This document shows positions 1 to 64,000 of a stretch of 64,000 nucleotides of DNA, in pieces. Position numbers and translations under genes: made by a program. Source of the DNA: a bacterium. Lineage in GTDB: Bacteria; Myxococcota_A; UBA9160; UBA4427. A model generated the notes under the pieces. That model was not told where the DNA came from. It did no database searches and saw only the letters and a list, made by a program, of their open reading frames with translations. The stretch spans positions 124,001 to 188,000 of the forward strand of contig JANSYR010000002.1 of assembly GCA_024742285.1 (NCBI GenBank). The letters are read 5' to 3'. Positions within the stretch are counted from its first letter, which is position 1, and every line of letters begins with the position of its first letter.

Positions 1-1
1 C

Positions 2-1126
2 GAGAACTGCTGCTTCATCCACGTCGCCCCGGTGCTCTACCAGTCGACCGCCGGCGAGGTGAAGACGAAGCCCGTCCAGCACTCCGTGAAGGAGTTGCAG
101 ACCGTCGGCCTCGCCCCGGACATCATCCTCTGCAGGACCGACCGCTTCCTCGAGAAGGGCATCAAGAGCAAGATCGCGCTCTTCTGCAACGTCGACGAAG
201 ACGCCGTGATCACGGCCAAGGACGTGAGCTCGATCTACGAGGTCCCGCTCGCCTTCGCCAAGGAGAACCTCGACGAGAAGATCGCCCAGGTCCTCAACAT
301 GTGGACCGGACGCCCGGACCTGCGCCACTGGGAGCGCCTCTTCAACGTGCAGCAGAACCCGGAGCGGCAGATCCGCATCGCGATGGTCGGCAAGTACGTC
401 GACCTGACCGAGAGCTACAAGTCGCTCAACGAAGCGCTCTACCACGGCGGCTTCGCCTGCGGCAACGAGGTCGTGATCGAGTACGTCGACTCGGAGAAGC
501 TCGAGGACACGGCCGAGCTCGCCGGCTACGACGGCATCTGCGTCCCCCACGGCTTCGGCTCGCGGGGAATCGAGGGCAAGATCCGCGCGATCCAGTACGT
601 CCGCGAGAACGAGATCCCGTTCCTCGGGATCTGCCTCGGGATGCAGATGGCCTGCATCGAGTTCGGTCGCAACGTCGTCGGCCTCGAAGGGGCGAACTCC
701 TCGGAGATGGTCGAGGACTCGCCGCACCCGGTGATCGACATCCTGCCCGAGCAGAAGGAGGTCGAGGACCTCGGCGGGACGATGCGACTCGGCGCCTACC
801 CCTGCGTCCTCCAGCCCGGCTCGAAGGCCGCGGAGGCCTACGGTCGGCTCCAGATCAGCGAGCGCCACCGCCATCGCTGGGAGTTCAACGAGGACTACAA
901 GGACCGGTTCCAGGCCGCCGGCATGCTCTTTTCGGGCTCGTCCCCGGACGGCCGACTGGTCGAGGTGATCGAGATCCCGAGCCACCCCTTCTTCGTGGCG
1001 TCGCAGTTCCACCCCGAGTTCAAGAGCAAGCCCTTCGACCCGCACCCGCTCTTCGAAGCCTTCGTCCGCGCCGCCAGCAAGCGGGCCACGGACCCCCCGA
1101 AGCCGCCGGCCGACCAGCCGGAATAG
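2..1126 (+). CDS. pyrG: CTP synthase, C-terminal part (5' end outside window)
   Basis: CTP synthase makes CTP from UTP, ATP and glutamine in the cytoplasm. The open frame runs in from the window edge, so about 175 N-terminal residues are missing; the GTG at 32 is internal. The visible part keeps the synthetase motif GEVKTKPVQHSVKEL and a full class I glutamine amidotransferase domain. That domain shows the oxyanion glycines in PHGFGSRG, the nucleophile elbow GICLGMQMA with the catalytic Cys, and SQFHPEF with the catalytic His and Glu. The C-terminus has a short Pro/Lys-rich tail, PPKPPADQPE. It is a core host gene with no sign of transfer and anchors the chromosomal side of the window. Confidence 0.97.
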   Translation, partial: ENCCFIHVAPVLYQSTAGEVKTKPVQHSVKELQTVGLAPDIILCRTDRFLEKGIKSKIALFCNVDEDAVITAKDVSSIYEVPLAFAKENLDEKIAQVLNMWTGRPDLRHWERLFNVQQNPERQIRIAMVGKYVDLTESYKSLNEALYHGGFACGNEVVIEYVDSEKLEDTAELAGYDGICVPHGFGSRGIEGKIRAIQYVRENEIPFLGICLGMQMACIEFGRNVVGLEGANSSEMVEDSPHPVIDILPEQKEVEDLGGTMRLGAYPCVLQPGSKAAEAYGRLQISERHRHRWEFNEDYKDRFQAAGMLFSGSSPDGRLVEVIEIPSHPFFVASQFHPEFKSKPFDPHPLFEAFVRAASKRATDPPKPPADQPE

Positions 1127-1216
1127 GCGCCGCAGGGGAGCCCGGCCGCGGCCTTCCGAACGGACCTCCCAAGGGCGGCAAGCCCCGGCGGAATCCGCTA
1201 AAACCTGTGGCCTCGT

Positions 1217-1293
1217 GGGGCGTTAGCTCAGCTGGCTAGAGCGCCGTGTTCACACCGCGGAGGTCGGTGGTTCGAGTCCACTACGCCCCACCA
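1217..1293 (+). tRNA. tRNA-Val (CAC anticodon)
   Basis: A 77-nt cloverleaf can be folded by eye. The acceptor GGGGCGT pairs with ACGCCCC, the D stem is GCTC/GAGC, and the anticodon arm CCGTG/CGCGG has loop TTCACAC with anticodon CAC (reads GTG). The T arm loop is TTCGAGT. The 3' CCA is encoded. It follows pyrG by 90 nt and is followed by two strong hairpins. Confidence 0.95.
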
Positions 1294-1320
1294 GCATTGT
1301 TCGGCGCTGCGCGCCTCTCG

Positions 1321-1347
1321 AAAGCCACCCTTATCTGGGGTGGCTTT
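1321..1347 (+). terminator. Terminator-like hairpin after tRNA-Val, copy 1
   Basis: A perfect 10-bp stem (AAAGCCACCC at 1321-1330 with GGGTGGCTTT at 1338-1347, 7-nt loop) is followed by CTT. It lies 28 nt downstream of the tRNA-Val CCA end and is the likely end of the pyrG/tRNA transcript. It is embedded in a unit that recurs just downstream. Confidence 0.7.
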
Positions 1348-1393
1348 CTTGCGCTGAGGGCTCGATTTCCTGGCGCGGTGCTGCGCGCCTCTC

Positions 1394-1422
1394 GAAGGCC
1401 TCCCCTTTTCGGGGAGGCCTTC
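1394..1422. terminator. Terminator-like hairpin, copy 2
   Basis: A 12-bp perfect stem (GAAGGCCTCCCC with GGGGAGGCCTTC) closes a 5-nt loop TTTTC. Its flanks, TGCTGCGCGCCTCTCGAA on the left and GCGCTGAGGGCT on the right, match those of the hairpin at 1321, so the unit is a tandem duplicate with a changed stem. It lies about 45 nt beyond the 3' end of the leftward cytochrome gene and could stop transcription from both sides. Confidence 0.6.
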
Positions 1423-1468
1423 TCGCGCTGAGGGCTTTGGTATTGCCCGTTTCGTCGAGGCGCGGGGG

Positions 1469-4400
1469 TCAGACGGTTCGGCGGCGGGCGAGGTGGGTGA
1501 GGGCGCCCAGCGCCGTGAGCAGGGGGAGGAGGCCGCTGGGCTCCGGGACGAGGGTGGGTTCGCAGGCGTCGCCCTGGAGGTCGACGTCGGCGTCTTCCTG
1601 GGCCAGGGAGCAGAAGCCGCCGGCGCCACAGTCCGTGGGCAGCGTGCACGCGGTGCCGCGCAGGTCCGGTTCGCCCGCGGTGCAGGTCCCGCCGCCGGGG
1701 CCGTTCGGGGCAGCGGGGCAATTGTCGACCCCGTTCAGCACGAGGTCGAGGTCGCGGTCGATCCCGATGCGTTGGCCGGATCCGGGGGGAACGGCGGTGT
1801 AGGTCAGCGTGAGCGCATCGCCGTCCGGGTCGGCCTTGGCGCGAAGCGCCGCCTCGGTGATCGGCGCCCCGCCGTCGTCCGGCGTATAGGTCCCGCCGGC
1901 GGTGCTGACCCAGCCCTTCTCGACGCCGGCTTCGACGGTCTTCACGACGACGTCGCACTGGGTGACGGCCCCGCCCAGGACGGCCGACTCGAAGGCCGTA
2001 CCGGCCATGTCGTCGAGGAGGGTGATGCGCGCGTTCACGTCGGTGACCTCGAAGGTCGCGGGGGTGATCGTCACCTGCTGCCCGACGATCGGCGCGACGT
2101 CGCTCGGCGCGGCGAGCATGAGCGCCTCGAGATCGGATTCCTGCTGGTTGTCGAGCGCGAACACGGGAGACTCGAAGAAGGTCTTGAGCGTGTCGACGGA
2201 GCCGTCGTGGAGGAAGCCCGTGCCGCGCACCTGGTCGCCGGACACGCTGAACATGCCGATCTTCTGAACCATGTTCCGGATGTGCGGGACCTTCACGTGC
2301 TGCACCGCGCCTTCGAAGCTCGCTTCGCCGCCGGTGCCGAAGAACCCGTTCACCGGATCGAGGGTGTGGCAGCCGTCGCAGTCCTCGACGGTGTCCGTCG
2401 CGTTGGGGTCGAGAGGGGCGCATTCGGTGGCGCCGGGGCCGCAGCTGAACCAGACGTCGTTGCCGCGCTGCTCGCTCGGAGCGGGTGCTGCGGCCGTGCG
2501 GAGCGTGTCGTCGAGGGAGCGCACGGGATTCGGCGGGAGCTGCACCTGGAGGATGAAGTCCGCGAACTGCTGCATCTCGGCGGGCGTGATCGTGCCCTCC
2601 TTCCCGATCAGTCCCTCGAAGGCGACGATGAAGTTCCGGAACGAGAGGTCTTCGTCGCAGGGGGCATTCGTCGCGTTCGCCTCGGCGTAGCCCGGCTGCG
2701 TGCAGGGATCCGTGCCGAAGAAGCCGTCGACGCGGTCACCCCGCCAGTGCATGCCGCCGTGGGTCGACATGCCTCGCAACGTCTGCGTCGTCATGGGCCC
2801 CTTCATCGGATGGAAGGGCTGGCTCGGCTGAGCTGCCTCGAGCAGCGGATCCGGCTGGGGCTGGTTGTTGGTCCCGACCCCACCATCCGGGTCACCGAGA
2901 TTCCAGGCCAGGGCGTCGAAGTCGCCGAAGATGTGGCAGCTCGCGCAGGAGCTCTCGCCGTTGCCCGAGGTGATCGTCGCGTCGTAGAGGAAGGGGCGCC
3001 CCGCGACGAGCGAGACCGGCTCCGGGTTGTGCAGCGGGTGGACGGCCCAGGTCTCGCGGGAGACGAGATCGATGACCTCGATCGCGTTGTTGAAGCGCGT
3101 CATCACGTAGAGCTTGCCGTTCGTCTCGTCGACGGCGACGCCGGACGGGCCACCCCCGATCGTGTCGAGGTAGTCGGCGCTCTGGGCCGTCGGGTCGAAG
3201 TTGGTCTCGAACGCCGGGTCCTCGAGCTCGGCGCGACTGAAGACACCGACCTTGGACGAGCCGAAGGCGGGGACGTAGATCGTCTCGCCGTCCGCCGAGA
3301 TCGTCGGTTGGAGGGGGGTCGCGAGGCTGTGGGTGATCTGCGCGTCGATGGCCGCGTGGTCCGCGCCGGCGTCCGTGTGGAGGGCGTCGTAGTCGATGTG
3401 CTGGTTCAGGTGCTGCACGTCCTGGGTCGGCCCCGACGGGTCGAGGATCGTGATGCGCGACTCCGACAGGTGCCCCTGTACGGTCGATCCGCCGTGCACA
3501 CCCGGCCCTTCGAAGCGGATGTGGTTCGGGCTCTCGATGTTGGTGACGTAGACCTTCCCGCTCGTCGGGTTCACGGCCATGTTGAAGAGGATCGTGCCGA
3601 CGGAATCGAAGACCGTACCGGCGGCCAGGGTGTCGGCGTTCAGAACGAACACGTCGTGGTCGGGCAGGTCGAAGGGGACCAGCGCGTTCCAGGATCGGCC
3701 GGCGGCGTCCTGCCAGTTCGCGCCATCGTATCTGACGATCACGCCGGTTTCGGGGGCGGCGTCGGAAGCGGCGTTGTCGTTCGGACCCGGAACACCGCCC
3801 GGCGCGCCGCCGCTCGGCCCGGCGCTGTCGAAGCCGTTCGGGACGAATTGCTCGGCGATCGTGGTCGTCTGATTGCCCGAGAGGAAGGCCGCCACGTAGA
3901 CGTGGGTGCCGTCCGTGGCGAGGGCGCGCGGCGTGTCGGCGAAGAAGGTGAGCACGTCGACGGGGGTGCCGCCGATCGTCGTGCCGAGCGCGAGCGCGTC
4001 GAAGACCCAGACGTCGGCGCGTCCGATCCCGGGCGTCGTGAACCGGGGATCGGCGGGGTCGCCCGGGCCGAAGACACCGGCGATCGAGGGGTGCGTGCGG
4101 TGCTGGCCGCGGTGGGCGGTGGTGATGAAGGCGCGGTTGCCGCCCGTGCCGGCGAAGACGATGTCGCGGGGCTCGTCGCCGACGAGGAGGGTGCGGGTGA
4201 CGTGCGGGGTCGCGCTCGAGACATCGACGATGCTCACGCTGTCCGAGAGATGGTTGACGACCCAGACCTCGTCGTCGGTTCGCGGGGCGACCGCGACCGG
4301 CTCCAACCCGACCGGGACCGACGCCGCGTGTTCGAGGGTGCCGAACACGACGTCGAAGATCTCGAGCGTGTTGTCCGGCGTGTTCACGGCGAAGAGGCGC

Positions 4401-4573
4401 GCGCCGTTCGGCGAAAGGGCGACCGGCCGCACGTGCCCGCTCTCGAAAGCGACGAAGGGGACCTGCGCTTCGGCGGGGGAGGGGATCAGGATCGAGCCGC
4501 CGACGGTCGCGACAGCGAGCAGGGCGGAGATCGGGCGCAGGAGGCGTAGAACGCGCAGAAAGAGCGGCAGCAT
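1469..4573 (-). CDS. Secreted YVTN-type beta-propeller/di-haem c-type cytochrome with PEP-CTERM tail
   Basis: This 1034-aa exported protein starts at an ATG with GGAG about 8 nt upstream and a Sec signal peptide of about 36 residues ending PSPAEA. Residues of about 40-480 hold YVTN/YncE-like propeller repeats (for example LSPNGARLFAV and DEVWVVNHLSDSVSIVD). Two c-type haem motifs follow: CASCH near residue 542 and CDGCH near 733, an arrangement like the MauG/cytochrome c peroxidase group. A Cys-rich, Asp-rich calcium-type segment lies near 960-1005. The last residues are VPEPSG, a hydrophobic stretch and LARRR, a canonical PEP-CTERM signal for exosortase sorting. The substrate is unknown; a periplasmic or surface redox role is inferred. 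The host therefore probably has an exosortase system, although none is encoded here. Confidence 0.88.
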   Translation of the reverse strand: MLPLFLRVLRLLRPISALLAVATVGGSILIPSPAEAQVPFVAFESGHVRPVALSPNGARLFAVNTPDNTLEIFDVVFGTLEHAASVPVGLEPVAVAPRTDDEVWVVNHLSDSVSIVDVSSATPHVTRTLLVGDEPRDIVFAGTGGNRAFITTAHRGQHRTHPSIAGVFGPGDPADPRFTTPGIGRADVWVFDALALGTTIGGTPVDVLTFFADTPRALATDGTHVYVAAFLSGNQTTTIAEQFVPNGFDSAGPSGGAPGGVPGPNDNAASDAAPETGVIVRYDGANWQDAAGRSWNALVPFDLPDHDVFVLNADTLAAGTVFDSVGTILFNMAVNPTSGKVYVTNIESPNHIRFEGPGVHGGSTVQGHLSESRITILDPSGPTQDVQHLNQHIDYDALHTDAGADHAAIDAQITHSLATPLQPTISADGETIYVPAFGSSKVGVFSRAELEDPAFETNFDPTAQSADYLDTIGGGPSGVAVDETNGKLYVMTRFNNAIEVIDLVSRETWAVHPLHNPEPVSLVAGRPFLYDATITSGNGESSCASCHIFGDFDALAWNLGDPDGGVGTNNQPQPDPLLEAAQPSQPFHPMKGPMTTQTLRGMSTHGGMHWRGDRVDGFFGTDPCTQPGYAEANATNAPCDEDLSFRNFIVAFEGLIGKEGTITPAEMQQFADFILQVQLPPNPVRSLDDTLRTAAAPAPSEQRGNDVWFSCGPGATECAPLDPNATDTVEDCDGCHTLDPVNGFFGTGGEASFEGAVQHVKVPHIRNMVQKIGMFSVSGDQVRGTGFLHDGSVDTLKTFFESPVFALDNQQESDLEALMLAAPSDVAPIVGQQVTITPATFEVTDVNARITLLDDMAGTAFESAVLGGAVTQCDVVVKTVEAGVEKGWVSTAGGTYTPDDGGAPITEAALRAKADPDGDALTLTYTAVPPGSGQRIGIDRDLDLVLNGVDNCPAAPNGPGGGTCTAGEPDLRGTACTLPTDCGAGGFCSLAQEDADVDLQGDACEPTLVPEPSGLLPLLTALGALTHLARRRTV

Positions 4574-4731
4574 GAGAAGACTCCAGATCGATGATCCAAG
4601 CACCCGGCCATCATACGTCGAGGGGCGAACCCGATGTCGGCGAATGCAGTTCCGGTCACGAAAATACGGGGGGATCGGCGCGATTCCTGCCTTCCGGCTG
4701 CAGCGGCCCTGCCTCACCGCGCCGGCGTCGA

Positions 4732-5151
4732 TCATTCGGCCCCCATGATCTGAACGACGTAGCGCCGGAGGTTCAGCGCATGGACCCCCTCGACATCGAC
4801 CTCGATCAGGTATCGCCCCGGTCGGAGAAAAGCCCCGTCCAGTTCCAGCCCGAACGTCGATTCGGTTCCCGCGACGCGCTCCACGCGGGTCTCCAGTCGC
4901 CGGCCGTCCTCGGTGACGACCCGCGCCGTGCGCGTCGGCTCGGCGCCGCCGTCGTCGAGGACGACGCGGAAGGCGACGGGTGCTCCTCGGTCGAGGTCGC
5001 TCTCGACGAGCGAGAGTCGGCCTCGCTCCGCGATCTCGAAGACCTGTACTTCCTCCCCGCCCGATCCGTCCACGCAGGCGAGGAAGGCCATGCCGATCCC
5101 CAGGATCCTGGCCCGAGCCCCTCGCGGCCGCCGCACGCCCGTCTGGCCCAT
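4732..5151 (-). CDS. Small exported (possibly lipo-)protein, unknown function
   Basis: This 139-aa protein starts at an ATG after a strong GAGGGGGG ribosome site. Basic residues (VRRPRGARAR) precede a short hydrophobic stretch, GIGMAFLAC, and the Cys could be a weak lipobox. The rest is beta-rich with no recognised family (VFEIAERGRLSLVESD, FLRPGRYLIEVDVEGVH); the GRYLIEV-type ending resembles a small Ig-like or carrier fold. It lies 158 nt upstream of the cytochrome gene in the same direction, so the two may be co-expressed. Function is not assigned. Confidence 0.7.
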   Translation of the reverse strand: MGQTGVRRPRGARARILGIGMAFLACVDGSGGEEVQVFEIAERGRLSLVESDLDRGAPVAFRVVLDDGGAEPTRTARVVTEDGRRLETRVERVAGTESTFGLELDGAFLRPGRYLIEVDVEGVHALNLRRYVVQIMGAE

Positions 5152-5219
5152 GCCCCCCTCTGACCTCCATCCGTTCGCGTTCGTTTTTGCGTTCGAGATT
5201 GCTAGGATACGCGCCCTGT

Positions 5220-5296
5220 GGCCCGGTAGCTCAGCTGGATAGAGCACCAGCCTCCGAAGCTGGGGGTCGCGCGTTCGAATCGCGCCCGGGTCACCA
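5220..5296 (+). tRNA. tRNA-Arg (CCG anticodon), integration target of element A
   Basis: The cloverleaf has acceptor GGCCCGG/CCGGGTC, D stem GCTC/GAGC, anticodon stem CCAGC/GCTGG with loop CTCCGAA (anticodon CCG, reads CGG), T stem GCGCG/CGCGC with loop TTCGAAT, and an encoded CCA. Its last 47 nt are repeated exactly at 47133-47179, so it is the attachment site of the prophage and remains intact at the left junction. A weak -10-like TAGGAT lies 12 nt upstream. Confidence 0.96.
5250..5296 (+). other. att core, left copy (element A attL inside tRNA-Arg)
   Basis: This is the 3' 47 nt of tRNA-Arg, from the anticodon arm (GCCTCCGAAGCTGG...) to the CCA end. It is identical to 47133-47179; identity ends with T versus C just after CCA and with CA versus GG on the 5' side. 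The integrase gene ends 13 nt away, the usual arrangement for tRNA-targeting tyrosine recombinases. Confidence 0.93.
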
Positions 5297-5308
5297 TTTT
5301 TCAACCAG

Positions 5309-6502
5309 TTACGAGGCATCGGCACTCCGTTCGGTCGGGCTCGGTCGGGATTCGGTCGGGTGGACGAGACGAAGGAAGCCCATGTCCGGCGTCTCCTCGG
5401 GGACGAAGTGCGCGTACCGGCGGAGCGTGGTCGCCGGATCGCTGTGGCCGAGCGCGTGCTGCACCCAGGTGATCGACTTTCCCGCGTCGAGCGCCCAGCT
5501 CGCGAACGTGTGGCGGGTCGCGTGGAAGGCGAGGGGGCGAATCGTCGGCTCGCCCTGGTCGTCGACGCAGCGAGTCCGCAGGCGGCGCCACGAGCGCCCG
5601 AAGTTCTTCTCTTCCCACTGATCCCCGTTCGCGTTCGTGAACACCCAGCCGGGCTCTGAGAAGGCGCCCTCGCGCTTCTTCCGGGATGCGCGCCACTCGT
5701 CGAGCAGCGCGCGGAAGTCGCTCGAGAGGGCCACCGTGCGCGGCTTGCCGCTCTTCGGCGCCTTGATCCGACCTCGCACGAGCGCCCGGCGGATCCGGAT
5801 CTCCTCGCGCCCCACGTCCTCCCAGCGAAGCGCGAGGAGCTCGCCGCGGCGCATCCCCGTGCAGAGGGCCGCGAAGAGCACCGGGTAGACGAACCGCTCC
5901 CGGTCGCGCGCCTTCGCGAGGAGCTGCTCGACCTCATCGCGCGTCCAGGCGTCGACCTCGCGCACGCCCTCCTCGACGTACTTCCGTTCGATCTGCGCGA
6001 CGAGCTGGCCGCAGTTGATCGCCGGGTTCCGGTCGAGGAGACCCGCCTCGACGTGCAGCGAGTACACCCGGCGCAGCGCCGACAGCGCATTCTTGATCGT
6101 GGCTGCGCTCTTCTTCGCGCGGAAGCGGTCATCGATGAACTCGATCAGGTCTTCCCGGGTGATGCCCCGAATCTCGCGCGACCCGAAGTAGGGGATCAGG
6201 TGCGTCTCGATGCTGTTGCGGTGGGTCTCCTCGGTCGAGTCGGCCATCGTCTTTCCGTGGATCGTGATCCACCCGCGCATCGTCTCGTCGAGCGGCATGG
6301 GCCCGCCCTCGAACCACCGGTCCGCGGCTTCCCCCTCCTGGTTCAGTTGGGCGGCGATGGCCTCGGCCGTGGCCTGATCCTTCACCTTGCGCCCCTTGGT
6401 TCGGTTGCCCTCGTAGACGAAGACGAACCACCCCTCGGAGACGCGGGTCCCGTCCTTCCGCTTCCTGAATCGCTCGCGCGCTTTGGCTCTCATGGTCGAC
6501 AC
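5309..6502 (-). CDS. int: Tyrosine recombinase (integrase) of element A
   Basis: This 397-aa site-specific recombinase is predicted to catalyse integration and excision at the tRNA-Arg att core. The N-terminal Arg/Lys-rich part (RAKARERFRKRKDG, then GWFVFVYEG) is an arm-binding type domain, followed by a SAM-like core-binding domain (near 85-190, YSLHVEAGLLDRNPA). The catalytic domain shows Arg in CTGMRRGELLALRW near residue 216, HATRHTFASW near 327 and GHSDPATTLRRYAHF with the Tyr nucleophile near 362. The GTG start at 6502 is preferred because GGAGG lies 8 nt upstream; an ATG nine bases downstream is too far from it. It begins 1 nt after the excisionase stop and is probably co-translated. 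Element B carries a close paralogue. Confidence 0.95.
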   Translation of the reverse strand: MSTMRAKARERFRKRKDGTRVSEGWFVFVYEGNRTKGRKVKDQATAEAIAAQLNQEGEAADRWFEGGPMPLDETMRGWITIHGKTMADSTEETHRNSIETHLIPYFGSREIRGITREDLIEFIDDRFRAKKSAATIKNALSALRRVYSLHVEAGLLDRNPAINCGQLVAQIERKYVEEGVREVDAWTRDEVEQLLAKARDRERFVYPVLFAALCTGMRRGELLALRWEDVGREEIRIRRALVRGRIKAPKSGKPRTVALSSDFRALLDEWRASRKKREGAFSEPGWVFTNANGDQWEEKNFGRSWRRLRTRCVDDQGEPTIRPLAFHATRHTFASWALDAGKSITWVQHALGHSDPATTLRRYAHFVPEETPDMGFLRLVHPTESRPSPTERSADAS

Positions 6503-6503
6503 G

Positions 6504-6782
6504 CTAGCCACCTCCCCGGAGCGCACGCATCGCGGTTCGGTCCGCGCTCGACAGCCGCACGCGCGGCGCGGACGGATTCTCTTGCGATTCCGGGGACTCA
6601 CCGACGACCCTTCGCACGGATTCGACGGTGACGAAGATTTTGCCTGCCCGGGTCCGGTGCTCGAGCTCGTCCCGATCGACCATGGCGCGGACGGTGCCCG
6701 GGGCGATGCCGAGGATCGCGCCCGCCTCGCGGAGCGAGAGGTCCGGCAGCTCGCGCCAGTGGAGCAGGGTGCGCTCGATCAT
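6504..6782 (-). CDS. Excisionase-type helix-turn-helix protein
   Basis: This 92-aa protein has an ATG start with GGGAGGGG upstream. The helix-turn-helix/winged core LSLREAGAILGIAPGTVRAM is followed by KIFVTVESVRRVVG, the layout of small excisionase or MerR-like DNA-binding proteins. It sits directly upstream of the integrase in the same operon. The gene at 48805-49083 in element B has the same length, order and motif layout (LSVKESAAVLGVGDRSVR). A role in directing excision is inferred from this position; a regulatory role alone is possible. Confidence 0.8.
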   Translation of the reverse strand: MIERTLLHWRELPDLSLREAGAILGIAPGTVRAMVDRDELEHRTRAGKIFVTVESVRRVVGESPESQENPSAPRVRLSSADRTAMRALRGGG

Positions 6783-6816
6783 GCGCCCCTCCCCTCGGCT
6801 CCGATGTCCGGCGGGG

Positions 6817-7170
6817 TCAAAAGAACTCTCCGACACAGAGGTCCCAGGTGCCCTCGCCGTGGGCGATGCAGTGATTGTCAATCATGTGCCTGTGCGGCGG
6901 CTTACCACCCCAGCTTCGCTCGGTGACGATTACGTCCATTTCCTCCGGTGCGACAATCGTTCCGTATTCGTTGACGATCGTGCTGCCTTCGAGCGCCCAT
7001 CGCTCTCGCCAATCGTCGAGGTTGTGGATCTCCTCTTCCGGAATGACGTGAAGGCTGAAGCACCACCCGCCCGACGACTTGCCGATATGGAGATCGTCTT
7101 GGAACTCGACATGGCCGCACGTCTCGCACGGCTCCTCCGACTTCGGTCGCCAGTAGTAGTTCGTGCCCAC
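6817..7170 (-). CDS. Conserved phage protein of the MGTNYY type, unknown function
   Basis: This 117-aa protein opens with MGTNYYWRP, an N-terminus I recognise from small hypothetical proteins of many tailed phages. It has one CETCGH pair, a central Trp-rich stretch (SSGGWCFSLHVIP) and a late HRHMIDNHCIAHGEG segment rich in His, so metal binding is possible. It is part of the leftward early operon, and its start codon touches the stop of the next gene upstream. No function is known to me. Confidence 0.75.
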   Translation of the reverse strand: MGTNYYWRPKSEEPCETCGHVEFQDDLHIGKSSGGWCFSLHVIPEEEIHNLDDWRERWALEGSTIVNEYGTIVAPEEMDVIVTERSWGGKPPHRHMIDNHCIAHGEGTWDLCVGEFF

Positions 7171-7532
7171 TACTCTCCCCCTCCCTCGACCCGCGCGAGC
7201 GAGGCGCGGAGTTCGTCGATCTCGTCGGCGTTGATTTCGTAGTAATCCCCGCCATCGCAGTCGGTCAGGCGATTATTCTCCAAGACGACCCGCACTCGGT
7301 TGACGAGCCCCTCGACGGCGGTGCGGTAGGCGCTCGGGTCGGGGATGCCTTGGAATGCGTTCACGCAGGCGACTGCCCTTTGGAAATGGGCCATCTCCTC
7401 GGGCATTCCGCCGATGTCGTGCAAGATGGCCCCTTCGGAGTCCTCATCGAGCGAAACAATTCTCGGGTGCCTCTCGCCGTTAAAGTGCGTGGCGTAAAGC
7501 GTCCACGGCTCTCCGTACTTCCCCTCACTCAT
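7170..7532 (-). CDS. Early-operon phage protein, unknown function
   Basis: A 120-aa acidic protein. The middle (FQRAVACVNAFQGIPDP) matches a segment common in small phage proteins of unknown role (of the type RAVACVNACAGI-P). It overlaps the upstream gene by 8 nt and abuts the downstream one, so it is translated as part of the leftward operon. No catalytic motif is visible. Confidence 0.72.
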   Translation of the reverse strand: MSEGKYGEPWTLYATHFNGERHPRIVSLDEDSEGAILHDIGGMPEEMAHFQRAVACVNAFQGIPDPSAYRTAVEGLVNRVRVVLENNRLTDCDGGDYYEINADEIDELRASLARVEGGGE

Positions 7533-7935
7533 CGGATTCCCTTGCCATTGCTAGGTCGATCGCCTCTTCGTAGCTGTCTCCGTTTGCGATCCTCTTGCGG
7601 TCGCGCAGTCCGTTGTTTTCCAGGATCGGTCGGTTGATCCACGCCCCCAGCGGACCCTTAATTGCCTCGATCCCATCACCGCGCTCTGCTTGCTTCAAGA
7701 CCCACGCGAGTCGGGCTTCGGCGCGCTTCGCCCGCTGCAAGACGCTCACGTAATCTCCGCACGCTTGGCCAAACAGGTTCTCTGCGCCTGTTAGTCGATC
7801 ACGCAGGCGTTCGACCCCGGCTGCCAGCTCACGGCAGAACTCCGCGTGGTCCGTCGTCCCGTCACCTTCGAATCGCTCTGCCATCTCCAGCAGGACGATC
7901 ATACGCTTGTCCCAATCGGCTACCGGCTCACCCAC
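7525..7935 (-). CDS. Early-operon phage protein, helical, unknown function
   Basis: About 136 aa, mostly helical and charged (RLRDRLTGAENLFGQ, RAKRAEARLAWVLKQAERGDG). The GTG at 7935 is chosen because GAGGGGGA sits 5 nt upstream and it gives the 8-nt overlap with the upstream gene that recurs in this operon; a GTG at 7950 would add five residues. Function unknown. Confidence 0.65.
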   Translation of the reverse strand: MGEPVADWDKRMIVLLEMAERFEGDGTTDHAEFCRELAAGVERLRDRLTGAENLFGQACGDYVSVLQRAKRAEARLAWVLKQAERGDGIEAIKGPLGAWINRPILENNGLRDRKRIANGDSYEEAIDLAMARESDE

Positions 7936-8164
7936 GAGATTCCCCCTCACGATCGATCAGCGTCATTCGGTACAGCGGCAGGATGTACTCGCTCCCGTTC
8001 TCATGTTTGATGAGAGCGGAGGGAACAAAATCCATCGGCCCCTTGATCTGTACGACTTCGATCGACTCGACACCGATGCGCCCAACGGTGTACCCCTCGG
8101 AGGCGTCCTCTCCGAAGTAGACGCCCTTGAGCTTGTCGCCTGTGTGGAACGTCTCGTTGCTCAT
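7928..8164 (-). CDS. Small early-operon phage protein, unknown function
   Basis: A 78-aa protein predicted to be mostly beta (GDKLKGVYFGEDASEGYTVGRIGVESIEVVQIKG is the core, here only described: a glycine- and valine-rich barrel-like half). ATG start; it overlaps the upstream gene by 4 nt (ATGA). No family recognised. Confidence 0.65.
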   Translation of the reverse strand: MSNETFHTGDKLKGVYFGEDASEGYTVGRIGVESIEVVQIKGPMDFVPSALIKHENGSEYILPLYRMTLIDREGESRG

Positions 8165-8355
8165 TCCGAGGCCCCCTTAGCGTCGCGGGCTTCGGGCATG
8201 GCGTCGGCGATCTCGTAGGACTTATCCGCGAGATTCTTCGCGCTCGGCGGGCATCCCGTCCACTTTTTCGCACAGAGACCAGTCAGGGCGGCCATCGCGT
8301 ATCGATCCCGCAGCGCGTCCTGTTCTTCTTCCGTCATATCTTCGAGGCGGGGCAT
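8161..8355 (-). CDS. Small early-operon phage protein, unknown function
   Basis: A 64-aa protein, MPRLEDMTEEEQDALRDR at the start, with two Cys (TGLCAKKWTGCPP). GAGGAG precedes the ATG. Its start overlaps the TAA of the upstream regulator by one base (TAATG). The short acidic helix at the N-terminus may mediate protein contacts. Nothing more can be said. Confidence 0.65.
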   Translation of the reverse strand: MPRLEDMTEEEQDALRDRYAMAALTGLCAKKWTGCPPSAKNLADKSYEIADAMPEARDAKGASE

Positions 8356-8597
8356 TAGGCGCTCCTCTTGTATGTGTTGGCTTCCATTCCGAGGAGCCTC
8401 TCGGCCGCGATCCGGTTCCGGGGCTGCGGTTGCGCTTGTCCTGTCTCCCAGCGACACACGACGTTCGGTCCTGAAAGGCGGAGCGCCGTCGCTAGCTCGA
8501 ACTGGCTCATGCCCGCGCGTAGCCGCGCCGCCCGCAGCCGGTCGCCCCAGCTCAAAACCTCGCCCGAGCCGTCGCAGTAGGGGCACGGCGCGCTCAT
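8355..8597 (-). CDS. XRE-family helix-turn-helix protein with N-terminal CPYC zinc knuckle
   Basis: An 80-aa protein. It opens with APCPYCDGSGEV, a CxxC pair typical of a zinc knuckle, then an XRE-type DNA-binding domain: SWGDRLRAARLRAGMSQFEL, TALRLSGPNVVCRWETGQ. The ATG is preceded by GAGGGCGG. It lies inside the leftward early operon and may tune it or compete at the operators. The CxxC could also pair with two more Cys of a partner, as only three Cys are present. Role inferred. Confidence 0.75.
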   Translation of the reverse strand: MSAPCPYCDGSGEVLSWGDRLRAARLRAGMSQFELATALRLSGPNVVCRWETGQAQPQPRNRIAAERLLGMEANTYKRSA

Positions 8598-8668
8598 TGA
8601 TCCGCCCTCAGCCGCAGCAGCGCGCGGCAGATCACGACGCACACGATCACGACGACGAGCGACTTCAC
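8594..8668 (-). CDS. Possible 24-aa single-helix membrane peptide
   Basis: A GTG-started micro-ORF reads VKSLVVVIVCVVICRALLRL then RADQ. It is one uninterrupted hydrophobic helix with a positive tail, and its stop overlaps the ATG of the regulator at 8597 (ATGA). It fills an otherwise empty 90-nt gap in a tightly packed operon. Small membrane peptides are common in phages, but this could be chance; there is no clear ribosome site. Confidence 0.35.
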   Translation of the reverse strand: MKSLVVVIVCVVICRALLRLRADQ

Positions 8669-8684
8669 GAGTCGACGCGCGCCA

Positions 8685-8954
8685 TCAGAACGGCGCCTCC
8701 GCGCTGGTCATGTTCTCCAGCGCCCACTCGGACAGGAAGTGCAGCAGCGCCCCCGAATCGGTGAACGCCCACCGCTTGGAGCCGTGTCCGCGCGTCGTGT
8801 GGTACGCCGTCTCGGTGACGACGACGCCGTTCGCGACCTGCTCGATCGACAGGCTGCGCTGCGTGATCTCGCCGGCCGGAACGTCGGCAGGCTCGGCGCC
8901 GGTGTTCATCTCCATCATGGGGACGCCACCTCCGAAGTGCATTCCCTCGACCAT
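8685..8954 (-). CDS. Early-operon phage protein, unknown function
   Basis: An 89-aa protein. The N-terminal third is Met/Gly-rich (MVEGMHFGGGVPMMEMNTG) and the rest is a compact alpha/beta stretch ending FLSEWALENMTSAEAPF. The ATG shares a base with the TGA of the upstream gene (TGATG), so translation is coupled. No family recognised. Confidence 0.65.
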   Translation of the reverse strand: MVEGMHFGGGVPMMEMNTGAEPADVPAGEITQRSLSIEQVANGVVVTETAYHTTRGHGSKRWAFTDSGALLHFLSEWALENMTSAEAPF

Positions 8955-9676
8955 CACCGCCCCCTCGCCGACACGGTCGTCGTCGCCTTCACGCGCACGC
9001 CGGGGACGTTCATCGACTCGCCCACCGACCGGGCCAGCGCGTTCAGCGCCTTCTCGTTCGGCAGTAGGTACTGGAGCAGGTGCTCGTTCTGGGCCGCGGC
9101 CTTCACGAGCTCGGCGAGGTCGACCACCTCGGCCGAGTACCGCTTGACCGTGGACACGCCCTCGGCCTTCGGCTTCGCGGGGGCGGGTGCCGCGGGCGGG
9201 GGAACGATCGGGGCGTCGACGATCGCCTCGGCTTCGGCGGTGTCACCTCGAGCTTCCGCCTCCGCCGCTTCCTGGAGCCGGCGCTCCTCTTCCTGCTTCC
9301 GGGCCTCTTCCTGCCGGCGGCGCTCTTCCTCGCGGGCCCGGCGTTCCTCGGCCTCGATGAAGTCGCCCATCTTCCGCTTCACGAGCGACTCGGCTTCCTC
9401 GAGCGGCGCGATCTGCTCCTTGCGAAGCTGGGTCAGTCCCTTGTGGGCGTCGTTCGCGCGCTGGATGTGGGGCGCGAGGATCTCGATCATCTGCTTCTGG
9501 ATGCCCTTCACGCGCTTCAGGAACTCGGCGGCGCGCTCGAACGCGGCGTCGCTGTCCACGACGAGCGCCCGCGCTTGCGCGACATCGGCGTCGACCGCGG
9601 GTCGGAGCTCGGCGATCTCGGCGTCGGGTCGCTGGATCACGATCTGGGAATCGGTCAGGGGTTCGGCTGCGGCCAT
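8954..9676 (-). CDS. Coiled-coil phage protein next to PD-(D/E)XK nuclease
   Basis: A 240-aa protein. Residues of about 30-135 form a long charged helix (EERRAREEERRRQEEARKQ), then a Pro/Ala linker (PIVPPPAAPAPAKPK) and a C-terminal globular part beginning STVKRYSAEVVDLAELVKAA. Proteins of this build often accompany phage single-strand annealing or nuclease genes, and the next gene upstream is a PD-(D/E)XK nuclease. A role in recombination or early DNA metabolism is inferred; no catalytic motif is present. Confidence 0.7.
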   Translation of the reverse strand: MAAAEPLTDSQIVIQRPDAEIAELRPAVDADVAQARALVVDSDAAFERAAEFLKRVKGIQKQMIEILAPHIQRANDAHKGLTQLRKEQIAPLEEAESLVKRKMGDFIEAEERRAREEERRRQEEARKQEEERRLQEAAEAEARGDTAEAEAIVDAPIVPPPAAPAPAKPKAEGVSTVKRYSAEVVDLAELVKAAAQNEHLLQYLLPNEKALNALARSVGESMNVPGVRVKATTTVSARGR

Positions 9677-9679
9677 CGT

Positions 9680-10357
9680 TCAGTCCTCCAGATGCGCCAG
9701 CCCTTGGGCCAGCCGATAGTGCGCGACGCGCAGCGCCGCGAAGAAGTTTCGACGGTCCTCGGGGTCGTCGTGCAAGAGCAGCCGCGGCTTGCCGTTCGGC
9801 TGAAGGCGGAGCGCGGCACGCTCGTCGGGCTCGATACCCACGTCGTTCGCGGCGATCGCGTAGCCGGCCGTCTGGACGCGCCACGTGGGACTCGGCTGTG
9901 CCGGCGTCTTCAGGTCGAGCAGCGTCACCCGCCCATCCGGATACATGCCGATCCGATCGATCGTGCCCGCGAAGAGGTAGGTCGAGGACGTGACCGCCAG
10001 CTCGATCTCGATCGGCTCGAACCCGGTCTCGGCCTTGAACGCAACGTAGGCCGCGACGTAGCCTCGGTAGGGTTCGGGCACGTCCTCCACGTCGAACTGC
10101 TCGTCGAGGTCGATCACATCGCAGTAGCCGTGGACGATGCGCCCGCGGAGCGACGCGTTTTCGACCACGTCGGCGCCGGCCACGCGCTTCAACTGCTCGA
10201 TGTCGGACAGCCCGCCGAGGTCGATCACCTCGGTCACGGAGGGGACGCGCTCGCCCCGGACGCGATAGCCCGACGTATCGCGCCCGGGGGAGCCCCCCGA
10301 CTGGCGATGCGGCCGCGTCCCAGTCGAAGAGTCGTCGAGGAGATCCGCGTAGTTCAC
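9680..10357 (-). CDS. PD-(D/E)XK nuclease, RecB/Cas4-like
   Basis: A 225-aa predicted nuclease. The core shows GTIDRIG (acidic motif II), VTLLDLKT (the D/E-x-K motif) and QTAGYAIA (motif IV Q-x-x-x-Y), in the order typical of the RecB-like branch of PD-(D/E)XK enzymes; an earlier LRGRIVHGYCDVID supplies the motif I His/Asp region. The first 35 residues are low complexity. Such phage enzymes usually act on DNA ends during recombination. No RecT or Erf partner is recognised; the neighbouring coiled-coil and OB-like proteins are candidates. Confidence 0.85.
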   Translation of the reverse strand: MNYADLLDDSSTGTRPHRQSGGSPGRDTSGYRVRGERVPSVTEVIDLGGLSDIEQLKRVAGADVVENASLRGRIVHGYCDVIDLDEQFDVEDVPEPYRGYVAAYVAFKAETGFEPIEIELAVTSSTYLFAGTIDRIGMYPDGRVTLLDLKTPAQPSPTWRVQTAGYAIAANDVGIEPDERAALRLQPNGKPRLLLHDDPEDRRNFFAALRVAHYRLAQGLAHLED

Positions 10358-10971
10358 GACGCGGCCTTCAGCTCGGCGAGGCGCTTGTGCAGCGCCGCGA
10401 GTTCGTTGGCCTGCTCGTCGTCAACGTCCGGGGACTCGGAACCGAATCGGTCGTACTCTTCGTCGAGCGTGATCTCGCCCGACACGACGCCCTCGAGGTC
10501 GTCCGGCGGGATCTCGAACACGGTGCCGCCCTCGCGGAGCTGAATCAGGACGAGACCATCGGGGGTCGTGCCTGTGATGCGCGGGAAAAGCGGCGTGTCC
10601 TCGTGCGGCGACCTCGGCTCGGCGCTGTCCGGCTTCCGGCGCTGTCCACCCTCCGGCTGCCGGGCCCGGACGCAGTCGACCCGGTCGTCGCCGAAGTCGG
10701 TCTCGTCCTCGAACAGCTCGATTGAGCAGCCGATCCAGACGTCGACGTCCTCGGACCCCACGGCCTCGGCGATCGACGCGCAGGCCTCTTTCTTGCCCGC
10801 GAGCCAGAAGTTCGCCGTCTCCTCGAACTTGATGCAGAGCTTCGTCGAAACCTTCCCCTCTCGATTCTCCATCTGGCGGGGTTCGACGCTCGCGATCGTG
10901 AGCACCTTCGGCGCGTTGCGGAAGTCGCGGGCCTTGAAGCTCTTCGGGAACAGATCCTTGTAGTCGGGCAT
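10354..10971 (-). CDS. Conserved phage protein, possible OB-type DNA-binding partner
   Basis: A 205-aa protein with the recognisable phage pattern DYKDLFPKSFKARDF, then VLTIASVEP and WIGCSIELF, ending near DDRVDCVRAR. Proteins with this order are frequent beside phage recombination nucleases. The beta-rich first 100 residues suggest an OB or single-strand-binding type role (inference). The C-terminal half is acidic, with a helical tail LAALHKRLAELKA. It overlaps the nuclease gene by 4 nt. Confidence 0.65.
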   Translation of the reverse strand: MPDYKDLFPKSFKARDFRNAPKVLTIASVEPRQMENREGKVSTKLCIKFEETANFWLAGKKEACASIAEAVGSEDVDVWIGCSIELFEDETDFGDDRVDCVRARQPEGGQRRKPDSAEPRSPHEDTPLFPRITGTTPDGLVLIQLREGGTVFEIPPDDLEGVVSGEITLDEEYDRFGSESPDVDDEQANELAALHKRLAELKAAS

Positions 10972-10981
10972 GGGAGTTCTC

Positions 10982-11233
10982 CTAGTGGGTGAAGGTGAGG
11001 ACCGCCCAGACGAGCGATCCGAAGGCCATGACGCCGAGAATCGGGACCACCACGGCCCGGAATCCGGCCAAGATCCGGCGGTGCTTCTCGCTGCGGGCCA
11101 CTCGCTCCTGCTCCTCGATGCGCTCGGATTCGAGCGCGTAGGCGAGAGCGGCTTCGGCGGCCGGATCGAAGGTCGGGTCGATCAGCTGCCGGTAGACGTC
11201 GGCGTCGAGCTCGGGGTCGGCCCACACGCTCAC
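10982..11233 (-). CDS. Tail-anchored-type small membrane protein
   Basis: An 83-aa protein from a GTG that overlaps the upstream TGA (GTGA). The first 55 residues are acidic and helical (PAAEAALAYALESERIEEQE), then basic (KHRRILAGFR), followed by one C-terminal membrane helix, AVVVPILGVMAFGSLVWAV. Topology with the N-terminus inside is likely. Function unknown; early expression suggests a host take-over or exclusion role. Confidence 0.6.
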   Translation of the reverse strand: MSVWADPELDADVYRQLIDPTFDPAAEAALAYALESERIEEQERVARSEKHRRILAGFRAVVVPILGVMAFGSLVWAVLTFTH

Positions 11234-11748
11234 GACGCGGCCTCCCAGTCGAGGCCGATCCCGCCGCATTCGTCGCACTCTTCCTCGGCGCCGAACTTGC
11301 CGGTGCCGTTGCACTCGTCGCAGTTGGGGGCGTCGAGCTTCTGGAGCGCCCCCTCCAGGGCGTCGCGCATGAACGAGAAGGCGAGGCGGAGCTGATCCAG
11401 GTTCGTATTCGCTACGTCGGCGTCGCGCTGTGCCCGATCGCGGTCGAAGGTCGCCCGTGCGGCCATCGCCATTGCCGCCTGCTGGGCCGTCTCCGGGTCC
11501 TCGATCGAGGCGATGCGGAGCACCTCGCGGAGCTCGTTGCGCTCCTTCGCGAGCTTCTGGATGCGGCGGCTGTCGCGGGCGAGTTCGCGCTTGAGCCGCG
11601 CTTTCTGATCCTGCGCCCGGTCGAGATCGCTCCGGAGCTCTTCCATCGCATCGTGGACGGCAGCGAGGCGGGACTCGCGCTCGTGGGCCTCGGCGCGCTG
11701 GGCGGCGTGGGAAACAGAGCCGCAGGAAACGAAATGAATGGTTGCCAT
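11230..11748 (-). CDS. Coiled-coil protein with DnaJ-type zinc ribbon; first gene of leftward operon
   Basis: A 172-aa protein, preceded by AGGGAGA and only about 20 nt after the predicted transcription start of PL. Residues of about 20-125 are a charged coiled coil. The C-terminus CDECNGTGKFGAEEECDECG repeats the CxxCxGxG pattern of the DnaJ zinc domain. It is the first product made from the repressor-controlled leftward promoter. The role is unknown; a regulatory or scaffolding function is inferred. Confidence 0.7.
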   Translation of the reverse strand: MATIHFVSCGSVSHAAQRAEAHERESRLAAVHDAMEELRSDLDRAQDQKARLKRELARDSRRIQKLAKERNELREVLRIASIEDPETAQQAAMAMAARATFDRDRAQRDADVANTNLDQLRLAFSFMRDALEGALQKLDAPNCDECNGTGKFGAEEECDECGGIGLDWEAAS

Positions 11749-11775
11749 GTCGGGTCTCCCTGAGTGGGTGACTCG

Positions 11776-11804
11776 ACTATCGGGAACTATTCCCGTTTAT
11801 GCAA
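11776..11804 (-). promoter_or_regulatory. Leftward early promoter PL with operator in the spacer
   Basis: On the minus strand -35 TTGCAT (11804-11799) and -10 GATAGT (11781-11776) are separated by exactly 17 bp. The spacer carries the perfect palindrome CGGGAACTATTCCCG (11781-11795), identical to that at 12473-12487. Binding of a repressor there would block polymerase. Transcription would start near 11769, just upstream of the gene beginning at 11748. Confidence 0.72.
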
Positions 11805-11813
11805 GCTTTTTTT

Positions 11814-11828
11814 CGGAATTATTTCCCG
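11814..11828. promoter_or_regulatory. Second, imperfect operator at the left
   Basis: CGGAATTATTTCCCG matches the palindrome of PL in 11 of 15 positions and lies 33 bp (about three helical turns) from it, at the 3' end of the repressor gene. The spacing allows cooperative binding of repressor dimers. Assignment rests on sequence similarity alone. Confidence 0.5.
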
Positions 11829-12400
11829 GTTTCTGATTCCTGCTGTGATTTCGCGGGCTTCTCTTGCCGGCGCCACCACTGGAGCACTCGGTTATGGGCG
11901 CGCGATGCGGCCTCTTCGCCGGTGCTCGCGGTGCGGATGTCATCGAACAGCTTCCAGAGGAGTGCCCAGCTGCCGTCCTGGGCTTCCTTCGACAGGTTCA
12001 GCGCCCTAACTGTCTGCCGCACCTCAGCGAGGGTTAGGGAGCGGCCTAACGCTCGAGCGAGGTACTCGCCGCGATCGGCCTCCGGGACCTTGCCTGCCTC
12101 GTAGTCTTCCGCGACGAGGCGCTCCGGAAGCGTTCCAAGCGACGAGGCGATCGCTTCGATCATGTCGTGGTGCCATCGAGTCTTGCCGGTTCGCGCCGCT
12201 CGGATCTGATCGGAGACCTGTGTCTGGAACGCCTTGCCGGTCGAGGGGTGGCCCGCCTGCTCTGCGTCGAGGCGATACGCTACACGCCGCGCGAGCTCCA
12301 TCCAGGTCACTTTCGGTCCGCCGTCCTCGCGGGATCGGGCGTCCGCCCGCAAGCGAGCGGTCTCTACGTTCTGGCTGATCGTCTTCCCGAGGGATCCCAT
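11819..12400 (-). CDS. Prophage repressor candidate (CI-like, without LexA-type peptidase)
   Basis: A 193-aa protein transcribed leftward from the operator region, divergent to the Cro-like gene. The first 95 residues look like a DNA-binding module (TWMELARRVAYRLDAEQAG, TQVSDQIRAARTGKTRW, MIEAIASSLGTLPERLV) of XRE type with an insertion. The C-terminus ends in Trp-rich and basic helices (LQWWRRQEKPAKSQ). There is no Ser-Lys peptidase domain, so induction cannot follow the lambda CI/RecA route and would need an antirepressor or another signal. The start has no good ribosome site; leaderless or weak translation would suit a repressor. Identity as repressor is inferred from position. Confidence 0.65.
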   Translation of the reverse strand: MGSLGKTISQNVETARLRADARSREDGGPKVTWMELARRVAYRLDAEQAGHPSTGKAFQTQVSDQIRAARTGKTRWHHDMIEAIASSLGTLPERLVAEDYEAGKVPEADRGEYLARALGRSLTLAEVRQTVRALNLSKEAQDGSWALLWKLFDDIRTASTGEEAASRAHNRVLQWWRRQEKPAKSQQESETGK

Positions 12401-12439
12401 CCGGGAAAATCTACCGGTTTCCGGGTAGATAGAGGTATC

Positions 12440-12453
12440 GGGAAAAATTTCCC
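12440..12453. promoter_or_regulatory. Additional operator-like palindrome between repressor and Cro
   Basis: GGGAAAAATTTCCC has 6-bp arms GGGAAA/TTTCCC, related to the GGGAA-n-TTCCC arms of the main operators. It lies 33 bp from the main right operator, measured from start to start, mirroring the left pair. A separate 7-bp inverted repeat (ATCTACC at 12409-12415, GGTAGAT at 12424-12430) lies in the repressor leader. Confidence 0.5.
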
Positions 12454-12464
12454 CTAAAATGCCA

Positions 12465-12493
12465 TTGACTGTCGGGAACTATTCCCGAAATAT
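12465..12493 (+). promoter_or_regulatory. Rightward early promoter PR with operator in the spacer
   Basis: -35 TTGACT (12465-12470) and a weaker -10 AAATAT (12488-12493) are 17 bp apart. The spacer ends with the perfect palindrome CGGGAACTATTCCCG (12473-12487), the same 15-mer as in PL. Start of transcription would fall near 12500, at the ATG of the Cro-like gene at 12501. Confidence 0.65.
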
Positions 12494-12500
12494 GGCGAGC

Positions 12501-12785
12501 ATGCCGAAGCGAATCCGACCCGGGGAACGAGTGCGGCGATGGCGACTTAGCCAAGAGCCCAAGATGACTCAAGCCGAGCTCGGCAAGCGCATTGGGCTGA
12601 GCGGCGATGCGATCCGTCACTTTGAGAAAACCGGAAAGACGATCGCGTTCCCTGCGAAGGTCGCGTTATGCGCGCTCATGGAGTGCCCTCCGGACTGGAT
12701 CTTTGACAGCGACGAGCTGACTGTCGCGCGAGAGGTGCATCGACTCTTCGTCGTCAACGAAGAAGCCGGGGGAGCGGCCGCGTGA
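12501..12785 (+). CDS. Cro/CI-type helix-turn-helix regulator
   Basis: A 94-aa protein with an XRE domain: TQAELGKRIGLSGDAIRHFE, then ALMECPPDWIF and a C-terminal helical tail. It is the first gene rightward of the operator region and so the Cro counterpart of the leftward repressor. An in-frame ATG at 12492 lies inside the predicted -10 region, so the ATG at 12501 is preferred; its mRNA would then be leaderless or nearly so. It ends 9 nt from the convergent membrane gene. Confidence 0.78.
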   Translation: MPKRIRPGERVRRWRLSQEPKMTQAELGKRIGLSGDAIRHFEKTGKTIAFPAKVALCALMECPPDWIFDSDELTVAREVHRLFVVNEEAGGAAA

Positions 12786-12793
12786 GGCGGCCG

Positions 12794-13345
12794 CTAGTAG
12801 CCGCAGGCCTCGCGCCCGATGTATCGATCGAGGCATGCCGCGAAGTCGTCGCGCTGTCTCTCGACTTCGAGGAGTCTCAGTTCAGCAGTGTCGGCGCGCT
12901 GGCTTTGCGTGAGTCCCCAGAAGAACACAGCGACGGCGAAAACCAGAGCGAGCGTGAACGGTGCCCACGCGTCGCGCGAGATGGTGATCCCGCTCTGTTG
13001 GCGGTCGTCGTGTCCGTCTGCGGGCACGGAAGGCCGAGCGGCTCCGGCTACCACCTCGCCGGATTCCATCGATATCGCCGCTCGCTCGTGCTTTCGGATC
13101 GCCCATGCGGCCACGAGCCCGACGCCCAGCCAAAAGCCGGCCACGACCATTCGTTCGCCGCTCGCGTAGTCGGCGTCGCTTTCCGCGAAGGCCACCACAC
13201 GGATGCCCATCGCGATGCAGTTCAGCGCGAGCCACATCGCGAGCACCGTGAACCAGCCCAAGTCGTACCTCCGTCTGGCCCATCCGGTCAGAGCCACGGG
13301 GCCGAACAGGGCGGCGAACGTGACCGCGGCTTCCGTATTCGTCAT
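12794..13345 (-). CDS. Multi-pass membrane protein, possible lysogeny (exclusion) gene
   Basis: A 183-aa protein with GGAGGTGCGA before its ATG. About four membrane helices are visible: TFAALFGPVALTGW, LGWFTVLAMWLALNCIAMG, MVVAGFWLGVGLVAAWAI and FTLALVFAVAVFFWGL, followed by a helical tail ELRLLEVERQRDDF. It is transcribed against the rightward lytic operon, between Cro and the CII-like gene, a position where phages often keep lysogenic or superinfection-exclusion genes. That role is inference; no family is recognised. Confidence 0.62.
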   Translation of the reverse strand: MTNTEAAVTFAALFGPVALTGWARRRYDLGWFTVLAMWLALNCIAMGIRVVAFAESDADYASGERMVVAGFWLGVGLVAAWAIRKHERAAISMESGEVVAGAARPSVPADGHDDRQQSGITISRDAWAPFTLALVFAVAVFFWGLTQSQRADTAELRLLEVERQRDDFAACLDRYIGREACGY

Positions 13346-13390
13346 TCGCACCTCCGGGGAATTCAGCTTGCCCCGCGAGTATCCGCCACC

Positions 13391-13454
13391 ACCCGCCACG
13401 ACCGCCTTCGCCTCGTCTTCACCCCCCGCCACGATTCCCCGACCCGTGGCGGGT
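13391..13454. repeat. Three copies of CCCGCCACG around the CII-like gene promoter
   Basis: CCCGCCACGA occurs in direct orientation at 13392-13401 and 13425-13434, and inverted as CGTGGCGGG at 13445-13453. The last two form a stem-loop or dyad operator with an 11-bp centre. The cluster lies in the 139-bp divergent gap between the membrane gene and the CII-like gene, suggesting a regulator-binding region. Confidence 0.45.
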
Positions 13455-13484
13455 GTGCCGTTTCCACCCCCCAGGAGACTCCCC

Positions 13485-13847
13485 ATGGAACGAGAGATCG
13501 AGGAGGTGGCGTCTCGCGCCGCCGCCCGCGAGGTCAGCCTCGCGCGCATCATCGACCGCGTCCGCCCCGAATGGTGGCCGCGCTGGACGCCGGCCAATGC
13601 GAAACGCCGGCTTTCCAATCAGCTGAACCCGCGAGACGCGCAGACGCCGCTTCAGGCGCGCGTGTGGTTCGAGGTGCTCGCGGACACGGGCGACGACGAA
13701 ATGCTCGATCAGGCGATCGAAGCGCACCGCCGCGGCACCGCCGCGCGCATGAAACGGGATCACGACCGGCTGACCGCCGAGCTCGACCAGGAGCGCCGCC
13801 GGCCGCGGCTCGTGCGTCCCGGCGGGCGCGTCGCCGACACCGGCTGA
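13485..13847 (+). CDS. CII-like phage regulatory protein
   Basis: A 120-aa protein with GGAG 8 nt before the ATG. The core PEWWPRWTPANAKRRLSNQLN, then PRDAQTPLQARVWFEVLADTGDDE, resembles the phage CII-type regulatory family, in which a K-L-x-P-x-D segment precedes a T-G-D helix. The C-terminus is charged and basic. It opens the rightward operon that leads to replication genes. Identity is from motif resemblance and position. Confidence 0.6.
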   Translation: MEREIEEVASRAAAREVSLARIIDRVRPEWWPRWTPANAKRRLSNQLNPRDAQTPLQARVWFEVLADTGDDEMLDQAIEAHRRGTAARMKRDHDRLTAELDQERRRPRLVRPGGRVADTG

Positions 13848-13883
13848 CCGACTGTGCCCCGACTCTCTGAGGAGGCCTTCGCC

Positions 13884-14318
13884 ATGCGCTGCATGCACGA
13901 GAACACGGACGACACAGCGATCCGCCGCTTCCGGTATTCGGGTGGCTCGTACTTCGCTCTCCAGTGTCCCGACTGCCTTCGAAGGGTGGGGCGGAAGCTC
14001 GAGGCGAGCGAGCTCGATGTGCATCCCCGGGAGATCCGGTGGGCCGAGAAGAAGCGCGGGAAGACCGGCCTCGGCGGCAACGGGAACTCGAAGCGCCTGA
14101 ACTACGAGGCGCGCTTCAGGCAGTCCGATTGGAAACGGCTTCGGGCGCGCGTCCTGGACCGAGACGACTTCACGTGCCGCAACTGCGGCGAGGCCGCGGA
14201 TCAGGTCCACCACCTGACCTACGAGCGGTTCTGGAAGGAGCGTCTCTCCGACCTCGCTGCATCGTGCGCGGAGTGCAACCAGGCGGAGCGGCAGCAGAGG
14301 ATTGCGGGCGGCGCGTAG
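13884..14318 (+). CDS. HNH-family endonuclease
   Basis: A 144-aa protein. Residues of about 85-145 hold the HNH core: RARVLDRDDFTCRNCG, then DQVHHLTYERFW and SCAECN, giving Cys-x2-Cys, the central His pair and a second Cys-x2-Cys. The N-terminal region has an extra CPDC pair. The ATG at 13884 follows GAGGAGG by 8 nt and is preferred to the upstream GTG at 13854. Phage HNH enzymes act in packaging, mobility or host DNA attack; the replication-side position does not decide which. Confidence 0.82.
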   Translation: MRCMHENTDDTAIRRFRYSGGSYFALQCPDCLRRVGRKLEASELDVHPREIRWAEKKRGKTGLGGNGNSKRLNYEARFRQSDWKRLRARVLDRDDFTCRNCGEAADQVHHLTYERFWKERLSDLAASCAECNQAERQQRIAGGA

Positions 14319-14346
14319 CAGCGCAGATTCCACGGGGGGGGTGGGG

Positions 14347-14934
14347 ATGACAGACTGGATTCAGTGGCGCGATGAGGAAGCAATCGAGGAGTGGCTCCAC
14401 CTCTACTGGTGGGAACTGGACATCTTCCGGTTCGCGATCAAACCGCCGGAAGGCCTTCGGTTCACTGGTGATGCGCACGTCGAACGTCAGCGCACGATTC
14501 GGAACGCGAGCAAGGACCATTCGGGACCGGCGCCGGCGGACCTCGTGTTCGAGCTTCCCTGCGTCGACGAAGATGACCGGGTGCGGGCCGTCGTATGGCT
14601 GATCGTCGAGCTGAAGAACCGGAAGATCGAAGCGAGTGATCTGGCGCAGGTCGCGCGGTACATGGCGGGGCTGCGCGAAGAGAAGCGCTCGAAGGAGACC
14701 TGCTACGACGAGGTCGTCTGCGGAGCGCTGATCGGTACCGGTGTGACCTGGGCCGCTGTCGATGCCGTGCGACTCGCGCCGGCCGTGACGCTGGGATCGA
14801 TCGACGTGCAGGGCTCCGATCTCGACTTCGAGATCTGGAACGAGCGCTTCGACGTCGTCGTGCCTGGGCATGACGGAATGAAGTCCGATTCCAGCCTGGG
14901 CGTGCCGCTCCGCGTCGTCAACGAGGGCGCGTAG
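14347..14934 (+). CDS. PD-(D/E)XK-like protein, possible nuclease
   Basis: A 195-aa protein starting at ATG after a G-rich site. PADLVFELP followed by VVWLIVELKNRKIEASDLAQ and VARYMAGL gives the D...E-L-K order plus a following Q-x-x-x-Y, matching the PD-(D/E)XK core. The N-terminus is Trp-rich (DWIQWRDEEAIEEWLHLYWW). It lies directly before the replication initiator (2 nt gap). Enzymatic function is inferred; it could be a non-catalytic relative. Confidence 0.6.
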   Translation: MTDWIQWRDEEAIEEWLHLYWWELDIFRFAIKPPEGLRFTGDAHVERQRTIRNASKDHSGPAPADLVFELPCVDEDDRVRAVVWLIVELKNRKIEASDLAQVARYMAGLREEKRSKETCYDEVVCGALIGTGVTWAAVDAVRLAPAVTLGSIDVQGSDLDFEIWNERFDVVVPGHDGMKSDSSLGVPLRVVNEGA

Positions 14935-14936
14935 CG

Positions 14937-15773
14937 ATGGCGCGCCCCAAGTACCCGAGCGATCACCGACGTTGGTTCAAGCTGACCGAGGACATTCTCG
15001 ACGACGAGAAGCTCACCGAAGCGTCGCCCGAGGTGTTTCGGTTCTACGTCCGGCTGCTCGCGATGCTGAACAGAACCAAGAGCAGAAACGGGCAGTTGCA
15101 GCTCGACGAGTTCGCGCTCATGGGGTGCACCATGCGAGGACAGCGGCAGCACGCCGAGAGGACTCTGCGAGCAGCGGCGGAGCTCGGCCTGTGCACCTTC
15201 AGACGAGACGGGAAGCACTTCACGATACGCGTCTCTAAATGGCCGAAAATACAGGGATTCACTCCGACGAAACTCCGACGCAGCTCCGGGGACACTCCGG
15301 ACACTAAGACTAAGACTAAGACTAAGACTAAGACTAAGACGGAGGAGAGTAAGTCTGCTCCCGAGCAGGCCTCCCTCCTCGACGAAGCCGCGGCCAACGA
15401 GAAGCCGAAGCCCGAAGCGCTCGCCCAGCAGGCATGGCCCGCGATCCGCGCCGCCTTCGCCGAGTACGGAAAGGACGTGCGCGAGTCCCTTGCCGGGGAC
15501 CGGCTCAAGCTGATCGCGAAGCGCATCCGCGACGGGGCGACGGAGACCGAGCTCGTCGCCGCGGTCCACGGGTACGTGATCGAGAACGAGGGTCTCGAGG
15601 TCTGCGAGAACGGCTGGAACCCGCGGAGGTATTTCCGCCCCGGCACGATCTTCAAGGAAGACGGCTTCTCGGATCGAGTCGAAGCGGGCATGGGCCCGCG
15701 CGACATCCCGGAGCGCACGCGTGGCGCAAAGGCAACGCCGCGCAGGGGGGTAGGCGTATGGCAGAACGGGTGA
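14937..15773 (+). CDS. Phage replication initiator (replisome organiser type)
   Basis: A 278-aa protein. The N-terminal 100 residues form a winged-helix-like module (RRWFKLTEDILDDEKL, EVFRFYVRLLAMLNR, ERTLRAAAELGLCTF). A low-complexity linker of alternating Thr-Lys follows. The C-terminal half has AWPAIRAAFAEYGKDVR and a domain ending RRYFRPGTIFKEDGF, as in DnaT/O-type initiators. The next gene is a DnaC-like helicase loader, overlapping by 16 nt, which supports an initiator-plus-loader pair. The origin may lie within this gene, as in lambda O. Confidence 0.75.
   Translation: MARPKYPSDHRRWFKLTEDILDDEKLTEASPEVFRFYVRLLAMLNRTKSRNGQLQLDEFALMGCTMRGQRQHAERTLRAAAELGLCTFRRDGKHFTIRVSKWPKIQGFTPTKLRRSSGDTPDTKTKTKTKTKTKTEESKSAPEQASLLDEAAANEKPKPEALAQQAWPAIRAAFAEYGKDVRESLAGDRLKLIAKRIRDGATETELVAAVHGYVIENEGLEVCENGWNPRRYFRPGTIFKEDGFSDRVEAGMGPRDIPERTRGAKATPRRGVGVWQNG
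15303..15338 (+). repeat. Hexanucleotide tandem repeat (ACTAAG)x6 in the initiator gene
   Basis: Six perfect ACTAAG units encode the Thr-Lys linker of the initiator. The array is low-GC in a high-GC gene. It could be a variable linker prone to slippage (in frame, since units are 6 bp) or origin iterons, as phage origins often lie inside initiator genes. Confidence 0.9.
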
Positions 15774-16459
15774 CTCGAGGACCCGCCCCGATGACCCCGG
15801 TGGCGGAGGTCGTGAGCGAACTCCGGCGCGATCTCCCGAGCGCGGAGGACGCAGCGCAGCGCTGGCAGCACTGGCTCGATGGGCGTCTTTCGCCGAAGGC
15901 CGTCGACATGGTCCTGAAGGGCTACGGCGTGTCGAGCAGGTTCCGCCGGCTCGAGCCCTCCGAAGATCTCCTTCCCGCCGAGTGTCGGAAGTGGGTCGCG
16001 CTGGCCGACCAGGGCGCCGCGATGATCCTCGCCGGGCCGCCCGGCACGGGGAAGACGACGGCGGCCGTGTGGTGCCTACGCGCGCTCTACGAGCGGTGGT
16101 CACGAGAGGGCCGGGAGATCCCGAAGGCGAAGATCGTGAAGACGCGCGATCTCTACGCCGCCGTCTTCGACAAGAACGCCGCGCTGATCCGCGAGGTCGA
16201 GCGTTGCGACGCGCTCGTGATCGACGACTGGGGGACGGCCTACGAGCACGAGTGGCCGCTCGCCGAGCTAGAGGCGGTGATCGACCGCCGCTGGGACGAG
16301 TGCCGTCCGACGATCGTGACGACGAACATGAACCCCAGCGGGAAGGGCTCGGAGACGCTCCAGCAGAAGCTCCCGCGGTCCTACGACCGCCTGACCGGAG
16401 ACCCGGGGCCCGGCGTCGTGATCCTCGATCGCCCGTCGCTCCGGCAGGGGGGGCGGTGA
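15758..16459 (+). CDS. DnaC-like AAA+ helicase loader
   Basis: A 233-aa ATPase. Walker A is AGPPGTGKTTAAVW near residue 90 and Walker B is DALVIDDWGTAYEHEWP near 150, with sensor-type PTIVTTNMNP near 190 and a terminal arginine-rich RSYDRL segment. This is the layout of DnaC/DnaI-type loaders that bring host replicative helicase to the phage origin. The ATG follows AGGGGGGTAGGCGT. It overlaps the initiator gene and is coupled to the HNH gene by TGATG. Confidence 0.85.
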   Translation: MAERVTRGPAPMTPVAEVVSELRRDLPSAEDAAQRWQHWLDGRLSPKAVDMVLKGYGVSSRFRRLEPSEDLLPAECRKWVALADQGAAMILAGPPGTGKTTAAVWCLRALYERWSREGREIPKAKIVKTRDLYAAVFDKNAALIREVERCDALVIDDWGTAYEHEWPLAELEAVIDRRWDECRPTIVTTNMNPSGKGSETLQQKLPRSYDRLTGDPGPGVVILDRPSLRQGGR

Positions 16460-16728
16460 TGGCCGAGAGCAAGCGCGCGCGGAAGCGACGCCTGAAGCGA
16501 CGCCGTGAGGAGCGGAAGGGCGACGTCCCGCACCGACAGAAGCAGCGCGAGCGCCTCTGGAAGCGACAGAAGCAGCGGTGCGCCTACTGCCGGCGGTCGA
16601 TTCCGCTCACGGCGGCGACGCTCGACCACGTGATCCCGCGGGCCGCCGGAGGATCCGGCCGAATCGGAAACCTCGTGGTCGCCTGTGGGCCGTGCAATCA
16701 GCGCAAGGCCGATCGGATGCCGGGATGA
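16459..16728 (+). CDS. HNH-family endonuclease (second)
   Basis: An 89-aa protein with a strongly basic N-terminus (KRARKRRLKRRREERK) and an HNH core: RCAYCRRSIPL, LDHVIPRAAGG, VACGPCNQRKADR. The D-H-x-x-P motif and the N-x-x-x-C-x2-C spacing fit the classical HNH group. It lies between the helicase loader and RusA, overlapping both. A packaging-associated nick or homing-type role is possible. Confidence 0.85.
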   Translation: MAESKRARKRRLKRRREERKGDVPHRQKQRERLWKRQKQRCAYCRRSIPLTAATLDHVIPRAAGGSGRIGNLVVACGPCNQRKADRMPG

Positions 16729-17096
16729 GCGAGCCGTACCGCCTCGAGATCGACCTGCCGGGCCTGCCGCCGATCAACTCCGCGGACGCACTCCACTGGA
16801 GCACGCGCGGGAAGAAGCGAAAGCTCTGGAAGCGTCTCGTCTGGGCCCAGGTCGTCGGGAAGAAGCCGCCGGCTCCTCTGTCCCGTGCGCGGGTCACGAT
16901 CACGCGTTGCAGCTCGGTCGAGCCCGACCCGGCGAACCTGGGCGAGGGCGCGAAGTTCGTGCTCGACGGCTTGGTCGAGTGCGGTGTGCTCGCCGACGAC
17001 AACCGCGAGACGATCGGGATGCCGGAGCTGCTCTGGGAGCCGGCGCCCGCGAAGAAGGGTCACGTGCGTGTCGTCGTGATCGAAGCGACACCGTAG
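16725..17096 (+). CDS. rusA: RusA-like Holliday junction resolvase
   Basis: A 123-aa protein with the RusA signature: an N-terminal LEIDLPGLPPINS strand, basic central part, then PDPANLGEGAKFVLDGLVE and GVLADDN, where the conserved Asp residues and the Lys lie. RusA resolves four-way junctions to debranch phage DNA before packaging. It overlaps the HNH gene (ATGA) and closes the replication operon. The gap of 35 nt after it holds a small inverted repeat, GTTCCACGTAGAAC. Confidence 0.85.
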   Translation: MSEPYRLEIDLPGLPPINSADALHWSTRGKKRKLWKRLVWAQVVGKKPPAPLSRARVTITRCSSVEPDPANLGEGAKFVLDGLVECGVLADDNRETIGMPELLWEPAPAKKGHVRVVVIEATP

Positions 17097-17131
17097 GGTG
17101 TTCCACGTAGAACGAAAGGTATGAAACAGCA

Positions 17132-17494
17132 ATGGACTTGAACACGGATGAGATCGAACCGCTGGGCGCCATGGTGCTCGTGCGCATCTTCCACGAGCGG
17201 AAGACGGCCGGGGGCCTGATCGTGCCCGAGACGGCGAAGATGTACGGCAAGAACGTGGCTGAAGTGCTGGCCGTGGGGCCGGGCGACATGCTCTTCGACG
17301 CGGGCACGGGATCGAACCACTTCCGGCAGGCGAAGGTCGATGTCGGGGACTTCGTCCTGATTCGGTACCACGCCGAGCAGACCGAAGTCCGGATCGCTGG
17401 AGACGACGAGGACGACTGGCACGTCGCGCTCATCGATCCGTCGGTGATGCTCGCTCGGCTCTCGAATTGGGAGCCGGGGCAGGTGGCGGCGTAG
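17132..17494 (+). CDS. GroES-like co-chaperonin (Cpn10), phage-encoded
   Basis: A 120-aa protein with the Cpn10 layout. PLGAMVLVRIFHERKTAGG leads into the mobile loop GGLIVPETAKMYGKN, then VAEVLAVGPGD, GDFVLIRY and the C-terminal strand WHVALIDPSVMLARL. In phages T4 and RB49 GroES homologues replace host GroES so that the major capsid protein folds in GroEL. The gene sits between RusA and the small terminase, well before the capsid gene. An insertion near residues 50-65 (DMLFDAGTGSNHFRQ) is longer than in bacterial GroES. A different beta-barrel protein is possible but less likely. Confidence 0.8.
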   Translation: MDLNTDEIEPLGAMVLVRIFHERKTAGGLIVPETAKMYGKNVAEVLAVGPGDMLFDAGTGSNHFRQAKVDVGDFVLIRYHAEQTEVRIAGDDEDDWHVALIDPSVMLARLSNWEPGQVAA

Positions 17495-17520
17495 GGAATC
17501 TCCCTAGTCTAGGGGCGTCT

Positions 17521-17832
17521 GTGGCGGAACGAAACGAAAAGGGACAGTTCGTCAAGGGTTCAGGCGGGCGCAAGAAGGGCTCGCAGAACAAGACGACCAA
17601 GGCCGTGAAGAACGCGCTGCGCGACGCGCTCGAGGGCGCCCACGAGGACGGCGCGGAGGGCTACTTCAAGCAGCTGGCGAAGGACGATCCGGCGCTCTTC
17701 GTGTCGCTCGTGCGGAAGCTGATCCCCAACCAGATCGAGGGTAAGGTCGACGGCGTTCCCACGCTCGTTCTCGATCAGAACTTCGTGACGGGAAACGTGG
17801 CAGAGGTGGACACGGAGGAGGGGGAATCATGA
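17521..17832 (+). CDS. Terminase small subunit
   Basis: About 103 aa from a GTG with AGGGG 6 nt upstream. The basic N-terminus GQFVKGSGGRKKGSQNKTTK and the following helix pair (NALRDALEGAHEDGAEGY, DDPALFVSLVRKLIPNQI) match small phage terminases of the G-x-K-K-G-S-x-N-K-T-T-K type. It would recognise the packaging site and recruit the large subunit encoded two genes downstream. An upstream in-frame start is possible, but would overlap the co-chaperonin. Confidence 0.78.
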   Translation: MAERNEKGQFVKGSGGRKKGSQNKTTKAVKNALRDALEGAHEDGAEGYFKQLAKDDPALFVSLVRKLIPNQIEGKVDGVPTLVLDQNFVTGNVAEVDTEEGES

Positions 17833-18149
17833 GCAGTGAGGGAAGACGGTGGCGCTCGGGGACTCCCGAAGCGGTCGCAATGTCCGGGAAGCTAGGAATC
17901 GGCATCACCTGGCATGCTGTGTGCGCCGGATACGGAACGGTGGGTTGCATCGGCGATCGGGAGGAATGTGGCGCCGAGGAGCTTCCGCTCACGCGCGAGC
18001 CAGAGATCAAGAGCGAGCAGGATGTAGTCGACCTGCTGCATTCGCTGGGTTGGAAGCAGGTAGAGAGGGTCGGTTGGGTTTGCGGGGCGTGCTTTGCGAA
18101 CGAAGAGATGTTGCCGCTGTTGATTCGGTACTTCGATGAGCGCCCGTAG
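17829..18149 (+). CDS. Phage protein between terminase subunits, unknown function
   Basis: A 106-aa protein with five Cys (HAVCAGYGTVGCIG, EECGAEE, VCGACFANEEM); the last CxxC may bind metal. It overlaps the small terminase gene by 4 nt and the large terminase by 14 nt, so it is translated with both. The centre, SEQDVVDLLHSLGWKQVE, is helical. No family recognised. Confidence 0.68.
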   Translation: MSSEGRRWRSGTPEAVAMSGKLGIGITWHAVCAGYGTVGCIGDREECGAEELPLTREPEIKSEQDVVDLLHSLGWKQVERVGWVCGACFANEEMLPLLIRYFDERP

Positions 18150-19638
18150 CCGGGACGACGGCCAGCAAAGATACAGGGAGATCCGAGTCACCGTCGGCTT
18201 CCCGAACGCGCCGACCGTCGAACGGTTCGTCCAGGACCGGTCGCGCTACGCCGCGATCATGGGGCCGTATGGGTCCGCGAAGACGACTGGTGTCGTCCAC
18301 CGCATCCGGGCGCACATGGTCGAGCAGGAGCCGAACTCCGAGGGCATCCGTCCTTCGCGCTGGCTGGCGACGCGGACCACGTACAAAGAGCTTACGTCGA
18401 CCACGATGAAGGACGTGGAGAACCTATTCCGCGGCTGCGGTCAGATGAAGCTGGGCTCGGGCATGGAGCCGCCGAAGTTCCTGTACCACTGGCGCAACCC
18501 GGACGGGACCGAATCCAAGGGCGAGATCATCTTCGTGGCGCTCGATCACATCGAGACGGCGATCCAGATGATCGCGGGCTTTAAGCTCACCGGCGCGTGG
18601 GTGAATGAGGCGTCGGGCACCGCGAAGGCCATTCTCGACACGCTGGGCAAGCGGGTGGGGCGCTACCCGCTCCCGACCGAAGGGGGCGTGCGCTGCACCT
18701 GGAAGGGTGTCCTCCTGGACACCAACGCCATGGACGAGAGCCACTGGTACTACAAGCTCGCCGAGGAGGACAAGCCGCGCGGCTGGACGTTCTTCCGCCA
18801 GCCCGGCGCGCTCATCGAGAAGCCCGGCGAGGGTCGGCTCGGTAAGTCGCTGTGGGTGATCAACTCGGAGGCCGAGAACCTCGCCAACGTGGGCGAGGAC
18901 TACTACCTCGACGGCCTCGAGGGCATCGACGACGACTGGATTCGCGTGAAGCTCGGCAACGAGTACGGGTTCACGGTCGATGGGAAGCCCGTCCACCCCG
19001 AGTACGTCGATTCGGTCCACTGCCTGAAGGAGCCGCCCGAGGTCCGCGACGCGCCGATCTTCCTCGGACAGGACTACGGTCGGACGCCGGCGACCGTCGT
19101 GGCTCAGTTCGACGAGTCCCAGGGGCGCACCGTGGCGATCGCCGAATTCTACGACGAGGACATCTCGGCCCAGAGCTACGCGCCCGAGCTCAAGCTCTGG
19201 CTCGACCGCAAGTTCAAGGGGCTCCCGATCGGGGGAGGGTGGGGCGACCCCGCTGGCGGCGACGGAAACCAGTCTACGGACCTGACGCCGATCCAGATCA
19301 TGTGCGACAACGGCATCCCGATCGAGCCGGCGCCGACCAACGATCCGTTGCTTCGCCGCGGTGCCGTGCGCGGCCCGCTCAAGCGCATGGCGTTCGACGG
19401 GTTGCCCTCCCTCTTCGTGTCGCCCGACTGCCGGATGCTCCGCAAAGGGCTGATGGGCGGATACTGCTATAGAAAGCTGCGCACGGTTGACGGACACTAC
19501 TCGGAGAAGCCGGACAAGAACGAGTACAGCCATCTGGTCGAAGCGCTGGAGTATCTCGAGCTCGGTCTGGGAGAGTCGGCCTCGCCGCGCGAACTCGCGC
19601 CGCACGCGCAGCCGATCTCACCATACGCAATCCAGTAG
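18136..19638 (+). CDS. terL: Terminase large subunit
   Basis: A 500-aa DNA-packaging motor. The ATPase half has Walker A MGPYGSAKTTGVVHR near residue 42 and a GAWVNEASG segment at about 155 as a Walker B-like/coupling region. The nuclease half, RNase H-like, has FLGQDYGRTPA near 310, GGGWGDPAGGDG near 372 and HLVEALEYLELG near the end, giving the acidic triad. Length is typical. It overlaps the preceding gene and is followed by portal-side genes, the normal head-gene order. Confidence 0.93.
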   Translation: MSARSRDDGQQRYREIRVTVGFPNAPTVERFVQDRSRYAAIMGPYGSAKTTGVVHRIRAHMVEQEPNSEGIRPSRWLATRTTYKELTSTTMKDVENLFRGCGQMKLGSGMEPPKFLYHWRNPDGTESKGEIIFVALDHIETAIQMIAGFKLTGAWVNEASGTAKAILDTLGKRVGRYPLPTEGGVRCTWKGVLLDTNAMDESHWYYKLAEEDKPRGWTFFRQPGALIEKPGEGRLGKSLWVINSEAENLANVGEDYYLDGLEGIDDDWIRVKLGNEYGFTVDGKPVHPEYVDSVHCLKEPPEVRDAPIFLGQDYGRTPATVVAQFDESQGRTVAIAEFYDEDISAQSYAPELKLWLDRKFKGLPIGGGWGDPAGGDGNQSTDLTPIQIMCDNGIPIEPAPTNDPLLRRGAVRGPLKRMAFDGLPSLFVSPDCRMLRKGLMGGYCYRKLRTVDGHYSEKPDKNEYSHLVEALEYLELGLGESASPRELAPHAQPISPYAIQ

Positions 19639-19649
19639 GGGGTGATTGG

Positions 19650-20150
19650 ATGGCAGCGAAGAAGTCGAAGGCTGATGTTCCGGTCGAAGAGGAGGGTACG
19701 CCCGATCCGAGCGGCGCGCAGGAAGGCGGACTCTCGGTCGAGCGCTACTTCAACGAGCAGGATCAGGTCCCGGGCAGCCGGCGCAACCCGCTCAAGACGG
19801 CGCCACGCCGTGGCGAAGGCGACCTGATCTCGACCGTCGAGGCCTGTCGGCTCATCAACGATCGGGCGAAGTACCTCATGTTCGATCCGGCCGCGCTCTA
19901 CCGCGACGCCGGCAAGACGGCGCCCTCGGCGCACGAGCTCTCGCCGGGCGACCTGCGCTTCTCCCGCGAGGAGTGCATCAAGTACGTCGACGAGGTGCTC
20001 GCCCGTCGTGAGGCGCGCCAGCGCCTCAAGGCCGAGGAAGCCGCCGCGGCGAAGGAGATGGCCGAGTTCTACGGCGAACAGAACAAGTCGCCGAACCCGG
20101 GCGCGAAGGTCGAGCCGGGCGCCCAGAGTCAGGACTTCGCCGAAGGCTAG
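19650..20150 (+). CDS. Head-region phage protein, unknown function
   Basis: A 166-aa protein. The first 60 residues are charged and disordered (AAKKSKADVPVEEEGTPDPS), the middle ISTVEACRLINDRAKYLMFD and SREECIKYVDEVLARREARQ are helical, and the end is Ala/Glu-rich. It lies between large terminase and portal, with its ATG after GGGGGTGATTGG. It may be a structural accessory or assembly factor. Confidence 0.65.
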   Translation: MAAKKSKADVPVEEEGTPDPSGAQEGGLSVERYFNEQDQVPGSRRNPLKTAPRRGEGDLISTVEACRLINDRAKYLMFDPAALYRDAGKTAPSAHELSPGDLRFSREECIKYVDEVLARREARQRLKAEEAAAAKEMAEFYGEQNKSPNPGAKVEPGAQSQDFAEG

Positions 20151-20162
20151 AAGGGGGCCGCC

Positions 20163-20621
20163 ATGGAGGAGGAGCGCGAACCCTACGATCCCGAGGTCGA
20201 TCCCCGGAAGATCCGCCCTTGGGAAGACCCGGATCTGTTCGAGCTGGTCATCCAGACCTACGAGGACCTGGGACTGGTCGACGACTTCGATCGTCGCGGG
20301 AGCCGTCCCGAGCGCCTGCGTTCTGTCCGTGACGCTCCCCTCGCCGAGAAGCGCCGGGTGATCAGCTCGTTCTTCCAGCGCGACAAGAGGCCGCGGCGTG
20401 AGTACGCGGTGCGCGCGGGCCAGTTCCTCACCGAGCGCAAGGCGGCGCGAACGGCCGAGAGTAGCCGGCTTCGAAGCGGCGCAGGTCGAAACCGACGAGG
20501 GCGCGCCGCTGCGCTGCTCCAGGGCGCGTCGACTCTCTCGAGCCCGTCTCAGGACCGGGCGAATCTCGGTCGCGCCGCCGCCACCATCGGCTCACTCGGC
20601 CAGCGGGGGGTGCTCGGGTAG
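20163..20621 (+). CDS. Head-region phage protein, unknown function
   Basis: A 152-aa protein, acidic at the start (EEEREPYDPEVDPRKIRPWED) and strongly basic, low complexity at the end (RSGAGRNRRGRAAALLQGA). Its TAG shares a base with the GTG of the portal gene, so the two are coupled. It could be a small DNA-contacting head protein; no motif decides this. Confidence 0.65.
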   Translation: MEEEREPYDPEVDPRKIRPWEDPDLFELVIQTYEDLGLVDDFDRRGSRPERLRSVRDAPLAEKRRVISSFFQRDKRPRREYAVRAGQFLTERKAARTAESSRLRSGAGRNRRGRAAALLQGASTLSSPSQDRANLGRAAATIGSLGQRGVLG

Positions 20622-22300
20622 TGGCTTCCCCCTCGATAGAGACCCTGATCAAGACGCAGGAGCACATGGCGACGCGCCGTGTGAACTTCGACTCGATCCG
20701 GCAGGTGACGAAGGAGATCTTCTGGCCCGACGGCGCCGACTTCATCGTCCACCAGACGCAGGGCGGCGTCCGCAGCCAGTCCGTCTACGACGCCACGGGC
20801 GTGATCTCGCTCGAGCGGTTCGCGGCGATCTGGCAGTCGCTCACGACGCCCCAGAACTCGATCTGGCAGTCGCTCAAGTCGAACGTCGAAGAGCTCAACG
20901 ACGACCCGACGGTGAAAGAGCACTTCGCCGACATGACGAAGAAGCTCTTCCGCGTCCGGAACTCGCCAAGTTCGATGTTCTACCCGCAGCAGGAGACGGA
21001 CGCCAAGTCGCTCGGCTGCGTGGGGGACGCGTGCCTGCGAGTCGAACCCAACCGGATCACCGGCCTGCCTACCTACCGGTCGATCCACGTCGGGAACGTC
21101 TGGGTCGCGCTGAACGAGGACGGGCTTCCCGACACGATCTACCACAAGCGGCCGCTCACGGCGCTCGCCGCCGTTCGCATGTGGGGCGATCGAGCTCCCC
21201 GGTGCGCGAAGAAGGCGATCGAAGAGAAGGACTTCATGGAGGAGCACGAGTACCTCCATGTCGTCCAGCCTCGGGACCTGGGGCAGTACGACCCGGAGCG
21301 ACTCGACGCGAAGGGCCGACGGTTCGAGTCGTGGGAAATCTCGCTCGAGGACAAGGCGCCCATCAAGACGCGCAGCGACGAGGAGAGCGACGGCTACTTC
21401 GAGCAGCCGTACATCTACTCGCGCTTCACGATCAACCCGCAGGAGGAGTACGGCCGCGGCCCGGCGATGTGGACGACGCCGACGAACCTGACCCTCCAGT
21501 CGATGAAGCGGTCCGTGATCAAGCAGGGCGAGAAGGCCGTGAGTCCGCCTCTGCTCTCGCACGCGCTCCAGTTCAAGGGCGACGGGCGCGGAACGCTCAA
21601 CATGCGGGCCAACGCCATGAACCCCGGGTGGCTCGACCAGTCCGGTAACCCGCGCGTCCGGCCGTTCGACAACGGCTTCAAGTACGACATCGGCCGCGAG
21701 ATGATCGAAGACGAGCGGAACACGATCCGCGACGCGCACCTCGTCACGCTCTTCCAGATCCTCGTCGACAATCCGCAGATGACCGCGACCGAGGCGCTGA
21801 TCCGGGCCCGCGAGAAGGGCGCGCTGATCGGTCCGCCGATCGCCCGCCAGCAGACGGAGCGTCTTGGACCCATGACGATGCGCGAGCTCGGCATCCTCGC
21901 CCGGCTCCCGGAGGGCCACCCGAACCGGATCCCGGAGCCGCCGCCGGCGCTGGCTGAGGCCGGCGAAGACGTGCTGATCGAATACGAGTCCGAGGCGACC
22001 ACGATGCAGCGCGAGGCCGAGACCGGTCGGGTGCGCGTGTGGTTCGAGGATCTCGAGCTGATCAAGACGGTGACCGGGGATCCGACCGTGGGCATGGTGG
22101 CGAACGGCCACGAGGCGGCGCGGTGGCTCAGCGAGGCCCGGCAGGTGCCGGCGGAGGTCGTGTCTTCCAAGCGCGAGGTCAAGGCGGCCGTCGATCAGAT
22201 CGAGGCGGCGCAGGCCGAAGCCGAGCGGAACGAGGCGCTCCCGAACCGGGCCCGGGCGATGAAGGACATGGCCCAGGCTGAAGCGGTCGCCACGGCTTGA
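20621..22300 (+). CDS. Portal (head-to-tail connector) protein
   Basis: A 559-aa protein of the podovirus connector type. Residues 1-130 (RRVNFDSIRQVTKEIFWP, SVYDATGVISLERFAAIW, FADMTKKLFRVRNSP) and 150-200 (LGCVGDACLRVEPN, RSIHVGNVWVALNEDG) follow the order of T7-like head-tail connectors, and the helical region NPQMTATEALIRAREKG near 390 is the stem-type segment. Twelve copies would form the packaging vertex. It follows the terminase block and precedes scaffold and capsid. Confidence 0.88.
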   Translation: MASPSIETLIKTQEHMATRRVNFDSIRQVTKEIFWPDGADFIVHQTQGGVRSQSVYDATGVISLERFAAIWQSLTTPQNSIWQSLKSNVEELNDDPTVKEHFADMTKKLFRVRNSPSSMFYPQQETDAKSLGCVGDACLRVEPNRITGLPTYRSIHVGNVWVALNEDGLPDTIYHKRPLTALAAVRMWGDRAPRCAKKAIEEKDFMEEHEYLHVVQPRDLGQYDPERLDAKGRRFESWEISLEDKAPIKTRSDEESDGYFEQPYIYSRFTINPQEEYGRGPAMWTTPTNLTLQSMKRSVIKQGEKAVSPPLLSHALQFKGDGRGTLNMRANAMNPGWLDQSGNPRVRPFDNGFKYDIGREMIEDERNTIRDAHLVTLFQILVDNPQMTATEALIRAREKGALIGPPIARQQTERLGPMTMRELGILARLPEGHPNRIPEPPPALAEAGEDVLIEYESEATTMQREAETGRVRVWFEDLELIKTVTGDPTVGMVANGHEAARWLSEARQVPAEVVSSKREVKAAVDQIEAAQAEAERNEALPNRARAMKDMAQAEAVATA

Positions 22301-22608
22301 CGTTCGTCGACGAGAATCAGCGGAAGGCGTTTCATGCGTTCTTCCAGACGCCTGAGGGCGCGTGGCTGCTCGAGGCGCTGATCGTCGGCAATCACGTCTT
22401 GGATGCGCTTCCTGATTCGAGGATCGAAAACGAGATGGCTCGACCCGTGACGGAGTTCGAGCGCGGTGTCTGCGAAGGCCGGCGGAGGCTGGTCCTCGAG
22501 ATGCTCGATGTCTTTCAGCTGGGCGTCCAGGACGCCTACGGAGTGATCAACCGCGTGGAACGCATGGCGCAAGGGGAAGCGTCAGAAGAGGGCTACGCGG
22601 ACTCTTGA
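22297..22608 (+). CDS. Small head-region protein, unknown function
   Basis: A 103-aa helical protein read from a TTG that overlaps the portal TGA (TTGA), which implies translation by coupling. DENQRKAFHAFFQTPEGAWLLEALI and LEMLDVFQLGVQDAYGVIN are the main helices. Some podoviruses carry a similar small gene between portal and scaffold. No function assigned. Confidence 0.6.
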   Translation: MTFVDENQRKAFHAFFQTPEGAWLLEALIVGNHVLDALPDSRIENEMARPVTEFERGVCEGRRRLVLEMLDVFQLGVQDAYGVINRVERMAQGEASEEGYADS

Positions 22609-22618
22609 GGGGTGAGAG

Positions 22619-23521
22619 ATGTTTCGACGACACGTGTACCAGCAGGCGGCGGCAGAGCCCGAGGGTGGAAGCGGTGGCGGCGGTGCCGCGGGTGTGATCC
22701 AGGACGCGGGCGGCGCGGGTGGCGGAGGCGGCGGCGGGGCTGCGGAGGGGGGCGACCTGCCGACGGGCTTCGGTGAGCTTTCGCCCGATCTGGCGGCCGT
22801 CGTGCGCGAGGCGAAGTGGCAGGACCCCGGGCAGGCGGTGAAGTCCTATAACGACCTGCTCTCGCTGAAGGGCGCTCCGGCCGATCGACTCCTCAAGCTG
22901 CCCGGGTCGCCGGACTCGGACGAGTCGAAGGCCTATCTCGCGCAGCACCTCGGCGTTCCCGGCGAGGCCTCCGAATACGATCTCTCGGTCGTGACGCTGC
23001 CCGAAGGGGCCGTCGACATCCGAGACTCGATCACCGAGGCGCTGCACGCCGCGCGCGTGCCGGGGGACGCTGCGGCGCCCCTCGTCGATGCGATCGCGCA
23101 GGCCTATGCGGCGAAGTCGCTCGCGGCCGAGGAGGAGGCGGACGCGAAGTTCGCTCAGGCGAAGGACCAGCTCACAGGCGAGTGGGGCGGCGAGTCGCAG
23201 CAGCGATGGGCGAACGTCAGCAAGGCCTACAAGCTGCTCGGTCTCGACGATTCCCAGGCCGACAAGATCGCGCTCGAGGGTGAAGGCGGCGTGTCCGAGT
23301 TCTTCAAGCGGCTCGAACTGCTCGGCTCCCGCATGGGAGAGCCCACCGATCATGGCGCGATGCCGGAAGGCGGCGGCGATGGCGGCTTCCTGACGGCGAA
23401 GCAGGCCGAGGCTCGGCTCGACGAGATCGAAGCGTCGGGTGCCGACCAAAGTGATCCGAAAGTGCGATCCGAAATCGATCGCCTCTCGCGGATCGCGCGG
23501 CCCGGCAAGGTGTCGATCTGA
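22619..23521 (+). CDS. Capsid scaffolding protein
   Basis: A 300-aa acidic protein directly before the capsid gene. The first 50 residues are Gly/Ala-rich and disordered, then LPTGFGELSPDLAAVVREAK, a helical middle with DAKFAQAKDQLTGEWGGES, and a C-terminal helix (SEIDRLSRIARPGK). The order portal-scaffold-capsid and this composition fit podovirus scaffolds, which are removed when DNA enters. Confidence 0.8.
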   Translation: MFRRHVYQQAAAEPEGGSGGGGAAGVIQDAGGAGGGGGGGAAEGGDLPTGFGELSPDLAAVVREAKWQDPGQAVKSYNDLLSLKGAPADRLLKLPGSPDSDESKAYLAQHLGVPGEASEYDLSVVTLPEGAVDIRDSITEALHAARVPGDAAAPLVDAIAQAYAAKSLAAEEEADAKFAQAKDQLTGEWGGESQQRWANVSKAYKLLGLDDSQADKIALEGEGGVSEFFKRLELLGSRMGEPTDHGAMPEGGGDGGFLTAKQAEARLDEIEASGADQSDPKVRSEIDRLSRIARPGKVSI

Positions 23522-23531
23522 CCGACTGCGA

Positions 23532-23560
23532 TTGACGTACCCGAAAGGCTGCGTATATCT
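23532..23560 (+). promoter_or_regulatory. Sigma70-type promoter in front of the capsid gene
   Basis: TTGACG (23532-23537) is followed after 16 bp by TATATC (23554-23559) or after 17 bp by ATATCT. It lies in a 161-nt gap, the longest in the late region, and leaves a leader of about 115 nt before the capsid ATG. The leader has short GC-rich dyads (GCCGctctatCGGC; CCGGGttCCCCGG). It would boost capsid expression above its neighbours. Confidence 0.6.
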
Positions 23561-23682
23561 TTTCGGAGTCCCAGAGAAGCCGCTCTATCGGCGGTCCTGC
23601 GGTTGCTTTCGAGCGATCGTGGTCCCGGGTTCCCCGGAGAAGCCACGCAAACCAAGCGTGAACCTTCTACGAGGAATCCAAC

Positions 23683-24558
23683 ATGGCCGATATCGACGCT
23701 GGCGCCATCTACTCGTACGAACGCCGGACCGAGATGCTCCTTCAGCAGGAGGACTCTCGTTTCGAGCCGTACGTCTTCATCCCCGAGACTGCCACGGGGA
23801 AGAAGAAGATGATCGTCGAACAGTACGGGCAGGTCGAAGCCGCCGAGGTCACTCAGCGCTATCAGGCTGCGACGTTCACCGAAGTCCCGCATGACTCTCG
23901 GTGGGTGACGCCCCGCGACTACTTCATCAACTCGCCGGTGGACGAGTTCGACGTGCAGCGTCGGCTCACCGATCCGACGGGGAACTACCAGAAGTCGCAG
24001 GTCGCCGGCATCAAGCGAAAGCAGGACGATGCATGCATCACCGGCTTCTTCGCCGACGCGATGACCGGTGAGGACGGCAATACGACCGTCACGTTCGCCG
24101 CGGACGGCGGGCAGACGGTCGCCGTCGGGTCCACCGGCATGACCATCGACAAGATGCGGTCGGGCAAGACCAATCTCCGCGCCTCCGAGGCGCTGGAGAA
24201 GGGCGACATGGTGATCATGGCGATCGCCGCGCAGCAGCACGACGACCTCATGAGTCAGACGCAGCTGATCAACCTCGACTACGCCAGTCGGCCCCGTCTC
24301 GAGGACGACGAGATCGTCTCGTTCCTCGGAACGAAGGTCATCGACAGCCAGCGGCTCGCGCTGAACGCCTCCGGGCACCAGCGCATCCCGATGTGGTGCA
24401 AGTCGGGGATGGCCCTCCAGAAGTGGAAGGGCGTCTCGGTCAAGGTCGAGAACCGGCCCGACCTCGTGAACACCAAGCAGATCAAGACCATCGCGACCTT
24501 CGACGCCACACGGCTCCAGGGCGGCAAGGTCAACGAGATCGTCTGCGCCATCCCGTAA
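23683..24558 (+). CDS. Major capsid protein
   Basis: A 291-aa protein with GAGGAATCC before its ATG. It follows scaffold and precedes a small structural gene and tail tube genes. The first 40 residues (YSYERRTEMLLQQEDSRFEP) and the SRWVTPRDYFINSPVD segment resemble the capsid family of temperate podoviruses; a central TGEDGNTTVTFAADGG loop could be the E-loop or an inserted hairpin. HK97-fold is expected but not shown. A phage GroES-like gene upstream may serve its folding. Confidence 0.87.
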   Translation: MADIDAGAIYSYERRTEMLLQQEDSRFEPYVFIPETATGKKKMIVEQYGQVEAAEVTQRYQAATFTEVPHDSRWVTPRDYFINSPVDEFDVQRRLTDPTGNYQKSQVAGIKRKQDDACITGFFADAMTGEDGNTTVTFAADGGQTVAVGSTGMTIDKMRSGKTNLRASEALEKGDMVIMAIAAQQHDDLMSQTQLINLDYASRPRLEDDEIVSFLGTKVIDSQRLALNASGHQRIPMWCKSGMALQKWKGVSVKVENRPDLVNTKQIKTIATFDATRLQGGKVNEIVCAIP

Positions 24559-24573
24559 GGGGAGGAGAGAACC

Positions 24574-25098
24574 ATGGCTGAATTCTTCTCGAATCAGTTC
24601 GCGCCTGCGGGCACGGAGACGGCCTCTCCGGAGACGGGCTACCGCATCCCGAAGGGTGAGGGTGGCGGAGGCGGCAACCGTGTCGTCGCGCGTCTCACGA
24701 CGGACGGCACCACCGCGGCCGACGTGTTCCGCATGATCCCGAACGTGCGTTCCGACGCGCGGATCTGGTCTATGCAGGCTCAGGTCGCCTCGACGCCTTC
24801 GGCGGGCGACATCGATGTCGGTCTGCACCTCTCGGGGTTCAACCACGACGGTGCGGTCGTCGATGCCGACCTCTTCGAAGATGGTCAGTCGGTCACGTCG
24901 GGCCTCTCGCTCGCGGACGTGTTCACGGGCGCCAGCCTGACGAACCTCGACCGCGGCAAGGCGCTGTGGGAGCTCCTGGGTCTCTCCGAGGACCCGGGCG
25001 TGCTCTACGACATCACCGTCACCACGGCGACGGGCTGGACGACGGCGTCGGCGGTCGAGTTCCTGCTGACGGCCGAGTTCCTCGAGCAGGGCGTCTAG
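24574..25098 (+). CDS. Structural protein, possible capsid decoration protein
   Basis: A 174-aa protein beginning AEFFSNQFAPAGTETASP, with a Gly-rich linker (GEGGGGGN) and a beta-rich body (DIDVGLHLSGFNHDGAVVD, VLYDITVTTATGWTTASA). Position right after the capsid gene (15 nt) and beta composition suggest a decoration or head-completion protein. No family recognised. Confidence 0.65.
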   Translation: MAEFFSNQFAPAGTETASPETGYRIPKGEGGGGGNRVVARLTTDGTTAADVFRMIPNVRSDARIWSMQAQVASTPSAGDIDVGLHLSGFNHDGAVVDADLFEDGQSVTSGLSLADVFTGASLTNLDRGKALWELLGLSEDPGVLYDITVTTATGWTTASAVEFLLTAEFLEQGV

Positions 25099-25107
25099 GG
25101 GGTCGTC

Positions 25108-25293
25108 ATGGCTGCACGACTCATGGCCGTCACCGGTCAGCAGGACATGAGCACGATCGCGTCGGTCGCCGCGGGTTCCGACCCGGGCACCGACATCATC
25201 ACGATCCAGTTCGACGACTCGGACGACAAGTCCACGAGGCGAGCGGCGCTCACCCGTGCCCTGGAGGTCCTCACGGAGGAGGGGTGGCTCTAA
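25108..25293 (+). CDS. Small structural-region protein, unknown function
   Basis: A 61-aa acidic protein, AARLMAVTGQQDMSTIASVA at the start and RRAALTRALEVLTEEGWL at the end. It sits between the putative decoration gene and tail tubular A; its TAA is followed directly by the GTG of the next gene. Probably a minor virion or assembly factor. Confidence 0.6.
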   Translation: MAARLMAVTGQQDMSTIASVAAGSDPGTDIITIQFDDSDDKSTRRAALTRALEVLTEEGWL

Positions 25294-25920
25294 GTGCCGT
25301 CACAGGTCGGAATCTGCAATATCGCGCTGCGACTCATCGGGGCAGGCAGAATCGTCTCCCTCGACGAGGATTCCGAGGCGGCTCGCGCCTGTAGCGACCT
25401 CTACGAGGCGACTCGTGAAGAGCTCCTGCGCACTCATCTGTGGCGGTTCGCTCGGAAGCGGGAAGCTCTGCCCGCTTCCAGCACCGCCCCTCTCTTCGGG
25501 TACGACGCGGCTTTCCCCAAGCCGGCCGACTGCCTGCACGTCTTCGCGGTCGACGCCGGGCGCTACGCAACGCGTGGCGTCCGGTGGACCGTGGAGGGGG
25601 ACAACGTCCTCGCCAACGCGTCGGCACCCCTGAACATCCTCTACGCGGAGGACGTGACCGAAGCCGGGCGGTTCGATCCGCTCTTCGCTCAGACTTTTTC
25701 GCACCTCCTCGCGGCGTATCTCTGCGAGCCGCTCACCCAGAGCAACACGAAGAAGCAGCTGATCGAGCGCGATCTCGATCGCGTCTACTCCCAGGCGATC
25801 GCGGCCGATGCTCTCGAGTCCATCGAGATGATCGAAGCCGACGGAGTCTGGATCACGAGCCGCTACTACACGGGCGGCACGATCGATCCGACCATCGTCT
25901 GGGATGCGTGGGTCTGGTAG
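25294..25920 (+). CDS. Tail tubular protein A (T7 gp11-like)
   Basis: A 208-aa protein from GTG. The N-terminal VGICNIALRLIGAGRIVSL and the run DLYEATREELLRTHLWRFAR are the hallmark of T7 gp11-type gatekeepers (an L-x-x-H-x-W-x-F segment). It would form the ring below the portal. The TAG shares its last base with the GTG of tail tubular B. Length is near that of T7 gp11 (196 aa). Confidence 0.88.
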   Translation: MPSQVGICNIALRLIGAGRIVSLDEDSEAARACSDLYEATREELLRTHLWRFARKREALPASSTAPLFGYDAAFPKPADCLHVFAVDAGRYATRGVRWTVEGDNVLANASAPLNILYAEDVTEAGRFDPLFAQTFSHLLAAYLCEPLTQSNTKKQLIERDLDRVYSQAIAADALESIEMIEADGVWITSRYYTGGTIDPTIVWDAWVW

Positions 25921-28208
25921 TGCCCCGGGCTGCCCCCGCCATCACCCGGATGAACGCCGGGAAGCTCTCTCCGCAGGTCGGTGCACGCATCGATCCGCAG
26001 ATCCGCCCGTTCTACGACGCAGGCGCACAGGTCCTCAAGAACTTCATCGCGATGGTCGAGGGGCCGATCATCAAGCGGCCGGGCTTTGTCTACATCCGGC
26101 CCGCGCACCTCCAGAATACGAGCTTCAAGCTCGTCCCCTTCTACAACGCTGCGAGCCGCTTCGTGCTCGAGGTGAGCGGCACGGACTCCACCTCGGACTG
26201 CGAGGTCCGATTTCTCCAGGACGGCGTTGCAGCGGCGGAGACGGCGCAGTCTCTCACCGGATCGCCGACCGCCGCGAACCCCGTATCGATTCCGCTCACG
26301 TCGCACGGGTATTCGACGGGTGACGAGGTGCTGATCGCGGGCTCGGCAATGTCGGAGCTGAACGGCCGCTACTTCTCGATCACGGTCACGGGGCTGAACG
26401 CCTTTACGCTGGACGGAGAAGACGGAACGGGAAGGTCGACCGGGGCGGGAGGTACTGCCGCGAAGACGTACCACGTTCGTCCCTTCCTGACGGGCGATCT
26501 CCGAACGATCCAATGGGAGCAGGACCAGGACGTGCTCTACCTCGTCCACTCGAGTCGCCCGCCGACGTGGTACAGCCCGAACGCCCACAACGATTGGGAG
26601 TTCGACGGTCTCTTCGCCGGAAACGATTGGCCGCTCTTCGAGTTCGACTCGACCTCCGGCGTCACCATGCAGGCGTCCGCGACCGTGGGATCGATCACTC
26701 TCACGGCCTCCTCTGCGATCTTCACCGCCGAGCACGTGGGGCGAGCCGTTCGGCTGACCGACATCACCACGGGCATCGGGACGGTCGATCAAGACTCCGG
26801 GGGTGAAGGCTTCGTCGAGATCGACTCGGTGACCTCACCCCCATCGACTACCGCCTCTGCGACCGTGCGCTCGACGCTCGACGCGAACGTCGTTTCTTCG
26901 CCGACGACGCGATGGGCGTGGAGCGTCGTGGGCAACCCGACGGCGATTGCCTCCTTCGATGATCGTCTCTGGCTCAGCGGAATCGAAGGCTACGAGGGCC
27001 AGATCTGGGCCTCTCGCATCGGATCGATCCTGAATCCGGAGTCCTTCGCTCGCAACGCGACCGATGTGGGTGCCCTTCACTTCCGACTCCAGAAGGGTGG
27101 AAATCAGGAGGTGCGCTGGCTGCGCGGCATGGACGAGGTGCTCATCGTCGGCACCGCGAGCGATGAGCAGACGGTGACCTCGATCGACTCCACGGCGGCG
27201 ATTGCGGCCGGGAACATCAAGGCCCGGCGCAGGTCGGCTCGGGGGGCTCGGGATGGCGCCGACGCGGTCGAAGTCGACGATCGCGTGATCTTCGTCCACC
27301 GCGCGGGACGGAAGGCCTACGATTTTCGGTACCGGATCGAGCTGAACGAGGTGACTGCCTCTGATCTCACCAAGCTCTCGCGCGAGTCGACGCAGAAGAA
27401 GCTCGCCGAGATGCAGTACCAGCAGGAGCCCTACAACGTCATCTGGAATCGGATGGACGACGGCTCGATCACGGCGCTGACCTACGACCAACGGGAGCTT
27501 GTGGCGGCGTGGCAGGACGTGGAGCTAGGGGGCGGTCCCACCCTTCTGTCTCACTGCATTCTCCCGTCCGACACGGATTCGTCGGACGAGGTCTGGGCCA
27601 TCACGGAGCGCACGATCAACGGATCCGCGCAGCAGTACATCGAGCGCATGAACCCCTTCTGGGAGGAGGGCGACGCGCTCGAAACTTGCGTCTTCGTCGA
27701 CTGCGCGTGGACCTACGACGGTGCTGCCGCGACGACGTTCTCCGGCCTCGACCATCTGGAAGGTGAAACCGTCTGGGTTCTCGCGGACGGTGTCCGACTG
27801 GACGACGTGACGATCGCGGACGGCTCGTTCTCGATCTCGACTGCCGCGTCGCAGCTGGCGGTCGGCTACGGCTACGACGCCGACTATCTGTCGATGCCGA
27901 TCGAGGCTGGATCAGCCGACGGCACGTCGCAGGGCAAGCTCGGCTCGATCGCACGGATCATGCTCCGGCTCTACCAGACGGGCGAGGGACTCTTCTACGG
28001 CCGGACGCTCGACGACGATGACCTTAGAGTCGTCCCGATCCGTGCAGTGGGTGACGCGATGGACACTCCTGTCCCGGTCTTCGACGGGGACAAGGACGAT
28101 CTCTTGATGCCGGCGCACCAGGAGCAGCGGCGCACCGTCGCGCTCCGTCATAGGGCGCCGCTTCCCTGCACCATCGTCGGCGCGTTCCCGCGCCTGGAGG
28201 CGCGGTAG
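25920..28208 (+). CDS. Tail tubular protein B (T7 gp12-like nozzle)
   Basis: A 762-aa protein from a GTG overlapping the previous stop. The start, ITRMNAGKLSPQVGARIDPQ then GAQVLKNFIAMVEGPIIKRP and GFVYI, is typical for nozzle proteins (an N-x-G-x-L-S-P motif and R-x-G). The body is beta-propeller-like (FDDRLWLSGIEGYEGQIWAS, VIFVHRAGRKAYDFRY). It would form the tip of the short tail. Length fits T7 gp12 (794 aa). Confidence 0.9.
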   Translation: MPRAAPAITRMNAGKLSPQVGARIDPQIRPFYDAGAQVLKNFIAMVEGPIIKRPGFVYIRPAHLQNTSFKLVPFYNAASRFVLEVSGTDSTSDCEVRFLQDGVAAAETAQSLTGSPTAANPVSIPLTSHGYSTGDEVLIAGSAMSELNGRYFSITVTGLNAFTLDGEDGTGRSTGAGGTAAKTYHVRPFLTGDLRTIQWEQDQDVLYLVHSSRPPTWYSPNAHNDWEFDGLFAGNDWPLFEFDSTSGVTMQASATVGSITLTASSAIFTAEHVGRAVRLTDITTGIGTVDQDSGGEGFVEIDSVTSPPSTTASATVRSTLDANVVSSPTTRWAWSVVGNPTAIASFDDRLWLSGIEGYEGQIWASRIGSILNPESFARNATDVGALHFRLQKGGNQEVRWLRGMDEVLIVGTASDEQTVTSIDSTAAIAAGNIKARRRSARGARDGADAVEVDDRVIFVHRAGRKAYDFRYRIELNEVTASDLTKLSRESTQKKLAEMQYQQEPYNVIWNRMDDGSITALTYDQRELVAAWQDVELGGGPTLLSHCILPSDTDSSDEVWAITERTINGSAQQYIERMNPFWEEGDALETCVFVDCAWTYDGAAATTFSGLDHLEGETVWVLADGVRLDDVTIADGSFSISTAASQLAVGYGYDADYLSMPIEAGSADGTSQGKLGSIARIMLRLYQTGEGLFYGRTLDDDDLRVVPIRAVGDAMDTPVPVFDGDKDDLLMPAHQEQRRTVALRHRAPLPCTIVGAFPRLEAR

Positions 28209-28754
28209 ATGGCCGCGGTGGCCCTTGGCGTCGGATCGCTTCTTGTGGGGTCGAGTATTGGCAGCTCGGTCTTCTCGTCGATCGGTTTCGGCAAGCGATC
28301 CAAGGCAGAAGAAGAAGCCGAGCAGCTCGCAGCGCTGATCGCACGGGAGCGGACGCGCGTCTCGGCCGCGCGCTCACGTCGGCAATCGGCACGCACGCTC
28401 GCGTGGCAGCGGGGCATGGTGGGCCGAAGCGGCGTGTCGCTCGAGGGGTCACAGATCGATCTCCTAACGGAGAACGCGAAAGAACTGGAAATGACCGCGA
28501 TCTACATCGAGCGGTTCGGCGAGCTTGAAGCAGAAGCCGCGGAGGCCCGCGCCGACAGCATCGAAGAAGCGGCACGCATCGGAAAGGTGCTGGGGGTTCT
28601 TCAGGGCGTCACGAACGCCGGATCCATCGCCTACAGCATGTTTGGCACGCCCGGCGGTGCCGGGAGTGGGGTTACGACTGATCCGCGCCCTGAACAGACG
28701 CCGGCGCAGCGTGCGAACTCCAACTCCTTGTATCGGAATCGGATCCAGCGATGA
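28209..28754 (+). CDS. Internal virion protein, gp14-like
   Basis: A 181-aa protein with an N-terminal hydrophobic stretch (GVGSLLVGSSIGSSVFSS), then a long Ala/Arg/Glu-rich helix (RERTRVSAARSRRQSARTL) and a second hydrophobic Gly-rich part near 135-155. Size and build match T7 gp14, which forms the outer-membrane part of the ejection channel. It sits in the standard place after tail tubular B and overlaps the next gene by 4 nt. Confidence 0.75.
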   Translation: MAAVALGVGSLLVGSSIGSSVFSSIGFGKRSKAEEEAEQLAALIARERTRVSAARSRRQSARTLAWQRGMVGRSGVSLEGSQIDLLTENAKELEMTAIYIERFGELEAEAAEARADSIEEAARIGKVLGVLQGVTNAGSIAYSMFGTPGGAGSGVTTDPRPEQTPAQRANSNSLYRNRIQR

Positions 28755-30274
28755 GGATCCAGCGACTCATCGCCGCAGAGACGCCGATCGCCCCGCGGCC
28801 CACCGGCGAGCAGTTCGGGGCCGCTGAGGGACGCGCTGTCCAGCGGCTTGGGAACGAACTGGGGCGCACGGCGCAGCTCGCTTCGCAGATATTCGACAGC
28901 TACCAGCAACAGGTCGCCACGTCGCGGGGCCTCGACGCCGAGGACCAGCTCCGGCGCTTCGCCGAGGAGCAGGAGCAGAATCCCGACTTCGAATCGCGCG
29001 AACGCGTCTTCCTCGAGCGGGCCGCCGAGCTCCGGTCCGAGCTCGGGCGCGGTCTCACCCCGCGTCGCCGTGTCGACTTCGAGCGGATCCTGTCGCAGGC
29101 CCGGAACCGGCACGCCGTGACGGTGCGTGCGGGAGCCAGAGGGGCGGCACTCCAGGCGGCAGAGATCGAGACCAACGAGATCCTGCGAAAAGCCGCCGTC
29201 ACGGTCGCGAACTCGGACGATCCGCTCGACCAGATGACCGCCCATGGCGAGGGTCGGAAGGCGATTCAGGACTTCGGCGAGAACTTCGGGCAGACGCCGG
29301 AGCGTATCGAGGAGTCTCTGCGGGGCTTCGACCGCATGATCGGAGACGCCGTCTTTGTCCAGAAGCTCCGCGAGGATCCGGTCCACGCCTACAACCTGCT
29401 CGAGGAGCCCGGGGCAGGGCTCACCGTGGGGCGCACGCCGGCCGAGATCGAGCAGATGCGGACTCGGGCGATCAACGAGGTCGAGTCCCGGATCCTGCGC
29501 GCGGACCAGATGGAGCTCACGCGGATTCGGAAGGCCGAAGCAGCCCGAAAGGAAGCGGCGCGCGACGTGATGGTTTCGATCGCGACCGAGGCCCGCACCG
29601 AAGAGGGCGTGAGCGTCGACTTCATCCGGGACAACGCCGATCTCCTGGGCGGCGAAAAGGCCATCGAGCTCATGGAATGGGCCGTCAACACCGGTGGGCG
29701 CATTCAGCGGACGAAGGTGGATCCCAACGTCCTTGAGGCGCTCCGCGCGCGCGCGGCGTCTGGCGAGGACGTGACGGGCGAGATCTTCGACGAGGAGGTC
29801 GCGGGGAACCTCGGGCCGGCCGAACGAAACGCGCTGCTCACCATCAACGACGACCGGTTCGACCCGGCCTTCGACTATCTCGACGGCGCGATCTCCGAAT
29901 TCACGCGTGGACCCGCCCGGCAGCGCGTCAACGAAGCGAAGGCAGAGATGGTTCTCTGGGCAGCCAACCATCCGGAGGCGTCCCGCGCCGACGCCCTGGA
30001 ACAAGCGCGGGAGATCGCAGAACGCGCCCAGATCTACGACACGAGCAAGATGCGAGTCGCCAAGTTGCCGCCGCCGTTCGCGGTCTTCGAAGAAGACGGG
30101 CGAACGATGCGGGCGAACGAGACAGAACAGGCTCTCACCGAGCGTCTTCTCTCGGGCGACATGGACGAGGACGAGTTCGATCGCGCGATGGATCAGTACG
30201 AGGCGTACATGGAGGCGCAGCGGGCCGAGCAGTCGCGCGCGGTCGAGCGTGACGCGACGGAGGGCAATCGGTGA
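28751..30274 (+). CDS. Internal virion protein, gp15-like
   Basis: A 507-aa, almost entirely helical protein, rich in Arg and Glu. The first 60 residues (IAPRPTGEQFGAAEGRAVQR, GRTAQLASQIFDSY) are of a type common in DNA-ejection proteins. The gp14-gp15-gp16 order of T7 is preserved around it. It would build the periplasmic tube after injection. Element B carries a protein of similar build at 54136-55845. Confidence 0.75.
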   Translation: MRIQRLIAAETPIAPRPTGEQFGAAEGRAVQRLGNELGRTAQLASQIFDSYQQQVATSRGLDAEDQLRRFAEEQEQNPDFESRERVFLERAAELRSELGRGLTPRRRVDFERILSQARNRHAVTVRAGARGAALQAAEIETNEILRKAAVTVANSDDPLDQMTAHGEGRKAIQDFGENFGQTPERIEESLRGFDRMIGDAVFVQKLREDPVHAYNLLEEPGAGLTVGRTPAEIEQMRTRAINEVESRILRADQMELTRIRKAEAARKEAARDVMVSIATEARTEEGVSVDFIRDNADLLGGEKAIELMEWAVNTGGRIQRTKVDPNVLEALRARAASGEDVTGEIFDEEVAGNLGPAERNALLTINDDRFDPAFDYLDGAISEFTRGPARQRVNEAKAEMVLWAANHPEASRADALEQAREIAERAQIYDTSKMRVAKLPPPFAVFEEDGRTMRANETEQALTERLLSGDMDEDEFDRAMDQYEAYMEAQRAEQSRAVERDATEGNR

Positions 30275-33200
30275 GCACTCCGATCGAACCCCACGCCAAC
30301 GTCATGCAGGCCCATGCCGAGCGCGAAGAGACGCAGCGCAAGGCCGCTCGCCGAGAGCGCATGATTGCGGAATACCGAGAGCGGCAGGCGGCTCTCGCAG
30401 CCGAAGCGGCACCCGCCGCACCTCCCGGCGGCGGTGACGGCGATGACGACGACGACAAGCCGTTCGACCTTGGTTCCCTCTCGGGCGGACCGCACGGCGA
30501 GCACGCGCCGGGGGCGATGGAGTCCGCGAGCCGCGCGGGGGGCGTGGCGCACAGCCTCGTCCCCTACCCGACGCAGATCGCGGGGGCGCTGCTCGACGCT
30601 GCGCAGGAGGCCCCGGCGGCCCTCGTCGACATGAGCGACTGGCTCGGCGAGAAGCTCAACCTGCCGGGCGACATGGGGGCGATCGTCGGAGACGAAGAAT
30701 GGGGAATCCGGCACGACGTTGTCGATGCGATTCAGGCGCTCGTCCCCGACATCGAAGAGCGAGAGGACGGCGGCGGGGCGGCCGCGCGCGGCATCGCGCA
30801 GTTCATCGCGGGGTTCGCCCTCACGCGAAAGCTCCCGGGCATGGAGAAGCTCGCGGCGGCTGGGCGAACCGGACAGATCACTTCCGCGGCGCTTCGCGGC
30901 GCCGTGGCGGACTTCGCGGTGTTCGACCCGCACGAGGATCGGCTCTCGAATCTGATTCAGGAGTTCCCCGCCCTCGAGAACCCGGTCTCCGAGTACCTCG
31001 CCGCCGATCCTGACGACGGCGAGGCAGAAGGCCGCTTCAAGAATGCGCTCGAAGGGCTCGGTCTGGGCGTCGCGCTCGACGGGCTCTTCCTCGGCGTCCG
31101 AGCGATCCGGAACGCGAGGCGCGGCGCGGCCGAGGTCACCGAGCCGTTCGAGTCGATGGCGCGTGAGGTCGAGGTGCTCGACGAGCGGGTCACGCTCCAG
31201 AAGCAGCGATTCGACGAGCTTCTCGGCGACCCCGAGGCCCCGATCTTCGACATCACGCCTGCCCGGGTCTCCCCTGACGAGATCGCCGAAAGCGGTGCGA
31301 CCGGATCCGCGCGGGCCCCGGCGGCGGCCGCCCGCGGCGCCAAGGGGGAAGAGGGCGCCGAGTACGTGATCAACTGGTCGCGGATCGACGAGGCCGACGA
31401 CGTCAAGGCGATCATGCAGGACATCGCCAACGCGTCGAAGGAAGAGATCGACGCAGTCCGCGGACCGAAGATGCGCTTCGCCCAGGTCGAGGCCGAGGCG
31501 GGCGAGATGAACGCCTTCGAGGTGCTGAAGCATCGCCGCGAGCTGAATGGCGCGGCTCTTCCCCCGGCCGAGGCCACCGCCCTGCGCGCTCTGTTCGTGA
31601 CGTCAGGCCGAAAGGTGCGCGAGCTCGCGGCGGCGGTGCGCGCCGATCCCGGGTCCGAGATCAACCAGATCGCGTTTCGCAAGATGATGTCGATCCACAA
31701 CCTGATCCAGGCCGAGGCGTTGGCCGATCAGGCAGCGGCCGCGCGCACCTTCGCGGCTCGCCGGATCCCTGTCGGCGACACGCCCGAGTTCATGCAGCAG
31801 ATGGAAGAGCTGACCGGCCTCTACGCCACCGGGACCGACACCCTCGACATCGCTGATCGGGTGCTGCGGTACGAACGCATGGGAAGGCAGGACGCAATCG
31901 CGCCATTCGTCTACGGCACTCCCTGGGCTAAGACGCAGGATGGCATTGCCCAGCTCTGGTATCTGAGCTTGCTCTCCGGGCCGCACACGCACGCGCGAAA
32001 CTTCATCTCGAATACCACCGTTCTGCCCCTCCAGGTCATGGAGCGGCGCGTGGCGTCTTTCCTCTCGCAGCACGGAGGGAGCGGCGAGGTCGCCACCGAA
32101 GAGGCGGCGGCGATGCTGACGGGCATGTGGGAGGGAATCCGGAAGGCACTCCGCGTCTCCGCCGCCGGTCGGCAGGTGCTCCGCGACGGCCTCGAGCAGC
32201 CGGCGTTCGCTGGGGACGCGATCCGCGAGAATGCCGACGAGTTCGGGACCTTCTACCAGTCACTCGCGACAGGTCGTTCCGGCTTCGGCTCCGGAAAGGT
32301 CGACGAACGGGTGCTCGGGGCGTTTGACCCGGAGAAGTGGGAGATGTCGCGAACCACGCCGATGGGCGCCGTGATGTCCGTGTTCGATACCGCGACTGCG
32401 ATGCCGACGCGCGCGCTGGCCGCAGGCGACGAGATCTTCAAGACGGCGAACTTCATGGCCGAGCTCCACGCGCAAGCGACGCGCCGCGTCGCGGCTGAGG
32501 TCAAGGCGGGCCGCATCGCGCCGGACGACTATCTCGACGAGGTGACGCGCCTCGTGAACGAGCCCGACAAGGCCATGCGGCTCCAGGCGATGCAGTTCGC
32601 GGACGAGTCGACGTTCACGAACACGCCGCCGCGAGGGTCCACGATCCATCGCGCGATGCGCTCGCTCGCCAATATTCCTGTCGTCGGGCGAGTCACGATG
32701 GCGTTCGTTCGGACGCCCTACAACATTGGACGATTCACCTTTCGCCGTACGCCGATCGCTCTCGCCATGCGTTCCTACCGGGATGCGATCGAGGCTGGAG
32801 GGCGAGAAGCCGAGCTCGCCCGCGCGCAGATGCTCACAGGAACAGCTCTTCTAGCTGTCTTCACCGATCTCGCGTTGCAGGGGCGACTCACCGGGAACGG
32901 CCCGCCAGACTCGAAGGAGCGTGCGCACCTGCGACGGATGGGGTGGCGCCCCAACTCGATAATGCTGGGCAGCGTCGAGGACGACACGGCTCGCTTCTAC
33001 AGCTACCGGGGCCTGGAGCCTGTAGCAGGCTTGCTCGGAATGGCTGCCAACACCACTGAAATCCTCGCTGCCGCCGCGCACGAGGACGACCCGGAACTCG
33101 ACGAGCTAGTGATCGCGTCGTCGCTGGCCATCGCGAATCAGATGACGGCCGCGAACTACATGCAGGGTGTCTCCGGAATCCTCGAAGCCATGAACCAGCC

Positions 33201-33909
33201 CGAGTTGCATGGCGAGGACTACTTCAACCGGCTCGCCGGATCCCTGATTCCACAAGGCGCCGCGACGTTCACCTACGCGATGGATCCGGTCTATCGGGAG
33301 GTCACGGACTGGCAGGATGCGATCCGAGCGCGGACACCGGGGCTTTCGGAGGGCATGCCCGCCGTGCACGACCTGCACGGACGCGAACTCACGCGGCAGG
33401 GACCGCACGGTCGGACGTACGACATCCTGTCTCCGCTGTACGCCTCTGAGTGGGATCCCGAGCCGATCGATCTCGAGATGCAGAAGCTCGAGATGCACCG
33501 CGCCCGCCCGAGCTGGAAACAGCAGATCGACGGTGTTCAGGTCGACCTCTCCCGCTACCCGGGTGCCTACCAGCACTTCGTCAAGCAGGCTGGGGACGGC
33601 CTGACCGGCGAGGCGCCCGGAATGATCCAGCGTGGTCAGTACGTGAGCGACGGCGGCACCCGCCTTCAGGAACTCAACTCGCTCGTCTCCGGCACGCACT
33701 CGCTTTCAGGCTGGTACGAGCAGATGGGACGCGAGGCCAAGATCGCCTTCATCCGTTCCGTGTTTCAGGCGTTCAACGACGAGGCGAAGGACGACCTGAT
33801 GCGCGAGTTCCCAGAGATCCAGCAAACCGTGAACGAGCAACTCCAGCAGGACTGGCTCGAAGAGTACGGGGTCTCTGCCGACCCGAATACAGTGAGGCTG
33901 TTCAGATGA
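30271..33909 (+). CDS. Large internal virion protein, gp16-like or polyvalent-type
   Basis: A 1212-aa protein from GTG, overlapping both neighbours. An N-terminal Ala/Gly-rich part leads to a long helical body. YLSLLSGPHTHARNFISN near residue 570 and ALAAGDEIFKTANFMAELHA near 712 are segments seen in large phage proteins that are injected with DNA; ALLAVFTDLALQGRLTG is followed by MGWRPNSIMLG. No lytic transglycosylase motif was identified, unlike T7 gp16. The ejection role is inferred from gene order and size. Confidence 0.72.
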   Translation: MSTPIEPHANVMQAHAEREETQRKAARRERMIAEYRERQAALAAEAAPAAPPGGGDGDDDDDKPFDLGSLSGGPHGEHAPGAMESASRAGGVAHSLVPYPTQIAGALLDAAQEAPAALVDMSDWLGEKLNLPGDMGAIVGDEEWGIRHDVVDAIQALVPDIEEREDGGGAAARGIAQFIAGFALTRKLPGMEKLAAAGRTGQITSAALRGAVADFAVFDPHEDRLSNLIQEFPALENPVSEYLAADPDDGEAEGRFKNALEGLGLGVALDGLFLGVRAIRNARRGAAEVTEPFESMAREVEVLDERVTLQKQRFDELLGDPEAPIFDITPARVSPDEIAESGATGSARAPAAAARGAKGEEGAEYVINWSRIDEADDVKAIMQDIANASKEEIDAVRGPKMRFAQVEAEAGEMNAFEVLKHRRELNGAALPPAEATALRALFVTSGRKVRELAAAVRADPGSEINQIAFRKMMSIHNLIQAEALADQAAAARTFAARRIPVGDTPEFMQQMEELTGLYATGTDTLDIADRVLRYERMGRQDAIAPFVYGTPWAKTQDGIAQLWYLSLLSGPHTHARNFISNTTVLPLQVMERRVASFLSQHGGSGEVATEEAAAMLTGMWEGIRKALRVSAAGRQVLRDGLEQPAFAGDAIRENADEFGTFYQSLATGRSGFGSGKVDERVLGAFDPEKWEMSRTTPMGAVMSVFDTATAMPTRALAAGDEIFKTANFMAELHAQATRRVAAEVKAGRIAPDDYLDEVTRLVNEPDKAMRLQAMQFADESTFTNTPPRGSTIHRAMRSLANIPVVGRVTMAFVRTPYNIGRFTFRRTPIALAMRSYRDAIEAGGREAELARAQMLTGTALLAVFTDLALQGRLTGNGPPDSKERAHLRRMGWRPNSIMLGSVEDDTARFYSYRGLEPVAGLLGMAANTTEILAAAAHEDDPELDELVIASSLAIANQMTAANYMQGVSGILEAMNQPELHGEDYFNRLAGSLIPQGAATFTYAMDPVYREVTDWQDAIRARTPGLSEGMPAVHDLHGRELTRQGPHGRTYDILSPLYASEWDPEPIDLEMQKLEMHRARPSWKQQIDGVQVDLSRYPGAYQHFVKQAGDGLTGEAPGMIQRGQYVSDGGTRLQELNSLVSGTHSLSGWYEQMGREAKIAFIRSVFQAFNDEAKDDLMREFPEIQQTVNEQLQQDWLEEYGVSADPNTVRLFR

Positions 33910-36770
33910 CCGTATCAGTCGAGACCAAGCGTGCGCAGAGCAACGGCGACGGATCGACCGTGGCCTTCCCTTTCGGCATACCCGTGAAGGCGGAGACCGA
34001 CATCGCGGTGCTGAAGACCGCGACCGCGACGGGCGTCGAGACGCCGCAGGTCCTCACGACCGACTACACGGTCACGCTCACCGGCTCGCCGGCGGGCGAG
34101 ACGGGTGGCGTTGTGAACTTCCTGTCGGCTCCAGCCTCCGGAGAGCGGGTGACGATCTACATCAACGCTCCTCTGACGCAGACTGCGAGCCTTCCGCAGT
34201 CCGGGCCCTTTCTATCGGAAGCCGTGGAGTCCGCGCTCGACCGCAAAGTCACGCTCTCGAAGCGCGCCGTCGACATCGCAGAGCGGTCGCCGACTCTCTA
34301 CGAAGGCGATCTCGACGGGACGGACGGTCGCTACGATGCGAACTCGAACCGAATCGTGAACCTCGCTACACCGGTCGAGACGACGGACGCGGCCACGAAG
34401 GGCAGCGTGGACGCCGCCATTGCCGCGGCGCTCTCCGTTGGGGACGTGACGGTCCTGACTGCGCTGGGCATCGGTTACACGATCGCGGACTACCGCTACC
34501 AGATCGGGGACACCGGCAGCACGGACGTTGACCTCGAGACGCGTCTCGGGGAGACCAAGAGCGTCACGGACTTCGGCGCCACCGGCGACGGGGCCACGGA
34601 CGACACCGTGGCCTTCCAGGCGGCCGTCGACGCCGGCGGGCACATCTTCGTTCCGCCCGGCACTTACCTGCTCGATCAGGTCGAGATCACGAACGAAGTG
34701 CACATCGTCGCCGACCCGCAGGCCATCCTACGGCAGCGGTCGCTCACTGCCTCGCAGGATCAGGCGATCCTCTACTTCTCGACCGGCTCCGACTACTCGA
34801 GCTTCGAGGGCGGGCAGTTCGACGGGAACGCCGCCGCGCTGACCGGGTCGCACACGGACGAAGAGATGATGGCGATCCGCGTCATCAACGCGCCCGATCA
34901 CATCACGATCGAGCGCACCTACATCCACGACTTCCTGTGGGCGGCGTGGCGGTTCGGCAGCGGGAGCTTCTCCGTCTTCCGGGACATCCACATCAAGGAT
35001 TGCGGGAAGGGCTTCGTCCATCAGCAGCCGGTCGCCGGGCGTGTCGAGAACGTCACCGTGGAGGGCGCAGCGAACAACGGAAAGGCGATCTTCCAGCACG
35101 CGGTCGAGATCCGCGACGGCGACCACTTCAAGGTGAGCAACCTCCGCGTCGTCAGCTTCGCGCCGGACGGCTCCGGACTCGAACCGACGCCGAACGCGAT
35201 CGCCTTCCAGCGCATGAAGAACCTGACGGCGGAGAACCTCGTGATTTCGGGCTTCGCCGGCACGGGCGGCAATCCGGGTATCGGGATGGACCTCGATTCC
35301 CTCGAGCTCTCGACGTTCGCGCACATCACGATCGAGGGCGGATACGACCGGGGCATTTCGTGCAACTCGCTCATGGACTGCTCCATCAGCGACGTGCATA
35401 TCGCGATGGAATACAACGCCGAGGGCTCCAGCAATCACGGCTTCCAGGTGCGGACGGGCGGCCTCTATCCGCCGATCAGCCTCGGCGCCGTCAGCGAGAA
35501 CGCGCGTGCGAACGTGGCCTGCCGAAACCTTCGCATCGCGAACGTGATCGTGACGGGAGCCGCGGACCACGGTTTCCACATCCAGTCGGGCGATATCTCG
35601 CTTTCCAATTGCATGGCGATTGGGTGCGACCTGGACGGCTTCCGGATCAACGAGAGTCTGCCGAGCGCGCTCTTCGTCAATCCCCCCATCCCGGCCACCG
35701 CGGTCGTCACGCTGGAAGGCTGCGTCGCGGTCAACAACGGCCAGTGTGGGGTCCGCGTCACGAAGGGTCAGGATGTCTCGATCGTGGGCGGGCTCTTCGT
35801 CAACAACGGTCAGGACTCGTCCGCCGGGACGAACTCGCGATGCGGCGTCGTCGTGAACGACGTGGACCGGATCTCGATCATCGGCGTGGATGTCTCGGAC
35901 ACCCAGTCTTGGTCGACGAAGGCCGACAATGCGTCCTTCGAGCCGGGCGCGACGGTCGGCGATCAGTACGAGGTGAGCCTGATCGACCCCGGCCTCGTGA
36001 ACCTCGGGCAGCGGATCCTGATCCATGATGCGGGCGGCGCCGCGGTCGATGCGACGGCGAAGGTCGTCGCGAAGTACCTGGACGACATCACGGTCGAGAT
36101 CAGCGGCGGATTCACCTTCTCGTCTTCCGGCAACCTGACGACGCTTTCGGGCACGTTCGACACCACGGGAGCCGAGCTCGACGGCGTGTCCGGGACGGCG
36201 CTCGATACGGAGATCATCGGCCGCACGTTCGTGGAGTCCGCCGGCGTCTATCGCCGGATCATCCGAGTGGACGACGCGGCCAACGGGATCATTGAAAGCG
36301 CCTTTCCGTCCGACCTTTCGGGTGCCGCGATCCAAGCGCTTCGATGCGACGTGGACCCGATCGCGTCGCAGCAGGTCGGCGTCCGAATCGAGTCGGCAGC
36401 GACGGAGGTCTACCTGTCCGGCGTCACGGGCGGCGGCAATGTGAGCGCGCTCTACAGCATCGCCGACCCGGCCTCGATCGCCGAGCTCGACGTAGCAGAT
36501 GCCGCTTGGGTCGATGTCGCTTCGGCGAGCACGATCGCGATCCCCTACGGCCGCGGAAACGTGCGCGTGACGGGCACGACGAACGTCAACAACGTGACCG
36601 CGGGCTTCGACGGTCAGTCGGTTCGCCTGTGCTTCGCGGCGTCTCTCACGGTGGCGGACGGGACGGGGAACCTGCGGCTCGCGGGGAACTTCTCGGCGAC
36701 GGCGGACGATGTGTTGGAACTCGTCTGCGACGGCACGAACTGGATCGAGGTTTCGCGGTCGGCCAACTGA
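33906..36770 (+). CDS. Tailspike/tail fibre with beta-helix receptor-binding domain
   Basis: A 954-aa protein. Residues 1-150 resemble the T7 fibre attachment domain (SNGDGSTVAFPFGIPV, VTIYINAPLTQ, and DANSNRIVNLATPVETTDAA like the R-I-V-N-L-A segment of gp17). From about 216, SVTDFGATGDGATDDTVAFQ and FVPPGTYLLD mark a pectate-lyase-3 type right-handed beta-helix, which runs to about residue 700. The end contains two small beta domains. Such spikes bind and often degrade surface polysaccharide; the catalytic residues cannot be assigned by eye. Confidence 0.88.
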   Translation: MTVSVETKRAQSNGDGSTVAFPFGIPVKAETDIAVLKTATATGVETPQVLTTDYTVTLTGSPAGETGGVVNFLSAPASGERVTIYINAPLTQTASLPQSGPFLSEAVESALDRKVTLSKRAVDIAERSPTLYEGDLDGTDGRYDANSNRIVNLATPVETTDAATKGSVDAAIAAALSVGDVTVLTALGIGYTIADYRYQIGDTGSTDVDLETRLGETKSVTDFGATGDGATDDTVAFQAAVDAGGHIFVPPGTYLLDQVEITNEVHIVADPQAILRQRSLTASQDQAILYFSTGSDYSSFEGGQFDGNAAALTGSHTDEEMMAIRVINAPDHITIERTYIHDFLWAAWRFGSGSFSVFRDIHIKDCGKGFVHQQPVAGRVENVTVEGAANNGKAIFQHAVEIRDGDHFKVSNLRVVSFAPDGSGLEPTPNAIAFQRMKNLTAENLVISGFAGTGGNPGIGMDLDSLELSTFAHITIEGGYDRGISCNSLMDCSISDVHIAMEYNAEGSSNHGFQVRTGGLYPPISLGAVSENARANVACRNLRIANVIVTGAADHGFHIQSGDISLSNCMAIGCDLDGFRINESLPSALFVNPPIPATAVVTLEGCVAVNNGQCGVRVTKGQDVSIVGGLFVNNGQDSSAGTNSRCGVVVNDVDRISIIGVDVSDTQSWSTKADNASFEPGATVGDQYEVSLIDPGLVNLGQRILIHDAGGAAVDATAKVVAKYLDDITVEISGGFTFSSSGNLTTLSGTFDTTGAELDGVSGTALDTEIIGRTFVESAGVYRRIIRVDDAANGIIESAFPSDLSGAAIQALRCDVDPIASQQVGVRIESAATEVYLSGVTGGGNVSALYSIADPASIAELDVADAAWVDVASASTIAIPYGRGNVRVTGTTNVNNVTAGFDGQSVRLCFAASLTVADGTGNLRLAGNFSATADDVLELVCDGTNWIEVSRSAN

Positions 36771-36783
36771 TCGCGGGGAGGGA

Positions 36784-39771
36784 ATGACAATGGCACGAAC
36801 GATTCGATTCTTGGCGGTGGCCCTCGCGCTGCTGTTCGCGGTGCCCGGCTGGTCGGCGCCGCAGGCCAACGGCGGGCGGATCTCGGGTGGCATCACCGAA
36901 TGGACGATCACTTTCTTCGCCGGGGACACGTCGGAGTCGAAGTTCCTGGACGTGGGCGGGCAGTGTTCGGTGCGCGTCAACCACAGTGGCACCGGCACCG
37001 TCGAACTTTGGCAGGTCGCCGACAGCAGCGTCGCAGCGACGAGCGGAACGCAGGTCGGCTCCGATTTCACGACTTCGACGACGACTGCGACGACGTTCGC
37101 TCCGGGCACGTTCGGCGTCAAAGCCATCGCGACGACGGCTTCTCCGGACACCGTGATGAAGATCGAGTGCTCGAGGGTGCAGCAGGTGGGGGGCGGCGGC
37201 ACTACCCCTTTCGACTCGTGCCGCTCTGGGGTCAGGGGCGGCGGATTCGATTCGGCGACGGGTCAGTATGCTTGGACCTGCGCAGGCACGGCATGGACTT
37301 CTGGCACGACTTTCTTGGACTGCGACGGAGAGGCTTCGACGACGAGCGGGACGGACGGGCGATGCTGGGCTGACGGCGAGCGCCCGATGGTCGACGAGAC
37401 TCTCGAGGCGTTCATGCTGGCTCACGATGCGACGCTGCCGGGCGGCACGATCTACGTGCCTCTGTTCGCGGGTGAGGACCACGCGATCTACGTCTTCGAG
37501 GAGTGCGACGGTGACGACTGCCCACTGATCCAGCAGGGGTACAGCGACCGCCGAAAGAATCAGCCGAACCGGACGGCCTACATCACGGCGACCCACGGCC
37601 GAAGATTCGTCGCCGAGACCCCGTGCCGAGTCGATCCACTCACTGATCGGCGAACGGGCGTCTGCTTGGTCGACAACACCGACGATGGCACGGAGTCCGG
37701 ATCCTGGGTCTTTCGGCATGGACTCGACCAGGAGGCGAGGTACTGCATCCCGACGAGCACGACGGATCCGACCTGCGACGTGGATGCGGCGGGCGTCGCC
37801 CCGTTTGATATGCCGACTCACGCCCTAGCCGGAGTCTCTTCCTCGGTGGACGAAATCACGCCTAGCACCTCCGGGAACGGCGGATACGGGGCGCTTTGCC
37901 TGGACAACGCAATCACGAGTTCGGTGGCGACAACGAAAGGTGTTTGCCGAGGAGACCCGCGCATTCGCTGCACGGTTGCAGGGTCGAGCTCGAGACTCAC
38001 GACGACGACGGGAGGATGCGATTTCGGAGCGGGTGGCGACCTGGGGCCGTGCGAGGGGTTCGTCGACTACATCGAGCACGCGGTCGAGACTCTCGGAGAA
38101 GAACATTACATCGGCTTGAGGCTGACAAACTTCAATGAGGACGGGAGCACGGCCTCGAACGGCCAACAGTTCCACAAGCTGCCGGTGGAATCGGTCATCG
38201 CTGGGACGTGCGGGCAGGGGACGTGCGAGGGCGGAGACGACGCAGGTCAACCGTGCGACACCAACGGCCAATGTGAAGGCGGCGGCACTTGCGCCAATGT
38301 CGACGAAGGCGCGTTCGTTCGCCTGGGAATCGACGGCGACGAGCCGTTGTTCAGACTGTGGCCGTACATGACCGACGAGATTTCACCTTCTGGCCTCTGC
38401 TCGGGCGGAACAGATGCAGGCGAGCTCTGCTACACGGATTCGCATTGCGACGGCGGCGGGGTCTGCGAAGGCGCGCTGACGGTCAACCAGGTCGATTTGC
38501 TCGACCAAGACGCACGCGACATGGGTCCTGGTTATGCATTCGAGAACTTCGGATTCATGCCTAACAACCCCCTGGGTCGAGACTCGTCTCTCGCTTCGGC
38601 CGATTGTCTTCTCGGCACCGAGGCTGCGTGTGACGAGCGCCCGCTAATCGGCTTCATGTCGGCCGACGGCGGAGGGCACAGATCCAGCCGATACATCCGA
38701 TGCTCCGAGGACGATTCCAAGTCTTGCCTCGACGGTCAGGTTCCCGGTCTCGGAGCGAAGATCCATGATTGGGTCGCGTCCGACGCACGGCAGGGATTGA
38801 TCGCGGACCTGTCTCGGTGGGACTTCGACAATTCTCTGATCGAGGACACGACGATGGACGGTGGTCTGTTCGCCATCTTCGTTTCTGGATCGCGGGTCTG
38901 CAATTTCACGATGCGGAACGTCCGCGCTGCCTACGCGGTCAGCGGGTCTTACGCAAAGAACGTCCAAATCTGCGACTTCACGCTCGATGGGGGGTACTTC
39001 GATCAGGGCATGTTTCGCCTCCGAAACCCCGTGAACTGGACGATCGACCACGGCCAGGTCGGCGGCCTAGCAGGGCATTTTGCTGTGATCGGCGCCGAGG
39101 ACGAGACGAAGATTCGCGGCTTGACGTTCAGCGAAATCAACGCCTTCGGGCACTCTGCGCCGATCATCAGTAGCAGCTTCGGCCCCGATCGATCGAAGAG
39201 CTTCATCGCGGTCACTCAGTCCGTTGTGGCCGCCGACCAGCAACAGGGTGAGCTCGAAGACATCGTGTTCGACGCGATCAAGGTCGAATCGACGTTGCCG
39301 GAGGTGATCCTCGTCCATTTCGATGCGGGGGACGACAATGCGGCTGGAGGTGCGACCGCGACTGACTTGGGCGTCGAGGAGTACATGCACCAGGTGTCGA
39401 TTCTGAACTCGAGCCTTACGTCCGCGTCGGGTGCGCTCGTTTCGTTTATGAACGCGGACAGCTCGTCCAACTTCGACGCGGCCGACACGCTTGATTTCCG
39501 CACGGCAAGCCGAAGACCCCGGATGCAGAACAACCGTCTGAACGGGGTGCCGGCCGAAGACTTTCCGTACACGCAAGGCGCCGCCGCAGCATTCGGGGAC
39601 TGCGAGGGCATGAGCTATGGATCGGTCGTCGCGGTCTACGACGACACGGCCATCGGCGCTTGCACGGATGCGGGAGCCGACGGGGTTCTCGACGGCGGTG
39701 GCACCGCACAGAGCGTGTGCAAGTGCGATCCGTCCGGTGATTCCGGAGATGGAGCCTGGTCCCCTATGTAG
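36784..39771 (+). CDS. Exported beta-helix-type protein with Cys-rich repeats, inside the prophage
   Basis: A 995-aa protein with GGGGAGGGA before its ATG and a clear Sec signal peptide (ARTIRFLAVALALLFAVPGW, cleavage near SA). Two Cys-rich units, CEGGDDAGQPCDTNGQC near residue 480 and CSGGTDAGELCYTDSHC near 540, follow a C-x-GG-x-DAG-x-x-C pattern known from secreted bacterial proteins rather than virion proteins. The second half has beta-helix-like strands (NFTMRNVRAAYAVSGSY, WTIDHGQVGGLAGHFAVIG). It ends CDPSGDSGDGAWSPM, but the -1 frame stays open through this point and continues as another beta-helix segment. It lies 13 nt after the tailspike. It may be a lysogenic-conversion surface protein rather than a virion part. 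Confidence 0.75.
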   Translation: MTMARTIRFLAVALALLFAVPGWSAPQANGGRISGGITEWTITFFAGDTSESKFLDVGGQCSVRVNHSGTGTVELWQVADSSVAATSGTQVGSDFTTSTTTATTFAPGTFGVKAIATTASPDTVMKIECSRVQQVGGGGTTPFDSCRSGVRGGGFDSATGQYAWTCAGTAWTSGTTFLDCDGEASTTSGTDGRCWADGERPMVDETLEAFMLAHDATLPGGTIYVPLFAGEDHAIYVFEECDGDDCPLIQQGYSDRRKNQPNRTAYITATHGRRFVAETPCRVDPLTDRRTGVCLVDNTDDGTESGSWVFRHGLDQEARYCIPTSTTDPTCDVDAAGVAPFDMPTHALAGVSSSVDEITPSTSGNGGYGALCLDNAITSSVATTKGVCRGDPRIRCTVAGSSSRLTTTTGGCDFGAGGDLGPCEGFVDYIEHAVETLGEEHYIGLRLTNFNEDGSTASNGQQFHKLPVESVIAGTCGQGTCEGGDDAGQPCDTNGQCEGGGTCANVDEGAFVRLGIDGDEPLFRLWPYMTDEISPSGLCSGGTDAGELCYTDSHCDGGGVCEGALTVNQVDLLDQDARDMGPGYAFENFGFMPNNPLGRDSSLASADCLLGTEAACDERPLIGFMSADGGGHRSSRYIRCSEDDSKSCLDGQVPGLGAKIHDWVASDARQGLIADLSRWDFDNSLIEDTTMDGGLFAIFVSGSRVCNFTMRNVRAAYAVSGSYAKNVQICDFTLDGGYFDQGMFRLRNPVNWTIDHGQVGGLAGHFAVIGAEDETKIRGLTFSEINAFGHSAPIISSSFGPDRSKSFIAVTQSVVAADQQQGELEDIVFDAIKVESTLPEVILVHFDAGDDNAAGGATATDLGVEEYMHQVSILNSSLTSASGALVSFMNADSSSNFDAADTLDFRTASRRPRMQNNRLNGVPAEDFPYTQGAAAAFGDCEGMSYGSVVAVYDDTAIGACTDAGADGVLDGGGTAQSVCKCDPSGDSGDGAWSPM

Positions 39772-40877
39772 GCATACAGGCAGCGTCCGAGGATCCATTC
39801 GACCTGAGCGTCTACGCGAGCGAGCTCAACGCGGTTCACGGCAGCCCCGCCAACTGGCCGGAGTGGCCGACGGAGCCGACGATCACGAGCGGGCCGACCG
39901 CGCAGACCGACTGCTCGGGCCTCCAGACGGCGGTCGGCATCGCTGGCCGGCACTCGGTGATCGAAACCGGGGTCACGATCGGAAGCTCCGGGACACCCTG
40001 CGTCCTCACGTTCGCGTCGAACACCAAGCTCGAGATGCAGGGGACCGCCTTCCTCTGGGGCCGGTACATCATCAACACCGCGATCAGCAACGTAGAGATC
40101 ACCGGCGGTGAAGCGAACGTCGGGACCGTCTTCTCCACGGTCAACGGCGACGACGTTCTGGTCGAGCAGGGCGTCTACACCTCGACGAGCGGCCCGGTCT
40201 TCTACGTGGGCAACTCCGGAGGTGGACCGACCGCCCGCGTCTCGATCGTGTCGAACGAGATATCCGCCGGATCCTATGCCGTCCTGGCGGACCCCGGCGC
40301 GGTGCCGAATCACGTCGACCTGATGGTCGTGAACAACGACATCACCTGCGCGACGGCGACGGACGAAGCCTGCGTGCGCGTGCAGGACGGCGACGGAGTG
40401 ACCTATCTGGCGAATCGCGCCTTCAATACGGTGGGGCTGAAGTCCTGCTTCCGCATGTACGACGGGTCCGTCAACGCGCTCATGGCCGGCAACGTCTGCG
40501 TGAACGTGAACGGTCTCGCCGCGTTCGAGATTTACTCCACCGGAGAGGTTGGCGGCCCGACGGATCACCGGGGCGACATCGACAACGTCCACATCCTCAA
40601 CAATCGGCACTTCTACTCCGGAACATGGTCCGGCGTGACCTCCGTCTTCGGTGGGCAAGCGGCGGGCAGCGGCGGCCCCGGGCCGTATACCTGCGGCGAC
40701 TTCTTCTCGAGCGGGAACCAGCTCATCAGCAGCAACGATGCGACCTACGTCGAATCCGTGGCGAGTTGCTCCGGTTACACGGAAGACACGAGCGGAGACC
40801 GAGACCTGGACCTGGACGATGCGCCCTACAACGGATCGCCTCCTGACTGCTCAACCCTCGGATGTGGGCCTTCGTGA
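39762..40877 (+). CDS. Beta-helix segment without its own start; -1 continuation of the preceding ORF
   Basis: The frame is open from 39741, and protein-like sequence begins at once (YVGIQAASEDPFDLSVYAS, then DCSGLQTAVGIAGRHSVIE and beta-helix rungs such as VDLMVVNNDITCATATDEAC). The first ATG/GTG/TTG is GTG 39957, which would cut off the first rungs and has no ribosome site. The natural reading is that it is joined to the exported protein by a -1 shift near the CCCC at 39761-39764, just before that protein's TAG. It ends GSPPDCSTLGCGPS. It could be a programmed shift, a natural frameshift mutation or an assembly error. If translated alone it would start at 39957. Confidence 0.55.
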   Translation, partial: PYVGIQAASEDPFDLSVYASELNAVHGSPANWPEWPTEPTITSGPTAQTDCSGLQTAVGIAGRHSVIETGVTIGSSGTPCVLTFASNTKLEMQGTAFLWGRYIINTAISNVEITGGEANVGTVFSTVNGDDVLVEQGVYTSTSGPVFYVGNSGGGPTARVSIVSNEISAGSYAVLADPGAVPNHVDLMVVNNDITCATATDEACVRVQDGDGVTYLANRAFNTVGLKSCFRMYDGSVNALMAGNVCVNVNGLAAFEIYSTGEVGGPTDHRGDIDNVHILNNRHFYSGTWSGVTSVFGGQAAGSGGPGPYTCGDFFSSGNQLISSNDATYVESVASCSGYTEDTSGDRDLDLDDAPYNGSPPDCSTLGCGPS

Positions 40878-41365
40878 TGTCCGCCTGCCCCGAATCGCCG
40901 AAGGTCCCGAACCCGCCGCCCACGATCGGCGGCCCGTTCTACGACTGCGGCATGGGCCCGGTGGGCTTCCGCTCTCCTTCGCCGATGAATCTGCCACACG
41001 GGTTCGGTGACAACGGTCTGTTGAACGGATCGAGTACCTGCATCCTGCCGTTCACGCCGCAGGGGTGGTGGGCTGGGAACGGTCAGCCTGACCTGCCGAA
41101 CATCAAGATCACCGACAGCAACCGCATCATCCACAACGCGGCGATTTTCCCCGGCGATGTCGTCTTCTACGGGAAGAACGTCGAGTGGATAAGTCAGCCG
41201 GGCTTCGGCGCGATCGAGGGCGAGTACCGCTGTGCAGAGAGCGCCGAGAACATCTCGGTCGACGGCGTGTGTCTCTGCCCGGTGCCGGAGCCGGGGTTGC
41301 TCTCTGCGCTCGCGGTGGGGCTACTCGGGCTCGTGTTGGGCGTGCAGAAGCGAGGGAAGAAGTGA
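40862..41365 (+). CDS. PEP-CTERM-tailed prophage protein
   Basis: A 167-aa ORF; an ATG at 40877 forms TGATG with the preceding stop and gives 162 aa. It has no signal peptide of its own (MSACPESPKVPNPPPTIGG). The C-terminus is GVCLCPVPEPGLLSALAVG, then LLGLVLGV and QKRGKK, a canonical PEP-CTERM sorting signal (PEP motif, hydrophobic helix, basic end). Exosortase would anchor or process it at the cell surface if it were exported. It is in the -1 frame relative to the preceding ORF, so it may be the C-terminus of one long exported beta-helix protein beginning at 36784. Confidence 0.78.
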   Translation: MWAFVMSACPESPKVPNPPPTIGGPFYDCGMGPVGFRSPSPMNLPHGFGDNGLLNGSSTCILPFTPQGWWAGNGQPDLPNIKITDSNRIIHNAAIFPGDVVFYGKNVEWISQPGFGAIEGEYRCAESAENISVDGVCLCPVPEPGLLSALAVGLLGLVLGVQKRGKK

Positions 41366-41700
41366 TGGGCGGTAGCCCGGTGATCGACAAGCAGACGGGA
41401 ATCAGCATCGGACTCGCGCTCACGCTGGCCGCGGCGGTGGGCGCTTTCACGCTGGACGTGAAGGAGGACATCACGCGGCTCGACGAGCGACAGAGCGTCA
41501 TCAAGGCGGACACGGACAAGATTCCGTCGATCGAGAAGAGCATCTCGTCGATCCGAACGACGGTGAATCGTATCGAGGCTGCCAACGATTCGGCTTTCTC
41601 GTGGAAGAAGCCGGACATGGAAGTGTGGTGCCTTCGGACGGAGCGCAAGAATGACGGTTGGATCTGCGCCGACCCCTACACGGTTCGGAACGATGATTGA
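41365..41700 (+). CDS. Membrane-anchored coiled-coil protein at start of lysis cassette
   Basis: A 111-aa protein coupled to the PEP-CTERM ORF by TGATG. One N-terminal membrane helix (GISIGLALTLAAAVGAFTL) is followed by a coiled coil (DITRLDERQSVIKADTDKI, SISSIRTTVNRIEA) and a short Trp/Cys-containing tail. Resembles holin-accessory (XhlA-like) proteins or small virion-independent membrane proteins; lysis role inferred from position. Confidence 0.6.
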   Translation: MGGSPVIDKQTGISIGLALTLAAAVGAFTLDVKEDITRLDERQSVIKADTDKIPSIEKSISSIRTTVNRIEAANDSAFSWKKPDMEVWCLRTERKNDGWICADPYTVRNDD

Positions 41701-41980
41701 CCGGCCGCTCGTCAAGGATCTCGTGATCCTGTTCCTGGCGATCTGGCTTGTGGCTCTCTCCGGATACTCGTGGTTTCGCAGCGCGACGCTGGGAAACGAG
41801 CTGCTCGACCGCGCGCTTGCGGCCTCCGAACGCTCTCTCGAGCTGCGGGATCTGGTCGTCGAGAACAACCGCATGAGCTTGTTCTTCAAGCACGACGTAG
41901 CGGCGCTCTGCCGGGCGACCGGGGCCGCTTGCTCATCGGACACGCTGGGGACGCGCGAGCCGTGGGAGTCCGAGCCGTGA
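41693..41980 (+). CDS. Small single-helix membrane protein in lysis cassette
   Basis: A 95-aa protein with a membrane helix near the N-terminus (DLVILFLAIWLVALSGYSW), then a helical segment (LLDRALAASERSLELRDLV) and a Cys-containing tail (ALCRATGAACSSD). The ATG at 41693 overlaps the upstream stop by 8 nt. Build is like an inner-membrane spanin or holin, but a better spanin pair lies downstream. Confidence 0.6.
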   Translation: MIDRPLVKDLVILFLAIWLVALSGYSWFRSATLGNELLDRALAASERSLELRDLVVENNRMSLFFKHDVAALCRATGAACSSDTLGTREPWESEP

Positions 41981-42129
41981 AGCAAGCCGCCGCCATCGTC
42001 GTCGCCCTGGTGCCGCTGGCCGTGGCGGTGGTCGAGTACCGGCACGCGAAGGCGGCGAAGAGCGAGACGGTCGAGGTGGCGCGCGTGCTCTCGGAGGCGT
42101 GCCTGCGAACGAACGAGGTGAGGCCATGA
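41977..42129 (+). CDS. 50-aa membrane peptide in lysis cassette
   Basis: Read from a GTG overlapping the previous TGA (GTGA). It is one membrane helix, AAAIVVALVPLAVAVVEY, followed by a basic and amphipathic tail (RHAKAAKSETVEVARVLSEA). Its stop overlaps the start of the peptidase gene. It may be a holin or pinholin; small size and coupling to the endolysin support this. Confidence 0.55.
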   Translation: MKQAAAIVVALVPLAVAVVEYRHAKAAKSETVEVARVLSEACLRTNEVRP

Positions 42130-42452
42130 GACAAGCGAAGACGCCGGCCGAGTTCGACGCCGACTGCCGCGAGATCGAGGCCGCCTTCCCGGCGCTCTGG
42201 CAGACGAGCGGATACCGCAGCGCGGAGCGGAACGCCGAGGTCGGCGGGCACCCGGAATCCGACCACGTGATCGGGATGGCCCGCGACTACTGCGCGCGAA
42301 CGCTCGAGGAGCTCCATGCGGCCGAGGATTTCGCCGAGAGTCTCGGGCTCTGGGCATTGGTTCACGACAAGGGTTCCGGGATGCACCTGCACGTGCAGGG
42401 CACTCAGCCGGGGCCGCTGCCCGCTTGGTGGGTGGCGAAATACAAGGGGTGA
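42126..42452 (+). CDS. Endolysin, peptidase M15-type
   Basis: A 108-aa protein of the D-Ala-D-Ala carboxypeptidase/L-Ala-D-Glu endopeptidase M15 group. GYRSAERNAEVGGHPESDH gives the zinc-binding S-x-H, GMARDY the Asp position and MHLHVQG the catalytic and third zinc His (H-x-H). It would cut peptidoglycan cross-links at lysis. It has no signal peptide, so it needs a holin; candidates flank it on both sides. It is shorter than most M15 endolysins (about 130-150 aa), so the domain is compact. Confidence 0.85.
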   Translation: MRQAKTPAEFDADCREIEAAFPALWQTSGYRSAERNAEVGGHPESDHVIGMARDYCARTLEELHAAEDFAESLGLWALVHDKGSGMHLHVQGTQPGPLPAWWVAKYKG

Positions 42453-42457
42453 GAGAG

Positions 42458-42643
42458 ATGAAGGGATGGAAGACTGCGCTGGTGGCGCTGCTGATCGTGA
42501 TCTTTGGAGGTCTCCAGACGTTCTTCGAGAGCGTCGAGATGGACACGAGCACGCAGGGCTGGGTACTCATGGGGATCGGTGTCGTGATGACGACGCTTCG
42601 CGCGATGACGAGCACGCCGATCTTCCAGGACGATGCCGAGTGA
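42458..42643 (+). CDS. Holin-like protein, two membrane helices
   Basis: A 61-aa protein with GGGGTGAGAGAG before its ATG. Two helices, TALVALLIVIFGGLQTFF and GWVLMGIGVVMTTLR, are separated by an acidic turn, and the C-terminus is acidic. This is class II holin topology. It sits between endolysin and spanins. Confidence 0.75.
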   Translation: MKGWKTALVALLIVIFGGLQTFFESVEMDTSTQGWVLMGIGVVMTTLRAMTSTPIFQDDAE

Positions 42644-42861
42644 GCCTCGAATGGGTCCTCGGGCTCGTGGGAGGCGCTCTCGTGGCGCTCTTCGGCGGGC
42701 TGGGGTGGTCGCAGGTCCGGAAGCACGGTCGCGCGTTAGAGCGCCGTGAGCGGGCCGAGGAGGAGCGCGATGAAGCGGTCAGCGAAGCGGAGAGGGCGGC
42801 ACGTGCTCCCCTGTCTGGGCCTCAGTCTGTCGATGCTCTTCGGCGCCTGCGCGACGACTAG
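42640..42861 (+). CDS. Inner-membrane spanin (Rz-like)
   Basis: A 73-aa protein from a GTG overlapping the holin stop (GTGA). One N-terminal helix (LEWVLGLVGGALVALFGGLG) is followed by a charged coiled-coil region (RALERRERAEEERDEAVSEA). The o-spanin gene starts inside it in another frame, the classical Rz/Rz1 arrangement. It would span the periplasm with the lipoprotein partner to fuse membranes at lysis. It is shorter than lambda Rz (153 aa). Confidence 0.72.
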   Translation: MSLEWVLGLVGGALVALFGGLGWSQVRKHGRALERRERAEEERDEAVSEAERAARAPLSGPQSVDALRRLRDD

Positions 42862-43030
42862 CCCGGTGGGGGCCATCCGGTGCCCGGCGCCGAACACGGC
42901 CGAGATCGACGACTACGCGCTGATCGTCGAGGCAGATCCCGACCGTCCGGCGGTGCGCTGGGTGGCGAGGGTCATTTCCTATTGTTGGCCTGATGAGGCC
43001 GACGAGGTGCGGCGTGCCGACGCTCGATGA
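42770..43030 (+). CDS. Outer-membrane spanin lipoprotein (Rz1-like)
   Basis: An 86-aa lipoprotein with GAGGAGGAGC before its ATG. A basic N-terminus (KRSAKRRGRH) leads to VLPCLGLSLSMLFGAC, where LFGAC is a lipobox. The mature part has APNTAEIDDY and a Trp/Cys end. It is embedded in the Rz-like gene and extends past it. Its 3' end overlaps a PEP-CTERM ORF in the +1 frame. Confidence 0.75.
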   Translation: MKRSAKRRGRHVLPCLGLSLSMLFGACATTSPVGAIRCPAPNTAEIDDYALIVEADPDRPAVRWVARVISYCWPDEADEVRRADAR

Positions 43031-43388
43031 CCTCGCGGAGTACGCCGCCAATTTCGAGTGTCCGCCGCCTCCGCCGCCCCGTCCGCCGTTCCAATACATC
43101 CTGCACATGCAGGTGCCGGGTGACGCGACGACGCCGCTGGAGCGGATCTGGCAGCCCGGGGACACGATCGAGCAGCCGATCTACGAGGGGATCATCGACG
43201 CGCCGGGTGGGGGAACCTGTGTTGTGTGGCGGGCTCGCCTGATTCGGGCGGGGGCCGAGGCATCGCCTACGGCGTCGTTTATGACGCATCCGGAGTGTCT
43301 GCCGGTTCCGGAGCCTTCGGTTTCGGCTTCGCTTCCGATCGCGCTTCTGGCCGCTTCCGTGCTCGTTCGTCTGCGGCGTCGCGCGTAG
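42993..43388 (+). CDS. Second PEP-CTERM-tailed prophage protein
   Basis: A 131-aa ORF from ATG 42993; a GTG at 43014 has GAGG 7 nt upstream and may be the real start. A proline run (CPPPPPPRPPF) precedes a short beta-rich domain with two Cys (GGGTCVVWRARLIRAGAEA). The C-terminus is PVPEPSVSASLPIALLAAS then VLVRLRRRA, a second canonical PEP-CTERM signal. There is no signal peptide at the N-terminus, although the overlapping o-spanin ORF has one. It is the last rightward gene of the prophage. Confidence 0.75.
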   Translation: MRPTRCGVPTLDDLAEYAANFECPPPPPPRPPFQYILHMQVPGDATTPLERIWQPGDTIEQPIYEGIIDAPGGGTCVVWRARLIRAGAEASPTASFMTHPECLPVPEPSVSASLPIALLAASVLVRLRRRA

Positions 43389-43451
43389 CCTTCCGCTTCC
43401 GGTCGGCGTGGTAGCGGCGCCACGAATCTTGGTCGCAGGGGCCGAGGTTGC

Positions 43452-43640
43452 TCACGGGGTGGCGGCCTTCACGCGGGCGAGTGCTGCTACGACGCTCTCC
43501 CGAGCAAACGGGCGGTCGAGGGTAACGTAGGCTTCAACCGCCGCGATCAGGGCCTCGACCGCCTCCTTCGGCGCGGGGTGGCGCTTCCGCCTTGCTTTCG
43601 AGCAGTCGTCGCATTGAAGGCTGTGCAGACAGTCACCCAT
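43452..43640 (-). CDS. Small phage protein, last gene of the right leftward operon
   Basis: A 62-aa protein with GGAGG before its ATG. It opens GDCLHSLQCDDCSKARRKRH, with four Cys/His that could hold one zinc, then a helical tail (EAVEALIAAVEAYVTL). It overlaps the gene upstream by 8 nt and ends 63 nt from the convergent PEP-CTERM gene. Function unknown. Confidence 0.65.
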   Translation of the reverse strand: MGDCLHSLQCDDCSKARRKRHPAPKEAVEALIAAVEAYVTLDRPFARESVVAALARVKAATP

Positions 43641-43788
43641 CGTCCGCCTCCCGCGCGGCCTCAATTGCTCTGGTGAGTCGCGCATCGGCGGTCAGGAAGT
43701 CGTCGCGGTGCGCGGTGCTTGCGAAGAGCAGGATTCGCACGGCCTCCGCAGTCGCGACGATCAACTCGTCTCGCGTCTTCTCATCCAT
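43633..43788 (-). CDS. Small phage protein, unknown function
   Basis: A 51-aa helical protein (DEKTRDELIVATAEAVRILL). Start chosen at the ATG giving the 8-nt overlap with the upstream gene; the longer open frame upstream has no ribosome site. Nothing else is visible. Confidence 0.55.
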   Translation of the reverse strand: MDEKTRDELIVATAEAVRILLFASTAHRDDFLTADARLTRAIEAAREADDG

Positions 43789-44704
43789 CGCTCTCCGCCT
43801 CCCGCGCGGAGTCGATCTCGTCTTCAAGCTCTTCCCACTCCTCGGCGGAGAGCATGACGCTGGGGCCAGTTTCGACGAGATCAGAGACGATCCGCTTCGG
43901 GTTGCCGCCGTTGATCGCTTCGCCTAGCCAGCCGTTCAGGAAGCACTGCGACTCGTAGAGCTGCTCGCGCACCTTCCGTAGCTTCAGGGTGTCCGGGTGC
44001 GCCTCGCCCTCCGCCGCAGCAACCTCGTCGAGAGTCATCGGCCGACCTCCGTGCTCCGCCGCGGGCTGGGGCTCGTCATCATCGAACAGGTTTCTGTACG
44101 GACGGTTCTCGCCTTCACGCCTCGGGTTCGATTCACACATCTCTTCGGGCTGGGGCTCGAGCGAGCGGAAGGCTTCGGCATTCTCTTCGAGGTCGTGCCA
44201 ACGCTTGACCATCGCGGTCCATTCGGCGTCGACTTCGGCAGCCTGCGCGCCCCGGTCGGCGTGCTGATACGCCCACCAGAGGTCGTACATCTCGGCGGCG
44301 ACGTAGCGTGCTTCGTTCCTCTCGCGCATGAGTCGCGCCACGTCCTGCTCTAGCAAGTCCTCTTGTTGCTTCAGGTCGGCGACCTTGGCGCGGGCTTCGT
44401 CCCGTTCGAGGAGAAGGCGAACGTTATGGTCGCCCGTTTTCCGGGCCGCCTCTTGGACGCTGCGGACGCGTTCCTCCGCGGCCTCCGCGCGCTGCTTCTG
44501 CGCGCGGTACTTGCGACTTAGCAGCTTCACATCCGTTACGTTGTGGGCTGCCATGAGGCGTTCGTCGAGCGCGTTGTCCTGCTCGGAAATCCGGTCGCGA
44601 AGAGTGCGAATGGTGGATTCGTACTCTTGCTCTCGCTGTCTCCAGAGGTCGATTGCCTGCGCTTCCTGTCCAAGCTCGTGGAGCGAGGTCTGGTCGTCAT
44701 TCAT
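43781..44704 (-). CDS. Coiled-coil phage protein, unknown function
   Basis: A 307-aa acidic protein. Residues of about 20-140 form a coiled coil (EYESTIRTLRDRISEQDNAL, RKYRAQKQRAEAAEERVR), followed by a Trp-containing globular part (EMYDLWWAYQHADRG) and an acidic tail (SAEEWEELEDEIDSARE). It shares a base with the stop of the upstream gene (TGATG). Long coiled-coil proteins are common in accessory operons of phages; function unknown. Confidence 0.68.
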   Translation of the reverse strand: MNDDQTSLHELGQEAQAIDLWRQREQEYESTIRTLRDRISEQDNALDERLMAAHNVTDVKLLSRKYRAQKQRAEAAEERVRSVQEAARKTGDHNVRLLLERDEARAKVADLKQQEDLLEQDVARLMRERNEARYVAAEMYDLWWAYQHADRGAQAAEVDAEWTAMVKRWHDLEENAEAFRSLEPQPEEMCESNPRREGENRPYRNLFDDDEPQPAAEHGGRPMTLDEVAAAEGEAHPDTLKLRKVREQLYESQCFLNGWLGEAINGGNPKRIVSDLVETGPSVMLSAEEWEELEDEIDSAREAESDG

Positions 44705-45294
44705 CACGGGTTCCTTTCGTCGTTCCAAGGATGTGCCGCGACAGCGGCATCCACGAGCGCGCGAAGATCCGGCGGGAGTGCCCCGACCGGGGCCATGCGC
44801 CACAGGCGGGCCAGAGCCTTCTGAACCTCGTCCCGCTCCGCGATCCGCTGATCGCAGCGAGCCGCCCACTGTTCGGCTCGTGTTGCAGAGCCGTCCGCGC
44901 ACTCGCGGAGATGGGCAACAGAGCCCTCCAGCTCCTCGACCCGCGCGCGGAGACGGGCGACTTCGGACTCGGCGGATTCGGCGCGAGCTACTGCAACGTC
45001 CAGCCCGCCCGAAAGGAGTTTTGCTTCCCCCTTCGCCTCTGCGAGCGCGGCGCGAAGGCGGGCGATCTTGTCGTATGGATTCTTGTCCTCAGGTATGACT
45101 CGTAACCGGCGCTCAATCTCTAGCTCTTCGCGAAGATCGGCAATCTCTGCTTCCGCCTCTGCGAGCGCGGAGTAGGGCACCACGGGGCCGTACTCGTTCT
45201 CGATCAAGCGGTCCGCCTGGACCTCGCCGGGCTCGCACCGCACGCAGTACCGCTTCACCTCGCCCCCGTCGCCGGCGGATTTCGGGTCAGTCAT
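44704..45294 (-). CDS. Coiled-coil phage protein with CxxC motif
   Basis: A 196-aa protein. The first 40 residues have RYCVRCEPGEVQADRLIENE, a motif seen in small phage Ead/Ea22-like proteins, then a coiled coil (LAEAEAEIADLREELEIERR; SEVARLRARVEELEGSVAHL). It overlaps the upstream gene by 8 nt. Function unknown. Confidence 0.68.
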   Translation of the reverse strand: MTDPKSAGDGGEVKRYCVRCEPGEVQADRLIENEYGPVVPYSALAEAEAEIADLREELEIERRLRVIPEDKNPYDKIARLRAALAEAKGEAKLLSGGLDVAVARAESAESEVARLRARVEELEGSVAHLRECADGSATRAEQWAARCDQRIAERDEVQKALARLWRMAPVGALPPDLRALVDAAVAAHPWNDERNP

Positions 45295-45565
45295 CGGAAC
45301 GCCTCCCCAGATTCCCCTTGAGAACGGCCAGTCGGTTCGCGCGCTTCGCGAGCCGCACGGGCAGTCGGTCTCCGGTGTCCGCCCATGCCCAGCGATGCAA
45401 GTCGAGCGACGTGAACGCCTTGCGGCCCTCGATCTCCGCCTCTGCCCACGACACGAGCCGGCCGTCGATTCTGTCGATGAGTACGTCGGTGACTCGAATC
45501 TCCGGCTTCCACCACGCGCGAAAGCGAGCGAGCCAGTCCTTCGTCGGATCGGCGGGGGCGGTCAT
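45287..45565 (-). CDS. Small Trp-rich phage protein, unknown function
   Basis: A 92-aa basic protein (DWLARFRAWWKPEIRVTDV, DLHRWAWADTGDRLPVRLA). The alternation of beta and aromatic residues suggests a small compact fold. It overlaps upstream by 4 nt and downstream by 8 nt. No family recognised. Confidence 0.62.
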   Translation of the reverse strand: MTAPADPTKDWLARFRAWWKPEIRVTDVLIDRIDGRLVSWAEAEIEGRKAFTSLDLHRWAWADTGDRLPVRLAKRANRLAVLKGNLGRRSDD

Positions 45566-45768
45566 GATTCGTCCTTATCGGTCTCGCCAAGCGTGCCGCC
45601 AGCAAAACCCTCGTGGTCGGGATCGGCGAAGTTCGCCAGCTCGGCAATGAGGCCGCCGAAGACTTGGAGCCGGTGCCCCACGGCACGCATCTCCTTCGCG
45701 ACCTTCCGGCCTTCGTCCCGGGCCTCGCGGAGCTTCCGCTTCGCGCGCATCGAATTGGACTCAGGCAT
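45562..45768 (-). CDS. Small basic phage protein, unknown function
   Basis: A 68-aa protein with a basic helix (MRAKRKLREARDEGRKVAKE) and an amphipathic middle (GHRLQVFGGLIAELANFAD). It overlaps the upstream gene by 8 nt and the downstream gene by 4 nt. Function unknown. Confidence 0.6.
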   Translation of the reverse strand: MPESNSMRAKRKLREARDEGRKVAKEMRAVGHRLQVFGGLIAELANFADPDHEGFAGGTLGETDKDES

Positions 45769-45976
45769 CGTCGGCTTCGGCGAGGATGACCGCCTCCCGC
45801 AGCTCGGACCGGACGGGGAAGTCGCCCTCTTGCTGCCAGTAGGCTTCTCCAGCCTTGATCGCGTCGGAGAGCGAGCCGGCCGCGACCCTGCGGCTCTCGG
45901 TCCCCCCGTCGACTTCGTTACCTTCTTCGTCCTCGTACCACACGTCGAATCGCAGCTCGTAGATTCTTGTTGCCAT
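45761..45976 (-). CDS. Small acidic phage protein, unknown function
   Basis: A 71-aa protein, ATRIYELRFDVWYEDEEGNE at the start, with an alternating beta pattern, then SLSDAIKAGEAYWQQEGDF. AAGGAG lies 7 nt before the ATG, which is preferred to an in-frame TTG one codon upstream. The pattern resembles small single-domain phage inhibitors or Ocr-like acidic proteins only in charge; no function assigned. Confidence 0.6.
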   Translation of the reverse strand: MATRIYELRFDVWYEDEEGNEVDGGTESRRVAAGSLSDAIKAGEAYWQQEGDFPVRSELREAVILAEADDA

Positions 45977-45979
45977 CAA

Positions 45980-46348
45980 TCACTCCTTCTCGCTGTCTCC
46001 CGCGCCAAGCGGCGGGGAGGGGCAATTTGGGTTGTCGCACTGGTACTTGCCGGGGCGAACCACCTGAAGCCACTCGCGGCAATCGCCGCACCGCGCGCCG
46101 TGCATCCCCATCTCCGGCCACGTTGTGCCGGGAGGCATCAACCTCTCCCGGAGATCACGCGCAAGCAGCTCGTATCCATCCCTCTCGCACGATTCCGCAT
46201 ACGCCCGGATCGCGGCGGGTGCGTGCGGGTCGTGAGTGAGGTCGAGCACGAAGTAGTCGGCTCCCTCATGCTTCCCGCCCGGCTCATCGGATCCGTCGAC
46301 CCTCGACACCCTGAACTTCCCGAAGAGACCTCGTGTTCGATCAGCCAT
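45980..46348 (-). CDS. Phage protein with C-terminal zinc-ribbon-like motif
   Basis: A 122-aa protein. YFVLDLTHDPHAPAAIRAYA and SCERDGYELLARDLRERL form a segment common among phage hypothetical proteins. The end CGDCREWLQV...CDNPNC gives two Cys pairs of a zinc ribbon. It overlaps the downstream gene by 4 nt less than usual (3-nt gap) and the upstream regulator by 8 nt. Confidence 0.65.
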   Translation of the reverse strand: MADRTRGLFGKFRVSRVDGSDEPGGKHEGADYFVLDLTHDPHAPAAIRAYAESCERDGYELLARDLRERLMPPGTTWPEMGMHGARCGDCREWLQVVRPGKYQCDNPNCPSPPLGAGDSEKE

Positions 46349-46571
46349 CCGTCTTCTCCTTGGGCTCCGCTGCCAGCGCCTTGAACGGATCGACTCCGGC
46401 CCACTCGCAAGCCTTCAGGAACACGACGACCGAATGCGGCGCGTAGTCGCCTCGTCGCATCCGAGACAGCGTGTTGAACGAGATCCCCGACGACTTCGCT
46501 GCCTCTCGCAGTGTGATTCCGCCTGCGTTGTTGATCGTGGCCTTCAAGGCTGCTTCGAGTCGGCCGCTCAT
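46341..46571 (-). CDS. XRE-family helix-turn-helix regulator
   Basis: A 76-aa protein with GGAGGCGG before its ATG. TLREAAKSSGISFNTLSRMR and RGDYAPHSVVVFLKACEWAG form a compact Cro/C1-type DNA-binding domain (two-helix motif with S-R-M-R recognition helix). It is the third gene of the right-end leftward operon and may control it, or feed back on the main switch. Targets unknown. Confidence 0.78.
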   Translation of the reverse strand: MSGRLEAALKATINNAGGITLREAAKSSGISFNTLSRMRRGDYAPHSVVVFLKACEWAGVDPFKALAAEPKEKTDG

Positions 46572-46900
46572 TCCGCCTCCTCCTTGGGCTCCGCTGCGGG
46601 CGGGGGAGCGAACCGTGCAGAGCGGTGATGCAGGAACAGGTAGAGAGCGGCGTCGACCGCGTTCTCGCTGGGCGTCGTCCCGTCGAGCGGGCGCAGCACA
46701 CGGACGAGATCGTCCGCAGCTTCCAGCGCCGCGTGATCGTGGAAGTCGCTCGGAGTAGGACGAGCGGCGCGCTCTAGCCGAGCACATCCCTCGCACGCGA
46801 CGTTCATCTCGTCGTTCATGGCGTGGTCAGAGATCCAGAAGCCACACTTCCGGCATCGCCAGCCATCGATCACGGTGCATTCCCAGCTCGCCCCACTCAC
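46568..46900 (-). CDS. Phage protein with treble-clef-like Cys motifs
   Basis: A 110-aa protein from a GTG overlapping the upstream TGA. Early residues WRCRKCGFWISDHAMNDEMN then VACEGC give CxxC...CxxC, a small zinc fold. The rest is helical (ALEAADDLVRVLRPLDGTTP, VDAALYLFLHHRSARF). It overlaps the regulator by 4 nt. Function unknown. Confidence 0.65.
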   Translation of the reverse strand: MSGASWECTVIDGWRCRKCGFWISDHAMNDEMNVACEGCARLERAARPTPSDFHDHAALEAADDLVRVLRPLDGTTPSENAVDAALYLFLHHRSARFAPPPAAEPKEEAE

Positions 46901-47073
46901 TGCGGGGTGGCCTCGCGGGGAGAGGGGGCGCACTCACAGGCAGCGTTCACGAGGTCGTAGCGCCAGCCGTCCGAGCACGACGCCTCGCAGGCGCGCAGCA
47001 CCTCGTGGATCGTCGGCTCTCGATCGACGCCGCAGCCGGGGAGGGCGAGGGCGGCGAGGAGCGCGAAGGCCAC
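46897..47073 (-). CDS. Small Cys-rich lipoprotein next to the right att site
   Basis: A 58-aa product from GTG 47073 (GAGG 9 nt upstream), or 64 aa from a CTG at 47091. AFALLAALALPGCG is a lipoprotein signal with the lipobox Cys; the mature part has four more Cys (RACEASCSDGW, NAACECAP). It is the first gene of the right leftward operon, 60 nt from the att core. Phage-encoded small lipoproteins often change the cell surface or exclude other phages; this is inference. Longer versions of this frame run antisense through the tRNA remnant and are not real. Confidence 0.6.
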   Translation of the reverse strand: MAFALLAALALPGCGVDREPTIHEVLRACEASCSDGWRYDLVNAACECAPSPREATPQ

Positions 47074-47132
47074 CTGACCGAACCTCGCCAGATTCCCTAG
47101 GCGTTCCGGCCGGTTAGGGCGTTCGTAGACGG

Positions 47133-47179
47133 GCCTCCGAAGCTGGGGGTCGCGCGTTCGAATCGCGCCCGGGTCACCA
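47133..47179 (+). other. att core, right end of A and left end of B
   Basis: A perfect 47-bp copy of the tRNA-Arg 3' part (anticodon arm to CCA). The 5' half of the tRNA is missing here, so it is an att remnant and not a gene. It serves as attR of element A and attL of element B, whose integrase gene lies immediately to the right. I see no third copy up to 64000. Confidence 0.93.
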
Positions 47180-47186
47180 CCTAACT

Positions 47187-47226
47187 GCAAGCGGTCACTA
47201 CTCTTTCTGAGTGGTGGCCGCTTTGC
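47187..47226. terminator. Long hairpin after the inner att site
   Basis: An imperfect stem of about 17 bp: GCAAGCGGTCACTACTC with GAGTGGTGGCCGCTTTGC, one bulge and two G-T pairs, 5-nt loop. It lies between the att core and the 3' end of the leftward operon of element B and is a probable bidirectional stop that insulates the two elements. Confidence 0.65.
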
Positions 47227-47277
47227 GTTCAAGCGAATGGGCCGGGCTGGGCCGGATGTGGGCCGGGTAGCGGTGGC

Positions 47278-47658
47278 CTACGAGCGATCGAGCGGAAACC
47301 AACCATCCCCGATCATCTCGTCTCGGATTCGCTGCTCGTCGCGAAAAGTCAGCTTCTCTCCGCGGCGCTCGAACTCCGCGTCCATGCGCCGGTTCAGCTC
47401 CTCCATGTAGACCGTCCATATCGCGTCATCGCGTCCCCTGATTTCGTCGCGTTCTCGAAGCTGGACGAAGATCCCCTTGTAGAGCGCAAAGACGAAGACA
47501 AGGCCGGGAAGCAGAGCCACCCACCCGAGCCCAATCTCGATCGCGATAGCCATGGCTATCGATCCGGCGAATGCCGAGAGTGTCCAGGCTTGGTGACGTT
47601 CGACGGCGGGAGGGCGACTGGCGCCGGGAGGGAGAAGCGGGCCGCGGCCATCAGCCAT
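47278..47658 (-). CDS. Two-helix membrane protein downstream of integrase B
   Basis: A 126-aa protein with two adjacent membrane helices (LSAFAGSIAMAIAIEIGLGW and ALLPGLVFVFALYKG), followed by a charged cytoplasmic-type tail (RERDEIRGRDDAIWTVYMEE). GAGG lies 9 nt before the ATG, and the start overlaps the integrase stop by 8 nt. Position between integrase and att suggests cargo (for example exclusion). No family recognised. Confidence 0.62.
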   Translation of the reverse strand: MADGRGPLLPPGASRPPAVERHQAWTLSAFAGSIAMAIAIEIGLGWVALLPGLVFVFALYKGIFVQLRERDEIRGRDDAIWTVYMEELNRRMDAEFERRGEKLTFRDEQRIRDEMIGDGWFPLDRS

Positions 47659-48805
47659 GCTGCACAACCTCGATCCGGAGGAAACCCATATCCTCCTGCT
47701 CAGGCTTGATCCAGTGGGAGTAGCGGCGCAGAGTGGTGTCGGGGCTCGCGTGCCCAAGCGCGTGCTGAAGCCATACGATCGACTTCCCGCCCTCGAGCGC
47801 CCAGCTGGCGAAGGTGTGCCGACAGCAGTGGAATGAGAGCGGGCGGATCAGCGTTTCGCCGTCATCGTCGACACACCTGGTTTTGAGGCGTCGAAACGCG
47901 CGCCCGAAGTTCTTCTCGTCCCACCGTCCTCCCGTCGCGGTCGTGAACACGTAGCCGGGCTCCGACCACAGCCCCTCGCGATCGCGCCGTGACTTGCGGA
48001 GCTCGTCGAGCAGGGCCTTCACCTCCGGCGACAGTGGTACGGTGCGAGCCTTATCCGTCTTGGGTGTCTTGATCGTTCCGTGCACGAGGGCGTCGCGAAC
48101 GCGGATGCCGTCCGGTTGGACGTGCTCCCATCGGAGTGCCAGAAGCTCGCCGCGGCGCATTCCTGTGCAGATGGCTGCCAACAGAACCGGGTAGACGTAC
48201 GGCTCTCGCTTCTTCGCGATGCCGAGCAGGACCGAAACCTCCTCGCGCGTCCAGGCGTCGACCTCGCGCACTCCCTGGCCCTCGTAGCGGCGGCCGATCC
48301 TGCGAACCATGTCACCGCAACGTGCCGCAGGATTCCGTTCGACGAGACCGGCTTCGATGTGAAGCGAGTAGACGCGGCGGAGGGCGGACAGTGCGTTGCG
48401 GATCGTGGCGGCCGACTTTCCGGCCTCGAACCGGTCCTCGACGAAGCGCCGCATGTCGTCGCGCGTGAGGGCGCGCAGGTCACGATCGCGGAAGAACTTC
48501 ACCAGATGACCTTCGATCGATCCGCGATGCGTCTCCTCGGTGCTGGGCGACATCTCTGAGGCGTGCGTCTTGAGCCAGCCCCGGAGAGCCTCGTCGCAGG
48601 GCAGGGCACCGCCCACCATCCAGTGGTCCGCGGCCTCCTCCTCGGCGTTCACCTGCGCTGCGATTCGCTCCGCCGATTCCCGGGACTTCGCCTTCCGCTT
48701 CGTCTCCTTCTGGCCCTCATAGGTGACGACGTACCAGCCCTTCGAGACGCGCTCGCCCGCCTTGTTCCTCCGAAACAGCTCCCGCGCCTTCGCCCGCATG
48801 TGCAT
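47651..48805 (-). CDS. int: Tyrosine recombinase (integrase) of element B
   Basis: A 384-aa integrase. The arm-binding part RAKARELFRRNKAGERVSKG, the core-binding YSLHIEAGLVERNPAARCG and the catalytic CTGMRRGELLALRW, HCCRHTFASW and GHASPDTTLRRYSHW track integrase A segment by segment, so the two enzymes are close paralogues and probably use the same att core. All catalytic residues are present. The start ATG shares a base with the excisionase stop (TGATG). Confidence 0.95.
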   Translation of the reverse strand: MHMRAKARELFRRNKAGERVSKGWYVVTYEGQKETKRKAKSRESAERIAAQVNAEEEAADHWMVGGALPCDEALRGWLKTHASEMSPSTEETHRGSIEGHLVKFFRDRDLRALTRDDMRRFVEDRFEAGKSAATIRNALSALRRVYSLHIEAGLVERNPAARCGDMVRRIGRRYEGQGVREVDAWTREEVSVLLGIAKKREPYVYPVLLAAICTGMRRGELLALRWEHVQPDGIRVRDALVHGTIKTPKTDKARTVPLSPEVKALLDELRKSRRDREGLWSEPGYVFTTATGGRWDEKNFGRAFRRLKTRCVDDDGETLIRPLSFHCCRHTFASWALEGGKSIVWLQHALGHASPDTTLRRYSHWIKPEQEDMGFLRIEVVQHG

Positions 48806-49083
48806 CAGCCTACGCCCTTTCGCAGATCACGCACGGTGGCGAGCTCGGAGCGGGAGAGCGGCTCAGCGCGATCCTGCTGTGCCTCCGCGCGCGCGAGGCC
48901 CGCGAATCGCTGCACGCTGGCGACGGTCACCATCTTCTTTCCGCATACGCGGCGGGCCTCTAGCTTTCCTTCTTCGAGCAGATTCCGCACCGAGCGATCC
49001 CCGACACCGAGCACTGCCGCCGACTCCTTCACGGAGAGCCAGGGCAACGCCTGCCAGTGCTCGATGGATCGCTCGAAGGGCAT
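48805..49083 (-). CDS. Excisionase-type helix-turn-helix protein of element B
   Basis: A 92-aa protein, the same length and plan as 6504-6782 of element A: IEHWQALPWLSVKESAAVLG, GVGDRSVRNLLEEGKLEA, then KKMVTVASVQRFAGLA. It lies just upstream of integrase B. It probably directs excision; cross-talk with integrase A is conceivable given the paired similarity. Confidence 0.8.
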   Translation of the reverse strand: MPFERSIEHWQALPWLSVKESAAVLGVGDRSVRNLLEEGKLEARRVCGKKMVTVASVQRFAGLARAEAQQDRAEPLSRSELATVRDLRKGVG

Positions 49084-49105
49084 CAGGCCTCAACCACGTT
49101 GCGAG

Positions 49106-49807
49106 CTATCGCAGGCCGCGAAGCTTCTGAATCTCGAGCTGAATGTTGGAGAGCATCAGGACGACGCCGGGATGGCCCCCGAGGCCCGTGTCCTTCAGGA
49201 GGCCCTGAAGCTCCGCGTCTCGGCCGAACTCGAGGAGCGTGGCCTCGGCGCGCTCCCGTACTGCCTGACCATCTGGGCGAGCGTCGATCACCCGGCGCCA
49301 CTCCGCGTCCTCCTGTTCGAACTGGGCGCGTTGTGCCGCTGTGTGTGCCTCGAGCGCGCGAGCTACATGCTGTTCGGCGGCCGATACGACCTGCAGCTGC
49401 TGCTTGGGCGAGAGCTCGATTCCGGCGAGAGCCTCGGCGGCCAGGGCCGCGTCCTCGGCGTTGATCTCTCGGGTTGGGCTCGAGCTGCTCTCGACGAAAG
49501 CCTCGGCGGCTTCGAGTAGGGAGTCGCTCGAGATCTCGCTCGTCTCAGTCGCCGCCCCCTCCGCCAGGTCGCCCTTGGACTTCTTCTGGACCCAGTCATT
49601 GGCGGGCGGCTCGTCGTCGTCGGACTGCGTCTCGCCGTCCTGTCGTGCGAGGAACTCGTCCCACGACTCGCCGGGCCGGGCGGCGTTCGGCTCGACCGCG
49701 AACGCGTCGTCCTGTGCTGCCTCGCTGGCCGCGTCGGCCTCTGCGTTGCCTTGGTCCAGGTCGCCGTAGATCGACCGTCCGATTCTGCCCATGGAATCAC
49801 TGCTCAT
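49106..49807 (-). CDS. Acidic protein with scaffold-like C-terminus
   Basis: A 233-aa protein with GAGGAG before its ATG. The first 120 residues are acidic and disordered (ARPGESWDEFLARQDGETQ, SSDSLLEAAEAFVESSSS), the middle is helical, and the end reads EFGRDAELQGLLKDTGLGGH then PGVVLMLSNI. The last part shares the pattern E-L-x3-L-x-D-T-x2-G-x-H-P with the 98-aa protein at 56649 and resembles C-termini of phage scaffolding proteins. A role in capsid assembly, or in redirecting the capsid assembly of a helper, is inferred. Confidence 0.6.
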   Translation of the reverse strand: MSSDSMGRIGRSIYGDLDQGNAEADAASEAAQDDAFAVEPNAARPGESWDEFLARQDGETQSDDDEPPANDWVQKKSKGDLAEGAATETSEISSDSLLEAAEAFVESSSSPTREINAEDAALAAEALAGIELSPKQQLQVVSAAEQHVARALEAHTAAQRAQFEQEDAEWRRVIDARPDGQAVRERAEATLLEFGRDAELQGLLKDTGLGGHPGVVLMLSNIQLEIQKLRGLR

Positions 49808-49817
49808 GCGTTTCTCC

Positions 49818-52800
49818 TCAGTCCTCGACGAACTCTTCAATCAGGTCCTCGGTCAGGTTGGTGATGGCATCGAGCGGGCGACCGAACGTGATCCCGTAGG
49901 ACCGCACGAGCCCGAGGAACACCTCGAGCTCGTCGTCAGCGTTCGCGAGGTCCTCGTACTCGTCCGCGATGCGCTGGACGGGAGAATCCGCGCCACGGAA
50001 CCGCGGCCCGACGCCAGTGATCGCCCGCGTGACGCCCGAGAGCTCGACGATCGGTAGGGTCCCGACCATCTCCGACAGCCCCGCGGTCGCGAGCAGCTTG
50101 GCGAGTTCACCCTCGTCCTCGACCTCGAACAGGTTCCCGGCGATGAGCGCCGCGCCGATACCGGGGAGCCAGTAGCGGAGCGTGTAGGAGGCGAGCAAGT
50201 TGCCGACGTCGCGCTCCTTGGCGAACTGCCGGAGGCTCGCGCGCCCCTGGTTGTAGAGCGTGTTGCGCCACGAGTAGAACAGGAGCAGCTGCCGCAGCCC
50301 CTCGTCGCCCCTCTGGATGGCCGCGAGGTCCTTCTGCCCGGCGCCGCCCTGGCTCATGCGGACGATTGAGTCCGCGAACTCGACGGACTGCTTGTGGTCG
50401 AGACCGAGCTCGACGGTCGCGGCGTCGTAGGAGCCGAGCCAGACGGGCAGGTCGACCGAGTAGAGCTGGACCTTGCCGATCAACTCCATCGACGCCCGCG
50501 TCGCGCGCGCCCCCAAGTCGCTCTTCCCGACCTGGCGGCGGAGCATGTCGCGGAGGTCGCGGTCGATCTGGCCGACGCGGTGCCGCATCTCGCCAGACTG
50601 CTCGGACACCCGGTCATAGACAGCCTGCATGCGGCGGGGATTGAGGCCCGCGTAGGCCTTTCGGATCCCGGAGGCGTAGTGCTTCGTCCAGTTCGGGACA
50701 CGCTCGCGGAGCGTCGCCATCGCGTTGAGGTTCCCGAGCACCTGCGCGGCGAGGGTCGTGTATCGGAAGCCGAGCGTGTACGTCGTGACATGCACTCGCG
50801 TTGCGCGGAGCCCCTTCGCGAGTCCGCTCAGCGCACGGTTGTCCACGTGCCGATCGGTCGCGATCGAAGTGAGCCAGGGATTGAAGAGCTCGGTCATCGC
50901 TGGGCCGACCGTTTGGTTGAGCCGATCCTTGAACGCCGGCGCCTTCAACAGCCTGTCGATCTGGGTCAGCGTCTCGCGGTACGCTAGGTCGTGGATCACC
51001 TGGTCGAGGTGCGCCGCCACGACGCCCAGATCGAGGAGGAGAGGGCCGACGGCACGGGTCCGCTCGATCGTGTGGCCGTGACCCGTGATCGGCCGCTTGA
51101 ACTGGGTCTCGAGACCCGCGTACAGATCCTTCTCGGCGTTCACGAAGGCCCGGCTCGATTCGTTGTGGTCGTAGACGACCGGGAAGTACCCGCCCCGGTA
51201 GCGCCCATGCACGGTAACGACCTCGCGCGGCTGGACCTTGGCGGGCACGACGCCGACGAGTCGGCGCTCTTGCTCAGCGATACGGGGCCACAGGGACTCG
51301 ATCAGGTCCCAGGTCGCCTGGACGAAGTTCCAGTCCGCGCGAGACAGCTCAGAGTCGAGGACCGAGAAGATCGCTCGCTCAGTCCAGCCGCGGCCCTCCA
51401 TGAGCTTCTGGAAGTTCGACTCGTTGCCGGTGTTGAGCGCGATCGCGAGAAGCTCGCTCTTGCTGGCACGCGTCTGCAGCTGCGGATGCCACTTCGGTGT
51501 GACGTAGCCGGCTCGATCCCCCTTCATGAGCTCGTCCATCAGCTCGGCGAAGGCCTGCGTGTACTCACGGCTCAGATCGTTGCGGTCTGCCTCGGCGTCG
51601 GCGATCGGCTGGAAGACGTGCTCGCGCCACGGCCCTCCAGGCTCGTGGCCATCCCACTCGTCGAAGAGGAACTCCATCCGGACGAGCGATGCCTCTGCCC
51701 CGACGACGTCCTGCTTGACGCCCTCGAAGTCGCTCGGGTTGAGATTCCCGCTCTTGGGCCGCTCCTTGAGGTTCGCTTCGGCGGATTCGATCAGCTCAAA
51801 CCGGATATCGTCGAGCTCCCGCGCTTCGTTCTTCGTGCGGTACTCGAGCTTCCGACGAGCGAGCGTCTCGATGTTCTTGATCGAGTTCTCGAGATCGAGT
51901 AGCTCCTCGAGCGTCAGCTCCTTCCACGAGGTCGTGAAGGCCTCATCGCGCAGCCTGTCGGGGATGATGACCGACTCGTGCTCGCTCTCGCGCTCGAGGA
52001 TCCAGTCCCGGAGGCTCTTTCGGCGATCGATCTCGCGGAGCGTTCGCGACTGGTTGAGGTCGAATCGAGCGAGGAGGGCGTGCACCTGTTCCGACGCCCC
52101 GGCCTTGCCGAGCCGCTCGAGCCGTGGGCGACTCTGCACGCGGCTGAAGTAGTTGGCCGCGGCCTTCGCCTTCTCGCGGGCGCTTCGGGCCTCCTGCTCC
52201 ATGAACGCATTCAGCAGCTGCTTCCGGCGGTGCCCCTGGGCAGCTTGGAGATCGCCCCGCTCGGCCGCCTCGACGGCCAGGCGACTCTCGCGGGCAGCCG
52301 TGAGCCTATGGCGATGCGGCTCAAGGTGTCGGACGCGCGTGTTCCGCACCATTCGGGCCGCTTCGCTGCGCGCCGCGGAGAATGGGATGACCGGCACACC
52401 GAGTTGCTCCGCAAGCGACCGCTCCTCCTCGACGATCTGGTCGATCGAGAGCTCCGCGATGACGGGTTCCCCGGTCACGAAGTCGGTCTGCTGCTCGACG
52501 CTCTCCTGGTTGAGACTTTCGATCGCATCAGGGAGGCCCTGTCGAAAGGCCTGGGCCTCGTTCGGGGTCATGGCGTCGAACTCGAGCGCCGTGTGGTCGG
52601 CCACGGCGACGCCGAACTCCGTGGGTGCAATCCCCATCAAGTAGTCATCCATCGGGATGACGAAATCGCCCCCGCTCTGACGGACGTCCTCGATCTGCTC
52701 GAAGATCGAAGGAGCCTGCTCGCGAAGCGCGTCGAGTGCCGTCGGGTCAGCCGCATCGAGGAAGGCGAGGGCGGCCTCCGGGCGGATGTACACGGCGTCG

Positions 52801-54146
52801 ATCCCGTCGCCCGCGTCGGCGGACTCGCGGATCAGCCGACGGAACGTCTCCGGGTCGGATTCGCGGAGCGTGGACTGCTGGGCGGCCCCCTTGAGCCGGA
52901 GCAGCCTCTGACCGTTCTCCACTGCGCGCTCGGCGAGGGACGAATCCGCCACGACGCGGGAGAGGCGCCCCGCCGCGGAGAGCCCGCCCCCGGCCTGCGC
53001 CCCCTGCTCGAGCGCAGACAGGATTCGGGCCCACACCGCGTCGGACCCGGTGAGTTCGAGCGGCTCGCCAGTGGAAGGATCCTCTAGGACGTGGGTGAAC
53101 TCGTCGACGCCTTGCCCCTGGGCGGCGCCCGCGAGGAGCACCGAGGCGATCTGGACGCCTTCCTGCAGGGCCTCGGTGATGGCTTCGGTGGCGGCCCCCT
53201 CCGTGATCGAGCCCGCGAACCCGGCGAAGGCCCGCCGCAGCGCTGGGTTTCGGAGGGCTTCGGTGGCGGCCTTGCGCGAGAACACCCCCGTGATCTGGCC
53301 AACCCCGGGGACGTCGCGGAGGACACGCGACAGACCGAAGCGCTCGAGCAGGCCGTTGACGCCCCCGACGCCGAGCGCCATCGCCCGGGCTAGGTCTCGG
53401 TCGACCGGGACGCCGTCGTTGTCCGTGACCCGCTGCAGCTCTCGAAAGGCGTGTCCGGCTTCCGCGCGCGCCGAAGAAGCGAAGACGGCCAGAGAGCCCC
53501 CCAGCTTGAATCCCTCGGAGGCGGCGGCGCGCGCGCCGGCCAGCGCGCCTCCAGGCCCGGCGGGGAGCCCGGCCATCGCGCCGATCGGGGCGGCCCCTGC
53601 GGCGCCGACCACGCCCCCCTCGACGCCGGAGACCAGCGTCTCGGCCATATGGGGCAGGGCCTCAGCGACGACGCTCGGCGTGTTCAGCAGGATGCCGCTG
53701 ATGCCCTCGTCGGGGACCCCGAAGTCGGGCCGCTCCCCGATCTGGCGCTCGAGGTACTGCATCTCGAGCTCCCGGAGCTCGTCCGGACCCTGCACCAGGT
53801 CGTCGAAGCTGAGGCGCCCCAGCTGGCGCCCGAGTTCGCCTCGCTTGAAGCCGTCCGCGGTCTCGCGCGAGATGCGCTCGATCATCCACATGTTCTCGAG
53901 GTCGGGCTCGGCGACGGCTGTGAGGTCCTGATCCGAGGCGATCCCTGCCGTGACGGGATCCTCTGCGGTGAGCCGCCGCGGGTTGATCTCGTCGATCCGA
54001 TCCATGGCCTCTGGAGACGTTCCGAGCGTCGACATGAGCGTCGCGCCGAGTAGGTCGGCGCGGGGCGCGTCGGGATCGGGGAACTCGGGCGTGGCAAGCA
54101 CCTCCGCGGCCGCGTCATCGAAGAGAGCGTCGAACTCAGTCGGCAT
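49818..54146 (-). CDS. Very large virion/ejection-type protein of element B
   Basis: A 1442-aa protein. Residues of about 150-240 contain hydrophobic Gly/Ala-rich stretches (GGVVGAAGAAPIGAMAGLPA), followed by helical segments, and the C-terminal 300 residues include FRYTTLAAQVLGNLNAMATL, LLFYSWRNTLYNQGRASL and YWLPGIGAALIAGNLFE, the kind of segment seen in large injected phage proteins (internal virion or polyvalent type). It overlaps the 569-aa gene by 11 nt. T7-like gp16 role is inferred. No lytic or methyltransferase motif could be assigned by eye. Confidence 0.65.
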   Translation of the reverse strand: MPTEFDALFDDAAAEVLATPEFPDPDAPRADLLGATLMSTLGTSPEAMDRIDEINPRRLTAEDPVTAGIASDQDLTAVAEPDLENMWMIERISRETADGFKRGELGRQLGRLSFDDLVQGPDELRELEMQYLERQIGERPDFGVPDEGISGILLNTPSVVAEALPHMAETLVSGVEGGVVGAAGAAPIGAMAGLPAGPGGALAGARAAASEGFKLGGSLAVFASSARAEAGHAFRELQRVTDNDGVPVDRDLARAMALGVGGVNGLLERFGLSRVLRDVPGVGQITGVFSRKAATEALRNPALRRAFAGFAGSITEGAATEAITEALQEGVQIASVLLAGAAQGQGVDEFTHVLEDPSTGEPLELTGSDAVWARILSALEQGAQAGGGLSAAGRLSRVVADSSLAERAVENGQRLLRLKGAAQQSTLRESDPETFRRLIRESADAGDGIDAVYIRPEAALAFLDAADPTALDALREQAPSIFEQIEDVRQSGGDFVIPMDDYLMGIAPTEFGVAVADHTALEFDAMTPNEAQAFRQGLPDAIESLNQESVEQQTDFVTGEPVIAELSIDQIVEEERSLAEQLGVPVIPFSAARSEAARMVRNTRVRHLEPHRHRLTAARESRLAVEAAERGDLQAAQGHRRKQLLNAFMEQEARSAREKAKAAANYFSRVQSRPRLERLGKAGASEQVHALLARFDLNQSRTLREIDRRKSLRDWILERESEHESVIIPDRLRDEAFTTSWKELTLEELLDLENSIKNIETLARRKLEYRTKNEARELDDIRFELIESAEANLKERPKSGNLNPSDFEGVKQDVVGAEASLVRMEFLFDEWDGHEPGGPWREHVFQPIADAEADRNDLSREYTQAFAELMDELMKGDRAGYVTPKWHPQLQTRASKSELLAIALNTGNESNFQKLMEGRGWTERAIFSVLDSELSRADWNFVQATWDLIESLWPRIAEQERRLVGVVPAKVQPREVVTVHGRYRGGYFPVVYDHNESSRAFVNAEKDLYAGLETQFKRPITGHGHTIERTRAVGPLLLDLGVVAAHLDQVIHDLAYRETLTQIDRLLKAPAFKDRLNQTVGPAMTELFNPWLTSIATDRHVDNRALSGLAKGLRATRVHVTTYTLGFRYTTLAAQVLGNLNAMATLRERVPNWTKHYASGIRKAYAGLNPRRMQAVYDRVSEQSGEMRHRVGQIDRDLRDMLRRQVGKSDLGARATRASMELIGKVQLYSVDLPVWLGSYDAATVELGLDHKQSVEFADSIVRMSQGGAGQKDLAAIQRGDEGLRQLLLFYSWRNTLYNQGRASLRQFAKERDVGNLLASYTLRYWLPGIGAALIAGNLFEVEDEGELAKLLATAGLSEMVGTLPIVELSGVTRAITGVGPRFRGADSPVQRIADEYEDLANADDELEVFLGLVRSYGITFGRPLDAITNLTEDLIEEFVED

Positions 54147-55845
54147 CGGCGTCCTCCGCGGCGGCGGGAGCGCCGAGCCGCCGAAGCATGCCGGCGATGG
54201 TGTCTCGGACCTGATCCTCCGTGGGTTGCTCGACGCCTCGCCGAACGAGTGCGCGCAGCGCCTGGGTCCTCACCTCGGTCGGCGGGTTGCGCAGGAGCGC
54301 CTTGGTGTCAGCCGGCGTGAGCTCGCCGACGCGCTTCGTCTCGCCGAAGGCCGCGAACGTCCACCCGAAGGCCCCCGGCACCAGAATTCGCTCCGAGATC
54401 GTTCGCTTGATGATCTCCTCGCGCTCGTCAACGCTGAGGTCTCGGCCCTTCACCTCCCGCTCCTGGCGAGCGGCTCGCTCGAAGGCGTCGAGCATGAGGT
54501 CGATCTCCGTCTCGTTTTCGATCTTCGCGCTCCGGAAGCGACGCCGCGCGAAGGCGATGTCGCCGTCCTTCAGCGCACGCGTCGTCTCGAACTTCGTCGG
54601 GCTCCGAAGCTCCTTCTGCGCCTCCTGCAGCTCCCGGAAGTCCGGGCGTGCCAGCTTCTCGCGGTGCTGCCAGAGGTCAGTCTTGGCGAAACTCTGGGGG
54701 TCCGAGCGCCGGAGCCTGACCAGCTTCCGCCACGTCGCGGGATCCGTCTCGTCGACGAACGCCTCGCCGCGGGCCTGCTTCGCAATGCGCTTGTCGAGGT
54801 ACTCGAGCATCCGGCGGCGCTGCGCGACGGGAACCCCGGGAAGGATCTCCGCTTCGCCCCCGCCATCGAGCAGTCGCTCCCAGCTCGCGTCGGTGTCGGC
54901 TTCTGCCTTCTGGCGCGCGGCGAACGCTTCCTCGTTCGTGCGCGTCTTCACGCGCTTCACCACTTCGTCGCGGAGCTTCGGATCCTCGACTGCGCGCGCG
55001 GCCGCCAGGCGCGCGTCGAGCGTCGGAAGGCCTGCGACGATTGAGTCGGTGACCCGTTGCGCCTGGCCTCGAATCCCGTCGAGCTCGACCGACTTCGCCA
55101 GCTCGCCGAGGCGGGCAGGATGGATGAACGACTGGAATCGCTCGAGGAGCTCGCGCGCCCCCTCGTGGTCGACTGTAGCGAGTCGCTGGATCGACGTTGC
55201 GAGGGCAGGGGAGAGCACCTCCTGAACCTGCACCGCTCTGGTGTTCTCGTCCCATCCTCCCGCGTCGCCCAGCTCGTCGATCTTGCCGACGATCTCTGCC
55301 ATCGCGGCCGTTCGATCGTCGTTGGTGTCCGCTCGTGCGACGCGGTCAGCGGCGACCTTCAGGAACGCCTGGTTCGTGAGCGCCTCGTACGCACTCATCT
55401 CCCGCGCCGCGTGGCGCTGGAGCTGGGCGACCATTCGTGCCTCGCGAATACCCCAGGCGCGTTCGAAGGCTTCCGTCTGGACGCCCTGCCGGAGCTTTCC
55501 GGCAAACTCGCTACGGATTCGCGCCAGCGAGTCGCGGCCCACGCTCGCGACGTCGGGCGATCCATCGCCCCCGATCGCTTGGAGTCCGCGGCGGTTGAGC
55601 AGACCCGTCTCCGCGTTGTGCCAGGCGTCCAGTGCCCGGGCCTCGGCTCCGACCAGAGCGTCGGTCACCATGGCCATATCCGTCCGCCGCTTCATGTCGA
55701 TGGCGATTCCGCCGACGGCGTCGCCAGCCGCGCCGAGCCCCTGAGCAATCGCATCGAGACCTACGTCTTCGGCTTGCACGCGACCGAGCGGGACCGCCTC
55801 CGCGATTCGGTCGCCCTGTGTGCTCTTCGGAACGATCGGCGCCAT
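54136..55845 (-). CDS. Helical virion/ejection-type protein, gp15-like
   Basis: A 569-aa, nearly all-helical protein, with N-terminal IAQGLGAAGDAVGGIAIDMK then MVTDALVGAEARALDAWHN, a start pattern common in phage DNA-ejection/internal proteins. It precedes the 1442-aa gene in the same order as the gp15-gp16 pair of element A (28751-33909). Pairing and size support a DNA-ejection apparatus role. Confidence 0.62.
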   Translation of the reverse strand: MAPIVPKSTQGDRIAEAVPLGRVQAEDVGLDAIAQGLGAAGDAVGGIAIDMKRRTDMAMVTDALVGAEARALDAWHNAETGLLNRRGLQAIGGDGSPDVASVGRDSLARIRSEFAGKLRQGVQTEAFERAWGIREARMVAQLQRHAAREMSAYEALTNQAFLKVAADRVARADTNDDRTAAMAEIVGKIDELGDAGGWDENTRAVQVQEVLSPALATSIQRLATVDHEGARELLERFQSFIHPARLGELAKSVELDGIRGQAQRVTDSIVAGLPTLDARLAAARAVEDPKLRDEVVKRVKTRTNEEAFAARQKAEADTDASWERLLDGGGEAEILPGVPVAQRRRMLEYLDKRIAKQARGEAFVDETDPATWRKLVRLRRSDPQSFAKTDLWQHREKLARPDFRELQEAQKELRSPTKFETTRALKDGDIAFARRRFRSAKIENETEIDLMLDAFERAARQEREVKGRDLSVDEREEIIKRTISERILVPGAFGWTFAAFGETKRVGELTPADTKALLRNPPTEVRTQALRALVRRGVEQPTEDQVRDTIAGMLRRLGAPAAAEDADAD

Positions 55846-55848
55846 CGA

Positions 55849-56652
55849 TCAGCCCTCCGTGCTTCCGTGCGTCTCGCGGCGGATGATCTCGACAGCGTTC
55901 AGCTTCTCGTCCGTGGGCTCCGTGTCCTCGTCGTCCGATTCGCCACGACGCGCCTTCCGGATCGCCTGAAGCTCTTCCGATTCGACGTAGGCGGCGACAT
56001 CCGGATCCTCGAGGGCCTGAGCGGCGTCTCCGATTCGCTCGAGAAGCCCCTCGTAGAGGTTCATCTCGTCTCCGACACGGTCGGGCCTGTCCCCGAGCGC
56101 GTACGTGACTCGCGCCGCGACGGCGGCGAGGATGCGGCCCTTGAGGGCGCCGTCGAAGGGAATCCCGCGCGTGCAGTCGAGCGACGTCATCTGCGGCAGC
56201 GAGGGGTTCTTGCGACGGCGCACGACCGACGCGAGAACTTGGCGCGACTCCTGTGCGTTCTTGGTGATCCACTCGAGGCATTCGGTGAGGCCGACCAGGT
56301 GGTTCTCCGCCTCCTCGAGGCGGGTGCAGATCTGCCACGCTCGGGCAGCCTCCTCCTTCTCGATACCCACGCGCTTCTTGATGCGCGCGATCAGCTCAGC
56401 TTCCGATTCGTCGGACTCGGCCAGCCGCTTCAGCCGCTCGATGGCGTCGAGCTGATGCTGGCGGCTTGCGTTCGCACTGCGCTGCCGCCTGAGCTCCTCA
56501 TTGACCTCCTCGCCGGGTTCCGTCACTGACGTAGCTACGAGCGCGTCATAGCGCTGCTCGCCCTGCTGCTGCTCAGCCCTGAGTGACTGCTCTCGGACAA
56601 CCAGGTCCGCGTAGCTGACCCGCGGCGTGCTCGTTTCGATTTCCGTGCTCAT
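55849..56652 (-). CDS. Helical protein of the virion block of element B, unknown function
   Basis: A 267-aa protein. A coiled coil (YADLVVREQSLRAEQQQGEQ, NASRQHQLDAIERLKRLAE) is followed by ICTRLEEAENHLVGLTECLE and a compact region with two Arg clusters. GAGG precedes the ATG, and the ATGA overlap with the upstream gene implies coupling. It may be a further internal or assembly protein. Confidence 0.58.
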   Translation of the reverse strand: MSTEIETSTPRVSYADLVVREQSLRAEQQQGEQRYDALVATSVTEPGEEVNEELRRQRSANASRQHQLDAIERLKRLAESDESEAELIARIKKRVGIEKEEAARAWQICTRLEEAENHLVGLTECLEWITKNAQESRQVLASVVRRRKNPSLPQMTSLDCTRGIPFDGALKGRILAAVAARVTYALGDRPDRVGDEMNLYEGLLERIGDAAQALEDPDVAAYVESEELQAIRKARRGESDDEDTEPTDEKLNAVEIIRRETHGSTEG

Positions 56653-56945
56653 TTGCCTCGTCCTTTCGATCGCGTCTCGCGCTTGATGCGGGAGAGCAGG
56701 TTGATCAACTCGGGATGGCGCCCGACGCTGGTGTCGTCGAGCCACGCTCGGAGCTCCGGCGTGCCGAACTTCTCGATCACCTCGAGCGCTTCGCGGCGCC
56801 GTTTCGCGGCGTCGGGCAGCTTCTCCATCGCCTCGTCCCAGTCGGCCGCCTGGTCCTTCAACGCCGCGGCAACGTCTGCGGCCCGCTGCCGGCGAAGGAA
56901 TTCGAGGCCGCCGCGGTAGCTGGCCATTCGGTCGGTCGTGCTCAT
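56649..56945 (-). CDS. Small protein with scaffold-like motif
   Basis: A 98-aa basic/helical protein. Its C-terminal half KFGTPELRAWLDDTSVGRHP then ELINLLSRI matches the motif E-L-x3-L-x-D-T-x2-G-x-H-P of the 233-aa protein at 49106. Two genes with the same tail in one small element suggest paralogous capsid-assembly modulators. The role is inference. Confidence 0.58.
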   Translation of the reverse strand: MSTTDRMASYRGGLEFLRRQRAADVAAALKDQAADWDEAMEKLPDAAKRRREALEVIEKFGTPELRAWLDDTSVGRHPELINLLSRIKRETRSKGRGK

Positions 56946-56952
56946 TCGGTTC

Positions 56953-57507
56953 CTATCTCCTCAACGCCTTCTTGCGCGTGGACCGTCCCATCCTCGACGG
57001 TCTCCGCGTCGACGACGCGCGTTTCCTGACTGGCTCGGCTGCGACCGTGGGGGCCTCGTCGAAGGTGCTGCTGATCTCGACAGTGGGCGGCGGCGCCATG
57101 GCACGCATTCGGGCCTCTCGGATCTGATCACTCATGAGGCGGTCGTCCGACAGGACGTCGTCGGGAACGCGCCCCTCCGCCGCGAGAATCAACCTCGTGA
57201 ACGCCTCGAGCTGCGCCGGGGTCGACGCGGACAGTGCGGCCGCCAGCACCTTCGCAGCGAGGGCATCGGAGAACGTCTTGTCCCCGTCGAGCAGCGCAAC
57301 CTGCTCGGGGGTGAGCTGGGAGATCAGCTCCGGGGTCACCCCCTGGTCCAGGAGCCGACGCATCGAGCCCGCGAAACCGCCTATGCGCTTCACTGCGTTC
57401 TGCGCGCGCTGGCGCTTCGATGAGCCCCCGGGGTTGCCGCTCTGGCCGGGGGCCCACGGCGGACGGAGGTTGGCGTGTGTCTTCCGAGAGCTATCAGGCA
57501 CGGCCAC
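56953..57507 (-). CDS. Small-terminase-like protein (GQSGNP motif)
   Basis: A 184-aa protein. The N-terminal PPWAPGQSGNPGGSSKRQRA is the K/W-x-P-G-Q-S-G-N-P-x-G-R type motif (DUF5681-like) that occurs at the start of small-terminase-like and other mobile-element proteins. The centre is helical (ALAAKVLAAALSASTPAQLE), and the C-terminus is very basic (RKRASSTRRPSRMGRSTRKK). In a satellite, a private small terminase would direct its DNA into helper capsids. Identity is tentative. Confidence 0.5.
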   Translation of the reverse strand: MAVPDSSRKTHANLRPPWAPGQSGNPGGSSKRQRAQNAVKRIGGFAGSMRRLLDQGVTPELISQLTPEQVALLDGDKTFSDALAAKVLAAALSASTPAQLEAFTRLILAAEGRVPDDVLSDDRLMSDQIREARMRAMAPPPTVEISSTFDEAPTVAAEPVRKRASSTRRPSRMGRSTRKKALRR

Positions 57508-57552
57508 CCCCGGTGCCCGCCCGGTGCCCGGGGGCCATTGCGGCGCGTGAAG

Positions 57553-57728
57553 CGCCCCTCAGCGCGACCCTGTCGCTCTTGGGATCAAGCCCGAGCCCGT
57601 GGACGCCTTGGACGCTTCGAACCCCGTTTCCCATAGGTTCTCCGGAATTCCTCCCTCGCGAAAAGAAGTGGAAATCGCGTCCAACGCGTCCAAAGCGTCC
57701 CGCGACCGTCATTCGCCCCTCAGCGCGA
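57553..57728. repeat. 15-bp direct repeat bracketing the iteron region
   Basis: CGCCCCTCAGCGCGA occurs at 57553-57567 and at 57714-57728; the second copy encodes the C-terminus of the helicase. The two copies, 161 bp apart in the same orientation, enclose both sets of 9-bp iterons. They may be protein-binding sites or the trace of a duplication of the helicase 3' end. Confidence 0.6.
57601..57700. repeat. Inverted sets of 9-bp iterons: candidate replication origin of element B
   Basis: GGACGC occurs at 57601 and 57610, and in the opposite orientation GCGTCC at 57677, 57686 and 57695. Each set has an exact 9-bp period (unit GCGTCCAAV). The sets face each other across about 60 bp containing A-rich stretches (AAAAGAAGTGGAAA). 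The block lies in the 200-nt gap directly downstream of the SF3 helicase gene. P4-type elements place iteron origins close to the helicase/initiator gene. Confidence 0.62.
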
Positions 57729-59136
57729 GGCCTTCACGTCCCCGCTTGCCGCCGACCTTGGCCTTCTCGAAACCGAGCTCGGTCAGCTTCTTGCCGAAGG
57801 CGACCTTCGTCATGGCGCGCTCGCCCGCACTGTCGGCCCAGTCCCGATAGGCTCGGAAGAGCGCATCCGACGTCGCGAACAGGCTGGGGCTGCGCTCACA
57901 CCGGTCCTCGAGAAACTCCCCGAAGACATCCGACTCCTGCCGGTAGTCTTCTGTCGCACCGGTGACCGCCTGCGGCGCCTTCAGGCCTCCCGCGAGCTGG
58001 TACTTGACGCATCCCTCGACGCACCAAGCGAGCACGCTCGGCAGCTCCGCATGCAGCTTTTGAGCGAGCTTCGGGTCTCGCTCCTGTTCCGGAATCGTCA
58101 CGTTGAACGGCACGAGCTTGATCCGCCGCCAGATCCCGAGATCCTGCCCAGTGATCACCGGCTTGTGGTTCGTCGAGAGCCACACCGAGAAGGCAGGTGT
58201 GAACTCGAAGTGCTCGGCCCACATGAATCGCGCGGTGATCGTATCGCCACCGGTGAGGGCCTTGACCTTCGCCTCGTTCAGGCGCCGGTTCTCGTCGCTC
58301 TCTGAGGCGCTCACGAACCGAGCGCCCTTGAGTCGAGCGACGTCGTTCGAGATGCCGCCTGAGCCCTTCTGGGATGCCATCAGCGTCTCCGCCGGAGTGT
58401 TCTTCGCGTAGTCGCCCAGCGCGGCACGGAGGGTCTCAACGAATCGGCTCTTGCCGTTCGCCCCGGATCCCCAGAGGATGAAGAGCACCTCCTCGAGCGT
58501 CATGCCGATCAGGCTGTAGCCAACCGCCCGGTGAACGAACTCGCGGACCTCGGGGTCCGGCAGCCATCGCTCAACGCAGTCCTCCCACAGCTTGGATCGC
58601 TGCGTCTCGTCGTACACGGTGCCCGCCACCATCGAGCACATGTCGTTCGGGTGATTGGTCATCGTGTCACCGGATCGGAGATCAACCACGCAGTTCTGTG
58701 CGTTCAGCGCCCACGGGTCTGCATCGAAGTCGTCGGGCGAGGCAGCGATGCCCGGCTCGGACTGAGCCAGAGAGAGCATCGCGCGCAGGCTCTTCTCCGA
58801 TTCGGTACGCGTCCCGTGCTGGGCGAGACGCTTGCGATCGGCCTCCGTCGGACAGGCACCGGCCTGCTTGTAGATCTCCGGCGGCACGTCTCGCGCTAGC
58901 CGCATGATCTCGCCGGTTGTGTCGATCGCCCAGCGGGTTCCGTTGTAGACGAGCCACCGCTTGTAGGCCTGCACGTACCGGACGCGGTGCCCATGGAGAC
59001 GGGCGAATCGCTGTGCATTCCCGAGGTCGGTCTCGCGCTCGAGTGACGGGACCGAACAGATCTCGCGAATCGCGTTCTCGCGGTCGCGGTAGTCGCCGCT
59101 GAGCGCAATCGTCTCGAGCAGATCGTCGGCGCTCAT
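57709..59136 (-). CDS. D5/P4-type SF3 helicase (phage/plasmid primase C-terminal type)
   Basis: A 475-aa protein. The first 190 residues correspond to the D5_N region (KRWLVYNGTRWAIDTTGEI, DADPWALNAQNCVVDLRSG). Walker A WGSGANGKSRFVETL lies near residue 222, Walker B-like GARFVSASESDE near 277, and motif C VWLSTNHKPVI near 320, all typical of superfamily 3 helicases. The N-terminal primase domain of P4 alpha (777 aa) is absent, so this is the helicase/initiator half alone. It probably opens the iteron origin just downstream. It overlaps the previous gene by one base. Confidence 0.88.
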   Translation of the reverse strand: MSADDLLETIALSGDYRDRENAIREICSVPSLERETDLGNAQRFARLHGHRVRYVQAYKRWLVYNGTRWAIDTTGEIMRLARDVPPEIYKQAGACPTEADRKRLAQHGTRTESEKSLRAMLSLAQSEPGIAASPDDFDADPWALNAQNCVVDLRSGDTMTNHPNDMCSMVAGTVYDETQRSKLWEDCVERWLPDPEVREFVHRAVGYSLIGMTLEEVLFILWGSGANGKSRFVETLRAALGDYAKNTPAETLMASQKGSGGISNDVARLKGARFVSASESDENRRLNEAKVKALTGGDTITARFMWAEHFEFTPAFSVWLSTNHKPVITGQDLGIWRRIKLVPFNVTIPEQERDPKLAQKLHAELPSVLAWCVEGCVKYQLAGGLKAPQAVTGATEDYRQESDVFGEFLEDRCERSPSLFATSDALFRAYRDWADSAGERAMTKVAFGKKLTELGFEKAKVGGKRGREGLALRGE

Positions 59137-59561
59137 CAGTCGTCGTCTCCGGCGTCAGGTCGCACCGGCGAGGCCCAGTGCTTCAGCGTCTCGTGGGACA
59201 GGGCGCCGCCGGTCTTGCGCCCGGCCTCGATCTCCCGGGCCACTTGCCGAGCCCAGGCGAGTACGACGTCGACCTGGTCGCTCGCCGGCTGCGACCTGAA
59301 GGCGCCGAGCACCGCCAGCAGATAGGGCGTGTCGTTGATCCCCGCCGCCCGCGCTCGAATGACATGAGCTGCCGCATCGGGCGAGTGCTCCTTGCCCCAA
59401 CTCAGCAGCACTTCGGAGAGGAGTTCGTGCGCGGCCCTGGGAGTCAGAGTCGGCACGAGCCGTAACACCTCGTCCAAGAGGCTGGACTGCGCATCTTCCG
59501 TGGTCGGCAGCGAGAGGATCGCGACGATCCCGGTGCGCAGCTCGATGGTCTCACGGGACAC
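59136..59561 (-). CDS. Helical protein between AlpA-like activator and helicase
   Basis: A 141-aa helical protein (TAHELLSEVLLSWG-like helix, here LTPRAAHELLSEVLLSWG; VDVVLAWARQVAREIEAGRK). It shares a base with the helicase start. It may be a replication accessory factor. No family recognised. Confidence 0.58.
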   Translation of the reverse strand: MSRETIELRTGIVAILSLPTTEDAQSSLLDEVLRLVPTLTPRAAHELLSEVLLSWGKEHSPDAAAHVIRARAAGINDTPYLLAVLGAFRSQPASDQVDVVLAWARQVAREIEAGRKTGGALSHETLKHWASPVRPDAGDDD

Positions 59562-59562
59562 C

Positions 59563-59787
59563 TCAGGAGCCCGCCTGATCGAGGTCGATCTCGAACTCGC
59601 CCGGCTCGAGACCCAGTTCCCTCAGGCGGTCGTCAACCTCGTCCGGGTCGACGAAGTCTCGGCCGCCGATCCGATAGGCAGGAATCTTGCCTGTTCGGAT
59701 CTCCGCCCTGTAGGTCTGCGGCGGCAGACCCGTTCGGCGGGAATCGCGGCTGATCAACTTCAGCCGCCGACTCTTCGCGTTTTCCAT
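59563..59787 (-). CDS. AlpA/excisionase-like helix-turn-helix protein
   Basis: A 74-aa protein: KLISRDSRRTGLPPQTYRAE, IRTGKIPAYRIGGRDFVD then PDEVDDRLRELG. The order 'turn, P-x-x-T-x-Y, G-K-I-P, R-I-G-G-R, D-P-x-D-V' is that of AlpA/MerR-like small regulators. In phage satellites AlpA-type proteins activate the replication/excision operon. It is preceded by GGAGG and a 119-nt gap that may hold its promoter. Confidence 0.72.
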   Translation of the reverse strand: MENAKSRRLKLISRDSRRTGLPPQTYRAEIRTGKIPAYRIGGRDFVDPDEVDDRLRELGLEPGEFEIDLDQAGS

Positions 59788-59906
59788 CTCGGCCTCCTTC
59801 GAAATCGTTTCGATCTAACGAATTCGATTGATAGGAGACCTCGGCGAATTCCGCGGCGCTGTAGGGGCCCTTATCGTCGTGTGGCTTTCTGAGAAAGGCT
59901 GACGAG

Positions 59907-60707
59907 CTACACGATGTCAGGCGGGAACGGCCCCCAGTGCAGCCGGTGCCCGGCATCGTCGTCCCGGATCTGCCTGAAGATCGACTTGATACTGGATGGC
60001 TTGTCGGAGCGGCCCGCATCTCTGAGCAGCTTCTCGGCGACAGCGTGAGTGGCGAGCTTGATCTCAGTCCTCTCGGCTTCGGACAAGGGCGTCCCGCACG
60101 TTTCGCTCCGCCACCACGCCTCGCGGAGGTGCGGGTACTCCCTCCGGAAGCGCACGCCGTAATGCGCGACGAAGATTCTCCGCCACCAAGGGTGGTACTT
60201 TTCGCCGGCCGGAGGTGCGATGCCCAGGTCGATCAGGGCGGCTTCGGAAATCGCATCTCGCACATCCTGCGCGGGCATGGGGATTGACCCGATCTTCGCC
60301 CGGGCCGGCACGATGATCGATGCCCACCACAGGAAGATCTGCCGATGCTTCGCTAGCGCGTCGAGCAGCTTCCGCACGTCTCCAGCGGCGGCGAGGTCTA
60401 CGAGATCCGCATCTGTCGTGGCCAGAAGCTCGTCGCAAAGCTCACCGAATCGAATATCGCTTCGGAACAGGCCGTCCAGGTCGTCTACCCGGATCGTGGC
60501 TTCCGAAGCGCAGTCATCATCGTCGTCGGTCAGCTCGTCAATCTCGACAGACGGAGTAGACAGGGGACTCGCAAGTAGCTCAAGATTCTCCGCGGGCACG
60601 GCCGAGACGCGCTTGCGAAGCATCTCAGCGTACGACTCGCGTGTCTTGCGAAGTATCTCGGCGTGAATCTCGAGTGTGAGGCCGTAGCCGAATTCTTCCT
60701 TGCCCAT
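59907..60707 (-). CDS. Hypothetical protein of element B, unknown function
   Basis: A 266-aa protein. An acidic run (EIDELTDDDDDCASEATIRV) separates a helical N-terminus from a globular C-terminus with KYHPWWRRIFVAHYGVRFRR and EKLLRDAGRSDKPSSIKSIF. No catalytic motif is evident. It is the first gene after the structured intergenic element and is separated from AlpA by 119 nt, so it may be in its own transcription unit. Confidence 0.58.
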   Translation of the reverse strand: MGKEEFGYGLTLEIHAEILRKTRESYAEMLRKRVSAVPAENLELLASPLSTPSVEIDELTDDDDDCASEATIRVDDLDGLFRSDIRFGELCDELLATTDADLVDLAAAGDVRKLLDALAKHRQIFLWWASIIVPARAKIGSIPMPAQDVRDAISEAALIDLGIAPPAGEKYHPWWRRIFVAHYGVRFRREYPHLREAWWRSETCGTPLSEAERTEIKLATHAVAEKLLRDAGRSDKPSSIKSIFRQIRDDDAGHRLHWGPFPPDIV

Positions 60708-60741
60708 CGCGCACCTCCGCTCGGTGCACCGCAGATGTGAA

Positions 60742-60797
60742 GCGCGGGCCAGGCCGGTGCGGAACCGGCTCTTCGGGTGGCCTCCCTAGGCCCGCGC
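60742..60797. ncRNA. Strongly structured intergenic element (RNA or bidirectional terminator)
   Basis: A 9-bp outer stem (GCGCGGGCC at 60742-60750 with GGCCCGCGC at 60789-60797) encloses a 6-bp perfect hairpin (GCCGGT-GCGGA-ACCGGC) and the motif CTCTTCGGG. The nested, multi-branched shape is more complex than a simple terminator and lacks a T tract on either strand. It lies between the NYN gene and the next leftward gene. It could be a terminator, a processed small RNA or a protein-binding site. Confidence 0.45.
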
Positions 60798-60801
60798 AGT
60801 A

Positions 60802-61398
60802 CTACAAGTCAGCGTACTCTTGACGAGGTCCAGGATCCCTAGCCTGAAAGAACAGCAGCTCCAACTCGATGAACGCATCAACAGCTGGGCGGATGTGTGG
60901 GTTCAGGCCGTCCTTGAACGCGGCGCCCCAGACGGTCACGCCCTGCCGCATTACTTCCTGGATGACCGGCAGATAGTCGCCGTCGCCGCTCACGATCACT
61001 ATTTGGTCAGCGGTGCGATTGTAGGCATGCCGGAGCGCCTCAACCGTGAGATTGATATCGACGCTCTTGTTCTTGCCGCCGCGCTTCGGTTTCACAAAGA
61101 CGTGTGGGACCAGCGTCTCGGGGCTTGCCGCCCCCTTTCGAATTCGCGCAGGCACCATGCTGATCAACGACCGAAGCGCGTTGACCTTCTCTTCGTTTCC
61201 AACGATCGTCGTGAGGTAGCTGACTCGCAGTAGGTCCTCGAACTGGTCCAGCGCGCCGAGCTTCCAGTGCCACACGAATTGGTCGGGCATATGCACGACA
61301 TCAGCTCGCGGCTGCAGGAAGTTGTCTGCGTCACGCGTGCGCTCGAAGCCTGCTACTAGATTCTCGCCGTCGACCAAGATAAGAGTACGCTTGCTCAT
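60802..61398 (-). CDS. NYN-domain (PIN-like) ribonuclease
   Basis: A 198-aa protein of the NYN/LabA type. TLILVDGENLVAG gives the first catalytic Asp, KSVDINLTVEALRHA the second, and IVIVSGDGDYLPVI the third acidic pair, followed by GVTVWGAAF and a terminal helix. NYN domains are metal-dependent RNases. The ATG overlaps the stop of the membrane gene upstream (ATGA), so the two are made together. A role as a defence effector or regulator is inferred from association with mobile DNA. Confidence 0.85.
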   Translation of the reverse strand: MSKRTLILVDGENLVAGFERTRDADNFLQPRADVVHMPDQFVWHWKLGALDQFEDLLRVSYLTTIVGNEEKVNALRSLISMVPARIRKGAASPETLVPHVFVKPKRGGKNKSVDINLTVEALRHAYNRTADQIVIVSGDGDYLPVIQEVMRQGVTVWGAAFKDGLNPHIRPAVDAFIELELLFFQARDPGPRQEYADL

Positions 61399-62138
61399 GC
61401 GTTCCGCTCCCGGTCCACCGAAGGCTCAACTTCCGCATCTGCGTTCGGCTTGACGTACTCCACCTTCAGGGGCTTCGCGCCGGGATATTCGTGCCTCATG
61501 AACTCCTCAATGTCGGCGAGGCATTCTCGGATCCTGAGTTCCGCGGTGTCTGCGTTGTCATAGATCGCATCGGTGAGGTCCTGGAGCTGTGAGGCCATCG
61601 ACTCCGACACCAGGATCTCCCCTGGTTCCGTTGCATTCTCGTCTTGAAGCCTGAGGTGAATCTCGTGACGTTGCTGAAGGTCTCCGATGACCGCGTCGAC
61701 GCATCTCGAACATGTGTGTAGGCGGAGCAGCAGGTCCGGATTCTTCGACTGCACCACGAATTTCAGCGCTTCGAAGTCGAATCGCACATCTGGAGGCTCA
61801 ATCCCAAGCGGTTTGAGCAGAACATGTCGATGAGGATCGTCGCGGTGCTCCTCGAGTGATTGGTCGAGTATGTTCCGGATTAGGTTCTGCTGTGTCGCGA
61901 GCACGAACTGCGCATGTTTCAGGTCACTCTCGCGCCGTTCCCGCTCTTCATCGGCTCTTCGCCAGTGATCCAGAGAGAAGGCTATCCACGCACCTGTGGC
62001 TGCACCGATGAGCGTGCCAACCAGTGAGGAGCTGAACACTCGGTAGGGTGATTGCGGATCGAGGGCCGGGATCATCAGCGCGGCAGAGGCGACCGCGACG
62101 GCCAGGCCAAGGGCGAACGCCTCGGTGTATCGACTCAT
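61395..62138 (-). CDS. Two-helix membrane protein coupled to the NYN gene
   Basis: A 247-aa protein with two N-terminal membrane helices (ALGLAVAVASAALMIPAL; SLVGTLIGAATGAWIAFSL) and a long cytoplasmic part. The latter starts with a coiled coil (RRADEERERRESDLKHAQF) and has CSRCVDAVIGDLQQ with one CxxC. Translation is coupled to the RNase gene. A membrane sensor plus nuclease pair would suit an abortive-infection or exclusion module. No known family is recognised, so this is inference. Confidence 0.65.
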   Translation of the reverse strand: MSRYTEAFALGLAVAVASAALMIPALDPQSPYRVFSSSLVGTLIGAATGAWIAFSLDHWRRADEERERRESDLKHAQFVLATQQNLIRNILDQSLEEHRDDPHRHVLLKPLGIEPPDVRFDFEALKFVVQSKNPDLLLRLHTCSRCVDAVIGDLQQRHEIHLRLQDENATEPGEILVSESMASQLQDLTDAIYDNADTAELRIRECLADIEEFMRHEYPGAKPLKVEYVKPNADAEVEPSVDRERNA

Positions 62139-62186
62139 CGCTGCGCCTCCGCCTGACTACCCGCGTCCCCGGAAGTAGCTCGGGTG

Positions 62187-62591
62187 CTAAAGGTCGCCAA
62201 GAAGCCGCTCAGCCTGCTTCTCGATGAACTTCTTGCCAAGCTCAATCACGAAGGCAAGCCCTTCGTCGTGCGCGCGTTCTTGGACGAGGGAGGCGAAGTC
62301 AGGCTTCGCGAGGGACGCCGCGAAGTTGTGGCCCGCCGCCGTAAGACGCCAGGGCGTGTCCGCGATCATGTGTCCGCCAGTCGGGCCATATGTGATGCCG
62401 AGCCGAGACTTCGTAGCTAGAGGCGCCTCCAACAGCCCTTCGTCTCCGAGGATCTCAAGGTGGAAGACAAGCCTCCGCTGCGCTTCTTCTGTCGAAAATA
62501 TGTCGTCGAAATCGCTCGACGAGACGGTGAGGCCCGGGGCATCGAGGAAGACCCCCAACACTGTGCCGAGGAAATCGTAGTCGATTCTCAT
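62187..62591 (-). CDS. DUF2513-family phage protein
   Basis: A 134-aa protein: MRIDYDFLGTVLGVFLDAPG at the start, LVFHLEILGDEGLLEAP in the middle, DTPWRLTAAGHNFAASL and a final FVIELGKKFIEKQAERLLG. This order is that of the DUF2513 family, a winged-helix-like group frequent in prophages. GGAG lies 6 nt before the ATG; the longer frame upstream overlaps the zinc-finger gene and is not preferred. Function unknown, regulatory role likely. Confidence 0.75.
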   Translation of the reverse strand: MRIDYDFLGTVLGVFLDAPGLTVSSSDFDDIFSTEEAQRRLVFHLEILGDEGLLEAPLATKSRLGITYGPTGGHMIADTPWRLTAAGHNFAASLAKPDFASLVQERAHDEGLAFVIELGKKFIEKQAERLLGDL

Positions 62592-62770
62592 CTCTTGCTC
62601 CGCGACAGCTTCACTCGGCAGTTCGTCGAGCATGTCTTCGGCTGCTTGTCAGGCTGCTTCACGATGAACCACTTGCCGCAGATCAGGCACTCGTGCTCGA
62701 GCACCTCGATCCGACGGATGACCTTGCGCCAGCGGACCCCGTCAGGAGTCTTCCCCTCACTCTTCCCCAT
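62588..62770 (-). CDS. Small four-Cys zinc-finger protein
   Basis: A 60-aa protein. After a basic N-terminus (VRWRKVIRRIEVLEHE) it has CLICGKWF and TCSTNCRVKLSRSKR, giving C-x2-C and C-x3-C, as in small treble-clef or MucR-like DNA/RNA binders. It is the first gene of the leftward operon, starting 9 nt from the repeated operator. It overlaps DUF2513 by 4 nt (ATGA). Confidence 0.68.
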   Translation of the reverse strand: MGKSEGKTPDGVRWRKVIRRIEVLEHECLICGKWFIVKQPDKQPKTCSTNCRVKLSRSKR

Positions 62771-62778
62771 GGGACGAG

Positions 62779-62825
62779 CGTAACGAAGGTGTGTTGGCTG
62801 CTCAACGTAACGGAGCTATGTTGGC
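62779..62825. promoter_or_regulatory. Paired 20-bp direct repeats in the divergent control region of element B
   Basis: CGTAACGAAGGTGTGTTGGC (62779-62798) and CGTAACGGAGCTATGTTGGC (62806-62825) agree in 17 of 20 positions, with start-to-start spacing of 27 bp. They occupy nearly all of the 72-bp gap between the divergent genes at 62770 and 62843, so they probably bind a regulator that controls both directions. Confidence 0.62.
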
Positions 62826-62842
62826 GATGCCAGAGGGGTGAG

Positions 62843-63382
62843 ATGACCAGCGCTGACCGAGCCGATATGTCTGTTGCCGAGGCACCAGGGACGAAGATCT
62901 GCGACGAGGCCCGCGCCTACGTCGACCAGGTCCTGCACGAGAAGCGCATCGCCATCCACGTCCTGCTCGCCCGCTGCGAATCCCCGATCGAGCAGCAGCT
63001 CGCGGCCGCCCTCTGGGCCCGCTGGGACTGCCGTGTCCGCGAGCTTGGGTCGGGAATGGACGCTCCGCTCGGTGGCGACGATTGCCGTGTGGTCTCGATC
63101 GAGCCGCAGCGGATGATCGTGGTCGCGAACGCTCGCTACCGCGCCGACTTCGTCGTCTACCGCTCGACGAAGGGGCAGGGCGTCGATCCGCTGATCGTTG
63201 TGGAGGCTGACGGCCGCGAGTTCCACGACCGCACGCAGTCGCAGGCGTGTCGGGATCGACGGCGCGACCGGGCAATGGTGCTCCAGGGGATGCGCGTGCT
63301 GCGTTTCTCAGGGAGCGAGATCTATGGGGACCCGGATGCGTGCGCGGCCGAGATCGACGCGCTCCTGCGGTCCTCACGGTGA
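62843..63382 (+). CDS. DUF559-like PD-(D/E)XK endonuclease-type protein
   Basis: A 179-aa protein with GAGGGG before its ATG. CESPIEQQLAAALWARWD is the N-terminal E-S-x-x-E helix of the family, RADFVVYR and LIVVEADGREFHD carry the D and E-x-D/K-type catalytic positions, and RRRDRAMVLQGMRVLRFSG is the D-R-x-R-D...G-W/M-x-V-x-R-F pattern of DUF559/Vsr-like nucleases. It is the first gene of the rightward operon of element B. Often defence- or mobility-associated; the substrate is unknown. Confidence 0.78.
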   Translation: MTSADRADMSVAEAPGTKICDEARAYVDQVLHEKRIAIHVLLARCESPIEQQLAAALWARWDCRVRELGSGMDAPLGGDDCRVVSIEPQRMIVVANARYRADFVVYRSTKGQGVDPLIVVEADGREFHDRTQSQACRDRRRDRAMVLQGMRVLRFSGSEIYGDPDACAAEIDALLRSSR

Positions 63383-63415
63383 TTTCCGGGCATTTCGCCC
63401 TGAAGGAGAGAATGA

Positions 63416-63841
63416 ATGCGTTACTACCTCGATGTGCACTTTCCGGTCGATCGACCGGACGACCTCACGCCCAAGGGCTTGCTGCAGGTGGCGGACGGGC
63501 GGCTACGAGCCGCTCGGCTCTTCGTCGCGGAGTCGGGAGGCGAACGCTACGTCGCGCAAGCTTCGGCCTTGATGGAGGATGTGGCGGCGCTTGTGAGCGC
63601 GGCGATCGCCCGAATCGACGGGGTCCCTGCGGAGGCGGTGTCGTTGTCCTCGGTGCCGGAGGTCGCCGAGGCGGCAGAGATGCTGTCCCACGCAGCATTC
63701 CTCTGCGCTGAACGGTCGGAGCCTATGCCGGCCGGCTTCGTAGACGATATTGCGGGCGGGCTGCACCGGTCGCTCGAAAGGCTCTCGAAGCAGGAGAGCG
63801 GTCGGCCGGTCGTGGCTGCGGAGGTGGCGGCAAATGGCTAG
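63416..63841 (+). CDS. Hypothetical protein of element B rightward operon
   Basis: A 141-aa protein, with MRYYLDVHFPVDRPDDLTP at the start and long Ala/Glu-rich helices (VAQASALMEDVAALVSAAIA, VAEAAEMLSHAAFLCAE). AAGGAGAG precedes the ATG. It overlaps the next gene by 8 nt. It could be one part of a two-gene module with that gene; no family recognised. Confidence 0.6.
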   Translation: MRYYLDVHFPVDRPDDLTPKGLLQVADGRLRAARLFVAESGGERYVAQASALMEDVAALVSAAIARIDGVPAEAVSLSSVPEVAEAAEMLSHAAFLCAERSEPMPAGFVDDIAGGLHRSLERLSKQESGRPVVAAEVAANG

Positions 63842-64000
63842 CCACATCTTGGAACTTCAGATTCCAGCTGTTTGGTACGAGCCCGGAGCATCTCCCAAGC
63901 GACCAGAAGACATCCTGAGCGACGCACTCGATCGCCTGTTGATTGCTGGGGCGCTAGCCGAGGACGAAGGGGAAGAGACGATTGCGTGTCTAATTACCGA
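63834..64000 (+). CDS. 5' part of a gene running off the window, unknown function
   Basis: 55 residues are visible, from ATG in an 8-nt overlap with the previous stop: MASHILELQIPAVWYEPGAS, then SDALDRLLIAGALAEDEG and EETIACLIT. The next genes of the rightward operon lie beyond the window. Lower GC than most neighbours is apparent in the first 60 nt. Confidence 0.55.
   Translation, partial: MASHILELQIPAVWYEPGASPKRPEDILSDALDRLLIAGALAEDEGEETIACLIT

Follow-up and report, generated by a model that had tools for sequence, protein, structure and literature searches.

Weak PEP-CTERM-like tails on two late proteins of an integrated prophage, and candidate exosortase-substrate genes in environmental phages

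The window analysed here (64,000 nucleotides, positions 124,001 to 188,000 of contig JANSYR010000002.1) contains a complete-looking prophage, element A, located in a tRNA-Arg gene and bounded by identical 47-bp tRNA-Arg att repeats (5250-5296 and 47133-47179; Table 1). Integrase, att repeats, terminase, portal, capsid, tail and lysis genes are all present, with the genes for terminase, portal, major head, tail and internal virion proteins starting at 18136, 20621, 23683, 25440 and 30271, respectively, and a T7-like tail spike encoded in the frame at 33450 within the same virion block. A third att copy (64539-64583) closes a tandem element B (47133-64583). Two ORFs with PEP-CTERM-like C-termini, P0001 and P0002, are found in the late region of element A, as the initial annotation had proposed on the basis of the sequence alone. 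It has to be considered whether this region might be host DNA trapped between two prophages, which would make the ORFs ordinary host PEP-CTERM genes, and element B does directly follow element A in the same tRNA-Arg. Both ORFs, however, are enclosed by the att copies at 5250 and 47133. They come after the spike gene, one on either side of the endolysin gene, and belong to a single series of overlapping genes read in the same direction. This reading is extremely improbable and was ruled out by the att map.

Table 1. Features of the prophage and its left flank (positions in the window)
Feature	Position	Strand	Basis
Host protein with signal peptide and PEP-CTERM tail VPEPSGLLPLLTALGALTHLARRRTV, left neighbour of the prophage	1469..5170	-	matrix 15.2
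Element A, complete-looking prophage in tRNA-Arg gene	5250..47179	.	ARAGORN, self-BLAST
Tyrosine integrase, adjoining the tRNA	5309..6601	-	PF00589, E=2.5e-25
Podovirus-type virion genes	18136..36770	+	phrog_2, 332, 3437, 376, 6651, 13893; PF03906
ORF1, 995 aa, Cys-rich, signal-peptide-like N-terminus MTMARTIRFLAVALALLFAVPGWSA	36784..39771	+	hydropathy
ORF2, Cys-rich	39744..40877	+	coding signal; start codon scan
P0001, Cys-rich domain and VPEPGLLSALAVGLLGLVLGVQKRGKK (initially annotated as 40862-41365)	40877..41365	+	TIGR02595, PF07589, both below cut-off
Small protein, hydrophobic N-terminal segment	41365..41700	+	sequence; start overlaps P0001 stop (TGATG)
Small membrane protein	41693..41980	+	sequence
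M15-type endolysin	42126..42452	+	PF08291, 27.0 bits (cut-off 23.2); phrog_894 endolysin
Putative holin-like small membrane protein	42458..42643	+	position and hydrophobicity only
Putative Rz-like inner-membrane spanin	42640..42861	+	TM and coiled-coil pattern, nested partner
Putative Rz1-like lipoprotein, lipobox LFGAC, in another frame inside the Rz-like gene	42770..43030	+	sequence
P0002, orphan, C-terminus VPEPSVSASLPIALLAASVLVRLRRRA; closes the lysis cassette	42993..43388	+	TIGR02595

The endolysin gene is followed (42640-43030) by a transmembrane coiled-coil protein and a nested lipoprotein, a pattern recognised by eye in which the Rz1-like ORF had no Pfam match. As the final gene of this putative cassette, P0002 occupies a place familiar from Rz/Rz1 spanin and lysis cassettes, from which it differs in its PEP-CTERM-like tail; to our knowledge, such a tail is not among the parts of known lysis proteins. 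No relatives of P0002 were found in its own genome or in phages.

Both ORFs were confirmed to end in VPEP, a hydrophobic stretch and basic residues. When the tails were compared with the profiles, as had been suggested, the outcome was divided: P0002 reached 16.9 bits on TIGR02595, 0.9 bits over the curated cut-off of 16, and gave no match to PF07589 in the profile search, whereas P0001 failed both curated cut-offs (13.7 bits on TIGR02595; 17.6 on PF07589, cut-off 20.7). An HMM of the host's own tails gave 0.2 bits for P0001 and a negative score for P0002; being too strict for diverged tails, it was replaced, a choice made after its result had been seen, by an ungapped matrix built from 33 host tails and scored on 1,091 ORF C-termini in 103 kb. 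PEP tails ranked first on this matrix (45.6 for the host gene just right of the window, 16.9 for P0001, 15.2 for the host gene just left of the prophage and 5.6 for P0002, with 18.1 for the C1 paralogue of P0001, added by hand), the best non-PEP C-terminus scoring 1.9. Since the PEP tails outscore all other C-termini, those of P0001 and P0002 exceed chance. Each of the 33 listed host signals (23.7 bits or more) is nevertheless stronger than either, and neither tail has the Thr or Ser that host tails usually carry two residues after PEP.

The likely start of P0001 is the ATG at 40877, in a TGATG overlap with ORF2. Two paralogues of its domain occur in this genome. One, the C1 copy, carries the same tail and shares the gene start of P0001 but not the sequence upstream of it; the other is a secreted protein with the P0001 domain at its end, preceded within a single ORF by a signal peptide and a middle region. 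Between P0001 and the C1 copy dN/dS is 0.25; this paralogue, at 69% identity and with more silent than replacement changes, retains the tail. Outside its own genome no relatives of P0001 were found in viral contigs, INPHARED, 85k species genomes or 331 genomes of the phylum, and a PDB profile search gave no match. The AlphaFold model obtained from the single sequence (pLDDT 36) is confident only at the C-terminal helix. P0001 was probably taken from the secreted-protein repertoire of the host.

These observations bear on the possibility that the tails are plain C-terminal membrane anchors of lysis-region phage proteins, their PEP-CTERM likeness being convergent or vestigial and without any exosortase role. 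The low scores on TIGR02595, PF07589 and the matrix, the missing Thr/Ser, the small membrane and lysis genes flanked by the two ORFs, and the lack of signal peptides in both (see below) would all agree with such anchors. A plain anchor, however, does not need the VPEP that precedes the helix in both proteins, the P0001 tail is maintained in its paralogue, and two such tails occur within 2.5 kb while none were found among approximately 8,500 ORF ends of other phages examined. We regard this explanation as unlikely.

A sorting machinery is available in the host, in which the proposed search for exosortase genes found four (PF09721 matches above cut-off), along with 33 PEP-CTERM matches at E<=0.001. 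The host protein initially annotated at 1469-4573 indeed has a PEP-CTERM tail, but its minus-strand ORF extends over 1469-5170. The tails of P0001 and P0002 resemble those of PEP-CTERM/exosortase (EpsH) sorting (TIGR02595/PF07589/PF09721; Haft et al. 2006, PMC1569441) in having VPEP, a hydrophobic helix and a basic end at the extreme C-terminus, in a host with four exosortases and 33 stronger signals; they differ from it in belonging to phage genes, in scoring at or below cut-off and in lacking a signal peptide, which was present in 97% of the proteins in the founding survey (Haft et al. 2006, PMC1569441). By a home-made 11-residue hydropathy measure (not SignalP), the maximum was 0.67 for P0001 and 0.26 for P0002, as against at least 2.05 in the 32 of 33 host substrates that have a signal peptide, and neither ORF has an in-frame upstream extension. 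Judging by their sequences as called, P0001 and P0002 should not reach an exosortase, because they have no N-terminal signal peptide.

They may still be real exosortase substrates of the lysogen that decorate its surface, exported by a route not visible in the called ORFs, with P0001 ending a frameshifted ORF1-ORF2-P0001 protein of approximately 1,530 aa and P0002 using an unrecognised signal. The start of ORF1 is signal-peptide-like (hydropathy 3.05 within the first 33 residues), and the coding signal runs on into ORF2 from the ORF1 stop without an ATG, GTG or TTG before 39957 (approximately 190 nt), which would mean a start at CTG 39756 or a -1 frameshift; no relatives of ORF1 were found in 98 related genomes or in phages, and none of ORF2. 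The single-ORF host paralogue has a signal peptide and the P0001 domain in one protein, and the basic residues after the C-terminal helix would, by the positive-inside rule, favour an exported N-terminal part. Against this, ORF2 and P0001 meet in an ordinary TGATG overlap, a point against fusion, and the C1 paralogue matches P0001 from the gene start and not in the upstream sequence. Visual inspection of the two junctions revealed no canonical slippery site, and nothing upstream rescues P0002. Overall, we consider it rather improbable that the two proteins are genuine substrates.

The survey of phages for PEP-CTERM tails, which had also been proposed, gave a mixed answer. In other prophages of the same type among 379 genomes of the phylum (154 kb, several only fragments) no such tails were found, nor were any in 714 kb from 44 viral loci whose portal genes are related, so the phage type of the window gives no support for a shared trait. 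In contrast, a pattern survey of IMG/VR for proteins with both a signal peptide and a PEP-CTERM tail revealed phage contigs carrying such genes, most of them above the TIGR02595 cut-off and situated among packaging, capsid, tail and replication genes. Nine of ten tested environmental phage proteins (the full set of signals being found in, e.g., L220, L256, L280, L276 and L207) scored above the cut-off, at 19.8-27.0 bits; the tenth, the second L276 protein, scored 14.1 bits in the protein test and 18.1 in the viral-record search. All 20 viral records searched had a TIGR02595 match above cut-off, four of them two, and no exosortase gene was found in any of the 20.

One viral PEP-CTERM family, built from predicted viral contigs, was found at 122 viral loci as against 6 in approximately 85,000 species genomes, and among the 77 complete viral ORFs of one family the signal peptide and the tail occur together in 62. 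The neighbours of the family are terminase, portal, head and tail genes, and in several contigs it lies between the portal and capsid genes; it forms deep viral clades, and its dN/dS of 0.14-0.52 indicates purifying selection. Environmental family A2 includes 13 viral loci with phage structural genes on both sides, and at least one structural homologue lies within 8 kb in 41 of 80 loci. None of the INPHARED isolates matched the two representatives searched, and we found no published description of phages carrying proteins with a signal peptide and a PEP-CTERM tail. P0001 and P0002 show no homology to the viral family, and no link to it by descent was established. Alignments to the flocculation-associated PEP-CTERM protein PepA (NF033554) cover much of the length of several environmental phage proteins, in L280 residues 20-214 at 47.9 bits; these proteins differ from PepA in being phage-borne and in scoring below the family cut-off of 80, and a floc function is only putative for them. 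On the same model P0001 scored 11.2 bits, in the tail only, and P0002 gave no match.

The suggestion that a phage borrows the sorting system of its host is well supported by the IMG/VR genes, whose phages have no exosortase of their own, but is doubtful for P0001 and P0002 because these have no signal peptide with which to reach the exosortase. The explanation we favour, by a modest degree, is that phages of PEP-CTERM bacteria carry exosortase-substrate genes and that the prophage of the window holds a diverged version, probably of host origin, whose proteins are probably poor substrates or none; it is based on the observed tails, missing signal peptides, prophage setting, host exosortases, and viral family with its selection. 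As regards export, cleavage and function, we infer that phage PEP-CTERM cargo would depend on Sec export and an exosortase supplied by the host. In its complete form, found in many environmental phages, with signal peptide and tail, it would be exported and held in the inner membrane by the tail, after which the host exosortase would cleave it and it would pass to the cell surface or exopolysaccharide. Its most likely effect would be to alter the surface of the infected or lysogenic cell, either as a defence against superinfecting phage or through a change in aggregation. As candidate roles, the initial annotation had put forward that such a phage could decorate or close the surface of the lysogen, or target lysis-stage proteins. 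The two late-operon proteins of the window's prophage, with their weak tails and no signal peptide, would then be divergent, probably host-derived cargo. P0001 would by now stand alone as a C-terminal piece, or else be connected through ORF2, by frameshifting, to ORF1 with its signal peptide, which would make both proteins probably poor exosortase substrates or none. The prophage is a divergent and perhaps degraded example of phage PEP-CTERM cargo. For the wider statement, that phages widely encode their own host-exosortase substrates and so install phage proteins on the host surface or exopolysaccharide, the window's prophage holding two diverged examples, we put the chances at about even.

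Flocs and other surface traits of environmental bacteria depend on PEP-CTERM proteins, the majority of which are of unknown function. Their phage-encoded counterparts would resemble phage morons and lysogenic-conversion surface proteins in sitting as extra genes between structural modules and in changing the host surface, with the difference that they would be delivered by a host exosortase; we know of no described moron that uses one. If PEP-CTERM genes recur in phages that lack an exosortase, and are maintained there by purifying selection, controlling the surface of the infected cell becomes a testable role, for which viral family A2 offers a ready set of candidates. If this is true, phage infection would be linked to floc and biofilm structure, e.g., in activated sludge.

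Both ORFs lie, as the initial annotation had placed them, inside a prophage: an integrase adjoins the first att copy of element A, which carries terminase, portal, head, tail, internal-virion and T7-like spike genes, and P0001 and P0002 are found downstream of the spike in an overlapping same-strand gene run including an M15 endolysin and a holin-, Rz- and Rz1-like set, the last three named from pattern alone. Because a third copy of the tRNA-Arg piece ends element B, the two elements are in tandem in one tRNA gene. That the region is host DNA caught between prophages is excluded by the att copies and the phage gene setting.

Positions of the prophage, its neighbouring element and the ORFs considered
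Feature	Position	Strand	Remark
Element A	5250-47179		prophage
att repeats of element A	5250-5296 and 47133-47179		exact 47-bp copies of a tRNA-Arg gene piece
ORF1	36784-39771	+	
ORF2	39744-40877	+	
P0001	40877-41365	+	
P0002	42993-43388	+	
Element B	47133-64583		integrative element of about 17.4 kb, same tRNA-Arg as element A
Element B integrase	47651-48805		about 72% DNA identity to part of the element A integrase
Third att copy	64539-64583		closes element B
att fragment	64836		27 bp, near element B

Both proteins have the VPEP-type ends described for them, P0001 terminating in VPEPGLLSALAVGLLGLVLGVQKRGKK and P0002 in VPEPSVSASLPIALLAASVLVRLRRRA, and only the second passes a PEP-CTERM model: P0002 obtains 16.9 bits on TIGR02595 (cut-off 16), whereas P0001 falls below both curated cut-offs (13.7 bits on TIGR02595, and 17.6 against 20.7 on PF07589). 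The tails are beyond chance, because a simple matrix derived from 33 host tails ranks the PEP tails of the region, theirs included, above all other C-termini (1,091 ORF ends, 103 kb), yet they are weak; the host tails were chosen beforehand for high score, so their own scores are an upper yardstick. Codon usage is weak at the end of P0002. The whole host genome (6.55 Mb, 56 contigs) contains 33 PEP-CTERM matches at E<=0.001, scoring 23.7 to 30.7 bits, and the proposed check for exosortase genes elsewhere in it returned four above cut-off.

A signal peptide is present in about 97% of PEP-CTERM proteins according to a published analysis (PMC1569441), and in 32 of the 33 host substrates a basic residue near the N-terminus is followed by a strongly hydrophobic segment (11-residue mean hydropathy of at least 2.05). 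By this home-made score, which is not SignalP, no signal-peptide-like N-terminus was found in P0001 (0.67) or P0002 (0.26); P0001 is immediately preceded by an in-frame stop, and even extended as far as possible it gains no signal peptide. Lacking one, neither protein as called should reach the outer face of the membrane, where it would meet an exosortase. Export of P0001 through the signal-peptide-like start of ORF1 is possible, not likely, and would require two shifts. Coding signal runs from ORF1 (frame 1) directly into ORF2 (frame 0), switching at the ORF1 stop, and the first ATG, GTG or TTG of ORF2 comes only after about 190 nt of coding signal; this stretch scores 0.26 per codon against a mean of 0.27 for true coding, a level reached by 7% of wrong-frame windows. 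Either ORF2 begins at CTG 39756, or it is joined to ORF1, whether by a -1 shift or through an indel in the assembly; its junction with P0001 is a TGATG overlap.

Two further copies of the P0001 domain occur in its own genome, while searches made elsewhere found no relatives. The copy at C1:320055 shares 69% identity with P0001 and has retained its VPEP tail, with rough NG86 values, from short alignments, of dN 0.25 and dS 0.98 overall and dN 0.17 versus dS 0.60 over 24 tail codons; that at C2:427323 forms the C-terminal end of a secreted protein, 845 aa long, which has a signal peptide and no PEP-CTERM tail. Host origin of P0001 is the simplest reading, an older phage source common to it and the C1 copy being possible. 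In the host secreted protein on the minus strand of L018 (G000:C2:418000-437000, which includes C2:427323) a long (Glu-Pro)n linker stands ahead of the P0001-like domain, which ends exactly where the PEP-CTERM tail of P0001 would start.

No PEP-CTERM tails were found in the same-type prophages or portal-related phages examined. Scanning IMG/VR for DNA coding PEPxTALL and PEPxTLAL, followed by testing of the reading frame, yielded about 20 PEP-CTERM genes that are complete or nearly so, most of them signal-peptide-like at the start. They neighbour genes for terminase, portal, major head, spike, tail, primase/helicase and methyltransferase. The TIGR02595 cut-off was exceeded by 9/10 viral proteins tested, and all 20 whole viral records had a match above cut-off (two matches in four) and encoded no exosortase. 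Records with two matches include L219, L276, L234 and L216, the paired genes of the last three lying within about 2.5 kb of one another. A 1,087-aa terminase-like ORF on one viral contig (L186:738-4001) looks intein-interrupted by eye.

Searching with the alignment of one such family, A2, recovered 122 viral loci (80 kept) versus only six when about 85,000 species genomes were searched, namely four contigs of Rhodopila, Sabulicella and Roseococcus (two loci on one contig), which we take to be Acetobacteraceae, and one Planctomycetales MAG; INPHARED isolates gave no match to the two representatives searched. Among 77 complete viral ORFs, 71 have the PEP tail and 62 both signals at strict thresholds, failures being mostly near misses or xEP variants. 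A structural-gene homologue is present at at least 41 of the 80 viral loci, and 13 loci are bracketed on both sides, usually in the order portal, A2 gene, major head. Tested pairs of viral PEP-CTERM families have dN/dS of 0.14-0.52. In the A2 tree viral rows form several deep clades apart from the few cellular ones, whose branches are long, and one or two label changes are enough; from these features and the tree, the gene has therefore probably been long maintained in phages.

The initial annotation proposed that a phage borrows PEP-CTERM sorting. Inside the window the signals are weak and incomplete, and the evidence leans towards P0001 and P0002 being diverged or partly decayed cargo, not working substrates, but phage-encoded exosortase substrates as a general idea find support in the recurrent, conserved viral genes outside it. 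By known biology, a protein with a signal peptide and a PEP-CTERM tail in an exosortase-positive cell would be exported and sorted, and phages may use such proteins to change the surface of infected or lysogenic cells. No description of phage-encoded exosortase substrates was found in a search of 5.39 million open-access papers, with little coverage of subscription papers and preprints; the sorting system itself is known, and phages would apparently be an undescribed kind of user.
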